A DNA stretch of 64,000 bases. It comes from Gentiana macrophylla. Its lineage: Eukaryota; Streptophyta; Magnoliopsida; Gentianales; Gentianaceae. Location: positions 58,586,246-58,650,245 of the forward strand of contig CM047817.1 of NCBI GenBank assembly GCA_026214975.1, given 5' to 3'. Both the position numbers and the translations under genes were made by a program. This document shows positions 1 through 64,000 of the stretch, piece by piece (position 1 is the stretch's first letter; each line of letters begins with the position of its first letter). The notes below the pieces were generated by a model. It saw nothing but the letters and a program-made list of their open reading frames with translations. It did not search any database and was not told where the DNA came from.

Positions 1-1100
1 ACCTTAATCTAACACTAGTTCGGGAGTGGTATCACGAATTTTAGTGTCGCCAATTTGGAGTCGGGGTTCATAAGGTGCGAGCCATCAATGTCCCATGGTC
101 TATCAAAGCGATAATGGACTATTATCGGATACCGCCTTTCGAGGGCCAGGATTACATAAGTTGGTTTGCGGAAAAACAGCATTGGGGTAAAACTGAAGAT
201 CCTTTAGAGACCATGATAAGGGACATAAATCCGGACATACGGTGGATATCTAAGAGGGAATGCACGGAGCCAATCGGTGATGACTACATGGCACGATGAG
301 TGGAAAGTAGAAGCTATGTTCTCCCAAAATTGCCTACTCTTGAAGGACAACATCACGCGGTTCCACATCAAGGACTTGCAATTGTTGTATGCTTTACATT
401 ATGATCTCAAGGTGGATGTTGGGAAGATATTTTCGAGGAACTCAGGGAAAACCAAAAGGTCAAGCGCCGTATACTCATGTGTCCTTACCTTATCTATGCA
501 TTGTGCAGGCAAGCTCCGGTTGAGGAATACCCTGATGATCAGATTTTGACAAAGAAAAATCAGCGCTTGGTCCCAAAACCATTCAATGCCCGCACTGCTC
601 AAAAGCCTCGTAGGCCCACCCCACGACCTATATATCCACACAGTCCTTCGCCCCACCACCTCGACTAAATCCACTACACTACCTATTCCTCCACCTTTCA
701 TCTCCTCTACCACCACCACAATACCCCCACCTCCTCCATTCACTACTGGACCCTCCACTACACCTACACCTCCACCTTTTACACCGGCGACCTGGGGACC
801 GTGGCTTAGTGGCGTCGCGGGGGGCTACTGATTGCTCACAAACAACGGGACTGGATGGACAGTTTGCGGCTGACTCTGAATGGAATCATTGAGAATCAGA
901 GGTTATTTGCTCAGGCTAGACAGATTGACCTTCCTTCATTGGATTTGGATACTTCAGTGTTTCGGTATACCCCAGAGATAGAGGCAGACTTGCAGATGGT
1001 ATCAGAGGATTTGATTGTTGATGAGCCTGAGGAGGGGTTTGATGATATATCGTTAGATGAGCTGTTTGGGACAGCGGGGGCAGAGACAGAGCCAGACTAG
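1..1100 (+). pseudogene. Env-like ORF relic of Athila-like element A (copy 1, 5' end outside window)
   Basis: This is the downstream ORF that Athila-type elements carry between pol and the 3' LTR. It spans three frames: residues ending near 299, a second frame from 277 to 549, and a third from about 477. The order is a globular part (motifs REWY, NVPWSIKAIMDYYRIP, HWGKTEDP), a LIYALCRQAP motif near 490-520, a Pro/Thr-rich stretch at about 660-790, and an acidic C-terminus ending EPD-stop at 1098-1100. The globular part resembles the 'putative plant transposon protein' domain of such ORFs; this is my recognition, not a search result. No signal peptide or clear transmembrane segment is visible, so 'env-like' refers to position only. 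A second copy with its start lies at 30875-32506. Confidence 0.6.
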
Positions 1101-3124
1101 ACAGGTGCTGCGGGGTCTACACAGCCGCAGAGTGCAGCTTCTGTGGCTGCACCAGCTTCTACCACACCTTCTTCTGATGGACAGGGCACTGAGGCAGATA
1201 AGCCAGTTTTTCATGCATTTTATTTATGCTTCTATTTATTTTTCTAGTATGCTTCAACTACTTTTGATACTCTTTCACTATTCTATTGATACACTCACTT
1301 TGCATGCAGGCGCACTTATTTTTGAGCCCCTAAGGCCTGGTTGACCGTGCATGTTTTCCTTTTCTTTGATTGATACTTTGGGATGACGTGGCTTTTTTTC
1401 TATTAGTTTTTATCTGATGATTGGATGTTCTGTTTTTATTGATTCTTTTCTATCCTTCCATTGCATATCCCCGTATCCCCCCTCTTTATGCTTTGATCCC
1501 GTTACTGTGGCATGGACTCGTTATTTTATGCACCCGCTTACCCTATTTCTTTCTTTCTAGCACGTGGATTCAGTCCCGTGCATGCGCTTTCTTTATTTCT
1601 GTTGATCTAGCTTTAGGTTTCGGGAAGGATTTATACGAGGTGTCACGAGTTTCGAGTTATGATTGCACCTTTCGTCGGGTTTTGGTCAAGCAACTAAGTC
1701 TTTTACTCTTTTTATCTCTCACACACACCGAGGACAGTGTTTCGTTTAAGTGTGGGCGGAGACTTAGTCGTTTTCTTGTTTTTGTTGTTAAATGTGCTTA
1801 ATACGTGGTATGCTTCGCCTATAACCGGGCTCGAGTCGATTTTGGGTAATTTTTAAAAATTTCAAGGGTTTTAGCACTTGTGTTGTGTGTGTTGTTTTCA
1901 CATTCGAGTGGTGACCACCTTCGTAGGGACCCCGAACGTGTACACTACGGTTTGATATTATCTTGAGAATAGAGATTATTAATTTGATGTAAGCTACACT
2001 TTGTGCACAATTTGATTACTACAACTTCTCATACCACTAGTCTTGAGGCGAAATAGAAAGGTTTACCTAAGTAGGATACGGGATGATGAGTCCTGGCGCT
2101 TCTTTGACCCGACTGAGAGCCAAATAAGCCTATCCCGAACATTAGACCATCTTAGCCCCTCTCGGCCTTTTTTAGAATGGTCTCACCACTATTCATTTTA
2201 TAGCCGTTTTGTTACTTAGTCCTAAAACCTACCTTAGCCCTTATTTTGGTCACGTTTCCTTCATTTTATACCCTACGAGTGGACTAGTCTTTTGTTAGAC
2301 CACACTTGCTAAGGCAAGTGTGGGGTGAAAATGGTGTTTTTAGTCGGGTTGGTGGTTTCTCGGTTTTGAGCTATAAGGAGAGGAGGAGCCCATCTAGGCC
2401 TAGTGCTTGGATTTGGCCAAAGAAGAAAAGAAAAATCATTACCACAAAAAAAAAAAAAAAAAAAAAATCAATCAAAGTTCAAAACAAATTGAGAAGTTCT
2501 CAATGAATAAAAGCTTGGAGTATACAGAGAAATAAAGGGTTGGAATCAAAGTGATGAGCTTATAAGTGTTCATATGATGTTGGAGTTGGGATAGTTAGAT
2601 AGGTGCTAATGTATTCGATCTCGCCTCATGACACTTGAAACATAGTTGAGTTTGGCAATGTGGTCGGGTATGTTAGTATCCTATAGTTCCCAAGTGTTTA
2701 AAATAATCAAAGAGGAGTTTGGATGGTTTGTATGGTAGAGATAAGGTGGTACTCTTGTTGATTAGGTTCACTCGTATTTCTTTTCTCCGAGTTCCCAAAA
2801 TATCCTTTTCGATTAACCGAATTACCCTAGCCTAACATTATAACCTTTCAAGTCCTACCCAATCGTGTCCAAACTTAGTGACCTTGATTTGTGGAGAGGC
2901 TAGTGGGTATGAAACGGTTGGTAGTCATTTGGTCGGGATTCAAGCCCCGACAATCATTTTGAGCACTTGGCTTTAGCTTGGCACCACACACACTCAATTT
3001 CCTTGATAATGTTGTACTAGTGTGTATATGTTGGTGTTTTTTACTTTGTGGTTACCTCGAGGGTGTGGATAGTAGCACCTACATCACAACGTTGAATCCC
3101 TTGGTTTGTTTTAAAATGCCTAGT
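1101..3124 (+). other. Non-coding 3' region of element A (copy 1)
   Basis: This stretch lies between the env-like ORF and the 3' LTR. It contains no credible gene. It has two purine-rich tracts with the AAGTGTGGG core, at about 1744-1762 and 2316-2331. It also has a strong inverted repeat (2300-2323) and a homopolymer of about 22 A near 2446-2467. A hydrophobic ORF at 1421-1801 is a chance frame as far as I can tell. The copy at 32507-34541 is nearly the same. Confidence 0.6.
2300..2323. repeat. Perfect 10-bp inverted repeat overlapping a polypurine tract (copy 1)
   Basis: The arms are CCACACTTGC and GCAAGTGTGG, separated by TAAG. The right arm runs into the purine tract AAGTGTGGGGTGAAAA (2316-2331). 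That same 16-mer occurs at 30045-30060, just after the integrase gene. The hairpin is unchanged in the second copy (33708-33731), although the purine tract beside it differs. Confidence 0.75.
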
Positions 3125-3161
3125 TTACTCGAGGTTGAGCAAAGGCTAAGTGTAGGGTGGT
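3125..3161 (+). promoter_or_regulatory. Polypurine tract with upstream hairpin, element A (copy 1)
   Basis: The imperfect hairpin TTACTC/GAGCAA (3125-3142) is followed by a 19-base purine-rich tract with core AAGTGTAGGGTGG, and then the LTR start TGATGGGAG. This is where plus-strand DNA synthesis would be primed. The layout matches B (16981-17015) and C (59467-59502), which supports placing the LTR boundary at 3162. Confidence 0.7.
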
Positions 3162-3509
3162 TGATGGGAGTCAACTTTACGTAATTCCGGTGCATTTTCC
3201 CACCCCCGTTTGCCACATGTTTAGCACGTTTTTGGGCGATTTAGACCGTTTTCGGGGTGATATCATGATTTTATGGCACGGGGATTGAATCCATTACTTT
3301 GATGGATTATTACCCCATTTTGTTGACATTAACCCTATTCCCGAGCACTTTTACCCTCCGGAATTTTTTGGATGTTTTGGTCGTTCATGATGTTGTAGGG
3401 TATTAGTGTCTTGAAGACCCGGAAGATGATGATTCAATTGGAAAAGCTTGATCGAGGTGATAGAGGTGATCAAAAGGGGAGAAAAGTTTAAGTTTTGGAG
3501 CAAATGGAT

Positions 3510-3773
3510 TTCAAACGCGCGTTTGAACCCCCAAACGGTCGTTTCAGAAGCTATCATCTTGATCAGAGTTCAACCTCTCTAAATGCACGTTTCAAACTGC
3601 CCTAAATGCACGTTCCAAGTCCTCCAAATGGGCGTTTCAACCCCCTAAACACGCGTTCCAGTTGAAGATCAGACTAGAGCCTACCCAGAAATGAAGCGAA
3701 ACGCGCGTTTGCCTTATGCGAAACGCGCGTTCAAGATGTGAAACACCAAGTTCAACCGCCCAAACATGCATTT
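3510..3773. promoter_or_regulatory. Array of AAACGCGCGTTT palindromes in the U3 of element A (copy 1)
   Basis: Near-copies of the 12-mer AAACGCGCGTTT start at 3513, 3533, 3581, 3604, 3626, 3647, 3699, 3721, 3741 and 3762. Most neighbours are 20-23 bp apart, about two helical turns. The first is embedded in an 18-bp perfect palindrome (3510-3527). The array ends 30 bp before a TATA box. The position suggests a promoter element binding a dimeric factor on one DNA face; function is inferred. Confidence 0.7.
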
Positions 3774-3803
3774 GAAGCCGGATTGTGCAGATTTTCTCCC
3801 ACC

Positions 3804-3810
3804 TATAAAT
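3804..3810 (+). promoter_or_regulatory. TATA box of the element A LTR (copy 1)
   Basis: TATAAAT lies in a CACC-TATAAAT-ACCC context. It is 30 bp downstream of the palindrome array, as expected for the U3/R junction of an LTR promoter. Confidence 0.65.
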
Positions 3811-4717
3811 ACCCCTTGAACCATTTCTTGATTATTATTCATTCTCTTAGCAAAACCTACCCCTTTTTGCTCGATTTTTTAATAGCTTAGAATCGTTCTC
3901 TTAGCTTAAATCAAGATAATCTTAGCTGAATCTTTCCATTTCTAGCTCATATTTCTACTTCAAACACTAAGACACCATCTTTTAATTAGTTCTCTATTTT
4001 GTACTTTTGGATCTCAAATTCAATTTCTTGAATTAATGGTATATTTCTTCTATCTTTCACTTGTTATGTCTTTTATTTACTGTTTCTTTTATGTTTTAAC
4101 TAGTATAATGAGTAGCTAAACCCTTTTCATTGTCGAATCATGTGAAATTTAGTGAAATCACCACTTTGGGTGATGAAATTGGGAGTGGGTAGTGCTTTTT
4201 ATTGTTTAATCTTGCTTGTTTCACGTCTTAAAACTTATTATAACATCGCTAGATTAGATTGATCACATAATTTAGTTCTCACACACATCAACCTTACATA
4301 TGTATTTTGGGGTGAGCGTGGGATAAGGGTTCTAAGATCGCGGCGTGGGCTCGGCTTAGTTGTTAAGCCCGAGCCCAATGCGAGGTTACTCGTTTTAACG
4401 TTTAAGCGGCTCTAGTGCATAACATCTCTCTTTAGGGAAGGGTAGTTAACATGGCATAAGGTGTTAGGAGAGAGTTGTTCAGACCTTAGCAACGGGATTA
4501 GAGTGCGCACCCGTGAAATTGATTGCAAGAGTTCATTTGTTATAATTCACAATCCCGGTTTTGTCTACCTTGAGGTTGAAACTAGATACTTGATCATGGT
4601 TCAGCTATGTCCCTTAGTATAACGTTAAAAACCGAGTAGTTAATCTTCTTTCTTTCTTTTCTATCTTTAGACTCGTTAGTAAGAATCACCTTATTGTCAT
4701 TGTAGTATACAAACACT

Positions 4718-6160
4718 TTAAAAGATTGTTCTTGCATAGCCAAAATCCAATGGATCATTTAAGGCTTCTTCAATCTCTTTGGGTTCGATCGAGACAAAAA
4801 GCACTGCTATCATAGCATCTAGTTGGTGTCTTGTACAAACTCCGGCTTGAATATCACCTATCACTTGTCCTTCAGGGTGATTTCTCATCCATTGATGTGC
4901 TGGAGATTGCATCAACGGGTCTTCATTCTGTTTCTTCTTGAGCTAGATCATTTTCAACTAGATCAGTTTCCTCTTGTTACTGTTCAGTTGCTGGTTAAGT
5001 TACTGGTAACTGAGGTTGATCTTGATCTAAAGAATTTGAGATATTTAATCTTCCAATATCAATGAAAACTGGTTCTGGAGTCTTATCTGACTGAGGCTGA
5101 AAAACTGGTTCATCATCGTCTTTAATTGTGTCTCCAGTAAACTTTGGTTCATCAAAAACCACATGTATCGATTCTTCATGCTTGAGTGTCCGCTTGTTTA
5201 GCACTATAAAAGCTTTACTGACACTTGAGTAGCCCAGAAATATTCCTTCATCAGCTTTGGGTTGAAAATCATTGAGCTGATCTTTGCCATTATTGTGAAC
5301 AAAACATTTGCTTCGAAAGGCATGATAGTATGAGACATTTGGTTTTCTTCCATTCCATATCTCATAAGGTGTCTTTTCATGTCTCTTGTTAATGAGCTCG
5401 ATTATAATTATAATAGGTTGTATTTACAACTTTCCGCCCAATATCTTTCTCGCGATTCGATTCACATCATTGTTCCTCCAAATTTTTGAGTGTTCTATTC
5501 CTCCTTTCATTTACTCCGCTTTTCTCCACAATATTCAATGATTATGTTTTCGATAAATTATGTTCCTTTGTCTGATCTAATCTTGATTACTGTAACACTT
5601 TTCTGATTTTGTAGTCTTTTGAGAAATTCGGTCAGTTGTTGCTTAGTCTCGTTTTTCTAGGTCATGAAATAACCCAAGTGTATCTAGTAAAATCATCAAC
5701 TACCACCGAAGTGTATTTCTTTCCACTAACACTGATTGGTGTTACTGGTCCAAACAAGTCCATATGTACCAGTTCTAAAACTCTGTTTGTTGAATGCTGA
5801 GACATAGTCTTGAAACTTGATTTTGTTTGTTTTCCTTGTTGACATGCATCACACAGGCTGTCTTTCTTGTATATCATCTCTGGTAGTCCAATCACCATAT
5901 TCTTCTTGACTAACAGGTTGGTATCATCAAAGTTTAGGTGACTCGGTTTCTTGTGCCATAGCCAACTGAGTTCTGACTTGGTATGCACAATCAAACAAGT
6001 TTCTGAAACTGTAGTAGACCAATCTACAACGTACATATTCTTCTCTTCTTCCAGCAAGAACTACTTGGAAATATGTTTTGCTCTCCTTATCAAAGGTGAC
6101 TTTGTATCCCATATCGTAGAATTGACTTGTGCTGAGTAGATTGTAGTGTAGTCCTTCCAC
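4718..6160 (-). pseudogene. Integrase and start of RT, copia element x (copy 1)
   Basis: On the minus strand this encodes the Ty1/copia pre-integrase zinc region (WLWHKKPSHLNF, LCDACQQGKQ), then the integrase core (VHMDLFGP with catalytic Asp, VDDFTRYTWV) at about 5662-6057. The integrase C-terminal part (TPYEIWNGRKP, IFLGYSS) lies near 5200-5400. The linker and first residues of RT (QVIGDIQAGV, NDPxWILAMQE) are at 4718-4915. RT then stops abruptly at the LTR of element A, so the catalytic YVDD region is absent. Several frameshifts are present. The second copy (36143-37600) is cleaner in the RT part. Confidence 0.75.
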
Positions 6161-6179
6161 GTAAGATACATTTTTGATT

Positions 6180-8532
6180 GTGAGTTCATTTATGATTAAG
6201 TATACCTAACCTTTGTTTAAGTAGGTTTGTCTTTACTCCCAAAATTGAATCTTGGTCCATCTTTAGCTACAAAATCAGTGAGAGATACCTCCTTACTCTT
6301 TGTCATGTGTCTCAGAGGAACCACTTCACAAAGTACCAAATATCATGCAAAACAATTTAAAATGCTTTAGGTACCTAAATTTGTTTGGGTCCATAGTGGT
6401 CAGTTGGAAGTACAACTCGGGTATTTTTGCATAAGGTCTTCTCCGAAATTGTTGCACTTGTTTTCATATATATAAGCCATATTTCCATAATATCTTTTCT
6501 TGGATTGTGTCTCATTTATATGATTTCTCATGTCTTCGGTTTAGATTCATTTCCAAAATGTTTTCTATTATTAAAAGTTGAATAATAACCATCATACCTT
6601 TTGTACTGACGTCTGGGCTGGAATTTGTACCGGGACTTTTGCTGAGAACCGGGATAAGCTCTCTAGTGAGTCTTGGACTGAAACTTGTGATATGTTTTCT
6701 GTCTAGAATGATTGTTCCTATCAGTTTTAATAGTAGATTAAGTAAAATTCCAATCCTCCTCGGTGGGGTAAAGTCTGCCTTTCCCCCTGGATGTGTGAAT
6801 CTTTTAATGATTGACATTCTTAGATTAACCCTGATTATGATTTTACTGGTTCTTGTCTTGATCAGTTTTTGTAGATATGGCAGTTGATCTTTCATTTCGG
6901 TTTCCTTGAGGTACAGTTGATCTACCATTTGGTTTACCTTTGTTGTTAGGTACAGTTGTCTTCTTAGAAAACTGAGTTGTCTTATGTGAAGCTGACTTTA
7001 TTTGTTCAACAATTTTCTCAATCTGTGGAAGTTGCTCGGCAACAAACTTAATACCAGTTTTGATACTAAGTTCAGCAGCTTTGCTAGTTCCTTCCTTAGA
7101 AGATTTCTGTTTATCAAATCCTAAGCCAGTTTTGTCTCCATAAGCCTTTCCTGATTTAAATCCATTAGCGGAACTTGATTGAGCAAAAGATTCAGTTGCT
7201 GCTGCTGATGTAGCAGGCATATACTGATTCTTTCCTTTCTAGTCAGTTTCATCATATTTAGTTCGGACTTCAATCTTTCAACTTCAAGAATTAGAAATTA
7301 TTTCTCAGCTTTAATTGATTCATAACCAGCTTGAATAGTTACTAGCTGATTCATCAATTTTTCAAGTGTTTCTTCTAATTCTAGATTTTTTGGATTGGAG
7401 TCAGCATTCGAAGAACATGCATTTTGTATGGAAATCTGAGCTGAGGACTATTTAGACAAATACTCACATACCTCATTTGGATTCTCCATATGAGCCATTA
7501 AAGCTGTGTCATCTGATAATCTATCAGTGCCATCTTCATAATCACTCCATCTCTCGCTAAGAGTGCTCTTCTTCCAGCTTCTTCATTGACGAGTCTTCTT
7601 GGTCGACTTTGGATATTCAACAGTAGTGTCCGTGCTTCTTACAGCTTGAAGCAAAGATATTAATCGCTCTTTCATCTTTTCAGAGTCCTCTTGATGAACT
7701 TCGAGAGTGATCATGCGTGTCACTCTTCATTCTTCGAATTATGTTCATCATTAGAGCCATCTGTTTCTCCATCTCATCCAATTGATGAAGATTGCTAATT
7801 GAGGTTTCTTGGTTATCATTTGTGGCTGCTACTGCAAGAGTTGTTGTTTTGGGTTCCTCCATTGCTTTAATTAGAGCTGTTGTCATGGTGAAATCTTCAT
7901 TGAATTCATAAGCTTTGAGATCTGAGAAGATTTTGAAGGAATCTTCTATGTCAAGTCTTCTTGATTCTTCCATTGTTGTGATCTTCATCTTCCAGCACAT
8001 TGGTAAAGCCTTCAAGATTCTATTGTTGATTTCTTTCTTGGTCTAATCAATCTTGAGTAGAGCCAATTCATCCATGATAGTGCTAAATCTTGTTTCCATC
8101 TCGATCAATATTTTTGCCTGACTTCATCTTGAAATTCTCAAACTTCGCTTTAAGCGACGAGATCTTATTCTCTTTAATAGAATCATTTCCTTTGCAAACT
8201 AACTGAAGTTTCTCCCACATCTCTTTTGCAGTAGTGCAATCCTTGACTTTCAGGTACATGTTGCTGTCAAGAGTTTTGAGTATGATGTCCATGGCGACAT
8301 TGTTCGTGTTATTTCTCTTCGATCATCACTGGTCCATTCACTTTAGGCCTTGGGAAATCTAACTTGATTTTCACCTACGCTTTGCATGTAAGTGATCCGG
8401 ATAGGTCCATCGTGAGTACATCAATCATCTCATCATGACAAGTCGCTAGAAAAGCCTACAAACGACGTTTATATTAATCAAAATCGTCCCATGTTGCACA
8501 TCAACATTTTCGGCATCTTGATTGTTATCCAT
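6180..8532 (-). pseudogene. Gag and protease region, copia element x (copy 1)
   Basis: Gag starts at ATG 8532-8530 (MDNNQD), 127 bp after the primer site. Recognisable parts are KVKDCTTAKEMWEKLQ (about 8200), MCWKMKITTMEES and SDLKAYEF (about 7900), typical of copia gag, and a Ser/Lys-rich segment near 7000. The zinc knuckle near 7650 is frameshifted here but readable in copy 2. The protease DSG codons near 6330 are also altered here and intact in copy 2. Many indels break the frame. Confidence 0.7.
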
Positions 8533-8658
8533 TGTGTGAGTGAATGAGAATCAGATATGCATTGATTGGAACATGAAACACCGAGCTTTTTCAAGAGAAC
8601 AACTAGAGAAGATATAGAGCAAATGAGGTGTTAACAATGAGTTGTTAAAGAAACACTT

Positions 8659-8671
8659 CTCTGATACCAAT
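8659..8671 (-). promoter_or_regulatory. Primer binding site, copia element x (copy 1)
   Basis: On the minus strand the sequence ATTGGTATCAGAG lies directly after the LTR end ...CCAACA. It matches the initiator tRNA-Met primer site (TGGTATCAGAG) used by most plant copia elements. Confidence 0.85.
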
Positions 8672-9121
8672 TGTTGGTCCCTTGATAGTCCCTGACTAAT
8701 CCCTAGTGTCACTATCTAAACAACTAAAGAACAGGTTGTATGGTTGCTCTTCAACTGCTTGAACCATTGGTCCTTAGAGGGTTGTATTGCCTCTTCACCA
8801 CTACCACCACAAACACAAATCTACCCATCAGTAAATGTCACAATTGTCTTTGGCAACTCCTTGACCGGATTGCTTCACAGTCTAAGCCTTTGATTATGAA
8901 TCAAAGTTGGGCAGATAATCAATAAATTGATTCTTTCTTGTGGTTCTTCAAAGTGTAGAAATCTGGATAAGATCGATGTAGCTTGAACACTTGAAGTGTA
9001 CTAGATAAGATCTTGTTGAGCACAAATAACAAATTGAATGAACTAGAATTTTGCACAAAATGCTTGTAATCTTGTTAATTCTTGGTGTTTATCCTTCGCT
9101 CAAAGTCATCTATTTATAGTG
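8672..9121 (-). repeat. LTR fragment (R/U5 side) of copia element x (copy 1)
   Basis: This is the inner 450 bp of the x 5' LTR, from the primer-site edge to just past its TATA box (ATAAATA, minus strand, about 9110-9118). Element y is inserted at 9121/9122, right at the TATA region. The rest of this LTR reappears on the far side of y at 49508-50357. Confidence 0.75.
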
Positions 9122-10880
9122 TGTTGGTCCTTTGAAAAGGCTAACACAAGTTTAGAAAGTGAATAAACTAGTCACCAAAAACCTAACTTAAAAGTAAATC
9201 TTAAACTAGTTTTAGTTCAAATTAAACTTGTGCGGAGTTAAGCTAACTTAGCTGAGTATAAGTCAAAACTGACTTATCCTTAACTGAGTTAATCGGCAGC
9301 TGATTAAATTAAGCCTTTGTGAAATATGAGTTATCAGTTAATGTGCTGACTCAGTTTCCAGTGTTTGTTAAGTATGTGATCTGGATGTATATAACTACCG
9401 TGCATTAAATAAATGCGTAATGTAAATAAACAAGAATTATAGAGGTTCCGAGTAGTGTAATCATGTCACTCCTCTCTTCTCCTTGTGATGTGGAGGCCAA
9501 ATCCATTATGTTCTTGAGGTTGATGAGCTACAAGACACAAAGTAAAATCTAGACACTTGATTGTCCTTCACTAATGCATAAGCTTCACAATCTTCCAAAC
9601 TTAGGTCTTCAATAGGTAGAATTGCTATTTTAACTAAGCTTGCCACACTGGTCCTTAGAGGGTTGAATTGCCTCTTCACCAGCTCATCACAAACACAGTC
9701 TTACTGACTGCAGCTCAACTGTCTTTCACACCTTGTTGGTGTTTCACAGTCTGAAACCTTTGATAAAATCAAAGTTGAGACTTGAATCAATAACTATGAT
9801 TCAACTTGTGATTTGAGCTTTCTTCTTCTAGATATGTAAATTATGCATCGCTCTGTTCTTATTCAAATGATGATCTTAATGTTTCTTTGAATGCTTATGA
9901 ACACTTGAATAAATTTCTTGATCTTGCAATAAAGTGCTTAGCAGGAATTCTTTTGATTAACTTTCCCTCTTAGTATGATCTTTCTTGATTCGATCAGATC
10001 ATTGAATTCCTCAATTCTTCTTGTTGTCGAAGAGATTTATTTATAGGGGTTTCTCTAACGGTTAGATCATTTGAATTTGAATCTTTATAGCCATTAGTGG
10101 TCATGTTTTCCTTTTGTGTGTCAGTGTCCTTCCTAACATTTCTGTGTATCCAAAAAGATTGTTTATGTAGTAACGGTTTGATTTATCTTCAGTTTGTCTC
10201 ATCTTCAGTTGTTCTTAACTTCAGTAAAAAATTGGTTTAAACATGACGTAATCAGTTTCCAGTTAAAAGCATTAACTAAGTTTTTACTCTTCTTCAAAAT
10301 ATCAGTACTCCTTTCTTCATCTGATTATAATTGACTAAATCAGAGTACACAATACTTAATTAACCATCTAAGATATCAACGTCCTTATGATTCTTAGCCC
10401 TTTATACAAGATCCATAAAGTCAGTTCAGGTCATCACAATCTTGCCTGAAGTCTAACTTTACAGTCTCGACTTAGTCTTCATAAACTGAGTTTGAACCCT
10501 CAATTCTTCAGTCTTCAATAACTGAGTTTGATCCCTTAGTGTTCAGTTTTAGATAAGTCAACCGAGTCTGTGTCCCTCAGTGAACTTACCTTCTTCAGTT
10601 TTTGTTGGTGTGCTCTTATGTCATTTTTCCAGAATCTCTCTTGATGATCTTAGTTTCCTTACGTTAATTACCCAATTTCTCAGTTTTAAACCTAGAACTA
10701 TTACAGTCCTTGTCTGATTAACTTATACAAATATCAGACTCTATTAAATCCTATACATTGATTTCTAGACATCTTTTGCATTGCACTATAACAAATAGTT
10801 ATGACACTTCATCAATAGGGTCTAAAACAATAATCAATATGTGGTGATTCATCATCAAAACATAAATTTTATTTCCAACA
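9122..10880 (-). repeat. 3' LTR of copia element y (copy 1)
   Basis: A 1,759-bp LTR reading TG...CA (plus-strand edges TGTTGGTCC and TTTCCAACA). On its left is the target duplication TAGTG (9117-9121). On its right is a polypurine tract, so it is the 3' LTR of an element whose body lies to the right. The minus-strand TATA box (TATAAATA) is near 10030-10040. Confidence 0.8.
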
Positions 10881-10897
10881 ATTTCCCTTTTTGATGA
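10881..10897 (-). promoter_or_regulatory. Polypurine tract of copia element y (copy 1)
   Basis: The minus strand reads CATCAAAAAGGGAAAT immediately before the LTR start TGTTGGAAAT. Copy 2 has a longer G run (AAAAAGGGGGAAAT, 42302-42316). Confidence 0.75.
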
Positions 10898-11074
10898 TGT
10901 CAATACTCTCCTTTAAAAGCAATGCAAAAAGATAAAGACAAAATAAACAAAAACAAGATGAATCGGTAAACTGCATATTTAATTAAAGGTGACCGAGTTA
11001 CAATACAAGGTATTAAAATACAATACATGAAAAGAAACTAAGTGTCGACTTCTTTTCTTTCACTTGAAAGATAA

Positions 11075-13061
11075 CTAAGTTTGGTTGTCATAATCATCAA
11101 GAAACTTCTTCATGGCTTCATTTGTTGCCATGCTTACAATTCCATGAAAATTTGCATAAATGTTCCAAGAGTTGGTCATATTGTGTTTCTTGAAAAATTT
11201 TCTCTTGAAAAGTACAACAAACACAAACACGATTTCCTAAGACTTTATCTGTGGTGCCATTCCTCTCCCATTTGCTCAATTTATGCGAAAATGCATGATA
11301 ACCTTTTGCATATTCGTAAAAGTTGATAAGGCTTGTTCTCTTGATTCTCCTTCTTTCAAGGGTAAGTCTTTGAAAATATTGTAAAGACGAGAATCTAGAC
11401 CAAGTCTTTTCGCTTGGTTCAAAGCAAATTTTGCATTAGCTCCATTTCTTCATCTGTAAAGTCTCCTCTAGCTTTCTTCATTTCACTGAGCTTTAGCATC
11501 AATGTTCTCCATAACTTTTGGCATATCTCAACGAATTGACTTTTAACATTTCCAAACTTCCCCCTTACCGACATCATTCTTATCAATCAAACTCTTGATG
11601 TAGGAGTTGAGATGTTGCTATTTGATGCCAATATGGTTTGAGCTACAACTCGAGTCTTTCATTCCATTTTCCATTAAGGCCATTCTCTCACAACTGTTAT
11701 TGAGAATGCCTTCCCATATCTCTATAGTTTCAAACTTTTCTTGAATCATACTCAATAGTTGTTTTGTGAATTTGAATCAAATATTCGACGAATGTTCGAA
11801 ATTATCCAATCTTTTCTCCATGTTTTTCCTTATAGTCTTGCTTTCTACCAAGGACTTTAACACTTTTCCAAGTGAACTGATATCATCTTTCTGAATGCGG
11901 ATCATTTCATTGTGATAAAACTTGATAATATCAAATTGTGTAGGAATGTCTCTTCCAATTTTAGCTTTATGCACTTTATTTTATCTCGCTTCAGCTTTCA
12001 TTCACTTCTTTTTTGAGGAAGTAGGAACAATCTTCTTGAGTTCTTCTTTGTATTCCACATATTTCCTTCTCTCCTTAGATTGTCTCCTTATTTCTTCCAG
12101 ACTTGACTGATCAATCTCTCTGACTGGTGATATTTCCACATTGAAATCATCATCAGAATCTTCACAAACTTTATCAGCCTCAGCTTTTGCTATCTCGCGT
12201 ATGGTTTGGTCAATTGGGGACTGATAAAGCCATGGTACTCGATAACCTTCCTTTTCTTCATTTTCGATTCTCACCGAAGTTTCAGTCCGAACCTTCATTG
12301 GTTTCCTCAGAGTTATCTTCATCATCATCTTTCTTATCATCTCCGCCAAGCTTGAATTGATGCAGAATTCCTTGCAAATTAGGGTCTCCCTGTGAATCAT
12401 TATCATCATCGCCATTGTCATCTTTCTTAGAGCTTCCTCCAATGCAGCTTTTATTCAAATGATTGTCTCGTGATCAACACATATCCATTGCTCAAAAATT
12501 CATGAGTGTTGATCAGCTCGACAACGAGTGATGTTAAAAGATCAAACACCTTTTTCTATGATTTCCATTTCTCGCTAATCGACTTCTTTGAACCGATATG
12601 TAGTTGAGTTTCCAATTTTGATAATCGTAGACTCTCTTGCAATCACTTATTATCAATTCTTCGATGTTATGCAGATGATCTGTGTAGGTTGTGATTACTT
12701 CACTTTTATTTGGAATCTCTGATTAGATTCCACGTGCTTCAATTCTTTCTGGCTTTTTGAAGATCGGCTTGTCGTATCCCTTCAAAGAACAACTCGACTA
12801 AGTCGGGTTTCACTTTCAATAACAGAACCGAGATGACCGCCTCAGCTTCCAAATACTTTTAGCAAACAACAAGATCTTCCACATGCTCAAAGAATTCTGT
12901 TCTTTTTGTTGACTCACATTCCAGCCAAATAAGTGCTTCCTCTTAATGTGTTGGTTCATCAATCTTAACTTTTGTCGGTTTTACATCTTCTTCGCAATGT
13001 TCTCTCTTACTTTCTTGTCTTAAGGAACTATCTCGCTTTCACCGATAAGCTCATCCAGGTG
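11075..13061 (-). pseudogene. Env-like ORF2 of copia element y (copy 1, 5' part lost in gap)
   Basis: This is the C-terminal two-thirds of the extra ORF that lies between pol and the 3' LTR in this copia lineage. Lysine/glutamate-rich, coiled-coil-like segments are readable (e.g. REIDQSSLEEIRRQSKERRK near 12100). Many indels split it. Approaching the N gap, CAG/CTG codons are often replaced by CG-containing strings compared with copy 2, which looks like low-quality consensus. See 42495-45806 for the fuller copy. Confidence 0.65.
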
Positions 13062-13161
13062 NNNNNNNNNNNNNNNNNNNNNNNNNNNNNNNNNNNNNNN
13101 NNNNNNNNNNNNNNNNNNNNNNNNNNNNNNNNNNNNNNNNNNNNNNNNNNNNNNNNNNNNN
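13062..13161. other. Assembly gap (100 N)
   Basis: Exactly 100 N bases, the usual placeholder for a scaffold join of unknown size. The sequence to its left duplicates 31415-44502 and the sequence to its right is unrelated, so continuity across it should not be assumed. Confidence 0.99.
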
Positions 13162-13294
13162 AACACATTACATATGTGAAATTGCGAGAGAACTGTATGC
13201 AAAACGAAGTAAGATGCAAAACCGAGGCGAGTGTATTCACTATATCTTTAAGATAGTTTTGCTCCGATCACATGATCATGGTTGTAGCAGCAGT

Positions 13295-13498
13295 TGTTAG
13301 GAAATAATAGATTTCCTACTAGATTTACTACAATATGTGTTCCATTAGAATGTTGACACTTGTCGTATTCTATACTTGACATCTAGCTCAGTATGTGTAA
13401 CTACTAGGTGTACCAGTCTTTATATATGAATTGTAACAGCCTACAGCAGGCCATATGAGAATATTATTTCTACTTATGAAGTTCTATTAATTCTATCT
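13295..13498 (+). repeat. 5' LTR of an Ale/Retrofit-like copia element
   Basis: A short LTR of about 200 bp starts TGTTAGGAAATAATAG and has a TATATAT box at 13421-13427. It ends just before a primer site. Short LTRs of this size are typical of the Ale/Retrofit lineage. The 133 bp to its left (13162-13294) hold nothing I recognise. Confidence 0.65.
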
Positions 13499-13510
13499 TG
13501 GTATAAGAGC
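13499..13510 (+). promoter_or_regulatory. Primer binding site of the Ale-like copia
   Basis: TGGTATAAGAGC lies 15 bp upstream of the gag start codon. It matches the tRNA-Met site TGGTATCAGAGC with one change. Confidence 0.75.
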
Positions 13511-13525
13511 TGAGGTTTGGCATCC

Positions 13526-14502
13526 ATGGCCACCTCCGGACCACCACCAATCAGTGACGGAGATGAAGAAGCTCCGTCAACTGGAATCCCTACATCAGCA
13601 GCAGGATTTACGAGTGGATCCTCTCCTGTTACTCCTGTTACTCTTTCTCCAACTCATTTCTCCGGTGTGATCTCCTCAGCTGCCATACTATGGCCAGACG
13701 GTGTTGCTACATGCATTCCGGTCATGGGTCCGTCTTCCTCAAACATACCACTAGCTCCTGCACTGTCCGGGATGCACTTTGGAAGATTAGACATCACCGG
13801 TTTGCGTCCAAATATCTCCAGTCTACCCGTTTTGAGCTCAGCATCACCCTTTCTGGGCTCTGTAAGTCCACATCCTTCTAATGCTCTTCTTAGTCCCCAT
13901 TTTTCTGGAAATATTAATCAAATCTGCACTGTGAAATTGGATCGAACTAATTATTTACTGTGGCGTTATACGATCTTACCTATCATTCGTGGTCACAAAC
14001 TGGAAGATCGTCTTCTCAGTCATGCTCCCCTTGTTAACACATCTCCAGCACGTTCCATGTTCTCCACTGCCTCTGTTACTGAATAATGGATTACTAAGGA
14101 TAATTTGCTCATGGGTTGGTTACTTAGTTCAATGACTGAACAAGCATTATCAGAGGTTTTAGGTTGTGATAATGCTCATGAAGTATGGACCACTCTAGAG
14201 ACTTTATTCAATAGCAGATCTGAAGCTCGTATGCTTGAATACAAGGATGCATTGGCTAAAGCACCAAAATGGTCTAAATCCATGTCAGATTACCTATCTT
14301 AAATGAAATCCTTCTCTGATAGTTTAACTGCTGCATGCTACCCAATCTTCAAATCAGAACTTATTTTGGCAACACTAAGAGGATTGGATCGTGACTATGA
14401 ATCTACCATAGTCAATATCACTTCAAGAGTAGGCTCTCTCAGCTGGAAAGATGTTCAATCCCAATTAATGATTCATGAAAGGCTCATTTCCAGACTTAAT
14501 GT
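13526..14502 (+). pseudogene. Gag of an Ale/Retrofit-like copia, two stops, truncated by an LTR
   Basis: The first ATG after the primer site is at 13526. A Ser/Pro/Thr-rich N-terminus is followed by the copia gag hallmark KLDRTNYLLWRY (near 13940). Next come EVWTTLETLFNSRSEARM, a YLS-MKSFSDSLTA stretch and ILATLRGLDRDYESTI. Two in-frame TAA stops (14084-14086, 14300-14302) sit where family members usually have Gln, so each is explained by CAA to TAA. The frame stays open through both. It ends at HERLISRLN, where another LTR begins. The zinc knuckle and all of pol are missing. Confidence 0.8.
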
Positions 14503-14837
14503 TAAGGGTGATTTTACACGTTTTATAAGGATATGTTTTATATCAATTTCCCCCATATTCTTATGTTTTTCATAGAAATCGAGCTTTATATTGAAATATT
14601 GAGCAAATGGTGTTTTCGATAGTTAAATTGTAAAACGTAACGAATTATGTGCTTAAATTGTGATTTTATATTATTTTGGAGTTATGTTACGCTTTGGTAT
14701 GTTTTACTATCTTTTAGATACATGTTTTCGAGCTAAAAGAGGATTAGAAGAGGTTGCATTCGGATTTTCTGATGAAGAGAAGAGATAGGATGAGAAGAAA
14801 AGGATTAAAGATGAAGAATCCGCTTCCAGGCATTGTT

Positions 14838-15000
14838 GGACGTTCGTTCATGTCCCGTCCACTATGGACGGGCGTCCATTGAATCAGACTGGCGTCCAGG
14901 AGAAGAATTTTGAACAGAGAGTTTGGACAGAGGCTGGACGAGCGTCTGCCTGGCGTCCAAAGAAGTTGGACGAGCGTCCAAGTGTTCCAGACGGGCGTCC
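14838..15000. promoter_or_regulatory. Array of GGACGGGCGTCC palindromes in a B-type LTR
   Basis: Units related to GGACGGGCGTCC or GGACGAGCGTCC start at 14838, 14866, 14886, 14936, 14947, 14968 and 14989. Spacings of 20-21 bp recur (14866-14886, 14947-14968-14989). The array ends 55 bp before TATTTATA. Same architecture as the arrays in A and C, different sequence. Confidence 0.7.
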
Positions 15001-15054
15001 GCGGCCGACTTAAGCACAACCGACCTAGTTTTTGACCTAGCCGACTTATTTTCC

Positions 15055-15062
15055 TATTTATA
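15055..15062 (+). promoter_or_regulatory. TATA box of the partial B-type LTR
   Basis: TATTTATA in the context TTCC-TATTTATA-GCAGC, downstream of the palindrome array. The GCAGC that follows the box is also found after the TATA of element C (TATATAAGCAGC). Confidence 0.6.
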
Positions 15063-15366
15063 GCAGCAGCGCCCCAAACTCAAAAACATATAGTTTTGAC
15101 ATCAGATTTTCTCATAACAGCAGCCGCTTTCTGAGAGTTTCAAGGCCGATCACCCGAGCCTTGTGCTCGGGTGATCCGGGTTAGATTAGGATGCTTTTGT
15201 TTTATTTGTGATTCATGGAGATCATCCATTGTATAAACTATGTGAGTTTATCTTTTAATTTATTCAATCCTCGTTTATTTTTATGATCTTTGATTCGTTT
15301 TGTATCTTCCTATGCTTATGTGCTATGCAATCAATATCGGAAGATGAATTGCTTATTGATGTTTAC

Positions 15367-16980
15367 TGTCCCGGATTTATCTAATACGAATAAACAAGTA
15401 ATAAATATTTATAAACCGGTTAACCTCAAGTATAAGGATCGTAGTATAGAGGCTATGCCGGGTCGATCTTACGGGGAACTAGACGAATGTGAATCATAGC
15501 TTTTGTTTTCAACTAAACTATTGTCACGAAACTAACCTAAACAAAGAACTAACCTAAACAAATATGCATAAAAGTAACTAGACAGAGGAGATTAATCCAA
15601 TGCTAGGCAAGATTGAAAGCGATAAAAACTAGAGTGCAATTAAAAGTAAACTAATCTAGCAATTCAAGTTTAAAGGATTAAAATCAAATTATAACGAACG
15701 AACAAGCAATCGATCCACCTATCCTATCAACATTCAATTCTAATTCGGATTAATTCGTGATCTCCACTCAAGTCGTGATTCACCTAATCTAAGGCATGAA
15801 CACCCACTTTCGTAGACAAGTTCGTTTTCTAATCTTCGATCTTTCAATTAAAGATTAAGTCTTTCTAACCTAGGCGTGAAATCTTTCAATTTCTGATCTA
15901 GAAAATCATAAATAATGATAAAAGAAACAACTTTGAGATAGAAACTCACAGATTAATCACGAATCAAAACTGAATTGTTGAAGGAAGGCTTCACGATGCT
16001 TGTTCAAAGAGGTTTTAGCCTCTTATCATCCTCTATGCAACTTGAATTGATGAATAAAAAGCATAAAAACTATCTAATTAATCTAAGAATTAAAGTGTAT
16101 AAAAGCTCGAAGAAAACTATAAAACGCTTGACTAAGCCGCCCCTAGAAAATTTAGGGTTCGAATTGTGTGTATGAGATGGAAAATCTGTTGCTTTAAATA
16201 GAGAAATAAGGCGGCTGGGAGTATGGCGGTGCTGGACGCTTCCTGAACGCTGGTTCACTTGGAGTCTGCCAATTCTGACATGATTTCTTCCTTCAACGTA
16301 TTTGGTTTGAGAATGGACTCAAACTTCTAAAATTCATATTTTGAGTTGTAGACCTCCAAAAATTATGATCCGAATGTCATAATTAAGCTCTCGGAGAACT
16401 CTACAACTTTCATTAAGGACTCTTCTTCAGAAAACGCCTTTTTGACTAGCCCGTCGTATCTCGAGTATATTTCGGGATTTTCCACTAGTTTCAGCAACAA
16501 CATCCAAACTTGTAACGCTCATATCTAGGGCCTCATAAGTCGGAATGAAGTGATTCAAAATCCTATAGAATCCTCTCTTCAAGCCCTACAAATCTTCTCT
16601 TGAGGTCGAGAGTCAAATCAGTGTATATCATATCAAGAACTGCATCGGAAGTTCGGCTGCTTGAAAGCTTCATTCCAAGCTTTATCTCCATCTTCCTTCC
16701 ATTTCACTTCTCTTCCATGCAAAACCTCATCATTTAATCCTCTTGCATGCCAAAATATGTATCTATAACATAGGAAAATATACCAAAGCGTAACGCAATC
16801 CCAAAATAACATAAAATCACATTTTAAGCACATAAATCGTTACGTTTCGCAATTCAACTATTAAAAACACCATTCGATCGATATTTCAATATAAAGCTCG
16901 ATTTCTATGAGAAACATACGAATATGGAGAGAATTGATATAAAATATATCCTTATAAAACGTACAAAATCACCCTTAACA
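15367..16980 (-). repeat. 3' LTR of element B
   Basis: 1,614 bp, plus-strand edges TGTCCCGG and CCTTAACA. Compared with the 5' LTR it lacks 132 bp (5' LTR 25832-25963), with the same GAAAATCA and TAAATAATG at the break, an internal deletion. The minus-strand TATA-like box TATTTAAAG lies near 16191-16200. Only two weak palindrome units precede it (about 16225-16255). Confidence 0.85.
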
Positions 16981-17015
16981 ACTCCCCACACTTAAACCTT
17001 GCTCGTCCCGAGCAA
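16981..17015 (-). promoter_or_regulatory. Polypurine tract and perfect hairpin, element B
   Basis: On the minus strand, TTGCTCG-GGA-CGAGCAA (17015-16999) is a perfect 7-bp hairpin. It is followed by 18 bases ending in AAGTGTGGGGAGT, then the LTR start TGTTAAGGG. Element C has the same layout with a compensated base pair (59467-59502). Confidence 0.85.
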
Positions 17016-18565
17016 GACAAAACATAATTAGGCTCGAGATAGTATAGACATCTCAACAAATATAACGTATATTCAATAACTTAGAAGTTCACCATTGTGT
17101 GTGAGCATAGCCATAGGAAACTTCCACTAAATCCAAACTTGAGGAACTCAAAGTAAAACTAGTTAATACCCCCTCGTAGAATAGTAATAAATGACACTCA
17201 TAATGTGTACCCTACAAACGTGACATATCCCGAAAGAATGATCGAATGAATCTAGGTCCTTTCCGATATACTCAGAGGACAATCCCTACAGCATATCTAT
17301 CAGTTTATACTGGGGATAAGACTAACGAAAACTAAGCCTTATTCATTTCATAACATATCTCAAGTTGATTGAATTCATTCACGTTTTAAACACACATTAG
17401 AAGAAGCTATTGCCCTCATAGCAGAATAGGACATTTCGAGATAATACCCTACCTTACTCCAATCATAAGGCAGCTTTTCCTAACTGTCGTGAGCTTTTAG
17501 TCATCATAGTGGCATGGGACTTACGTGGTAAACCCTACCGCACTCAAATCATCGACTAGCTTCCGACACACACTATTGATTTCATTATTAACTCAACTTT
17601 TTCAAATGACATTAGCTACGTATTACTTATCACATTCAAACTTCTAGATATTCACAGTACATCGTACTTGGAACTAAATACAAACTATCATAAGTCTCAC
17701 GATATGAACATTAGCACTAAGCACATGACTTATAAGGAAATCAAAAATCACTCGTCCAAAAGGGGTATAACTTTATAAATAGCTCATCATTTACTATGGC
17801 TTGTGAAAAATAAATCTTGGTGAAACAACTAACTTATGGAACATACGGCATACAACATCAATGAATATAACAAACCGAACAAAAACATGCATTGCTCACT
17901 CGAGACAAAACAAAAATTTTTAAAATTTAGCTCATTTTGCATAAAAATAAAATCATGTAAGCAAATGTATAGATACATATCGACTTATATCCCTCCCCAC
18001 ACTTAAATTACAACATGTCCTCATGGTGTGCAAAAATAAAAAGAAAGAAAACTTAGTGATTCGTTGTTCGAAAGGAGAACATTCTCGAAGTGGGTCGACC
18101 TCACCCAAAAATGCTCAAGAATCGATGATCGTGGACCATCCACCGGAAAACTAAAATCGTCTAAAGCTCACAATCACTATCAAAATATCCCGCACACTTG
18201 AAAAACAAAGAAATACCTCGGGGATACAAGGGATTAAACCATATCGCATAAAAGTGATAGAGATAAAGATAAGAGGAAATCGTAAGCAAAACAACACTTC
18301 GACCAATGCCAGTATAAGATTAGGACGGCCTTATTCGACAAAAACAACACAATCCTAATAAGATTAAAACAACTAGAACAAGGAAAAATAACTAAAAAAG
18401 AAACTAATATAATAAGGGATATCTAGGATGCCTCGAAAGAAAATGGCTTAATGGTTATTGTCGTTAGCTCGACACATTTGAAGCTCACTGGATCAAGGCC
18501 ATTTAACCTTTCTCGCCACCACTACCTCGTTTAAGCTCCGGTCCGTAGTGTGTGGCTGCGAAACA
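17016..18565 (-). other. 3' non-coding region of element B
   Basis: No gene is visible. It contains a second polypurine-like tract (AAGTGTGGGGAGGG, minus strand, 17991-18004) about 1 kb upstream of the real one. It also contains a diverged tandem repeat at about 17411-17550 (GGTAGGG..., TCCTATTC..., GAGCTC-like blocks), homologous to 58981-59126 in element C. Confidence 0.6.
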
Positions 18566-20234
18566 TCATCTAACACATGGGGTAAAATCTTTTATAGCCT
18601 TCCAAACTCGTTTAATCTTCCCCATGGCTGATTTCTTTCTTCTCTCGATTCCTCGATGACGTTTAAGCTTTTGCTCTTTTTCATACTCCTCCATATCCCA
18701 ACTACCGCTAGAACCTGGCGATGAACCAATACCGTCATTCTCGGAGAATAAATCGGATGAAAACTCGTCAAATTCATTGACCTCTGTAACACCACATCCG
18801 AGAATATCGAGAAATTTAACAATCAAAGGTTTTTCTTTAGGTTCACCAATGTAGTGCTTGCACCTTTGACCATTAACGCGAAGCGGTTGGTCCGGATAAC
18901 CGCGTAGTTCTAGAACACCTCCGGGAATGATTTGGAGAATCTCAAAAGGACCGGACCAACGTGTTCTCAACTTCCCGAGAGAAACAAATGTAACCTAGAA
19001 TTGTATAAGAGAACTTGCTCGACGACTGGAATTCTCTCTTCTTTATCTTGGCGTCATGGAGTAGTTTCATCTTCTCTTTACTAATCCTGGCGCTTTCATA
19101 AGCCTGGAGTCTAAATTCATCCAACTTATGCAATCGCTTGCAATCGATGTTTCCCACAGATTGGGAATCGAAGTTCAAAACTTCGTGAGCCCAATACGCC
19201 TTGTGCTCTAACTCGATTGGCGGATGGCATGGCTTACCGTAAACCATTTGATATGGCGATGTACCCATAGGGTCTTATAGGCGATCCTATATGCCCAAAG
19301 TACATCGTCCAACTTCGAACTCAGTCTTTTCTATGACTATTCACCGTCTTCTCGAGATTTTCTTAAGACTACGGTTGCTTCGCTCAACTCGACCACTAGT
19401 CATCGGATGATATGGTGTGCCGATTTTATGGCGAACACCATACTTCTCGAGGACTTTTTCCAAAGGTCGGTTGCAAAAGTGTGTCCCTTCATCACTGATC
19501 AAGGCACGTGGACATCCAAACCTCACAAAGATGTTCTTCTTCAGAAATTTCATTACCGTTTTATGGTCATTGTGAGTTGTGGCTTGAGCCTCCACCCATT
19601 TCGAAACATAGTCGACGCAGACTAAGATGTATTTGTTGCCACAAGATGATGGGAATGGTCCCATAAAATCGATGCCCCAAATATCAAAGACTTCGCATTC
19701 AAGGATGGGTTTCAACGGCATGTCAAACCGCCTTGTCAAAGCTCCGGTTCTTTGGCACCTATCACAAGCTTTGCAGAAAGCTTCTGTGTCCTTAAAGATC
19801 GTGGGCCAATAAAAACCGGACTGGAAGATCTTCGCAACCGTTTTCCAAGGACCAAAGTGACCACCTGTGGGTCCACTATGGCATTGCTCGATTATATCGC
19901 GTTGCTCAGATTCAGGAACACACCTCCTCAGCAAACCATCTTTACAGATTTTGAAGAGGTAAGGTTCATCCCAAACGAAAGACTTCATATCAGAGAAGAA
20001 CTTCTTCTTCTCTTGATAAGACATTTCAGGATCGAGATAACGGGCATGAAGGTAATTCACTATGGAAGAATACCATGGAACATCAGGAGGACAACCGTTT
20101 ATCAACATGATGTTTTCTAGAGGAAAGTAAAGATCTATGTCATCAGGATCACCCTTTTCCTCACTTAACACCCTAGAAACATGATCCACCACTACATTCT
20201 CACTGCCCTTTTTTATCTTTAATTTGAACGTCAA
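18566..20234 (-). pseudogene. Integrase of element B
   Basis: The HHCC zinc-binding part is intact (CHSGPTGGH, CDRCQR). The DDE core is visible: Asp in [10 protein letters not shown], Asp in [11 protein letters not shown], Glu in SGRVERSNRSLK, all within 19341-20234. After a frameshift comes MGTSPYQMVYGKPCHPPIE (19200-19268). The C-terminal RWSGPFEI chromatin-binding-like region and a basic/acidic tail end at 18566. At least two frame breaks occur (near 19330 and 18960). It would catalyse insertion of element cDNA; this copy is inactive as assembled. Confidence 0.85.
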
Positions 20235-21548
20235 ACTCTTGGAGGGTCAGTATCCAACGCAGTAAGCGCGGTTTAGCATCCTTTTTAGTCATCAGATACC
20301 GCAAAGCAGCGTGATCAGTCCACACGATCACTTGAGCACCTAGCAAGTAACTACGGAACTTGTCCATAGCAAACACTACGGCCAATAATTCCTTTTCGGT
20401 CGTAGTATAGTTAACTTGCGAAGGATTCAACGTGTGGCTGGCGTAATAGATAGGCTGGAACTTTCCATCGATTATTTGTCTAAGGCGCACCAACAAAGAT
20501 AGTTGGATGCATCGCACATAAGCTCAAAGGGCAAGTTCCAGTCTGGCGATATAAGAATTGGGGCGGATATTAACCGATTCTTGAGCTCCTCAAACGCTTG
20601 CTTGCAGTTTTCATCGAAATTGAACTCAACGTCTTCCTTGAGCAGAGTAGATAAGGGCTTGGCTACTTTGGAAAAATCTTGGATGAATCTCCTATAGAAA
20701 CCGACATGTCCGAGGAAACCTCGGACCTCCAGAACATTCTTAGGATAACTCATCTTCTCAATAGCTTCAACCTTGGCCCTATCTACTTCTATACCTTTGG
20801 CTGACACTTTGTGGCCAAGAACTATGCCCTCATCTACCATGAAATGGCATTTTTCCCAATTGAGCACTAAGTCCTTTTCCACACATCTAGACAACACCTG
20901 ATCAAGATTATCAAGGCATTCATCGAAGGATTGACCGAAGACCGAAAAATCGTCCATAAAAATCTCCATGCACTTTTCAACTAACCCGTCAAAGATGGCT
21001 AGCATACACCTCTGAAATGTAGCAGGGGCATTGCATAGACCAAATGGCATCCGCCTGTAGGCGAATGTACCATAAGGGCAAGTGAAAGTGGTCTTCTCTT
21101 GGTCAACAGGATCGATGGGTATCTGGAAGTATCCTGAATATCCATCCAGGAAGCAGTAGAATGCGTGCCCTGCTAGACGCTCAAGCATTTGATCAATGAA
21201 TGGAAGGGGGAAATGATCTTTCATTGTGACCTCATTGAGTTTTCTGTAGTCAATACAGACTCTATAGCCTGTAACTAGCCTCAATGCTATCTCCTCTCCC
21301 TTCTCATTCTTCTCAATAGTAATTCCCCCTTTTTTGGGGACTACCTGAGTCGGGGACACCCACTCACTATCAGCAATGGCGTATATGATACCCATATCTA
21401 GAAGCTTAATGATTTCCTTCTTGACTACTTCTTGCATGTGAGGGTTAAGCCTCCTTTGGGGCTGTCTAACTCGTTTTGCACCCTCCTCAGTCTTGATCTT
21501 GTGCATACAGATGTCGGGAGATATCCCTCGGATATCTCCCACCGCCAT
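20200..21548 (-). pseudogene. Reverse transcriptase and RNase H of element B
   Basis: RT is almost intact in one frame (20472-21548): QPQRRLNPHMQEVV, VCIDYRKLNEVT, FCFLDGYSGYFQIP-type motif, RRMPFGLCNAPATFQRCM, catalytic FMDDFSVFG, and FLGHVGFYRRFI. RNase H begins [10 protein letters not shown], is frameshifted at 20500, and continues [13 protein letters not shown] (catalytic Glu) and [11 protein letters not shown] (catalytic Asp) at 20200-20517. The motifs are those of the Athila lineage. Confidence 0.9.
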
Positions 21549-22885
21549 CCAAAGGCTTTCTCATTTTGCGCAAGGCGTTTATGCATTTAAGCTCTTCTAT
21601 TCGAGATAGCTTGGCGAGAGATGATCAAGGAAGCTTGTCACCTTCTCTTAAAAACACATACTTAAGATGTTTAGGCAACGGCTTCAGTACCAAATCTCTG
21701 AGGAGGATCCTCAGACTTGATTTAAGATCTCCACTCTTCAACTCAACATCGTTGAGCTTACTTAGGCCCTCTCGCCAAAGCTTCTTCTCTTAGCTCATCC
21801 TCAAAATCGGTGCTAACTGGTCTGCAGATTGACCACACCATGATTATTCAGATTATCAATCGATCGCTCATATTCAGATTCTACTGACCATGACTTGCTT
21901 AACCATAAAGTCATCGAAATCATCGAAGTCTCAACGGAAAAGCCGGTTGGAGATCCGGAAGGTATATTGATAGATTTTGAAACACTATAGCTCACCTCCT
22001 GGTCACCAACTCGAATGGTCACATGCCCACCATCACAATCGATGAGGGGCTCTAGTTTGTAGATAGAAAAGGTCTTCCAAGAATCAAAGAGACATTTGCA
22101 CTTTTCTCAATATCTAAGGCGTACAGTCAACCTGGAAAGGTAAACCTATCTATTTGAACTAATACGTCTCTCAGGATTCCCTCTGCTTTCTTAGAAGATC
22201 TATCTGCGAACTGCAAGTTCATGGTAGTGGGTTCTAGAAGACTTTGTAACCCAAGCTGATTGCAAACAGACAATGGCATCAAGGCGATGGATGCACCAGT
22301 CACATAAGGAATTTGGGAATACTAGGCCTCCCATCCGCAATGTGAGCACAAATTTGCTCAGGTCGCCCCTCTTGGTTGGTAAGTCTTGATAATTGACCAT
22401 CGTGCAGATCTTTACCAAGCGCTTGATCCATTTACGATAATTTCTTTTGGAAGATACAACATCCTTAATGAACTTGGTATACTTAGGCATCTCAACCAAA
22501 ACTTCTGACAATGGAAGATTAACCTGAGTATTTTTCAACAAATTAAGCACTTTTTCATACTTCTTATCTTCGCTCAATGGGATGTTGCTCTTTCTCGGTG
22601 GAAATGGAAGCTTTTTCAAATCATCCTCAGAAAAGACTTTCTTCGAAGATGCACCGATAGCTTTGTCTTCCAAATCTTTCCACCGAACCGTCTTCTCATT
22701 CTTTTGATTAGTCAGGGGATCAGCCACCTGACTTTCACTTGATTTCTCATTCCTCAGGGGATCAGCCACCTGAGGATCCTTAATTTTTTCACTTCTCAGG
22801 GGAACAGCCACCTGAGGACTTCCTTGCAGAACAGGGGAACGTAGGTGCTCGACTTCCCCTCCTGCCTTATCACTGGCAGGAGGGG
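21549..22885 (-). pseudogene. N-terminal pol with protease, element B
   Basis: This region is read in the -1 frame relative to gag. It begins GKPLAPPAS at the hairpin and continues to AVPLRSEK repeats (22740-22811, three near-copies of a VADPL-type unit). Then come TQVNLPLSEVLVEMPKYTKF and the protease. At the protease active site, Cys-Asp is followed by a 2-base loss, so the expected Asp-Thr-Gly-Ala reading is lost (near 22300). The lost bases sit in an ACTGG context. The downstream part RVGDQEVSYSV (about 22000) is in another frame. Confidence 0.75.
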
Positions 22886-22898
22886 CTAGTGGTTTCCC
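22856..22898 (-). promoter_or_regulatory. Predicted -1 ribosomal frameshift signal, element B gag-pol
   Basis: On the minus strand the gag frame reads ...CAG GGA AAC CAC TAG. The heptamer G GGA AAC (22898-22892) fits X XXY YYZ exactly in the gag frame. The TAG stop is two codons on (22888-22886). A perfect 11-bp stem starts after a 6-base spacer: CCCCTCCTGCC, 8-base loop, GGCAGGAGGGG (22885-22856). Pol is open in the -1 frame from here. Element C has the same arrangement at 53464-53506. Confidence 0.8.
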
Positions 22899-24499
22899 TG
22901 GTTAGGGGGACCACTCAGTTGAGTACCACTTCTTAAGTTCATTGCACTGGCCTCTCCTCCACCGTATGGAGGTGAAGGAACCAAGTCAGTGCATTGGCCA
23001 AGATTCAAATCAGTATGAGCTACATGACCACCTTTGGGATTTCTCTCCGTGAAGTTGGGCATCTGCCCTGATGGTCTAGAAGCTTGCTGGTCAGCCATTT
23101 GCTTCTCAAGGTGCTTGATCGAATTCATCAACAATTGGATATTATTATTTTGCTCCCTCTGGAAGTTATTGTTCTGCTCCTTCAGCTCTTTCTGATAGGA
23201 GTCCAATCTAGCTTCCAGATCATCAACGTGAGATGGACCTTGAGAGTTTTGAACATTTTCAGGGAGAAAGTGGCTTGATTGACTTTGAGATGAAGGATTT
23301 GAATAGTTAGGCCAGTTTTGATTGAACCTTTGATTAAGATTGGGAGTATTCAAGTTCGGGTTCTGATTGAAACTAGGGTTTCGATTGAAATTGAAATTGA
23401 AATTTTGATTTTGACGGAAACCCTGGTTTTGAAAGTTGCCTTGGCCAGTGAATTGATTTCCAAACCTCGATTTGGCTGGCCATTAAAGGCATTGATCTCT
23501 GCTCGTCCGATCATAGGGTAAAAGCAGCGATGTGCCCGCATCATCACATACCTGGCATGTGATCGGATTATACCGCCCATGATTACGGATAGCATTGACT
23601 TGATAAGTTGATGGGGAATGAATTGACTTTGGCCAACCATATGGCGGTCCGAGAACAATTTCGCAGATCTGAACTTGAGAGTTCGTAAAAATGAAGGAGT
23701 CGATAACTTCGGATTTGGAGGCGTGGTAAGCGTAGCCAATTGCCGCTTCAACATGGCAAACTCGTTACGCATTTTCACCTCCTCGATCCTAGGAGGAGGT
23801 GGTGGTGCTGAACAACTTGAAAGGAGGGGGCATAATTATATTTGGCAATGTCTTCAAACAATGCCCACCCCTCTTGAGGCGTTTTCCTCAGGAAAGCCCC
23901 ACCTGATGAACTATTGACCATGCCCTTGGTGAGCTCGGTCAATCCACTGAAAAAGGTATTGACTTGCCTCTGCAAGTCTAACCCATGGTGGGGGCATTTA
24001 CGAAGAAGAGCCTTGAATCTCTTCCATGCCTCAAAGAAAGATTATGTTTCCGCTTGATAGAAATTATAAATTTCCCTCAAACACTGAGCTGTCTTGGCAG
24101 GTGGAAAGTATTGACTTAAAAATTCTTTCTCCAATGCAGCCCAGGTGGTAATGGATTCCGTAGGGAGAGAGCTATACCACTCTTTAGCTTCTCCCTTCAA
24201 AGAGAACGAAAGCTTGATGTAAGTTTAATCACATCCTCACTCACACCTTGAAAGCGTGTCGTACCACATATCTCCAGGAATGTGTATGCGTGTGTGTGAG
24301 ATTTTTGAAGGAACCCGTGAAACATTGATGCATGCTGCATCATCTGAATGAGACTGGGTTTGAGTTCGAAGGTTTGTGCGGTGATGGCTGGTAAGACGAT
24401 AGCCGGGTTGACAGTTACTGCACCAGGCATGGCGTAGTCTGCCAATGTCCGTCTATCCTCGGCCGCCATAATTACTATTTCTTCGATCTCTTTTATCAA
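22886..24499 (-). pseudogene. Gag of element B
   Basis: The likely start is ATG 24469 (MAAEDRRTL) or the in-frame ATG at 24499. The capsid-like region reads MPGAVTVNP, FHGFLQKS, FLEICGTTRFQGVSEDVIKL, then WKRFKALLRKCPHHGLDL-type sequence near 24000 and KTPQEGWALFEDIAKYNYAP near 23850. A Gln/Asn-rich coiled segment (22950-23350) follows. Gag ends MNLRSGTQ...GNH-TAG at 22886. Frameshifts occur near 24200, 23975, 23780 and 23350, and a TAA near 24045. It is the structural protein of the virus-like particle. Confidence 0.8.
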
Positions 24500-25267
24500 C
24501 TTTCGTTCAATTTCTTGGTAGGCTGAACTTCCTTCGTCCGAAGGATCGGTAAAGCGAAGTTTCCGCCTATTGGGTCGGACTATGGTCCGCTCGAGTCAGT
24601 GAAAAGAGTAATGGCCCTTTTCGACTTGAGTTTGCATAAACCGAAACCCAACTCAATTGAACAAAACCTAAAAACTACTAAATTAAAAACCTAAACTACG
24701 AAAGGAAACCTAAGAATCTAACTAAAAGATTAAAACCTAAAACTAATATCAAGACCTAGGAAAAGAAAGAGAAGAGAAAGAGAGAAAGCAGACGGACGGG
24801 CGTCCAAAAATATGAAGCAGCGTCTGCTCAGTTTTCAAAATGGACGGGCGTTCAAAATATGAACGCTCGTCCGATTTTTTCGAAATTCTTTTGGACGGGC
24901 GCCCAGAGGTATGAGCGCTCGTCTGCAGTCGAAATTGATACATGATTGAATTTTTACGAGTGGGACGGGCGTTCATAGGTATGGACTTCGTTCATATGCA
25001 AAATTTCCTAGAAAAAAAATGTAAAATGATTTGAGCAGAGAAAAGTAAAAAAAGCAGAGCGAAAAGCAAGGGAAAAAAACTAATCACAAAGCGAAACTTT
25101 AACCCTAATCCAAAACACTAATATCCTAACTACTTAAAGGTTAATCCTCCTAGAAATCGACCTAAAAGCGAGGATTAAAACGCGAAAGCGAAAGAAAAGA
25201 AAAAAAAAGCGAACTAACACAGAAAAGCGAAAACAAACAAAAACAAAAACTAGGCAAACCGTCCGGT
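24500..25267 (-). other. 5' leader of element B
   Basis: This is the non-coding leader between primer site and gag. It is purine-rich on the plus strand. It contains four paired palindrome units (24794-24993). I see no ORF of interest. Confidence 0.65.
24794..24993. repeat. Four paired GGACGGGCGTCC-type palindromes in the element B leader
   Basis: Each repeat is a 12-mer, a 7-8 base spacer ending TAT, and a second 12-mer that roughly complements the first. Pairs start at 24794/24814, 24842/24861, 24893/24913 and 24963/24983, so units within a pair are 19-20 bp apart. The unit is the same as in the plus-strand LTR at 14838-15000, but here it lies downstream of the promoter, in transcribed leader. 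Confidence 0.75.
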
Positions 25268-25284
25268 TCCCGGCAACGGCGCCA
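25268..25284 (-). promoter_or_regulatory. Primer binding site of element B (tRNA-Asp)
   Basis: The minus strand reads TGGCGCCGTTGCCGGGA, the complement of the 3' end of plant tRNA-Asp, six bases inside the LTR edge. Athila-type elements use this primer. Confidence 0.9.
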
Positions 25285-25290
25285 AAAACT

Positions 25291-27025
25291 TGTCCCGGAT
25301 TTTTAATGCAATAAACAAGTAATAAATATTTATAAACCGGTTAACCTCAAGTATAAGGATCGTAGTATAGAGGCTATGCCGGGTCGATCTTATGGGGAAC
25401 TAGACTAATGTGAATCCTAGCTTTTGTTTTCAACTAAACTATTGTCACGAAACTAACCTAAACAAAGAACTAACCTAAACAAATATGAATAAAAGTAACT
25501 AGACAGAGGAGATTAATCCAATGCTAGGCAAGATTGAAAGCGATAAAAACTAGAGTGCAATTAAAAGTAAACTAATCTAGCAATTCAAGTTTAAAGGATT
25601 AAAATCAAATTATAACTAAGCGAACAAGCAATCGATCCACCTATCCTATCAACATTCAATTCTAATTCGGATTAATTCGTGATCTCTACTCAAGTTGTGA
25701 TTCACCTAATCTAAGGCATGAACACCCACTTTTTCGTAGACAAGTTCGTTTTCTAATCTTGATCTTTCAATTAAAGATTAAGTCTTTCTAACCTAGGCGT
25801 GAAATCTTTCAATTTTCGATCTAGAAAATCAATCTAATAACTCTCGTTTTAGTTAGATCGAAGATTCTATTCTTTTATCACGGTGATCTAAGGTTTATAT
25901 GATTTTCATCAATAAAACAATCACAAAGCAACGATCTTTCGATATAATTGCATTACACAATAATAAATAATGATAAAAGAAACAACTTTGAGATAGAAAC
26001 TCACTGATTAATCACGAATCAAAACCGAATTGTTGAAGGAAGGCTTCACGATGCTTGTTCAAAGAGGTTTTAGCCTCTTATCATCCTCTATGCAACTTGA
26101 ATTGATGAATAAAAAGCATAAAACTATCTAATTAATCTAAGAATTAAAGTGTATAAAAGCGAAGAAAACTATGTATAAACGCAGCCAAGTCGCCCTAGAA
26201 AATTTAGGGTTCGAATTGTGTGTATGAGATGGAAAATCTGTTGCTTTAAATAGAGAAATAAGGAATTTGGGAGTATGGCGGTGATGGACGCTTCTGAACT
26301 ATCTTGGTTCACTTGAGAATGCCAATGCACATGATTTCCCTTTCATTTGGTTTGAGAATGGACTCAAACTTCTAAAATTCATATCTTGAGTTGTAGACCT
26401 CCAAAAATTATGATCCGAATGTCATAATTAAGCTCTCGGAAAACTCTACAACTTTCATTAAGGACTCTTCTTCAGAAAACGCCTTTTTGACTAGCCCGTC
26501 GTATCCCGAGTATATTTTGGGATTTTCCACTAGTTTCAGCAACAACATCCAAACTTGTAACGCTCATATCTCGGGCCTCATAAGTCGGAATGAAGTGATT
26601 CAAAATCCTATAGAATCCTCTCTTCAAGACCCTACAAATATTCTCTTGAGGTCGAGAGTCAAATCAGTGTATATCATATCAAGAACTGCATCGGAAGTTC
26701 GGCTGCTTGAAAGCTTCATTCCAAGCTTTATCTCCATCTTCCTTCCATTTCACTTCTCTTCCATGAAAAACCTCATCATTTAATCCTCTTGCATGCCAAA
26801 ATATGTATCTATAACATAGGAAAATATACCAAAGCGTAACACAATCCCAAAATAACATAAAATCACAATTTAAGCACATAAATCGTTACATTTTGCAATT
26901 CAACTATTAAAAACACCATTCGATCGAATATTTCAATATAAAGCTCGATTTCTATGAGAAACATACGAATATGGAGAGAATTGATATAAAATATATCCTT
27001 ATAAAACGTATAAAATCACCCTTAA
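25291..27025 (-). repeat. 5' LTR of element B
   Basis: 1,735 bp; the inner edge TGTCCCGG is at 25291. The outer edge stops at CCCTTAA (27025), without the terminal CA found in the other LTR. It then abuts the RT of element A directly. Confidence 0.85.
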
Positions 27026-28426
27026 GAGTGTGACCTCAAGGGCATAAGTCCTACCATTTGTCAACATAAGATTATTCTAGAGGATGGAGCGAAGCCGGTG
27101 AGGCAACCTCAAAGAAGGCTTAATCCACACCTCCAAGAGGTTGTGAGGAAGGATGTGGTCACAATGTTAAAGCTTTTGATCATTTATGCCATCTCGGATG
27201 GCAAGTGGGTGAGCACTACTCAAGTGGTACCAAAGAAGGAAGCATGACCGTTCAAATCAACGAAAGAAGGTGAGGCGGTGCCTATGCATTTAGTAAGTGG
27301 TTATAGAATTTGTATTGATTATCGAAAATTGAATGACCAAACCCAGTAAAGACCATTTCCCCTCCTTTTATTGATCAAATGTTAGAAAGATTGAGTGGTC
27401 ATGCTTATTATTGTTTTCTTGATCGATTTAGTGGGTATTACCAAATACATGTGGCCTTAGAGGACCAGGAAAAGACTACCTACACTTGTCCTTATAGCAC
27501 ATTTGCCTTCCGTAGAATGCCGTTTGGGTTGTGTAATGTACCCGCGACATTCCAACGGTGCATGGTTGCCATATTTGCGGATATGATTGAAAGATTCTTA
27601 GAAGTCTTTATGGATGATTTTAGCGCTTTTGGTGATTCCTTTGACGAATGTCTAGATAATCCGTAAAAGTCTGTTGAGTAGATGTGAGGAGACAAATTTA
27701 GTGCTAAATTGGAGAAATGTCACTTGATGGTCACGGAAGGGATAGTCTTAGGGCATAAGATATCTAGTAAGGGTATAGAAGTTGATAAGGCTAAGGTTGA
27801 AGTGCTTTCTATGCCCACTAACCTATAAACTCTTAGGGCTTTTCTAGGCCATGTGGGGTTCTATCATTAGGTTTATCAAGGATTTCTTGAAAATAGCCCA
27901 TCCTCTTACCCTTCTTCATGGAAAAGATGTCCCGTTTGATTTCAATTAAGCTTGCATTGAAGCATTCTTGTTGCTCAAGAAATTTCTTTTATCCGCTCCT
28001 ATCTTAGTTGCCCCAAAATGGGATCAAGAGTTTGAGTTAATGTGTGATGCGAGTGACACAACGGTTGGTGCGGTCCTCGGTCAAAGATCGATAAAATCTT
28101 CAAGGCAATTTCTATGCTAGTCATACTTTGAATCTAGCCCAACAAAACTACACCACCACTTTGAAAAAGAGCTTCTAGTGGTCGTCTTTGCATTTGATAA
28201 GTTTCGGTCTCGCCTCGTAGGCTCTAGTAGTTGTGCACACGGATCATGCCGCTTGCATTACCTTCTTTGCCAAGCAAGATGTCAAGCCCGCCTCTTGAGG
28301 TGGATCTTGCTCTTGCAAGAGTTTGATCATGAAATCCGTGATAGAAAAGGGTGTGAGAATGTCGTAGCGGACCATTTGAGTCGAATGGAGCTTAATGAGG
28401 AGTTGATTGAGGCACAAAGGAGATAA
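27026..28426 (+). pseudogene. RT and RNase H of element A
   Basis: It starts in the RT N-terminus (ISPTICQHKI, QPQRRLNPHLQEVV, QVVPKK). One intact run (27379-27666) carries FLDRFSGYYQI, RRMPFGLCNVPATFQRCM and catalytic FMDDFSAFG. Downstream, GIVLGHKISSKGIEV, FLGHVGFY and the RNase H piece (28178-28426: [25 protein letters not shown]) are scattered over frames. It is more decayed than B or C. Confidence 0.8.
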
Positions 28427-28576
28427 ATGATTCTTTCCGCATGAGAAACTTTGTGCAATAGACACCCTTCTTCCGGTTAAGAAAGGTAATTTTCTAAAAG
28501 TTGGTAAGGAAGGTAGCCCTTGGTTCGCACCTTTGTCAACTACCACGAGTGCGGTTTTATAGATCCCGACTTTGAC

Positions 28577-29835
28577 TCAAATCAAAGGCGTAAATTCCTT
28601 AGTGAGGTTGGTAAGTATGTTTGGGAGGATCTTGCTTATATAGGTTGTGCTCGGATGGCATCTTGAGGAGATGCATCCTGGAGAGTGAGATTTTGAGTGC
28701 GCTTTCTTTTTGCCACGATAAAGAGGCCGGGGGTAACTTTTCAGGGGAAAGGACCGCTTTGAAAGTGTTACAAAGTGGGCTATATTGGCCCACTCTATTC
28801 CGCGACACACATTCCTATGTGAAATCTTGTGATGCTTGTCAAAGGTCAGGCGTATATCTAGGACAACCGAGATGCCTCAAAAGCCGATCATCGTTTGTGA
28901 AGTTTTTGATGTGTGGGGCATTGACTTCATAGCCCCTATCCTTCCTCGTGTTTGTAACAAGTATATCCTAGTCTCTTGTGATTACATGTCAAAATGGGTT
29001 GAGGCCTTAGCCTCGCCCACCAATTATAGGAATGTTGTTATCCGTTTTCTCAAAAGAAACATCTTTTGTCGGTTTGGGGTACCCCGGGCTATAATTAGCG
29101 ATAATGGAAGCCATTTTGCCAATAAACCGTTTGACAAACTCCTTGTGAAGTATGGAGTGAAACACAAGCTAGGCACCACTTACCATCCCCAAACGAGTGG
29201 TCAAGTTGAGATCACGAATATGGGTATTAAGCTTATCTTGGAGAGGACGGTGGATGCGAATGTTAAGAGTTGGTCTTTAAAGTTAGATGATGCTCTATGG
29301 GCCCATAGAACCGCCTTTAAGACACCCCTAGGCATGTCACCTTATATGATAGTCTATGGTAAATCCTACCATCTTCCCATGGAAATCGAACATAAGTCTT
29401 ATTGGGCTATTAAAATGATAAACCATGATGACGCTTTAGTTGGTGAGAAGCGTATGGCCCAATTGAATGAATTAGATGAATTTCACCTTTGTGCGTATGA
29501 TCTTTCGATGAAGTATAAAAGAAGACTAAGTTACTCCATGATAAGTTGATCAAACCTCGTGTTTTCAAAGAGGGTGACGAAGTCTTATTTTACAATACTC
29601 GTCATCATCTCTTCCAAGGAATTTGAAATCTAGGTGGTCCGGTCCCTACGTGGTGTCGAATGTCTATCCGTCCGGTACTATTGAAATTACCCATCCTAAG
29701 CTTGGCACGTTTACCACCAATGGCTTACGGTTGAAAAGGTATGAGAGGTTGCCTTACGACGAAGCACTAGAAATAATGAACCTTGAAGACCCCATACCGT
29801 GTGCTGAATCATGTAAGTCTTGTCATGGACTATAA
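28577..29835 (+). pseudogene. Integrase of element A
   Basis: The zinc region reads CHDKEAGGN...CDACQRSG, so the second zinc-binding His of the usual GGH is Asn. The catalytic triad is present at 28836-29549: [13 protein letters not shown] and [27 protein letters not shown] and [11 protein letters not shown] follow. A frameshift near 29550-29620 precedes the C-terminal RWSGPYVV region, which stops at 29833-29835. Another frameshift lies near 28850. Confidence 0.85.
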
Positions 29836-30087
29836 ACCTTGACCCGTATAATCTTCAATCCATCCTTTCATCTCTTTCTACCTTTCTCGCCTCGTGCCAA
29901 TTGTATAACTTGAAAAGTTGCCACCGTATAATCCATCTTGTCGAGGCAACGACATAAAACAAAGGCGCTTGGGGGAGGCAACCCACCATTTCGTAGTTTT
30001 TGAGTGATTTTAGAACATTTAATGGTCTCAGGGTGGTAAGAATCAAGTGTGGGGTGAAAACCTTGAGTTAACCTCTTTCCAGTCCTC
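29836..30087 (+). other. Spacer with internal polypurine-like tract, element A
   Basis: No gene seen. AAGTGTGGGGTGAAAA at 30045-30060 is identical to the tract at 2316-2331 beyond the env-like ORF, so the env-like unit is bracketed by direct repeats of this motif. Confidence 0.6.
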
Positions 30088-30284
30088 AAACGTGTGTTTA
30101 GACCCATTTCAAACGTGCGTTTCAGCTTGTCCATTTCTAAACGCGCATTTGAAGCCATTTCAAACGCGCGTTTCAGCCCCCAACTCTATATCCGTGGAAC
30201 CCCTTCTCAAAACGCCCGTTTCGGACCTCAAACGCGCGTTTGGGCTATGTGAACGCGCAGCCAAAGCATTCCAAACGCGTGTTT
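30088..30284. promoter_or_regulatory. Internal array of AAACGCGCGTTT palindromes upstream of the env-like ORF
   Basis: Units start at 30088, 30111, 30139, 30162, 30210, 30230, 30251 (weak) and 30273, mostly 20-23 bp apart. The unit matches that of the A LTR, but flanking sequence is not similar, so this is not simply a copied LTR. A TATA box follows at 30299. It looks like a second promoter for the env-like ORF. Confidence 0.7.
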
Positions 30285-30298
30285 GGATGCATCTTCTT

Positions 30299-30305
30299 TA
30301 TAAAC
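30299..30305 (+). promoter_or_regulatory. TATA box before the env-like ORF, element A
   Basis: TATAAAC in a CTTTATAAACCCC context, 15 bp after the last palindrome unit. The first good ATG (30875) is about 570 bp downstream, which would make a long leader (30306-30874, no other feature seen). Confidence 0.55.
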
Positions 30306-30874
30306 CCCGTTCAAACCGCGTTTCATTCTTCCCTTTCTCCATACTCCTAAAACCGCGGCGGCCGTCCCTTTACTCTTTCATTCAAAAATCACTCATTTCT
30401 ACTCCGTTTTGAGTGATTCAAACACCAAACAACACCTCTCGATCCCTTCTCTTGCTTTCTACAAATCCATTCGAAAATCCATGTTTTCTCGATTCGATCT
30501 TGACCTTGGGAAACTTTTTGCCTAGGCCGATTTGGACTTCAATCGACGTTTCGGGACTCGTGCTTCGCTTCCAAATCATTCGTCTCATATCGTTTAAACA
30601 TAATACGGTATAATTTGGTTTACGTCTATTTTTCGGTTAGGGTTAGTTTTAGCCTTTTGGTTTAACACCCTCCCCGTTTATTATCGTTATTAATCATGTA
30701 TCTTTGTTTGTGTTTTGTTTTGTTTGACTTGTCGTGACAAAGAATTGTGTGGCTTTCATGGGATGATTCGTTGTTTGGGTTGGTTTGTCTTGAAATCCCG
30801 GATGGATGTTAACCGGGTTGGTTTGGATTGTTTTGAATCGGTTGATTGGTGGTGTTTTGGTGAGTGTAGAGAAA

Positions 30875-32506
30875 ATGAGAGATAACAAATGGAAAGAAAC
30901 TGAGAGTAAGGGCAAAGGGAAACAACCGGTGGTGAAACACAAGCCCAAGAAGCAGAAAACCTTAGTTTTTCCCCGAATACCTAAGAGTGGTATCCGGATT
31001 GGTGATACGGGCCGATCGAGAGTAGGAACCCTAGAGCCCTTAAGCCTTTTTGGGCGATTACGGGACGACGCGTCGATGAGGATTTTGAGCCGGATAGCGA
31101 GGAGGAACTCGAGCGTGATGATGATGATAGTGAGGAGGTAATGAGACCATGATAGTGAGGCGTACCCCTAGCGCAGATGCGTGCCAAAATGACAAAACAC
31201 CCGAGCAAGATCCTCCATAAAACCCTCATCCTCAAGATCTATACATTTTGAGCAGCTGTTTTAATTCACCGTGGCCTTGACCAACTATAATGAGTATATC
31301 GCCATGAAGAACATGTGTTTTGAGCGGAGGTTAGATCTCAAGTCGGCTCCTAAAACCTTCGTAACCAACTTGCGAAGAGAGGATGGAATAATTTGATATA
31401 TGAGCAAGAGGGGAACCTTAATCTAACACTAGTTCGGGAGTGGTATGCGAATTTTAGTGTCGCCAATTTGGAGTCAGGGTTCATAAGGGTACGAGCCATC
31501 AATGTCCCATGGTCTATCAAAGCGATAATGGACTATTATCGGATACCACTTTTCGAGGGCGGGATTACATAAGTTGGTTTCTTGGAAAAACAGCATTGGG
31601 GTAAAACTGAAGATCCTTTAGAGACCATGATAAGGGACATAAATCCGGACATACAGTGGATATCTAAGAGGGGAATGCACGGAGCCAACTGGTGATGACT
31701 ACATGGCCTGATGAGTGGAAAGTAGAAGCTATGTTCTCCCAAAATTGCCTACTACTGAAGGACAACATCACGCGGTTCCACATCAAGGACTTGCAATTGT
31801 TGTATGCTTTACATTATGATCTCAAGGTGGATGTTGGGAAGATATTTTCGAGGAACTCAGGGAAAACCAAAAGGTCAAGCGCCGTATACTCATGTGTCCT
31901 TACCTTATCTATGCATTGTGCAGGCAAGCTCCGGTTGAGGAATACCCTGATGATCAGATTTTGACAAAGAAAAATCAGCGCTTGGTCCCAAAACCATTCA
32001 ATGCCCGCACTGCTCAAAAGCCTCGTAGGCCCACCCCACGACCTATATATCCACACAGTCCTTCGCCCCACCACCTCGACTAAATCCACTACACTACCTA
32101 TTCCTCCACCTTTCATCTCCTCTACCACCACCACAATACCCCCACCTCCTCCATTCACTACTGGACCCTCCACTACACCTACACCTCCACCTTTTACACC
32201 GACGACTGGGGGACCGTGGCTTAGTGAGCGTCAAGGGCTACTGATTGCTCACAAACAACGGGACTGGATGGACAGTTTGCGGCTGACTCTGAATGGAATC
32301 ATTGAGAATCAGAGGTTATTTGCTCAGGCTAGACAGATTGACCTTCCTTCATTGGATTTGGATACTTGATTGTTTGGTATACCCAGGAGATAAGAGGACT
32401 TGCGGATGGTATCGAGGATTTGATTGTTGATGAGCCTGAGGAGGGGTTTGATGATATATCGTTAGATGAGCTGTTTGGGACAGCGAGGCGAGACAGAGCC
32501 AGACTA
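30875..32506 (+). pseudogene. Env-like ORF of element A (copy 2, with N-terminus)
   Basis: ATG 30875 opens a Lys-rich N-terminus (MRDNKWKETESKGKGKQ) with a basic KHKPKKQK run. After a frameshift near 31065 comes an acidic EPDSEEELERDDDD stretch. The conserved globular part follows (LVREWYANF, NVPWSIKAIMDYYRIP, LLLYALHYDLKVDVGK-like), then LIYALCRQAP, the Pro/Thr-rich region (32090-32210) and the acidic tail. The stop equivalent to copy 1 is at 32504-32506. Several indels break it. Its role is unknown; the basic and acidic low-complexity flanks argue against a classic membrane glycoprotein. Confidence 0.65.
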
Positions 32507-34541
32507 GGCAGTCTTTGGGGTCTACTACAGACCGCAGAGTGCACTGTTTCGTGGCTTTGCACCTTCTACCACACCTTCTTCCGATGGACAGGCAATCGAG
32601 GCGAGATAAGCCATTTTTCATGCATTTTATTTATGCTTCTATTTATTTTTCTAGTATGCTTCAACTACTTTTGATACTCTTTCACTATTCTATTGATACA
32701 CTCACTTTGCATGCAAAGCACTTATTTTTGAGCCCCTAAGGCACAGTTGACCGTGCATGTTTTCCTTTTCTTTGATTGATACTTTGGGATGACGTGGCTT
32801 TTTTTCTATTAGTTTTTATCTGATGATTGGATGTTCTGTTTTTATTGATTCTTTTCTATCCTTCCATTGCATATCCCCGTATCCCCCCTCTTTATGCTTT
32901 GATCCCGTTACTGTGGCATGGACTCGTTATTTTATGCACCCGCTTACCCTATTTCTTTCTTTCTAGCACGTGGATTCAGTCCCGTGCATGCGCTTTCTTT
33001 ATTTCTGTTGATCTAGCTTTAGGTTTCGGGAAGGATTTATACGAGGGTGTCACGAGTTTTTGAGTTATGATTGCACCTTTCGTCGGGTTTTGGTCAAGCA
33101 ACTAAGTCTTTTACTCTTTTTTATCTCACACACCGAGGACAAGTGTTTCGTTTAAGTGTAGGGCGGGAGACTTAGTCGTTTTCTTGTTTTTGTTGTTAAA
33201 TGTGCTTAATACGTGGTATGCTTCGCCTATAACCGGGCTCGAAAGTCGATTTTTGGGTAATTTTAAAAATTTCAAGGGTTTTTAAGCTTGTGTTGTGTGT
33301 GTTGTTTTCACATTCGAGTGGTGACCACCTTCGTAGGGACCTCCCGAACGTGTACACTACGGTTTGATATTATCTTGAGAATAGAGATTATTAATTTGAT
33401 GTAAGCTACACTTTGTGCACAATTTGATTACTACAACTTCTCATACCACTAGTCTTGAGGCGAAATAGAAAGGTTTACCTAAGTAGGATACGGGATGACA
33501 TCTCTGGCGCTTCTTTGACCCGACAGAGCCAAATAAGCCTATCTCGAACATTAGACCATCTTAGCCCCTCTCAGCCTTTTTAGAATGGTCTCACCACTAT
33601 TCATTTTATAGCCGTTTTGTTACTTAGTCTGAAACCTACCTTAGCCCTTATTTTGGTCACGTTTCCTTCATTTTATACCCTACGAGTGGACCTAGTCTTT
33701 TGTTAGACCACACTTGCTAAGGCAAGTGTGGGGTGGGGGAAATGGTGTTTTTAGTCGGGTTGGTGGTTTCTCGGTTTTGAGCTATAAGGAGAGGAGGAGC
33801 CCATCTAGGCCTAGTGCTTGGATTTGGCCAAAGAAGAAAAGAAAAAATCTGTTACCACAAAAAAAAAAGAAAAAAAAATCAAATCAATCAAAGTTCAAAA
33901 CAAATTGAGAAGTTCTCAATGAATAAAAGCTTGGAGTATACAGAAATAAAGGGTTGGAATCAAAGTGATGAGCTTATAAGTGTTCATATGATGTTGGAGT
34001 TGGGATAGTTAGATAGGTGCTAATGTATTCGATCTCGCCTCATGACACTTGAAACATAGTTGAGTTTGGCAATGTGGTCGGGTATGTTAGTATCCTATAG
34101 TTCCCGAAGTGTTTAAAATAATCAAAGAGGAGTTTGGATGGTTTGTATGGTAGAGATAAGGTGGTACTCTTGTTGATTAGGTTCACTCGTACTTCTTTTT
34201 CTCCAGTTCCCAAAATATCCTTTTCGATTAACCGGAATTACCCTAGCCTAACATTATAACCTTTCAAGTCCTACCCAATCGTGTCCAAACTTAGTGACCT
34301 TGATTTGTGGAGAGGCTAGTGGGTATGAAACGGTTGGTAGTCATTTGGTCGGGATTCAAGCCCCGACAATCATTTTGAGCACTTGGCTTTAGCTTGGCAC
34401 CACACACACTCAATTTCCTTGATAATGTTGTACTAGTGTGTATATGTTGGTGTTTTTTACTTTGTGGTTACCTCGAGGGTGTGGATAGTAGCACCTACAT
34501 CACAACGTTGAATCCCTTTGGTTTGTTTTAAAATGCCTAGT
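32507..34541 (+). other. Non-coding 3' region of element A (copy 2)
   Basis: As in copy 1: no credible gene. It has AAGTGTAGGG- and AAGTGTGGGG-type purine tracts near 33151-33171 and 33724-33740 and the perfect inverted repeat at 33708-33731. Confidence 0.6.
33708..33731. repeat. Perfect 10-bp inverted repeat (copy 2)
   Basis: Same arms and TAAG loop as at 2300-2323, followed here by a longer G-rich tract (GGGTGGGGG). Confidence 0.75.
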
Positions 34542-34578
34542 TTACTCGAGGTTGAGCAAAGGCTAAGTGTAGGGTGGT
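34542..34578 (+). promoter_or_regulatory. Hairpin and polypurine tract of element A (copy 2)
   Basis: TTACTC/GAGCAA hairpin (34542-34559), then AAGTGTAGGGTGG, then LTR start TGATGGGAG. Identical layout to 3125-3161. Confidence 0.7.
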
Positions 34579-36136
34579 TGATGGGAGTCAACTTTACGTA
34601 ATTCGGTGCATTTTCCCACCCCGTTTGCCACATGTTTAGCACGTTTTGGGCGATTTAGACCCTGCTGGGTGATATCATGATTTTATGGCACGGGATTGAA
34701 TCCATTACTTTGATGGATTATTACCCCATTTTGTTGACATTAACCCTATTCCCGAGCACTTTTACCCTCCGGAATTTTTTGGATGTTTTGGTCGTTCATG
34801 ATGTTGTAGGGTATTAGTGTCTTGAAGACCCGGAAGATGATGATTCAATTGGAAAAGCTTGATCGAGGTGATAGAGGTGATCAAAAGGGGAGAAAAGTTT
34901 AAGTTTTGGAGCAAATGGATTTCAAACGCGCGTTTGAACCCCCAAACGGTCGTTTCAGAAGCTATCATCTTGATCGAGTTCAACCTCTCTAAATGCACGC
35001 GTTTCAAACTGCCCTAAATGCACGTTCCAAGTCCTCCAAATGGGCGTTTCAACCCCTAAACACGCTGCGTTCGGTTGAAGATCAGACTAGAGCCTACCCA
35101 GAAATGAAGCGAAACGCGCGTTTGCCTTATGCGAAACGCGCGTTCGAAGATGTGAAACACCAAGTTCAACTGCCCAAACATGCATTTGAAGCCGGATTGT
35201 GCAGATTTTCTCCCACCTATAAATACCCCCTTGAACCATTTCTTGATTATTATTCATTCTCTTAGCAAAACCCTACCCCTTTTTTGCTCGATTTTTTTAA
35301 TAGCTTAGAATACGTTCTCTTAGCTTAAATCAGTATAATCTTAGCTGAATCTTTCCATTTCCTAGCTCATATTTCTACTTCAAACACTAAGACACCATCT
35401 TTTAATTAGTTCTCTATTTTGTACTTTTGGATCTCAAATTCGAATTTCTTCGAATTAATGGTATATTTCTTCTATCTTTCACTTGTTATGTCTTTTATTT
35501 ACTGTTTCTTTTATGTTTTAACTAGTATAATGAGTAGCTAAACCCTTTTCATTGTCGAATCATGTGAAATTTAGTGAAATCACCCTTTGGGTGATGAAAT
35601 TGGGAGTGGGTAGTGCTTTTTATTGTTTAATCTTGCTTGTTTCACGTCTTAAAACTTATTATAACATCGCTAGATTAGATTGATCACATAATTTAGTTCT
35701 CACACACATCAACCTTACATATGTATTTTGCGGGTAGACGTGGGATAAGGGTTCTAAGATCGCGGCGTAGACTCGGCTTAGTTGTTAAGCCCGAGCCCAA
35801 TGCGAGGTTACTCGTTTTAACGTTTAAGCGGCTCTAGTGCATAACATCTCTCTTTAGGGAAGGGTAGTTAACATGGCATAAGGTGTTAGGAGAGAGTTGT
35901 TCAGACCTTAGCAACGGGATTAGGAGTACGCACCCGTGAAATTGATTGCAAGAGTTCATTTGTTATAATTCACAATCCCGGTTTTGTCTACCTTGAGGGT
36001 TGAAACTAGATACTTCGATCATGGTTCAGCTATGTCCCTTAGTATAACGTTAAAAACCGAGTAGTTAATCTTCTTTCTTTCTTTTCTATCTTTAGACTCG
36101 TTAGTAAGAATCACCTTATTGTCATTGTAGTATACA
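34579..36136 (+). repeat. 3' LTR of element A (copy 2)
   Basis: About 1,558 bp, from TGATGGGAG to TATACA (right end estimated). It contains the palindrome array (34921-35187) and TATAAAT (35218-35224). It abuts the RT start of copia x on the minus strand. Confidence 0.7.
34921..35187. promoter_or_regulatory. Palindrome array and TATA region in the element A LTR (copy 2)
   Basis: The first unit is the 18-bp perfect palindrome TTCAAACGCGCGTTTGAA (34921-34938). The next is at 34944 and the last at 35176-35187. TATAAAT is at 35218-35224. Some units differ from copy 1 by small indels. Confidence 0.7.
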
Positions 36137-36142
36137 AACACT

Positions 36143-37660
36143 TTAAAAAGATTGTTCTTGCATAGCCAAAATCCAATCTGGATCATTTAAGGCTTCTTCA
36201 ATCTCTTTGGGTTCAGACTGAGACAAAAAGCCTGCTATCATAGCATCTAGTTGGTGTCTTGTACAAACTCCAGCTTGAATATCACCTATCACTTGTCCTT
36301 CAGGGTGATTTCTCATCCATTGATGTGCTGGAGATTGCATCAACGGGTCTTCATTCTGTTTCTTCTTGAGCTAGATCATTTTCAACTAGATCAGTTTCCT
36401 CTTGTTCTTTGTTCGATTCTTTGGTTAAGTTCTTGTAAGCGAGGTTGATCTTGATCTAAAGAATTTGAGATATTTAATCTTCCAATATCAATGGCGGTTT
36501 CGAGTCTTATCGATCGAGGCTGAAAAGCTGGTTCATCATCGTCTTTAATTGTGTCTCCGATGAAACTTTGGTTCATCAAAACCACATGTATCGATTCTTC
36601 ATGCTTGAGTGTCCGCTTGTTTAGCACTATAAAAGCTTTTCTTGACACTTGAGTAGCCCAGAAATATTCCTTCATCAGCTTTGGGTTGAAAATCATTGAG
36701 CTGATCTTTGCCATTATTGTGAACAAAACATTTGCTTCGAAAGGCATGATAGTATGAGACATTTGGTTTTCTTCCATTCCATATCTCATAAGGTGTCTTT
36801 TCATGTCTCTTGTTAATGAGAGCTCGATTATAATTATAATAGGTTGTATTACGATTTACGCCCAATATCTTCTCAGCGGTTGATTCACAGATCATTGTTC
36901 CTCCAGCTTTTTTGAGTGTTCTATTCCTCCTTTCAGCTACTCCGTTTTCTCCACAATATTCAATGATTATGTTTTCGATAAATTATGTTCCTTTGTCTGA
37001 TCTAATCTTGATTACTGTAACACTTTTCTGATTTTGTAGTCTTTTGAGAAATTCGGTCAGTTGTTGCTTAGTCTCGTTTTTCTAGGTCATGAAATAACCC
37101 AAGTGTATCTAGTAAAATCATCAACTACCACGAAGTGTATTTCTTTCCACTAACACCGATTGGTGTTTCTGGTCCAAACAAGTCCATATGTACCAGTTCT
37201 AAAACTCTGTTTGTTGAATGCTGAGACATAGTCTTGAAACTTGATTTTGTTTGTTTTCCTTGTTGACATGCATCACACAGGCTGTCTTTCTTGTATATCA
37301 TCTCTGGTAGTCCAATCACCATATTCTTCTTGACTAACAGGTTGGTATCATCAAAGTTTAGGTGACTCGGTTTCTTGTGCCATAGCCAAGCGAGTTCGAC
37401 TTGGTATGCACAATCAAACAAGTTTACAAATCGTAGTAGACCAATCTACAACGTACATATTCTTCTCTTCTTCCAGCAAGAACTACTTGGAAATATGTTT
37501 TGCTCTCCTTATCAAAGGTGACTTTGTATCCCATATCGTAGAATTGACTTGTGCTGAGTAGATTGTAGTGTAGTCCTTCCACGTAAGATACATTTTTGAT
37601 TGTGAGTTCATTTATGATTAAGTATACCTAACCTTTTGTTTAAGTAGGTTTGTCTTTACT
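36143..37660 (-). pseudogene. Integrase and start of RT, copia element x (copy 2)
   Basis: Minus strand. The zinc region and integrase core (LAWLWHKKPSHLNF, LCDACQQGKQ, VHMDLFGPETPI) lie at 37125-37421. The C-terminal part (TPYEIWNGRKPN, GIFLGYSSV) lies at 36599-36895. The RT linker and start (QVIGDIQAGV, NDPDWILAMQE) end at 36143. Here DPDWILAMQ is intact, unlike copy 1. RT is cut by the element A LTR. Confidence 0.8.
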
Positions 37661-37724
37661 CCCAAAATTGAATCTTGGTCCATCTTTAGCTACAAAATCA
37701 GTGAGACAGTCCTTACTCTTTGTC

Positions 37725-37765
37725 ATGTGTCTAGAGGAACCACTGTCAAAGTACCAAATATCATG
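37725..37765 (-). pseudogene. Protease active-site region, copia element x (copy 2)
   Basis: The minus strand translates to WYFDSGSSRHMTKSK, the copia protease signature with catalytic Asp-Ser-Gly. In copy 1 (near 6310-6350) the DSG codons read differently because a CAG-containing stretch is altered, showing that the two copies are corrupted at different places. Confidence 0.8.
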
Positions 37766-37949
37766 CAAAACAATTTAAAATGCTTTAGGTACCTAAATTT
37801 GTTTGGGTCCATAGTGGTCAGTTGGAAGTACAACTCTGGGTATTTTTGCATAAGGTCTTCTCCGGAAATTGTTGCACTTGTTTTCATATATATAAGCCAT
37901 ATTTCCATAATATCTTTTCTTGGATTGTGTCTCATTTATATGATTTCTC

Positions 37950-39957
37950 ATGTCTTCTGGTTTAGATTCATTTCCAAAATGTTTTCTATTATTAAAAGTT
38001 GAATAATAACCATCATACCTTTTGTACTGACGTCTGGGCTGGAATTTGTACCGGGACTTTTGCTGAGAACCGGGATAAGCTCTCTAGTGAGTCTTGGACT
38101 GAAACTTGTGATATGTTTTCTGTCTAGAATGATTGTTCCTATCAGTTTTAATAGTAGATTAAGTAAAATTCCAATCCTCCTCGGTGGGGTAAAGTCTGCC
38201 TTTCCCTCTGGATGTGTGAATCTTTTAATGATTGACATTCTTAGATTAACCACGATTATGATTTCTGGTTCTTGTCTTGATCGGATTTTTGTAGATATGG
38301 CGGTTGATCTTTCATTTCGGTTTCTTGAGGTACAGTTGATCTACCATTTGGTTTACCTTTGTTGTTAGGTACTGAGTTGTCTTCTTTAGAAACTCGAGTT
38401 GTCTTATGTGAAGTCGACTTTATTTGTTCAACAATTTTCTCATCTGTGGAAGTTGCTCGGCAACAAACTTAATACCAGTTTTGATACTAAGTTCAGCAGC
38501 TTTGCTAGTTCCTTCCTTAGAAGATTTCTGTTTATCAAATCCTAAGCCAGTTTTGTCTCCATAAGCCTTTCCTGATTTAAATCCATTAGCGGAACTTGAT
38601 TGAGCAAAAGATTCGATTCTTTCTGGCGATGTATGTAGCAGCATATATCGATTCTTTCCTTTCTAGTCAGTTTCATCATATTTAGTTCGGACTTCAATCT
38701 TTCAACTTCAAGAATTAGAAATTATTTCTCAGCTTTAATTGATTCATAACCAGCTTGAATAGTTACTAGCTGATTCATCAATTTTTCAAGTGTTTCTTCT
38801 AATTCTAGATTTTTTGGATTGGAGTCAGCATTCGAAGAACATGCATTTTGTATGGAAATCTGAGCTGAGGACTATTTAGACAAATACTCACATACCTCAT
38901 TTGGATTCTCCATATGAGCCATTAAAGCTGTGTCATCTGATAATCTATCAGTGCCATCTTCATAATCTGACTCATCTCTGGCTAAGAGTGCTCTTCTTCC
39001 AGTTCTTCATTGACGAGTCTTCTTGGTCAGCTTTGGATATTCAGCTTCGTAGTGTCCAGGCTTCTTACAGTTGAAGCAAAGATATTAATCGTCTTTCATC
39101 TTTTCAGGAGTCCTCTTGATGAACTTCTGAGTGACTGCGTGTCCACTCTTCATTCTTCGAATTATGTTCATCATTAGAGCCATCTGTTTCTCCATCTCAT
39201 CCAATTGATGAAGATTGCTAATTGAGGTTTCTTGGTTATCATTTGTGGCTGCTACTGCAAGAGTTGTTGTTTTGGGTTCCTCCATTGCTTTAATTAGAGC
39301 TGTTGTCATGGTGAAATCTTCATTGAATTCATAAGCTTTGAGATCTGAGAAGATTTTGAAGGAATCTTCTATGTCAAGTCTTCTTGATTCTTCCATTGTT
39401 GTGATCTTCATCTTCCAGCACATTGGTAAAGCCTTCAAGATTCTATTGTTGATTTCTTTCTTGGTCTAATCAATCTTGAGTAGAGCCAATTCATCCATGA
39501 TAGTGCTAAATCTTGTTTCCATCTGATCAATATTTTTGCCTGACTTCATCTTGAAATTCTCAAACTTCTGTTTTGCGACGGAGATCTTATTCTCTTTAAT
39601 AGAATCATTTCCTTTGCAAACTAACTGAAGTTTCTCCCACATCTCTTTTGCAGTAGTGCAATCCTTGACTTTCAGGTACATGTTGCTGTCAAGAGTTTTG
39701 AGTATGATGTCCATGGCGACATTGTTCAGGTTATTTCTCTTTCGATCATCACTGGTCCATTCAGCTTTAGGCCTTGGGAAATCTAACTTGATTTTCACCT
39801 ACAGTTTGCATGTAAGTGATCCGGATAGGTCCATCAGTGAGTACATCAATCATCTCATCATGACAAGCTGCTAGAAAAGCCTACAAACGACGTTTATATT
39901 AATCAAAACTGTCCATGTTGCACATCAACATTTTCTGGCATCTTGATTGTTATCCAT
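37950..39957 (-). pseudogene. Gag of copia element x (copy 2)
   Basis: ATG at 39957. Motifs in order: MDIILKTLDSNMYLKVKDC and EMWEKLQLVCKGND (39466-39798), ALPMCWKMKITTMEES and SDLKAYEFNEDFTM (39085-39438). Then a zinc knuckle CFNCKKPGHYEAEYP near 39040-39080, in which the last Cys of CX2CX4HX4C is Tyr. A Ser/Lys-rich region with KTGLGFDKQK follows (38420-38644). Frameshifts separate the pieces. Confidence 0.75.
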
Positions 39958-40084
39958 TGTGTGAGTGAATGAGAACTGTATTATGCATTGATTGGAACAT
40001 GAAACACTGAGCTTTTTCAAGAGAACAACTAGAGAAGATATAGAGCAAATGAGGTGTTAACAATGAGTTGTTAAAGAAACACTT

Positions 40085-40546
40085 CTCTGATACCAATTGT
40101 TGGTCCCTTGATAGTCCCTGACTAATCCCTAGTGTCACTATCTAAACAACTAAAGAACAGGTTGTATGGTTGCTCTTCAACTGCTTGAACCATTGGTCCT
40201 TAGAGGGTTGTATTGCCTCTTCACCAGCTACCACCACAAACACAGTCTACCCGACTGTAAATGTCACAACTGTCTTTGGCAACTCCTTGACCGGATTGCT
40301 TCACAGTCTAAGCCTTTGATTATGAATCAAAGTTGGGCAGATAATCAATAAATTGATTCTTTCTTGTGGTTCTTCAAAGTGTAGAAATCGGATAAGATCG
40401 ATGTAGCTTGAACACTTGAAGTGTACTAGATAAGATCTTGTTGAGCACAAATAACAAATTGAATGAACTAGAATTTTGCACAAAATGCTTGTAATCTTGT
40501 TAATTCTTGGTGTTTATCCTTCGTTCAAAGTCATCTATTTATAGTG
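40085..40546 (-). repeat. Primer site and LTR fragment of copia element x (copy 2)
   Basis: Primer site ATTGGTATCAGAG (40097-40085, minus strand), then LTR from 40098. The LTR is cut at 40546 by element y; its last five bases TAGTG (40542-40546) are the left target duplication of y. The LTR resumes at 49508. Confidence 0.8.
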
Positions 40547-42301
40547 TGTTGGTCCCTTGAAAAGGCTAACACAAGTTTAGGGGGGGTGAATAAACTAGTC
40601 ACCAAAAACCTAACTTAAAAGTAAATCTTAAACTAGTTTTAGTTCAAATTAAACTTGTGCGGAGTTAAGCTAACTTAGCTGAGTATAAGTCAAGCGACTT
40701 ATCCTTAATCGAGTTAATCGGCATTGATTAAATTAAGCCTTTGTGAAATATGAGTTATCGATTAATGTCTTTGACTCGATTCAAAGTGTTTGTTAAGTAT
40801 GTGATCCGGATGTATATAACTACCGTGCATTAAATAAATGCGTAATGTAAATAAACAAGAATTATAGAGGTTCCAGGTAGTGTAATCATGTCAGTCCTCT
40901 CTTCTCCTGTGATGTGGAGGCCAAATCCATTATGTTCTTGAGGTTTACAGTTACAAGACACAAAGTAAAATCTAGACACTTGATTGTCCTTCACTAATGC
41001 ATAGCTTCACAATCTTCCAGCTTCAGTCTTCAATAGGTAGAATTGCTATTTTAACTAAGCTTGCCACACTGGTCCTTAGAGGGTTGAATTGCCTCTTCAC
41101 CAGCTCATCACAAACACAGTCTTTATCGATCGCACTCAACCTGTCTTTCACACCTTGTTGGTGTTTCTGATCTGAAACCTTTGATAAAATCAAAGTTGAG
41201 ACTTGAATCAATAACTATGATTCAACTTGTGATTTGAGCTTTCTTCTTCTAGATATGTAAATTATGCATCGCTCTGTTCTTATTCAAATGATGATCTTAA
41301 TGTTTCTTTGAATGCTTATGAACACTTGAATAAATTTCTTGATCTTGCAATAAAGTGCTTAGCAGGAATTCTTTTGATTAACTTTCCCTCTTAGTATGAT
41401 CTTTCTTGATTCGATCAGATCATTGAATTCCTCAATTCTTCTTGTTGTCGAAGAGATTTATTTATAGGGGTTTCTCTAACGGTTAGATCATTTGAATTTG
41501 AATCTTTATAGCCATTAGTGGTCATGTTTTCCTTTTGTGTGTCAGTGTCCTTCCTAACATTTCTGTGTATCCAAAAAGATTGTTTATGTAGTAACGGTTT
41601 GATTTATCTTGATTTGTCTCATCTTGATTGTTCTTAACTTGATAAAAAATTGGTTTAAACATGACGTAATCAGTTTCCAGTTAAAAGCATTAACTAAGTT
41701 TTTACTCTTCTTCAAAATATCAGTACTCCTTTCTTCATCTGATTATAATTGACTAAATCAGAGTACACAATACTTAATTAACCATCTAAGATATCAACGT
41801 CCTTATGATTCTTAGCCCTTTATACAAGATCCATAAAGTCGATTCAGTCATCACAATCTTGCTCAAGTCTAACTTTCTGACGCCTCGACTTAGTCTTCAT
41901 AAAGCCGAGTTTGAACCCTCAATTCTTGATCTTCAATAACCGAGTTTGATCCCTTAGTGTTCGATTTTAGATAAGTCAACCGAGTCTGTGTCCCTCAGTG
42001 AACTTACCTTCTTCAGTTTTTGTTGGTGTGCTCTTATGTCATTTTTCCAGAATCTCTCTTGATGATCTTAGTTTCCTTACGTTAATTACCCAATTTCTCA
42101 GTTTTAAACCTAGAACTATTACAGTCCTTGTCTGATTAACTTATACAAATATCAGACTCTATTAAATCCTATACATTGATTTCTAGACATCTTTTTGCAT
42201 TGCACTATAACAGCTAGTTATGACACTTCATCAATAGGGTCTAAAAACAATAACTGAATATGTGGTGATTCATCATCAAAACATAAATTTTATTTCCAAC
42301 A
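40547..42301 (-). repeat. 3' LTR of copia element y (copy 2)
   Basis: 1,755 bp, edges TGTTGGTCC and TTTCCAACA. Near the left end a GGGGGGTGAATAAAC run matches the G-rich run in the 5' LTR (near 47778). Diverged by many substitutions from the 5' LTR, so y is older than C. Confidence 0.85.
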
Positions 42302-42318
42302 ATTTCCCCCTTTTTGAT
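42302..42318 (-). promoter_or_regulatory. Polypurine tract of copia element y (copy 2)
   Basis: Minus strand AAAAAGGGGGAAAT directly before the LTR start TGTTGGAAAT. Confidence 0.8.
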
Positions 42319-42494
42319 GATGTCAATACTCTCCTTAAAAGCAATGCAAAAAGATAAAGACAAAATAAACAAAAACAAGATGAACTGAGAAACTGTTATT
42401 TAATTAAAGGGACTGAGTTACAATACAAGGTATTAAAATACAATACATGAAAAGAAACTAAGTGTCAGCTTCTTTTCTTTCACTTGAAAGATAA

Positions 42495-45400
42495 CTAAGT
42501 TTGGTTGTCATAATCATCAGCAAACTTCTTCATGGCTTCATTTGTTGCCATGCTTACAATTCCATGAAAATTTGCATAAATGTTCCAAGAGTTGGTCATA
42601 TTGTGTTTACTGAAAAATTTTCTCTTGAAAAGTACAGCAAACACAAACACGATTTCCCTAAGACTTTATCTAGGGTGCCATTCCTCTCCCATTTGCTCAA
42701 TTTATGCCAGAAATGCATGATAACCTTTTGCATATTCAGAAAAGTTGATAAGGCTTGTTCTCTTGATTCTCCTTCTTTCAAGGGTAAGTCTTTGAAAATA
42801 TTGTAAAGACGAGAATCTAGACCAAGTCTTTTCTCAGTTGGTTCAGCAAATTTTGCATTAGCTCCATTTCTTCATCTGTAAAGTCTCCTCTAGCTTTCTT
42901 CATTTCGACCAGTTTAGCATCAATGTTCTCCAGAACTTTTGGCATATCTAACGAATTGACTTTTAACATTTCCAAACTTCCCCCCTTACCGACATCATTC
43001 TTATCAATCAAACTCTTGATGTAGGAGTTGAGATGTTGCTATTTGATGCCAATATGGTTTGAGCTACAACTGAGTCTTTCATTCCATTTTCCATTAAGGC
43101 CATTCTGTCAACCAAGTTATTGAGAATGCCTTCCCATATCTCTATAGTTTCAGCTTTTCTTGAATCATACTCAATAGTTGTTTTGTGAATTTGAATCAAA
43201 TATTCTGACAGTCGCTTCTGAAATTATCCAATCTTTTCTCCATGTTTTTCCTTATAGTCTTGCTTTCTACCAAGGACTTTAACACTTTTCCAAGTGAACT
43301 GATATCATCTTTCTGAATGCGGATCATTTCATTGTGATAAAACTTGATAATATCAAATTGTGTAGGAATGTCTCTTCCAATTTTAGCTTTATGCACTTCA
43401 GTTTTATCTGCTCCAGTTTCATTCACTTCTGTTTCTTTGAGGGAAGTAGGAACAATCTTCTTGAGTTCTTCTTTGTATTCCACATATTTCCTTCTCTCCT
43501 TAGATTGTCTCCTTATTTCTTCCAGACTTGACTGATCAATCTCTCTGACTGGTGATATTTCCACATTGAAATCATCATCAGAATCTTCACAAACTTTATC
43601 AGCCTCAGCTTTTGCTATCTCGCGTACAGTTTGGTCAATTGGGGACTGATAGCCAGTGGTACTGATAACCTTCCTTTTCTTCATTTTCAGATTCTGACTG
43701 AGTTTCAGAGTCTGAACCTTCATTGGTTTCCTCAGAGTTATCTTCATCATCATCTTTCTTATCATCTCCAGTTTTCGTTTCGTGAATTGATGCGAGAATT
43801 CCTCTTTGCAAATTAGGGTCTCCCTGTGAATCATTATCATCATCGTCATTGTCATCTTTCTTAGAGCTTCCTCCAGCTGCAGTTTTATTCAAATGATTGT
43901 CTCAGATCAACACATATCCATTGCTCAAAAATTCATGAGTGTTGATCAGTTCGGACAATGAGTGATGTTAAAAAGATCAAACACCTTTTTCTCTATGATT
44001 TCCATTTCTGCTAACTGACTTCTTTGAACTGATATAGAGTTGAGTTTCCAATTTTGATAATCGTGCACTCTCTTGCAATCAGCTATTATCAATTCTTCGA
44101 TGTTAACAGATGATTCAGGTAGGGTTGTGATTACTTCACTTTTATTTGGAATCTCCAGATTAGATTCCACAGAAGCCTCAATTCTTTCAGTTTTTTGAAG
44201 ATCAGTTTTGCTGGTATCCCCTTCAGCAACAACTGGGACTAAGCTGGTTTCAATTTCAATAACAGGAACTGAGATGACTGGCTCAGTTTCCAAATACTCT
44301 TTAGCAACAACAAGATCTTCCACATGCTCAGTAACTTGTTCTTTTGTTGACTCACATTCCAGTTCAGCAAGTGCTTCCTCTTAATGTGTTGGTTCATCAA
44401 TCTTAACTTTTGCTGGTTTTACATCTTCTTCTGCAACAGATTCTCTTACTTTCTTGTCTTAAGGAACTATCCCTGTTTCACTGACAAGCTCATCCAGGGT
44501 GATGACTTGTACAGGTCTTGATTCAATTTCAGTAGGATCTTTTTCATCAGGTTGAGATGTTTCAATATCTTTGAGTGACTCCTCATACTCAACTCTAGAT
44601 GCTGATTATTACTGTGTGGATCTAGACTTGGAGAGTAGCTTGAGCATGGCCATAGTCTCTAAGACAATCAGCCTTTCCTCACTATCAGTTTCTTCATCAT
44701 CAAACTCATCTCTCAGGATCTGTCCCCCCTGAGTGTCAGCTTCTCTCTGAATTTCAGTTACTGGCAGAGAAGGAACAACTTCTTTTCTACCCGAGGTTTC
44801 TTTTTCAGTAAGAACTTTTTCAATTTGGATTGGATCGGTGGGGGTTTCTTCAATTCTCAGTTTCTTTGCTGAGCTTTCAGCAATTGAAGTGGCGGATTTT
44901 GTTGGAGAAGGCTCCAAAACCTTCTTTGCAGTTTCAGCAACCTTTGCTTGAATTGAAGCTTCCAGATTCCTCTTCCTTTCTATCAATTCATCAACTTGTT
45001 CAAGAGCGTCTGTGCCAGTTCGAGGTTTCTTTGATCTTCTACTCTTCTTTTCAGATTTTTCGATCCTTTATGATTGCATTTTTCCCGTCTACAATTGCAG
45101 TTTCCTTCTTCTTTGCAATTTTGAAGTGGTCAAGAATTCATTGAACTAAAATGGCAAGAGTCTTCTTGTGATAAAATCTGCCTTTCATCACATCTGTCTT
45201 CTTATTGGGTACATCGAAAGATTGTGCCATTAGTTGATCCAAAATGTACCTTTGCCAGTCGAAATCTTATTTGAACCAAATAACATACAGAAGTTCCAAT
45301 TTGCTACCACACAAATTGCTAAAGTTCCCTGCATTTCCAATCATGCAATTTGCCAACATTTTGGTAAGAAAATTAAATTCAGGTTTGAGTAGGCTTGTGC

Positions 45401-45806
45401 TTCAGGTCTGCAATACTGGGGAATCTGGGTTTACGGCGATAACTTTCCATAATTTTTATTTTTGCTCTTTGCTTAATTTGACAGCAGCTGAGCCACCAGA
45501 TTTGTCGAAGCCAAAAATATTTGTAATTAGATCCTCACTGACTCGAATTTCCTTTCCATTAACAGTGGTAGTGAAGGTGTGAACATCTTCTCCCTCAATG
45601 GATGTCTTTCCAAATTCATAGAAATCTCCAATGCTATCCTGAAAAACACTTTGTAGATTAATGTTGAAAACTTGCTCCAAACACTTGATTTCTTGAAATT
45701 TTTTTGCGATATCCTTGGCTAGTGTCTGATCAGTGTATTTAGCAATGAATTGATCAAGTGAAATGATCATTCCAGGTTCAACTCGGATGATGGCCATTAT
45801 ATTCAT
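42495..45806 (-). pseudogene. Env-like ORF2 of copia element y (copy 2)
   Basis: Starts at ATG 45806 (MNIMAIIRVEPG) or the in-frame ATG at 45797. Stops at TAG 42497-42495. About 1,100 codons in several frames. The N-terminal globular part (ISLDQFIAKYTDQTLAKDI, FGKTSIEGEDVHTFTTTVNG, ITNIFGFDKSGG) has a spacing of motifs that recalls the env-like domain of element A. Then come charged Glu/Lys-rich and Thr/Ser-rich segments (44609-44986, 43946-44323), an acidic stretch (43635-43892) and a helical coiled-coil-like C-terminus (42817-43600). No membrane segment is evident. Function unknown. Confidence 0.65.
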
Positions 45807-45901
45807 AAAATTGAAGTGGATTGAGATTTTGAGAGAAATAACTTCAAAGGATGATTAGAATAAAAGCTGAATGTAAGGAATTAATGATAAAAATACGATG
45901 G

Positions 45902-45909
45902 TATTTATA
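45902..45909 (-). promoter_or_regulatory. TATA box upstream of ORF2, element y
   Basis: TATAAATA on the minus strand, 95-105 bp upstream of the ORF2 start codons, a normal distance for a plant promoter. It suggests ORF2 is transcribed on its own. It lies between the foreign segment and ORF2. Confidence 0.6.
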
Positions 45910-45948
45910 AGTGGTAGAAAACGTGGTTGATAGATTTGAGTGGGATTC

Positions 45949-46528
<580 letters not shown>

Positions 46529-46595
46529 TGATCAACAGTCTTTTGTTCATTCGTTTTGTGAAACTGATATGATCTTTCAGAGATTACAGGTGCAT

Positions 46596-47543
46596 TCAAT
46601 CTTCATCAGTAGGAAAGAGTCTTCCTTTTCCACTGAATCTATTATTCCATGAATGATTTACATTCTTTTGGTAATATGGCTTGATTGTTCTTTTGACTGA
46701 TTTCTGATCAGTTTTGCCTTTTTCAGTCCTCTGATACTTTCTGTAGAATCTTTCAGTTTTCTTTTTCCTACTGACTAATTTTACAGTTATGTCAGATTTA
46801 GTTCGAGGCTGTGCTGAGTAATTGTCAGTTTTCTGAGTTTTTGACTTTTTTGCAGCTACAAACTTAGGTGCAACTGTACTTGGTCTGAGATTAGAATATT
46901 GCTGACTATCAAACCCTAAACCAGTTCTGTCTCCAATGGTTTTCCAGGTTTGAACTGATAATTCAATAATGTCTATTACCTCTGTTAGTTCATCAGTTGA
47001 GCAAATTAGTTTAGTTCCATTATTAGCCTTGATAAGATTGATCTCGGCATTCAATCTTAAAACTTCAGTTTTCAATATATCTTTTTCCTCTTTGAAATTC
47101 TCATAATTCTTTAAAATTGCCTCTAATTCCTTTATGAGTATGTCCAAGGTTTCATTGAAATCTTCATTTCTATGATTATTCATGGTAGTGTGAGTGTTGA
47201 AGGTGGAAGTACTTGCTTCATAATGCTTGACTGATAGGTTTTCAGTTTCATCCACTTCATATTCTAATATCTGCTTTCCTTTACTAGTTTTGACAAATTT
47301 TTTCTTCAGACTGGTTCTAAATAGTATAATTTCTTCACCATTCTCTCCATAGTCATTTCCTCCAAAGCTTATGGGTAGATTCTCATCATTTTCTTCAGAC
47401 TTTGAGAAGGATGGATATTAAAAGAAAGTTTCAATAAGTTTTTCTTGAGTATCGGCCACCAGAGCCTGCAATTTACTTTTGTAATTATCAAAACCTAAAA
47501 ATGAACAGTTTATCAAATTTCTAAAGTGATGCTGAGTATCCAT
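46596..47543 (-). pseudogene. Short gag of copia element y
   Basis: ATG 47543 (MDTQHHFRNL), about 180 bp after the primer site. One in-frame TAA near 47419. Otherwise open to 46596. It contains a helical region (ETLDILIKELEAILKNYENF) and a basic C-terminus (DRTGLGFDSQQYSNLRPS and KTERFYRKYQRTEKGK). The GLGFD motif matches the x gag (DKTGLGFDKQ). The usual capsid-like core and zinc knuckle are missing, so this is an internally deleted gag. Confidence 0.65.
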
Positions 47544-47724
47544 GATGCAGTTTTTGAAAATCGTTAAGCAAACAATTGATTATGAGATTCAGATGTGGAT
47601 CTCTTCGCAACAAAAGACATGCTCCGATATCAATTCTTGGTATCGGAAATAACAGATAATCAGTTATCTCGAACAACCAAACTGATAAAAGCTCAATCAG
47701 AGATCTCTTTAGAGTAGAAGATTT

Positions 47725-47737
47725 GCTCCAATACCAA
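47725..47737 (-). promoter_or_regulatory. Primer binding site of element y
   Basis: Minus strand TTGGTATTGGAGC, matching the tRNA-Met site with changes. A near-duplicate (CCAAGAATTGATATCGGAGC) lies 104 bp further inside at 47621-47640. Confidence 0.65.
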
Positions 47738-47738
47738 T

Positions 47739-49507
47739 TTTTGGTCCATTTAAAAGGCTAACATAAGTTTAGAGAAGGGGGGGGTGAATAAACTTGTCAC
47801 CCAAAAAACCTAACTTAAAACTAAATCTTAAACTAGTTTTCGTTCAACTTAAACTTGTGCGGAGTTATGCTAACTTAGCTGAGTATAAGTCAAAACTGAC
47901 TAATCCTTAACTGAGTTAACCGGCAGTGGATTAAATTAAGCCTTTGTAGAATATGAGTTATCAGTTAATATGCTGACTCAGTTTCTGGTGTTTGCTGAGT
48001 ATGTGATCTGGATGAATATAACCACAATGCATTAAATAAATTCATAATGTAAATAAACAAGAATTATATAGGTTCGAGGTGGTGTAATCCTGTCAGTCCT
48101 CTCTTCTCCTGTGATGTGGAGGGCAAATCCACAATGTTCTTGAGGTTTACAGTTACAAGACACAATGTAAATTCAAGACACTTGATTGTCCTTCACTAAT
48201 CCCTAGCTTCACAATCTTCCAGCTTCAATCTTCAACATGTAGAATTGCTGTTTGAACTAAGCTTGCCACACTGGTCCATAGAGGGTTGAATTGCCTCTTC
48301 ACCAGCTCATCACAAACACAGTCTTCCTGACTATAGCTCAATTGTCCTTCACACCTTCTTGGTGTTTCTCAGTCTAAAACCTTTGATAAAATCAAAGTTG
48401 AGACTTGAATCAAAAATTATGATTCAACATGTGATTTGAGCTTTCTTCTTCTACATATGTAAATTATGCACAGATCTATTCTTCTTCAAATGATGATCTT
48501 AATGTTTCTTTGAATGCTTATGAACACTTGAAGAAATTTTTTGATCTTGCAATAAAGTGCTTACCAGGAATTCTTTTGATTTAATTTCCCCCTTAGTATG
48601 ATCTTTCTTGATTCGATCAGATTTTAGAATTCCGTATTTCTTCTTGTTGTAGAAGACATCTATTTATAGGGGTTTCTCTAACAATTAGATCAGTTGAATT
48701 TGAATCTTTATAGCCGTTAGTTATCCTGCTTTTCTTTTGTGTGTTAGTGTCCTTCCTGACATTTCTGCGTATCCAATAAGATTGTTTATCTTGTAACGGT
48801 TTGATTTATCTTTAGTTTGTCTAATCTTCAGTTGTTCATAACTTCAGTCAAAAACTGATTTAAAACTGACGTAGACAATTTCCAGTTTTAAAAGCATTAA
48901 CTGAGTTTATAATCTTCTTCAAAATTTCAGTACTCCATTCTTCATCTGATTATAATTGACTAAATCAGAGTACACCATACTCAATTGATCATCTAAGACA
49001 TCATTGTCCTTATGATCCTTAGCCCTTTATACAAGATCCATAAAGTCAGTTTAGGTCACACAATCTTGCCTGAAGTCTAACTTTACAGTCTCGACTTAGT
49101 CTTCATTACCTGAGTTTGAACCCTCGATTCTTCCGTCTTCAATAACTTAGTCTGATCCCTCAGCCTTTAGTTTTTGATAAGTCAACCGAGTCTGTGTATC
49201 TCAGCGAACTTACCTTCTTCATTGTCTGTTGGTGTGCTCTTATGTCAGTTTTCCAATATCTCTCTTGGTGATCTCAGTTTCCTTAATTTCATTACCCAAT
49301 TTCTCAGTTTTAAGCTTAGAATTATTACAGTGCTTGTCTGATTAACTTATACAACTATCAGACTCTATTAAATCCTATACATTGATTTCTGGACATATTT
49401 TTGCTTTGAACTATAATAGCTAGTTATGACACTTCATCAATTGGGTCTAAAAACAATAACTGAATAAGTGTTGAATCACCATCAAAACATAAACTTTATT
49501 TCCAACA
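47739..49507 (-). repeat. 5' LTR of copia element y
   Basis: 1,769 bp. The inner edge reads TTTTGGTCC where the other LTR has TGTTGGTCC, so the terminal TG is mutated. The outer edge TTTCCAACA is followed by the target duplication TAGTG. Minus-strand TATA-like TATAAATA near 48660. Confidence 0.8.
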
Positions 49508-50357
49508 TAGTGTGAGGTCCAACGTTCATTTCATTTGAATTCAAATTGTATCAACGTCTCTCTTGTAACGGTTATATTTAGTGACCGTTCTGACTTGTCA
49601 GTTTTTCATCCAATAGGGTTGCTTCCATAACAACGTTCGAATGTACATTCAGTTTGTTGGATGACTGACTTATAAAAGTCAGTTTTCATTTTTCTTAACT
49701 GACTTAGAGCATTAACTGTGTTATTACTCTTCTTCAAAATCTTCAGCACTCTATTTATCTGATTATATGTGACTGAATCACATTACACAATTCCTTATAA
49801 CAATCTTCTAAGACATCATTGCCCTTACGATACTTAAGTCTTCTTTCAAGATCCATAAAGTCTGTTCAGGCCATCACAGACTTACCTAAATAATAACCTT
49901 ACACTCTCGGCTTAAAATCTTCATAACTGAGTTTGAACCCTCAGTTCTTCAATCTTCTTGTTGAGTCTGTGTCCCTCAGTTCTTCGAATACTAAGTTTGT
50001 TCCCTCAGCCTTCAATTCTAGATAAGCCAACCGAGTCTGTGTCCTCAAATGAACTTACCTTCTTGATTCTCGAGTGAACTTCGCTTAGTGTATATCTTCG
50101 CCTTGATTCGATTCTATGTGTTTTCCAGTTTCATAAATGATTTCTAGTTTCAGTTCTACGACACTTCTATCTATTACAGTGCTTGTCTGATATAACCTAT
50201 ACAATTATCAGACTCTAGTAAAACCTATACATTCAGTTCTAGACATCTTTTATCTTTCCACTATAACAGTTAGTTTCAGTACTTCATCAATGGGGTGTTA
50301 ACAAACATATTCTTGAATACGATGAATCATCATCAAAACTAAATTTTATTCCCAACA
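49508..50357 (-). repeat. Remainder (U3 side) of the copia element x LTR
   Basis: Continues the x LTR interrupted at 40546. It begins with the right copy of TAGTG and ends ATTCCCAACA at 50357. Together with 40098-40546 it makes an LTR of about 1.29 kb. Confidence 0.7.
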
Positions 50358-50613
50358 TCTATATTTTTAGATGTCAGGTGTCAGTGACCGTTCTGACATA
50401 TCAGTTCTTCATCCAATAAAAGTCCTTGATTTACAACGTTTGAATGTACTTTCAGTTGCTTGGATGGCTGCCTATAAAACTGAGTGTCCTGATCAGTTTT
50501 ATACTGAGTGTGTCAGTTTTCAGTTTGTTAACTGGCTTAGAGCATTAACTGAGTTTTTAATCTTCTTCAAAATTCCTGTACTCTATTTATCTGATTTTAT
50601 GTGACTGAATCAG
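50358..50613 (-). repeat. Part of a third related copia LTR (z), left of element C
   Basis: Homologous to the x LTR U3 (shared GTGACCGTTCTGAC and CTTAGAGCATTAACTG blocks). It starts mid-LTR, so x appears inserted into z. Its last five bases ATCAG are the target duplication of element C. Confidence 0.7.
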
Positions 50614-51022
50614 TGTTTAGGGTATATTTTACTATATTTTCGGGCTTAATCCCTAAACAATTTACCTTATTTTTAAGGGAAATAAATGAGAAAAGCGTGT
50701 TTTAACCGTTAAATTCCTATAATGGTTATTGAGGGGTTATAATTTAATTATGAGGAAATATTGAGTTTAAATGTTATTTTTGTTACACATTTTATTATTA
50801 TTATTATTCGATGACTTGGTGTAACAACAATTTTGCAGAAAATTAAAAGATATGCATGGGGATATTATTAATGGAGAAGATTTATCTCATTCAATCAAGT
50901 GATTTCAAAATAAAGAAGAAAATCGGAGCATTAAAGAGAGGATAAATCAGATCAGATCGAAAGAGTGAAGTAGGGAACACGGTATACGAAGCAGCAGTGT
51001 GAAAACGCGTAAATAGGTAGGT

Positions 51023-51078
51023 TCGGTCGACCGAGCCATGCTATTCGGTCGACCGAGTGTCTTAAGTCGGTTGACCGA
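51023..51078. promoter_or_regulatory. Three TCGGTCGACCGA palindromes in the 5' LTR of C
   Basis: 12-mers at 51023-51034, 51045-51056 (both perfect) and 51067-51078 (TCGGTTGACCGA). Spacing is exactly 22 bp each. The TATA box follows 60 bp later. Confidence 0.8.
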
Positions 51079-51138
51079 GCCCCGAAGCTGCAAAATCGAC
51101 GCGTTTTTCTAGATCCTTCCTTATGTCGGCAAAACTCC

Positions 51139-51146
51139 TATATAAG
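51139..51146 (+). promoter_or_regulatory. TATA box of the 5' LTR of C
   Basis: TATATAAG followed by CAGCACC, a good match to the plant TATA consensus, positioned after the palindrome array. Confidence 0.75.
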
Positions 51147-52079
51147 CAGCACCATTCGAGCAGAGAAGAACACACAGAAAAAGCACCACATCACACAAAA
51201 ATATGAGTTTCTTTCTTTCAGTCTTGCTTGGGAGTTCGAAGATGATTGAAGGCTAAGCATCTTGCAGTAGGACAACGGGATGAAGCCAACACAACACCAT
51301 CACAACCAAGGGATTTTCGAGTAGCAATTGTTTAGTGAGTTTGAATTTTAATTTCTTTATCAATTGAATAGATTTGAATGTTGGTTTTATTTGATTGAGA
51401 AATCAATGAAACGTTTATCTGTTTTGAATTTTAATGAGAATTGGATTCATATATAGAACCGTTCTTTTGATACGATTAGTAATAATTCAAGGGATTGTTT
51501 ATTATTGATTGGGTAGGAGATTCGGAGACGAACTCGTGATCATGTTCTTAAATTGTTAATTTTGTTTTACTTGAGAAAGAAAACGAAAGCTAAGTAAATT
51601 TGATTAAGGAAACTAGATCGAATTTAGGTTAGATCATACCAAGAAATATAATTCAATTCATGACTTGGTTGGGTGGTGGTTGTTTGGTGGATTCGTGTCG
51701 TTCTACTGTCCTTTAAATTCATAAGAAAGTTCGTAACTTTTTGCATATTAGTTTAGATTCTTAGTTCGTTAGTTCATTCGATTTTAATTTCATTAGTTTA
51801 AGATTAGTTCAATTTGATCTACTTTTATTTTTATCATCTTTAATTGCTGTTTTGAGTTTTCTGTTTATTAGGTTAGATAATCTTAATTCGGATTACATAG
51901 TTCTTAGATTTTAGTAGTTTTAAGTAGATTCTCGTGACATCCTCACCATCCGTTAACTATATTAGTTTCTGACGCGTTCGACTCCCTTAGGACGACCCGT
52001 AAACACCCTATACTACGAACCTTATACTTGGGGTGTTTCGGTTTATAAATTTAAAACACGTTTTTACCGAACAAGTTTT

Positions 52080-52097
52080 TGGCGCCGTTGCCGGGGA
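52080..52097 (+). promoter_or_regulatory. Primer binding site of element C (tRNA-Asp)
   Basis: TGGCGCCGTTGCCGGGGA is a full 18-base complement to the 3' end of plant tRNA-Asp, six bases after the LTR end. Confidence 0.95.
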
Positions 52098-52216
52098 GTC
52101 TGTAACGGTTGTCGGATTCTTCATAGTGTAGTTTTCTGAGTCGACAGTATTTTGGCCATAACTTTCGGCTCGAGTGTCGGATTGGCGCGCAGGACCCCAA
52201 TTCGGAAAGCTCGTTC

Positions 52217-52771
52217 AAAACGTCGTATTAATGACTCGTTGAGATTGCGAAAAGGGTGATGAGTGGGAAAGATGGACGGTTGAGATTAAAGTAGGTCATA
52301 TCTATTCTGTCATCTAGAGCTTGTATCACTAAATACGGTAGATGCAGTTTATCTCTAGCTATCCATATCTAGTTTTGTCCTTATCCAGAACTTATAGTAA
52401 ATTCAAAAACTCAGTTGTGAGTACAACTCAGTTTTAAGAATTGCAACTTCTTAGTTTTCTGCTGTTGATCTTTTCCTGCAAAACAGAATGAGAGATTTTT
52501 GGTATCCAAACCTGTTTGGGACCTTTTTGATTAGTTTTTTTGTTCTTGGAAGGCTTATTAATTTTATGCTTATACAAGCGACGGGCGTATTGGCGCGCCA
52601 ATTGCCATTTAGCTAATAAGCCTGTGGATATTGAGGTTCGCAAGCGGTACTTCCGGATCTGTATTTGAAGCGATTGTTCGAATTCCTTATGATATACAAT
52701 CAAACAGAGTTCTTGCTAATTGTAAAAAACGGGGTTTGAATGTGGCAATTTTTCAGCTGAGTATAGTCAGT
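52217..52771. other. Segment shared with element y, replacing the leader and N-terminal gag of C
   Basis: Nearly identical to 45949-46510. The break at its right end is at GTATAGTCAGTTTT, after which C continues with T-rich sequence and the C-terminal half of gag. The N-terminal gag found in B has no counterpart in C. Confidence 0.8.
52578..52745 (+). pseudogene. petA: Plastid petA (cytochrome f) fragment in element C
   Basis: Same petA piece as 46310-46481. Here it has small changes, several at CAG/CTG positions. [12 protein letters not shown] and a frameshifted haem region remain recognisable. Plastid-derived, non-functional. Confidence 0.85.
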
Positions 52772-53476
52772 TTTTTTTGTCTCTTTCCCTTTTTTTTGCA
52801 ACTCTATAATATCGTCTTCTCTATACACCGGAGCCTTCACTTCATAGAAGTAATTAGCAAGCAGCTAGCCAATTTACAGCTGCAGCAGCAACAAGGGCAG
52901 CCAGATGTGAACTACCTGGGAATACATGCGGGGAATGAGATGACTGAGGAAGTAAATTTAATGGAGAATCATAACCAAACCTTCAGAAACTTCAATCAGA
53001 ATCAGAATTATTCCGGATTTCAACGTCCCAATCTTAATCAAGCCAATGCACCACCTGGCCCGTCAAATTCCAAACCTTCCTTCAGCTCAAGTTATCAAAG
53101 ACCACCTCCCGGGGTGGTTAATCAATCTCACAATCCTAACTCTCAGAGACCCCAAGGTGGTTGGAATCAAAACCAACCTCATAACCAAACCACCTCTTGT
53201 GTCCCTCAACATAAGTTTGATGAGCTAGTAGACATGGTGAAGACCTTGGCTACTAGCGTCAGGACAATAGAGAGACAGGTTGGCCAGATGGCAGATCAAC
53301 AAGCAAACAGACCCCACGGTAAACTTCCATGTTATACCGAAAGAAATCCTAAAGCAGATATCAATGTTTGCACTGCCATCACACCTCAATGGGATTATAG
53401 GAACGAAGAGCTGAATGAGGTTACTTTAAGAAGTGGTAAGCAGGTGGGACCCGGAAAGATGTCGGGAAACGAGTAG
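52772..53476 (+). pseudogene. C-terminal gag of element C
   Basis: Open in one frame, continuing from the foreign segment. Gln-rich (LANLQLQQQQGQ), then Asn/Pro-rich (QRPPPGVVNQSHNPN), a helical segment FDELVDMVKTLATSVRTIE, then MADQQANRPHGKLPCYTERN and EVTLRSGKQ. It ends SGNE-TAG at 53474-53476. The order matches B gag (ADQQASRPSGQMPNFTERNP ... NLRSGTQ ... GNH-TAG). The capsid part is missing. The TAG is the natural gag terminator, because B ends at the equivalent codon. Confidence 0.8.
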
Positions 53477-54651
53477 CCCCTCCTGACGCCATAAGTTCAG
53501 GAGGGGGCAATCTGAAGTTAAATACCGAAGGAAGCAACAGCGAGGAGGAGCTTAATGATGATTCTTCGGGTGATGAAAATGATTCTGATAGAGAGATGAG
53601 GAGAGGTCAGGTAGCAGTACCCCTGACAAAGAAGAGGGAGGAAAAGTTTGTCAGATGGAAGGATAAGGATGACGAAGCCATTAAAAAGTCAGGTGGCTGT
53701 TCCCCTGACAATGATAAAGCCCTTCCTTATCCACCAAAGAAGAAAGAGAATACCCTCAGCCATGACAGACAATATGACGGTGTGAGGAGGATGCTTAGAG
53801 ATACCCAAGTGAGTATACCCCTAGCTGAGGTATTGACTGAAATGCCTAAATGCTCTAAGTATCTTAAGGAAGTTTGTGGAAGCAAGAAGAAGCTTCAAGG
53901 GATGGCAGAAGAAGTTTTAAGAGAAGAATGTTCCCTGGTTTCACAAAAGGTTGCTATTAAGCGAGGTGACCCCGGAAGACCTTCAATCTCCTGTGAGATT
54001 GAAGGCCACAAGTTCCAAAATGTCTTATGCTACTCAGGGGCCTCTATAAATGTGATTCCATTGAACGTCTGCAAAAAGCTTGGTTTAGACAAAAGAATGC
54101 GGGAACGCCCTATTTCTTTACAGATGGTAGACCGATCTAGCCGATCAGCAGCCGGTTGTGTTACTAATGTTCTTCACTATGTTGAACATTTGGTTTTCCC
54201 TACCGACTGGGTTATCTTAGACTACCCACCTGACAAAGAGATGCCTCTAATTCTAGGCCAGACCTTTTTAGACACCTCTGCCGCCCTCATTGATTTTTGT
54301 AAGGGTCAGATTACACTTAGAGTTGATGATACATCTGTCACCTTCACACGAGGGCAAAGTCCTGAGACACCCTTGATTGAAGAAATCTCGTTCGTTGAAG
54401 CAATTTATGAGGACAAAAAAGATGCCAACTCTGAAGGAGCGATAGAGCTAACATAGATAGGTGTTTTCGAAGCTATAAACATTGAAGATCAAGCTGACTA
54501 TGGACCATCTTCTGTTTCATTACCGGCTTTAGTCACTGAGCCTGTCAATGAACAAGAAACATGGAGATTCCCAACAATGAACGCTGATTTCAAAGAGCTG
54601 TATCAGGAAGACTTTAACCCTGTGGAAGAGGAAGCCCTTATGGGTAGTTAG
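53440..54651 (+). pseudogene. N-terminal pol with protease, element C
   Basis: The -1 frame opens after a stop at 53437-53439 and runs to TAG 54454-54456, then TAG 54649-54651, both in the same frame. Motifs: an acidic linker EEELNDDSSGDENDSD, VAVPLTKKREEKFVRWKD, VSIPLAEVLTEMPKCSKYL, then protease LCYSGASINVIPLNVCKKLGL-type sequence near 54030. The catalytic Asp of D-S/T-G is Tyr here. LILGQTFLDTSAALIDF, the conserved C-terminal protease motif, is intact. Both stops can be explained as CAG to TAG. Confidence 0.85.
53464..53506 (+). promoter_or_regulatory. Predicted -1 ribosomal frameshift signal, element C gag-pol
   Basis: The gag frame reads TCG GGA AAC GAG TAG. The heptamer G GGA AAC (53464-53470) is in the correct phase. 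The stop is at 53474-53476. A 10-bp stem (CCCCTCCTGA, 10-base loop, TCAGGAGGGG; 53477-53506) begins after a 6-base spacer. The -1 frame continues GKRVAPPDAISSGGG into protease and RT. Same design as B (22856-22898). Confidence 0.85.
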
Positions 54652-56614
54652 GACGAAGTGGATTTCTGGAGAGAGACTACTCATTGGGAGGTTGATGATT
54701 GGGAACAGCTAGCGGAGGAGCTAAAAGAAGAAGAGTTGAGAAGGATGATCAAGCATGAGAAGGAGAAAGCGGGTACTGACAGAAGGATCCCTATGGATGA
54801 TGTGATCCAGTACCTTTCTGGGGTTGTACCTCGGGAAGATGAGGTATTCTTCAGTCAACCACTTCAAGCCCATAAGGAAAAAGGTGGCCCTTTAAAACCT
54901 AGTACTGAGCAACCACCTACTGACTTGGAGCTTAAACCGCTTCCTCAACACCTTAAGTACATTTTTCTTAAGGATGGTGATAAATTGCCCTTGATCATCT
55001 CTTCGAAACTCGAGTCCGAGCAAGAAGCACTGCTGATAAAAGTGCTTGAAAGGAACATCCTCGCGTTCGGTTGGCAAGTGGGTGATATCCGAGGATTCAG
55101 CCCCGATGTGTGCATGCATAAAATCCGAACGGAGGAAGGAGCTAAGAAAGTAAGACAACCTCAGCGAAGGCTGAATCCGCATATGCAGGAGGTTGTCAAG
55201 AAAGAAGTTATAATGTGGTTAGACATGGGAATTATCTATGCAATCGCCGACTGTGAGTGGGTTAGCCCCACCCAAGTTGTGCCAAAGAAGGGAGGCATCA
55301 CCGTTGAAAAGAATGAAAAGGGGGAAGAGATAGCTTTACGCCTTCTGACTGGCTACAGAGTCTGCATCAATTATCGCAGATTGAATGAAGTCACCGCCAA
55401 AGACCATTTTCCCTTACCATTCATTGACCAGCTTATTGAAAGACTAAGTGGTCATAGGTATTATTTTTTCCTCGATGGATATTCTGGTTACTTCCAGATA
55501 GCCATAGACCCTAATGACCAGGAGAAGACTATGTTTACGTGTCCATCAGGCACTTTTGCTTTTCGCAGAATGCCTTTCGGGTTATGCAATGCACCAGCAA
55601 CATTTCAATGGTGCATGTTGGCCATTTTTTATGGACTTGTGGAGAAATGTATGGAAGTCTCCATGGATGACTTCTCAGTCTATGGCGATAGCTTTGATGA
55701 GATCTTGGAGAATCTAGATATGGTACTTCTTATTTGTGTTGAAAAGAATTTAGTGCTTAATCGGGAGAAATGCCATTTTCTAGTAGATGAAGGGATTGTT
55801 CTGGGACACAAGGTGTCCGGAAGTGGTATTCAAGTTGATAAGGCTAAGGTAGAAGCCATTGAAAAAATGTCGTACCCGAAAACTGTCAAAGAGGTACGCG
55901 GTTTTCTTGGTCATGTTGGCTTCTACAGGCGATTTATTAAGGACTTTTCCACAATAGCCAAGCCCTTATCTAACCTTCTTAAAGATGATGCTATGTTCTT
56001 GTTTGATGAGAAATGCAAAGAAGCTTTCAATTGCCTGAAGGAAAAGCTCATAAGTGCCCCTATCTTAATCGCTTTTTGTTGGACTAAGCCTTTTGAATTA
56101 TTATGTGATGCCTCTAACTACGCAGTCGGCGCAGTTTTAGGTCAAAGAATTGATAAAAAGTTCAGGCCCATTTACTATGCGAGCCGCACCTTGAACCCGG
56201 CTCAATGCAATTATACCACGAATCGAGAAGGAATTCTTAGCCGTCGTTTTGCTATTGACAAGTTTAGAAGTTACCTTCTAGGGTCTCAAGTTGTAGTTTG
56301 GACCGACCATGCAGCCCCACGCTACCTTATGGACAAAGCGGATGCAAAACCAAGGTTACTCGGGATGGATTCTAATTTTGCAAGAGTTTGACCTTGAGAT
56401 CAAAGATAAGAGGGGTAGTGATAATGTTGTGGCTGATCATCTGTCTCGCCTAGTAAATGAGGGTGGCGTAAATCACAAGGAAATAGGCATCGATTTCCCT
56501 ACTGAGCAATTGATGAAGCTTGATACAGTGAGGCCATGGTATGCTGACTCACGTCAACTACTTAGCGGTGGGCATTTAGAAGAAATGACGATCGTGAAAA
56601 GAAGAAATTTTTAA
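54652..56614 (+). pseudogene. Reverse transcriptase and RNase H of element C
   Basis: Open from 54652 to 56391. RT motifs: RQPQRRLNPHMQEVVKKE, VSPTQVVPKKGGIT, VCINYRRLNEVT, FFLDGYSGYFQIA, FRRMPFGLCNAPATF, catalytic SMDDFSVYG and FLGHVGFYRRFIKDFS. RNase H: PFELLCDASNYAVGAVLGQ with first Asp, then [27 protein letters not shown]. An extra base near 56362 (CTCGGGATGG) shifts to the frame ending 56614 ([24 protein letters not shown]). Otherwise the best preserved RT in the window. Confidence 0.9.
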
Positions 56615-58111
56615 TGACTTAAAATATCTCGTATGGGAGGATCCTTATCCATTTAAAGTCTGCAAGGATGGGTTGCTTAGAAGGTGCGTTCCGGAGCATG
56701 AACAATTGGATATCTTGGAGCAATGTCATAGTGGTCCCGCTGGTGGGCACTACGGAGCACCCAAGACAGTTGCAAAAATCCTCCAAGCTGGATTCTACTG
56801 GCCGACTCTTTTTAAGGACGCAGAAGCCTTTTGTAAAGGTTGCGATAGGTGCCAGAGAATTGGGAGGCAAAGTAATAGGATGGAAATGCCACTTAGACCC
56901 ATTCTGGAATGCGAAGTCTTCGACGTGTGGGGAATTGATTTCATGGGACCCTTTCCATCGTCGTGTGGAAATAAATACATTCTCGTCTGTGTAGACTACG
57001 TCTCCAAGTGGGTGGAGGCAATAGCCACCCAAACTAATGATCACAAAGTTGTGAAGAAATTCTTGCAAAAGAATATCTTCACCAGATTCGGCTGTCCTAG
57101 AGCCCTCATTAGTGACGAAGGTACTCATTTTTGCAACGCGCCGCTTGATAAAGTTCTCGAGAAGTATGGTGTTAGACACAAAATCGGTACACCATATCAT
57201 CCCCAAACAAGTGGACAAGTCGAGATAAGCAACCAAAGCCTTAAAAGAATTTTAGAAAAGACCGTGAACTCAAATAGATCCAACTGGAGTCTAAAGTTGG
57301 ATGACGCACTTTGGGCCTATCGCACCGCGTTTAAGACCCCAATGGGCACGTCACCCTTCCAAATGGTCTATGGCAAAGCTTGCCATTTACCAGTCGAGAT
57401 TGAGCACAGAGCCTACTGGGCTATTAAATTCGTAAATTTTGATAGCCAACTCTGTGGGGAAAAGAGGTTATTACAATTAAATGAGCTCGATGAATTTAGA
57501 CTCAGAGCATATGAGAATGCAAGAATCATTAAGGAGAGAACTAAGATACTCCACGATGCCAAGATCAAGGATCGAGAATTCAAAGTGGGTGACATGGCTT
57601 TACTTTATAACACCAGGCTCCATCTTTTTGCTGGTAAGCTTAAACCTAGATGGTCTGGCCCCTTTGAGATTCTTGATGTTCATCCCGGTGGAGCCATTAC
57701 GTTGAAAGGGTACGGCGATCAACCGTTCAAAGTCAACGGTCACAGGATTAAGAAGTACTTTGGGCAACCCAAGGAAAAGCCTGAAGTACTATACTTTCAA
57801 AAGAGAAATGAAACGGTTGAGTCGTTTATTTTAGAAGAGATTCCATCCGACTTCTTTGGAGTGATGATGACAGTCTTACCCCTAACCTTGCAAATCCTTC
57901 TGTCAGTGCTCCTGAGCCTGTTAGCATACCTCAGCCGAATCTGAGAAACAAGAACAAGAAGAAAAGAGTCAGTGTCGTCTGGAGAGAAAAATTTCATGAT
58001 CTTATCGCGCACTTGACTTGTTGTTGTGGCGAAAACCATTTCCGTTCTAGTCATTATGAGTCTGACAGAGAAGTGGTTAGCCTTAAACCCAAGTGGCCTG
58101 ATCCAGGTTGA
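56601..58111 (+). pseudogene. Integrase of element C
   Basis: After a slip in a T5 run near 56608 the frame is open to 57944. The HHCC motif is intact ([15 protein letters not shown]). The DDE triad is intact: [21 protein letters not shown] and SGQVEISNQ. Then [52 protein letters not shown] and the C-terminal RWSGPFEIL and [15 protein letters not shown]. Near 57860 one indel shifts the tail; the natural frame ends with a Cys/His stretch (LTCCCGENH) and stops at 58109-58111. Confidence 0.9.
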
Positions 58112-59466
58112 CTTGGTTTACTCTGTCAAGCTAATGACATAAAAGAAGCGCTACTAGGAGGCAGCCTAGTCTTTTAAGTATTTCTTTTTAGTTAAGTTTT
58201 TAGGTTATTAGGAATAAAACCTTGGTGAGTTGTGTGTTGGTTATCCTTGTCCTATTTGTGGTTGTTTTATCTATACACATGTTTACTCATATACCCCGTA
58301 TACCCCGAGATTATCTGTTATGTCGAGTGTTGCAGATACGTTTGAGCAGGTTTGCAAGTTATTACTTTCAATGTTGTCTGTTCCGGATACGAGTGCAGCG
58401 GTTTGTTCATGCTCCGGCCTGACCACTGCCAATCTACTGCCCGACAACCATCTTTGGAACCAGCTAAGTATTCTTTTCTTTTATTTGCACATTCTGCGGA
58501 CATAATGTGATTTAAGTGTGGGGGGAGGTGCAATTCATGCTTTATTTTCGACAGTATGAGTAAATATTTGTGATCATTGATAAATAGTGAAATTTTAAAA
58601 TTTACACTTGGATATTTGTAAATCTTGAGCATGTAATTGAAACAATGGCTCGCTAGTTGTAGTTTCCTGACAATGATTTTATGTGACTTCGTGAGATAAT
58701 TATAGCATGCTTTTACTGATTTGAGATAGTATTCATTTCACACTCACGAAAGCCTTTGATATTGAAGCAAAAATTTTGAACTTTATCCTCTCATTATTTT
58801 AGTGATTTATCTTAGAGAGATTTGTTCTTAATAGTAACAGTGAAGTAACACCTAAGTTCAGAACGTGCACTGTGAATATCTGAAGGTTTGAATGTGATAA
58901 GTGAAGCGTAACTAATGTTTTTGAAAAATTTGAGTTAATAGTAAATAAATAGGTGTGTCGAAAGCTGGTCGATGATTGGAGTGCGGTAGGGCATTATCTC
59001 AAAATGTCCTATTCCACTATGATGACCAAAAGCTCACGGCAGTCAGGATAAGCTACCTTATGATTTGAGTAAGGTAGGGTGTTATCCCGAAACATCCTAT
59101 TCTACTATGACGGGTAAGAGCTCATCTTGATGTGCGTCAAAGAAGAAAAAAGAAAGTGAAGAAAATTAAAGACTTTGTTATCGTTGAACTTATACCCAGT
59201 ATAAACTGTTAGATATGCTGTAGGGATTATCCTACGGAGTGCGCGGGAAGACTTTGTTTGGAACGATCGCTGCCTATACCTAGGATAGTCATTAAAATTA
59301 TTTGAGAGGATATTTGTTTGAGAGGATTGTGAAGATTGAAAAGGGCTTGACGCACACACACCGAATATCTCTATTTTGGTATCACTTGCTATAGTTGTTG
59401 TATCTTTTGTTACGTGAGTTAGGGATCTATGTGGATTACATGTACAGTGAGCCGATTTTGATTATT
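58112..59466 (+). other. 3' non-coding region of element C
   Basis: No gene. Contains an internal purine tract (AAGTGTGGGGGGAGG, 58514-58528) about 980 bp before the true polypurine tract, and a diverged tandem repeat with an 88-bp offset (58981-59126). Both features recur in element B. Confidence 0.65.
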
Positions 59467-59502
59467 TTGTTCGGGACGAACAAAAAGCTAAGTGTGGGGA
59501 GT
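59467..59502 (+). promoter_or_regulatory. Perfect hairpin and polypurine tract of element C
   Basis: TTGTTCG-GGA-CGAACAA (59467-59483), 19 bases with AAGTGTGGGGAGT, then the LTR at 59503. Compared with B the third stem pair from the loop-distal G changes C-G to T-A, keeping the pairing. Confidence 0.85.
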
Positions 59503-60961
59503 TGTTTAGGTATATTTTACTATATTTTCGGCTTAATCCCTAAACAATTTACCTTATTTTTAAGGGAAATAAATGAGAAAAGCGTGTTTTAACCGTTAAA
59601 TTCCTATAATGGTTATTGAGGGGTTATAATTTAATTATGAGGAAATATTGAGTTTATATGTTATTTTTGTTACACATTTTATTATTATTATTATTCGATG
59701 ACTTGGTGTAACAACAATTTTGCAGAAAATTAAAAGATATGCATGGGGATATTATTAATGGAGAAGATTTATCTCATTCAATCAAGTGATTTCAAAGTAA
59801 AGAAGAAAATCGGAGCATTAAAGAAAGGATAAATCAGATCAGATCGAAAGAGTGAAGTAGGGAACACGATATACGAAGTAGCAGTGTGAAAACGCGTAAA
59901 TAGGTAGGCTCGGTCGACCGAGCCATGCTATTCGGTCGACCGAGTGTCTTAAGTCGGTTGACCGAGCCCCGAAGCTGCAAAATCGACGCGTTTTTCTAGA
60001 TCCTTCCTTATGTCGGCAAAACTCCTATATAAGCAGCACCATTCGAGCAGAGAAGAACACACAGAAAAAGCACCACATCACACAAAAATATGAGTTTCTT
60101 TCTTTCAGTCTTGCTTGGGAGTTCGAAGATGATTGAAGGCTAAGCATCTTGCAGTAGGACAACGGGATGAAGCCAACACAACACCATCACAACCAAGGGA
60201 TTTTCGAGTAGCAATTGTTTAGTGAGTTTGAATTTTAATTTCTTTATCAATTGAATAGATTTGAATGTTTGTTTTATTAGATTGAGAAATCAATGAAACG
60301 TTTATCTGTTTTGAATTTTAATGAGAATTGGATTCATATATAGAACCGTTCTTTTGATACGATTAGTAATAATTCAAGAGATTGTTTATTATTGATTGGG
60401 TAGGAGATTCGGAGACGAACTCGTGATCATGTTCTTAAATTGTTAATTTTGTTTTACTTGAGAAAGAAAACGAAAGCTATGTAAATTTGATTAAGGAAAC
60501 TAGATCGAATTTAGGTTAGATCATACCAAGAAATATAATTCAATTCATGACTTGGTTGGGTGGTGGTTGTTTGGTGGATTCGTGTCGTTCTCTATCGCCC
60601 TTTAAATTCATAAGAAAGTTCGTAATTTTTGCATATTAGTTTAGATTCTTAGTTCGTTAGTTCATTCGATTTTAATTTCATTAGTTTAAGATTAGTTCAA
60701 TTTGATCTACTTTTATTTTTATCATCTTTAATTGCTGTTTTGAGTGTTCTGTTTATTAGGTTAGATAATCTTAATTCGGATTACATAGTTCTTAGATTTT
60801 TGTAGTTTTAAGTAGATTCTCGTGACATCCTCACCATCCGTTAACTATATTAGTTTCTGACGCGTTCGACTCCTTTAGGACGACCCGTAAACACCCTATA
60901 CTACGAACCTTATACTTGGGGTGTTTCGGTTTATAAATTTAAAACACGTTTTTACCGAACT
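59503..60961 (+). repeat. 3' LTR of element C
   Basis: 1,459 bp. Palindromes at 59910-59921, 59932-59943 and 59954-59965 (22-bp spacing) and TATATAAG at 60026-60033. The last base is T where the 5' LTR has A (ACCGAACT), so the terminal CA is lost. ATCAG follows. Confidence 0.9.
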
Positions 60962-61534
60962 ATCAGATTACACCATTCACTTTAGAGATCATCTAAGATA
61001 TCATTGTCCTTATAATACTTAGGTCTTCATCAAAATCCATAAAGTCTGTTCAGGCTATCACAGACTTACCTAAATTCTAACTTTACAGTCTCGGCTTAAA
61101 ATATTCATAAGTGAGTTTGAACCCTCAGTTCTTCAATCTTCTACAACTGAGTTTGTGTCCCTCGGTACTTCAAATACTAAGTTTGTTCCCTTAGCCTTTA
61201 GGTCTAGATAAGTCAACTGAGTTTGTAACCCTCAGCGAACTTACCTTTTTCAGTTCTGAGTGAGCTTCAGTTCTAAGTGTACATCTTCAGTCTTATGTTG
61301 GGTTCCAGTTATCTAAATGATTTCTAGTTTTCAATTTTACGACACTTCTATTTATTACAGTGCTTGTCTGATATAACCTATACAATTATCAGACTCTAGT
61401 AAAACTTATACATTCAGTTCTAGACATCTAAACTTTCACTATAACAGCTAGTTTCAGCACTTCATCATTGGGGTGTAAACAAACATGTTCTTGAATAAGC
61501 TGAATCATCATTAAAACTAAATTTTATTCCCAAA
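60962..61534 (-). repeat. Remainder of copia LTR z, right of element C
   Basis: Starts with the second ATCAG and continues ATTACACCATTCAC, homologous to the x and y LTR U3 regions. Ends ATTCCCAAAA near 61534, where related LTRs have CCAACA. Confidence 0.7.
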
Positions 61535-62893
61535 ATATCTTATATTAAATAAAATCTAAATATTGCCAATATCCTATATTGAATATATTTATCTTATTAC
61601 CACAAATATATTTTTCCGAAATCAGTTAATATCCAATATTAATATTATGGTAATCTTATTAATTAAAGTGCACAATCTAAGTGTATCTTATACACATGTG
61701 TTCAGCGCCCCATATGCCAATACTGGCATCCGGATTATTCTGTAATTAATATAATTTATGTATAATTAATATCTTGTATTTTATTTATAAATAAATACCA
61801 CCATATTAATTTACCACTATAACCTTTATAGTCTTAAGATAAACATTCCTTATTTTGTAATCAACTATAACCAAATTTTAATCCGACTCGATGTTCATAT
61901 GTGTGTGACCCGATAGGCTTCTGAATATGTTGGCCGTAGACTCTAAGTGCAAATTATAAAAATGCCCTTCATACCTAACGGTCACATGATAGCGTCTAGC
62001 AACACACCGTGACCCCCAATCATCAGAAGAGTCAAATGCATTGACTACTACCTTTCATGTGAAACAGTTACCGTGTAAATTACAAATCTACCGTTGTAAT
62101 AATATTCATACGATCGTATCTCATGTGTCAATACATTAATGATCGTATCTTATAATTTGGATATCACGCTCTCTCGGAATAACACATTTACTCCTACTTT
62201 GCAAAGATTCTCGAGAGATAGACATTCCTTATAAGAAGGCAATTTCAGAAATTTAATCAAAATCATAGGATACGCGATCCTCGGATGACCAAACATGTAT
62301 ACTATGCTTCAATATCATGCCCAATCACTACCGCATGATCGCCCTTTGAATAGGGTCAACCTCAATAGTGTCAAAGCATGACAATCCATACCGTGATGCT
62401 ACGCAGACTCCGGTCTTAAGGATAAGTACACAACTGCCACATAGTGCGACACTTAATGTAAGTGGGTAAATTTAACGTACGGATTCTCTAATACACATCC
62501 ACGTGCAATCCAAGTGTTTCTACACTTTGATAGACGAGATCTATTCCTATCTTCAATAAGATAGAAGACATCCAATTTGTGCTAGTCTAATTATACTATC
62601 AATGTCCTATTTGAAAGTACATACAAATAGAGACATTTAAGCATCAAACTTGTTGGAGTGATTAGAGATCTCATCAACCATAATCACTATCATGGTTTCT
62701 CTATCACAGTTTGACACTAGGGACGTTACTATATATACACAACCAATAACATAAAGATTAACATTAAATAATAATAATAAAAGTGCTTTTATTAATCATA
62801 ATAAAGTTATTACACGAACTAAAATAGACTGTAAATGACCCGACCAGGTCGGATCTGGTCCAACCCAGTTGGGTTTAGGACACCTATTCAACA
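61535..62893 (-). repeat. 3' LTR of a minus-strand copia element (left end estimated)
   Basis: The right edge is well defined: minus-strand LTR start TGTTGAATAGGTGTCC after a polypurine-type GGCCAAGTGGGTGAT (62894-62908). The left edge is not clear; the first 300 bp are very AT-rich. The element body continues to the right beyond the window, so no target duplication can be checked. Confidence 0.6.
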
Positions 62894-62908
62894 ATCACCC
62901 ACTTGGCC

Positions 62909-63600
62909 TAAAGCCAATCATCCATATGCCTAAGTCCTTGCATGTGAACATGTTTCTCATGTTTCGCTAGTGACAATGCCCTGGTTAACAGATCAGATAT
63001 GCTATCATCCATGTGGACTTTCTCTATATTTACATCTCTTCTATCTACTATCTCTCTAATCAAGTGATAGCACCGTAGCACATGTTTGGACTTCTAATGA
63101 GACCTTGGTTCCTTTGACTAAGATATCACCCAATTGTTATCATAGTACAGTGGCACTGGACCGTCAATGAAGAGAACCACACCAAGTTCAGTAATGAACT
63201 TCTTCATTCAAACTGCTTCCTTTGCCTCCTCCGAGCCTGCTATGTATTCGGCTTCCATTGTAGAGTCTGCAGAAGTCTGTTGCTTTGAACTCTTCCAGTT
63301 CACTGCTCCACCGTTAAGCATGAAAACAAATCCAGACTGTGACTTAAAGTCATACTTGTCAGTTTGGAAACTGGCATCTGTATAACCTCGTAATACTAAA
63401 TTATCGCTCCCGAAAACCTGGAACTTATCCCTAGTACGTCTTATGTACTTGAGAACATTCTTGACAGCAACCCAGTGACCATTACATGGGTTAGACTGGT
63501 ACCTACTAGTCATAATTAGAGGGTATGAGACATCTGGTCTAGTGCACAACATGGCATACATGATGGACCCAATAGCCGAAGCATAAGGGATCCTACTCAT
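62909..63600 (-). pseudogene. RNase H of the right-hand copia element
   Basis: Minus strand: RIPYASAIGSIMYAMLCTRPD, GYTDASFQTD, SQSGFVFMLNGGAVNWKSSK, DSTMEAEYIAGSEEAKEAV. This is the copia RNase H with its catalytic acidic residues. A TGA follows EAV where Trp is expected (TGG to TGA). Continuing in frame, the C-terminal KVHMDD and HMQGLRHMDDWL end near 62920. Tork/TAR-like by overall motif pattern. Confidence 0.8.
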
Positions 63601-64000
63601 TTCCGTGCTTTCCTCCTCTGTCTAAGGACTCATTCCCTTCGACAGATAGACCCTATGTGACATGGGTAGAAATCCTCTCTTGGACTGCTCCATGCAGAAT
63701 CTCTTCAGCATCTTGTCTATGTAGGTGGATTGCGACAGAATGAGCAACCTCTTAGATCTATCTCTATAGATCTTGATTCCTAGAATATAGGCTAACTCAC
63801 CCAAATACTTTATTGAAAAGTTCTTCGATAACCAATCTTTGACTGACTGTAACTTAGGCACATCATTCTCTATGAGCACTAAGAATACAATGGTAACCCC
63901 ACTAACTTTCTAGTAAACACATGGCTCATCTTCATTCTTGATGAAATCAAACTGTTTGATTATGTCATCGAAGCAAAGATTCCAACTGTGAAAAACTTGC
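63601..64000 (-). pseudogene. Reverse transcriptase C-terminal part of the right-hand copia, YVDD lost
   Basis: Reads VSGVTIVFLVL directly joined to IENDVPKLQSVKDWLSKNF, then YLGELAYILGIKIYRDRSKRL, LSQSTYIDKMLKRF. In relatives the catalytic YVDD plus three residues lie between VL and IGND; here those seven codons are missing in frame at 63873/63874. A TAG upstream (near 63912) and another after GMSP (63622) are both explained by CAG to TAG. It continues beyond the window. Confidence 0.75.

Follow-up and report, generated by a model that had tools for sequence, protein, structure and literature searches.

How could an LTR retrotransposon whose pol genes lie one base back from the frame of gag provide both Gag and Gag-Pol? 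The question is raised by element C, which stands with elements A and B in a stretch of 64,000 nucleotides of Gentiana macrophylla DNA (contig CM047817.1; the window) and carries the heptamer G GGA AAC close to the end of gag. A 2003 survey (Gao et al.) reportedly states in its abstract that no plant element had pol in −1. In published extracts, this survey is recounted as finding pol in −1 in 28 of 51 animal elements and just two plant element types with separate frames, both +1 (PMC5009743), a 2019 plant survey gives one ORF for most groups and two for some (PMC6317226), and a 2025 review speaks of frameshifting as a strategy in ‘plants, animals, and yeast’, the plant case going unnamed in the extract (PMC12786077). 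Two-frame Athila elements may be listed in the supplements of the 2019 survey. Among the matches listed in a search of open-licence papers by title and opening of the abstract, we found none reporting a −1 frameshift for Athila or any other LTR element of plants; given this literature (animal −1, plant +1 or a single frame), what would be new is a plant lineage using the retroviral −1 strategy.

At the junction of element C, the gag codons read TCG GGA AAC GAG TAG, the final residues of the frame being TLRSGKQVGPGKMSGNE. The preliminary description had put GGGAAAC in gag phase, followed by GAG TAG (the 6-nt spacer, 53471–53476) and a stem of 10 pairs, and had the −1 frame closed just upstream; all of this was confirmed, the heptamer to the base and the closing stop as TAA (Table 1). 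The module can be written as GGGAAACNNNTAG plus the stem, located after an LRSG motif. The 50 nt 3′ of the heptamer fold at −21.6 kcal/mol, a stability that none of 200 shuffled sequences reached (z −3.2), and the 117 nt from the heptamer onward fold less exceptionally (3/200 shuffles, z −2.8). GGGAAAC by itself is not rare in the window (five seen, 7.4 expected); what exceeds chance is the combination of heptamer, stop and stem, together with its recurrence.

Table 1. Coordinates of the features of elements C and A within the window.
Element	Feature	Position	Strand	Remark
C	5′ LTR	50614..52072	+	98.6% identical to 3′ LTR
C	Remaining 3′ part of gag	52844..53476	+	5′ part missing
C	Pol-frame stop TAA closing the −1 frame upstream	53437..53439	+	
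C	Pol-frame (−1) open stretch with protease region	53440..54456	+	Pfam PF13975 match
C	Slippery heptamer G GGA AAC	53464..53470	+	In gag phase
C	Gag stop TAG	53474..53476	+	Second codon after heptamer
C	Stem, 5′ arm	53477..53486	+	
C	Second gag-frame stop TAA, in stem loop	53492..53494	+	TAA/TGA in 36/38 distinct gapless copies
C	Stem, 3′ arm	53497..53506	+	
C	Open stretch with RT and RNase H	54652..56391	+	Same phase as protease
C	Open stretch with integrase	56598..57944	+	
C	3′ LTR	59503..60960	+	
A	Slippery heptamer	22892..22898	−	
A	Gag stop TAG	22886..22888	−	
A	11-bp stem with 8-nt loop	22856..22885	−	

We consider it highly probable, reading from genomic sequence of one species, that this junction serves an Athila-like clade as a programmed −1 ribosomal frameshift site of the retroviral type. 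Most ribosomes would read GGA AAC and terminate at TAG, releasing Gag; a minority, stalled by the stem, would slip one base back on G GGA AAC and, translating the −1 frame from there, make Gag-Pol, whose junction would read ...G-N-R-V-A-P-P in the family of C and ...G-N-P-L-A-P-P in that of A. The slippage, its rate and the part of the stem as stimulator we infer from this anatomy. An extract of PMC5009743 names G_GGA_AAC as one of the heptamers on which mammalian ribosomes shift most readily.

Copy C itself is defective. Its LTRs are adjoined by the target duplication ATCAG, and its pol runs in the order protease, RT-RNase H, integrase; the Pfam matches to RT, RNase H and integrase lie above the cut-off, and that to the protease domain (E 1.1e-4) lies below the curated one. 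Similarity of gag to its relatives begins only at 52844. When the N-terminal part of gag was used as a query, it matched in 23 of the 30 loci searched and found no match in element C. The preliminary description had the −1 frame running through protease and RT; it does take in the protease region, but ends at the close of that stretch, so that stops separate protease from an RT lying in a separate stretch of the same phase. With 5′ gag lost and these stops in place, the idea that C makes Gag and Gag-Pol by programmed frameshifting is not borne out for this copy and stands at the level of the family, where phase, stop and stem recur and the coding frame switches. A 560-bp stretch occurs twice in the window (52214–52774 and 45946–46510, 96.8% identical), and in element C it occupies the place of the missing 5′ gag.

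The order of the pol domains is that of the Athila lineage (Ty3/gypsy), which element C also resembles as a large LTR element. After its 5′ LTR lies TGGCGCCGTTGCCGGGGA, a putative match to tRNA-Asp, the primer binding site type of the Athila lineage. An LRSG-like motif at the end of gag is common to that lineage and to families A and C. We presume, having searched collections without plant reference sequences, that the name Athila applies to elements A and C, and it seems likely that their families are Athila elements. Members of the lineage include Athila4, Diaspora, Bagy-2 and Cyclops-2 (PMC6317226, in extract). In those same collections without plant references, the gag piece drew 44 candidates from the protein database, none at E ≤ 0.001, and the RT of element A had no relatives in genome_contigs or viral_contigs, three plasmid records carrying RTs of under 60% identity. 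A 19-base form of the pattern matched five viral contigs, but inspection by eye showed no gag-like frame around the match in any of them.

The same arrangement is found in element A on the opposite strand, where the junction codons are CAG GGA AAC CAC TAG and the stem again starts 6 nt after the heptamer. Elements A and C are well diverged around it, with 42% amino-acid identity over 81 residues of the gag tail and 36–39% over the protease region, against 84% over RT; the 43-nt module is identical at 31 of 43 positions, compared with 21/44 before it and 16/60 (ungapped) after it. Twenty-eight pattern-selected copies, read and sorted by the codon following the heptamer, fall into at least three families (GAG, CAC and GAA), a single copy with a TAG codon resembling the GAG family. 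The GAA family is seen in three damaged copies in which heptamer and stop are present and stems are less regular; on the pol side, L030 from this trio shares 42% identity with C across 215 residues and 44% with A across 117. The pol-frame codon spanning the gag stop is GTA, CTA or ATA in the three families: the encoded residue differs, whereas its last base, the A needed for TAG, is conserved. Direct repeats at 15367–16978 and 25291–27025, about 95–97% identical, flank element A and are probably its LTRs; the element seems to lie just upstream of, or within, element B.

Copies not chosen by the heptamer were obtained with a protease-region search, in which the best 150 of 27272 candidates were scored and 90 were read (the top 30, C included, and 60 of the other 120). 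By alignment, exact GGGAAAC is present in only 54 of these 90, which counts against a −1 site, and in 52 of 85 in a second alignment with five copies left out; many copies without the exact heptamer show damage in CAG/CTG context. The distance from LRSG to the stem, measurable in 82 of the 90, equals that of C in 52 and is three bases shorter in 10, so that 62 of 82 keep the −1 relation, while in 13 the length puts gag and pol in one phase and in seven in the other; the 10/13/7 split of the 30 copies with indels is about what random decay would give. Among the 20 protease-selected copies of family A, 14 have the exact heptamer.

Where the alignment is gapless over 53438–53506 (43 copies, 38 distinct), GGGAAAC is exact in 37 of the 38. 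Mean column diversity in this set is 0.004 for the heptamer against 0.092 for the 26 nt upstream, with 0.044 in the spacer, 0.016 and 0.024 in the two arms and 0.071 in the loop. Over all 90 copies, conservation of the heptamer is much weaker (diversity 0.088, rank 116 of 400 seven-base windows), owing to a G at 53469 in 23 copies and the absence of the first G from about 20. CAG or CAA replaces TAG in six of the 38, and both of the copies that have no loop stop retain TAG. The CAG/CAA copies belong to a C-type subfamily (L038, L039, L043, L046, L047, L052, L064 and L098), in which gag would end at the TAA in the stem loop. Under a strict motif test, a phased heptamer follows LRSG in 48 of the 90 copies; gag closes within eight codons in 47 of these, a pol-frame stop lies no more than 16 codons upstream in all 48 (at nine codons in 43), and the pol frame stays open for at least 280 codons from the heptamer in 25. 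In family A, the gag stop is the second codon after the heptamer in eight of eight copies.

Protein-level constraint changes frame at the same place. We compared diversity at third positions with that at codon positions 1 and 2 in protease-selected copies, and for family C the ratio was 2.77 in gag phase over 52850–53463 and 3.06 in −1 phase over 53507–54330, against 0.42–0.65 in the remaining phases; sliding windows put the switch between about 53440 and 53500. Family A gave 2.2 (gag phase) and 2.33 (−1 phase) from 20 protease-selected and nine pattern-selected copies. This pattern indicates that, in the ancestry of these copies, selection acted at the protein level on both frames and that one frame gives way to the other at the module.

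The phase switch bears on whether pol might be joined or started in another way, by splicing across the junction or by translation that starts internally or re-initiates beyond the gag stop. There is precedent in the extracts: the means by which Gag is made in excess of Pol has been worked out for few plant LTR elements, and splicing has been shown to set the Gag:Pol ratio in BARE and EVADE (PMC3735527, PMC12786077) and to join two frames in Ogre (PMC6317226), and a set of plant sireviruses, members of another superfamily (Ty1/copia), share a gag-end stem-loop with covariant nucleotides yet have pol in +1 or in a separate, non-overlapping frame (PMC5009743). Neither kind of route, however, needs a phased textbook heptamer, and since the coding-phase signal comes near the module on both sides there is little room for an intron; we regard such a route as very unlikely.

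The stem lends supporting evidence only to a frameshift site. Its alignment holds 37 junction sequences (35 of 56 distinct ones and the two window copies), and the 21 left aside by eye, for indels or damage in the stem or as coming from weaker copies, make the set lean towards structure. Standard pairs fill 88.5% of pair cells in the 37 sequences, against 41.8–66.8% when the structure is slid by one to three columns, and two inner pairs covary, from A-U to C-G between families and from G-C to A-U in one copy. Covariation is modest, though, and slightly higher with the stem slid by −1 column (0.091 vs 0.084); moreover, the stem overlaps P-P and G-G-G codons, so part of its conservation may be at the protein level.

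Element B represents a more distant lineage with the ordinary layout. Its fragments lie at 27032–27867 and 28833–29549 on the plus strand, with relatives at L145–L153, and its RT is 56–60% identical to that of C. A search with this RT, in which the best 150 of 38732 candidates were scored, gave many with long open frames, and 12 junction pieces were fetched, chosen partly for such frames. In nine of the 12, a single frame stays open from LTRSGK through the rest of the piece and, on the coordinates used, shares the phase of RT, and in those nine GGGAAAC is absent at the junction; of the others, one is broken past the motif, one is frameshifted after it and one is without a gag-like frame. The one-frame layout thus sits beside the −1 layout within the same assembly. 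Lineage B agrees with the remark in the preliminary description that Athila-type elements are usually described with a common frame for gag and pol, and so does Diaspora, with its single gag-pol frame of 1892 codons (PMC1142308, in extract), from which families A and C differ in having pol in −1.

Genome-wide, the pattern GGGAAACNNNTAGCCCC (heptamer, N3, TAG, CCCC) has 2395 exact sites (1238 + 1157) in 1.79 Gb, and the reversed control pattern has one (0 + 1). These counts weigh on the very unlikely reading that a base is systematically missing from the assembly at the junction and that the true elements have one gag-pol frame. A missing base would by itself also yield the coding-phase switch, and in the copies with a broken heptamer the central base of CAG/CTG is indeed altered repeatedly (172/785 cells, against 130/1264 in intact copies), other A/T positions being alike in the two classes (1120/15750 and 1930/25003). 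Such recurrent changes resemble basecalling trouble at methylated CHG sites; they may be assembly error there, and part of the broken-heptamer class may therefore be non-biological. Yet forms one base longer than the heptamer number at most 41 against the 2395 (37 of the 41 are GGGGAAAC, and these are also counted within the 2395), three families with different flanks agree, lineage B retains one frame in the same assembly, and the artefact leaves stem, slippery heptamer and kept gag stop unexplained. The CAG/CTG changes, with nearby deletions, were seen at L034–L123 in the region matching 53380–54330, on different contigs and in different subfamilies.

That a one-base indel arose by chance in a decayed copy, with heptamer and hairpin nearby by luck, would suit the defects of copy C and the ordinary frequency of GGGAAAC in the window, but is ruled out for practical purposes by the recurrence of phase, stop and stem in element A, at the 2395 genomic sites and in protease-selected copies, in families about 36–42% identical, and by the switch of coding phase at the module in families C and A.

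A programmed −1 site invites comparison with the retroviral G GGA AAC sites, such as those of SRV-1/MPMV gag-pro and visna-maedi gag-pol. They share the heptamer and its phase, a short spacer, downstream structure, a nearby gag stop and pol in −1, and differ in that the host here is a plant and a plain stem was examined; the likeness described is one of layout. Animal Ty3/gypsy elements, again with different hosts, likewise have pol in −1 and in many cases a classical heptamer (PMC5009743, in extract).

We think it likely that an Athila-like clade, starting from a one-frame ancestor like lineage B, evolved the full −1 module in an origin separate from that of animal retroviruses and retained it while diverging into three or more families and multiplying to thousands of copies; this would be the first description of −1 frameshifting in an LTR retrotransposon of plants. 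As both layouts occur in one genome, a tree could show where a single frame gave way to −1 and put that change to the test, and the short module, which varies naturally between families, suits reporter work on plant ribosomes. If the elements are Athila, as seems likely, a retrovirus-like expression strategy would be added to a lineage that has been called endogenous plant retroviruses.

Elsewhere in the window, two 13-kb blocks (1–13059 and 31415–44498) form a direct repeat with 95.5% identity, and an open frame at 63208–63621 on the minus strand resembles, by eye, a fragment of a Ty1/copia RT-RNase H.
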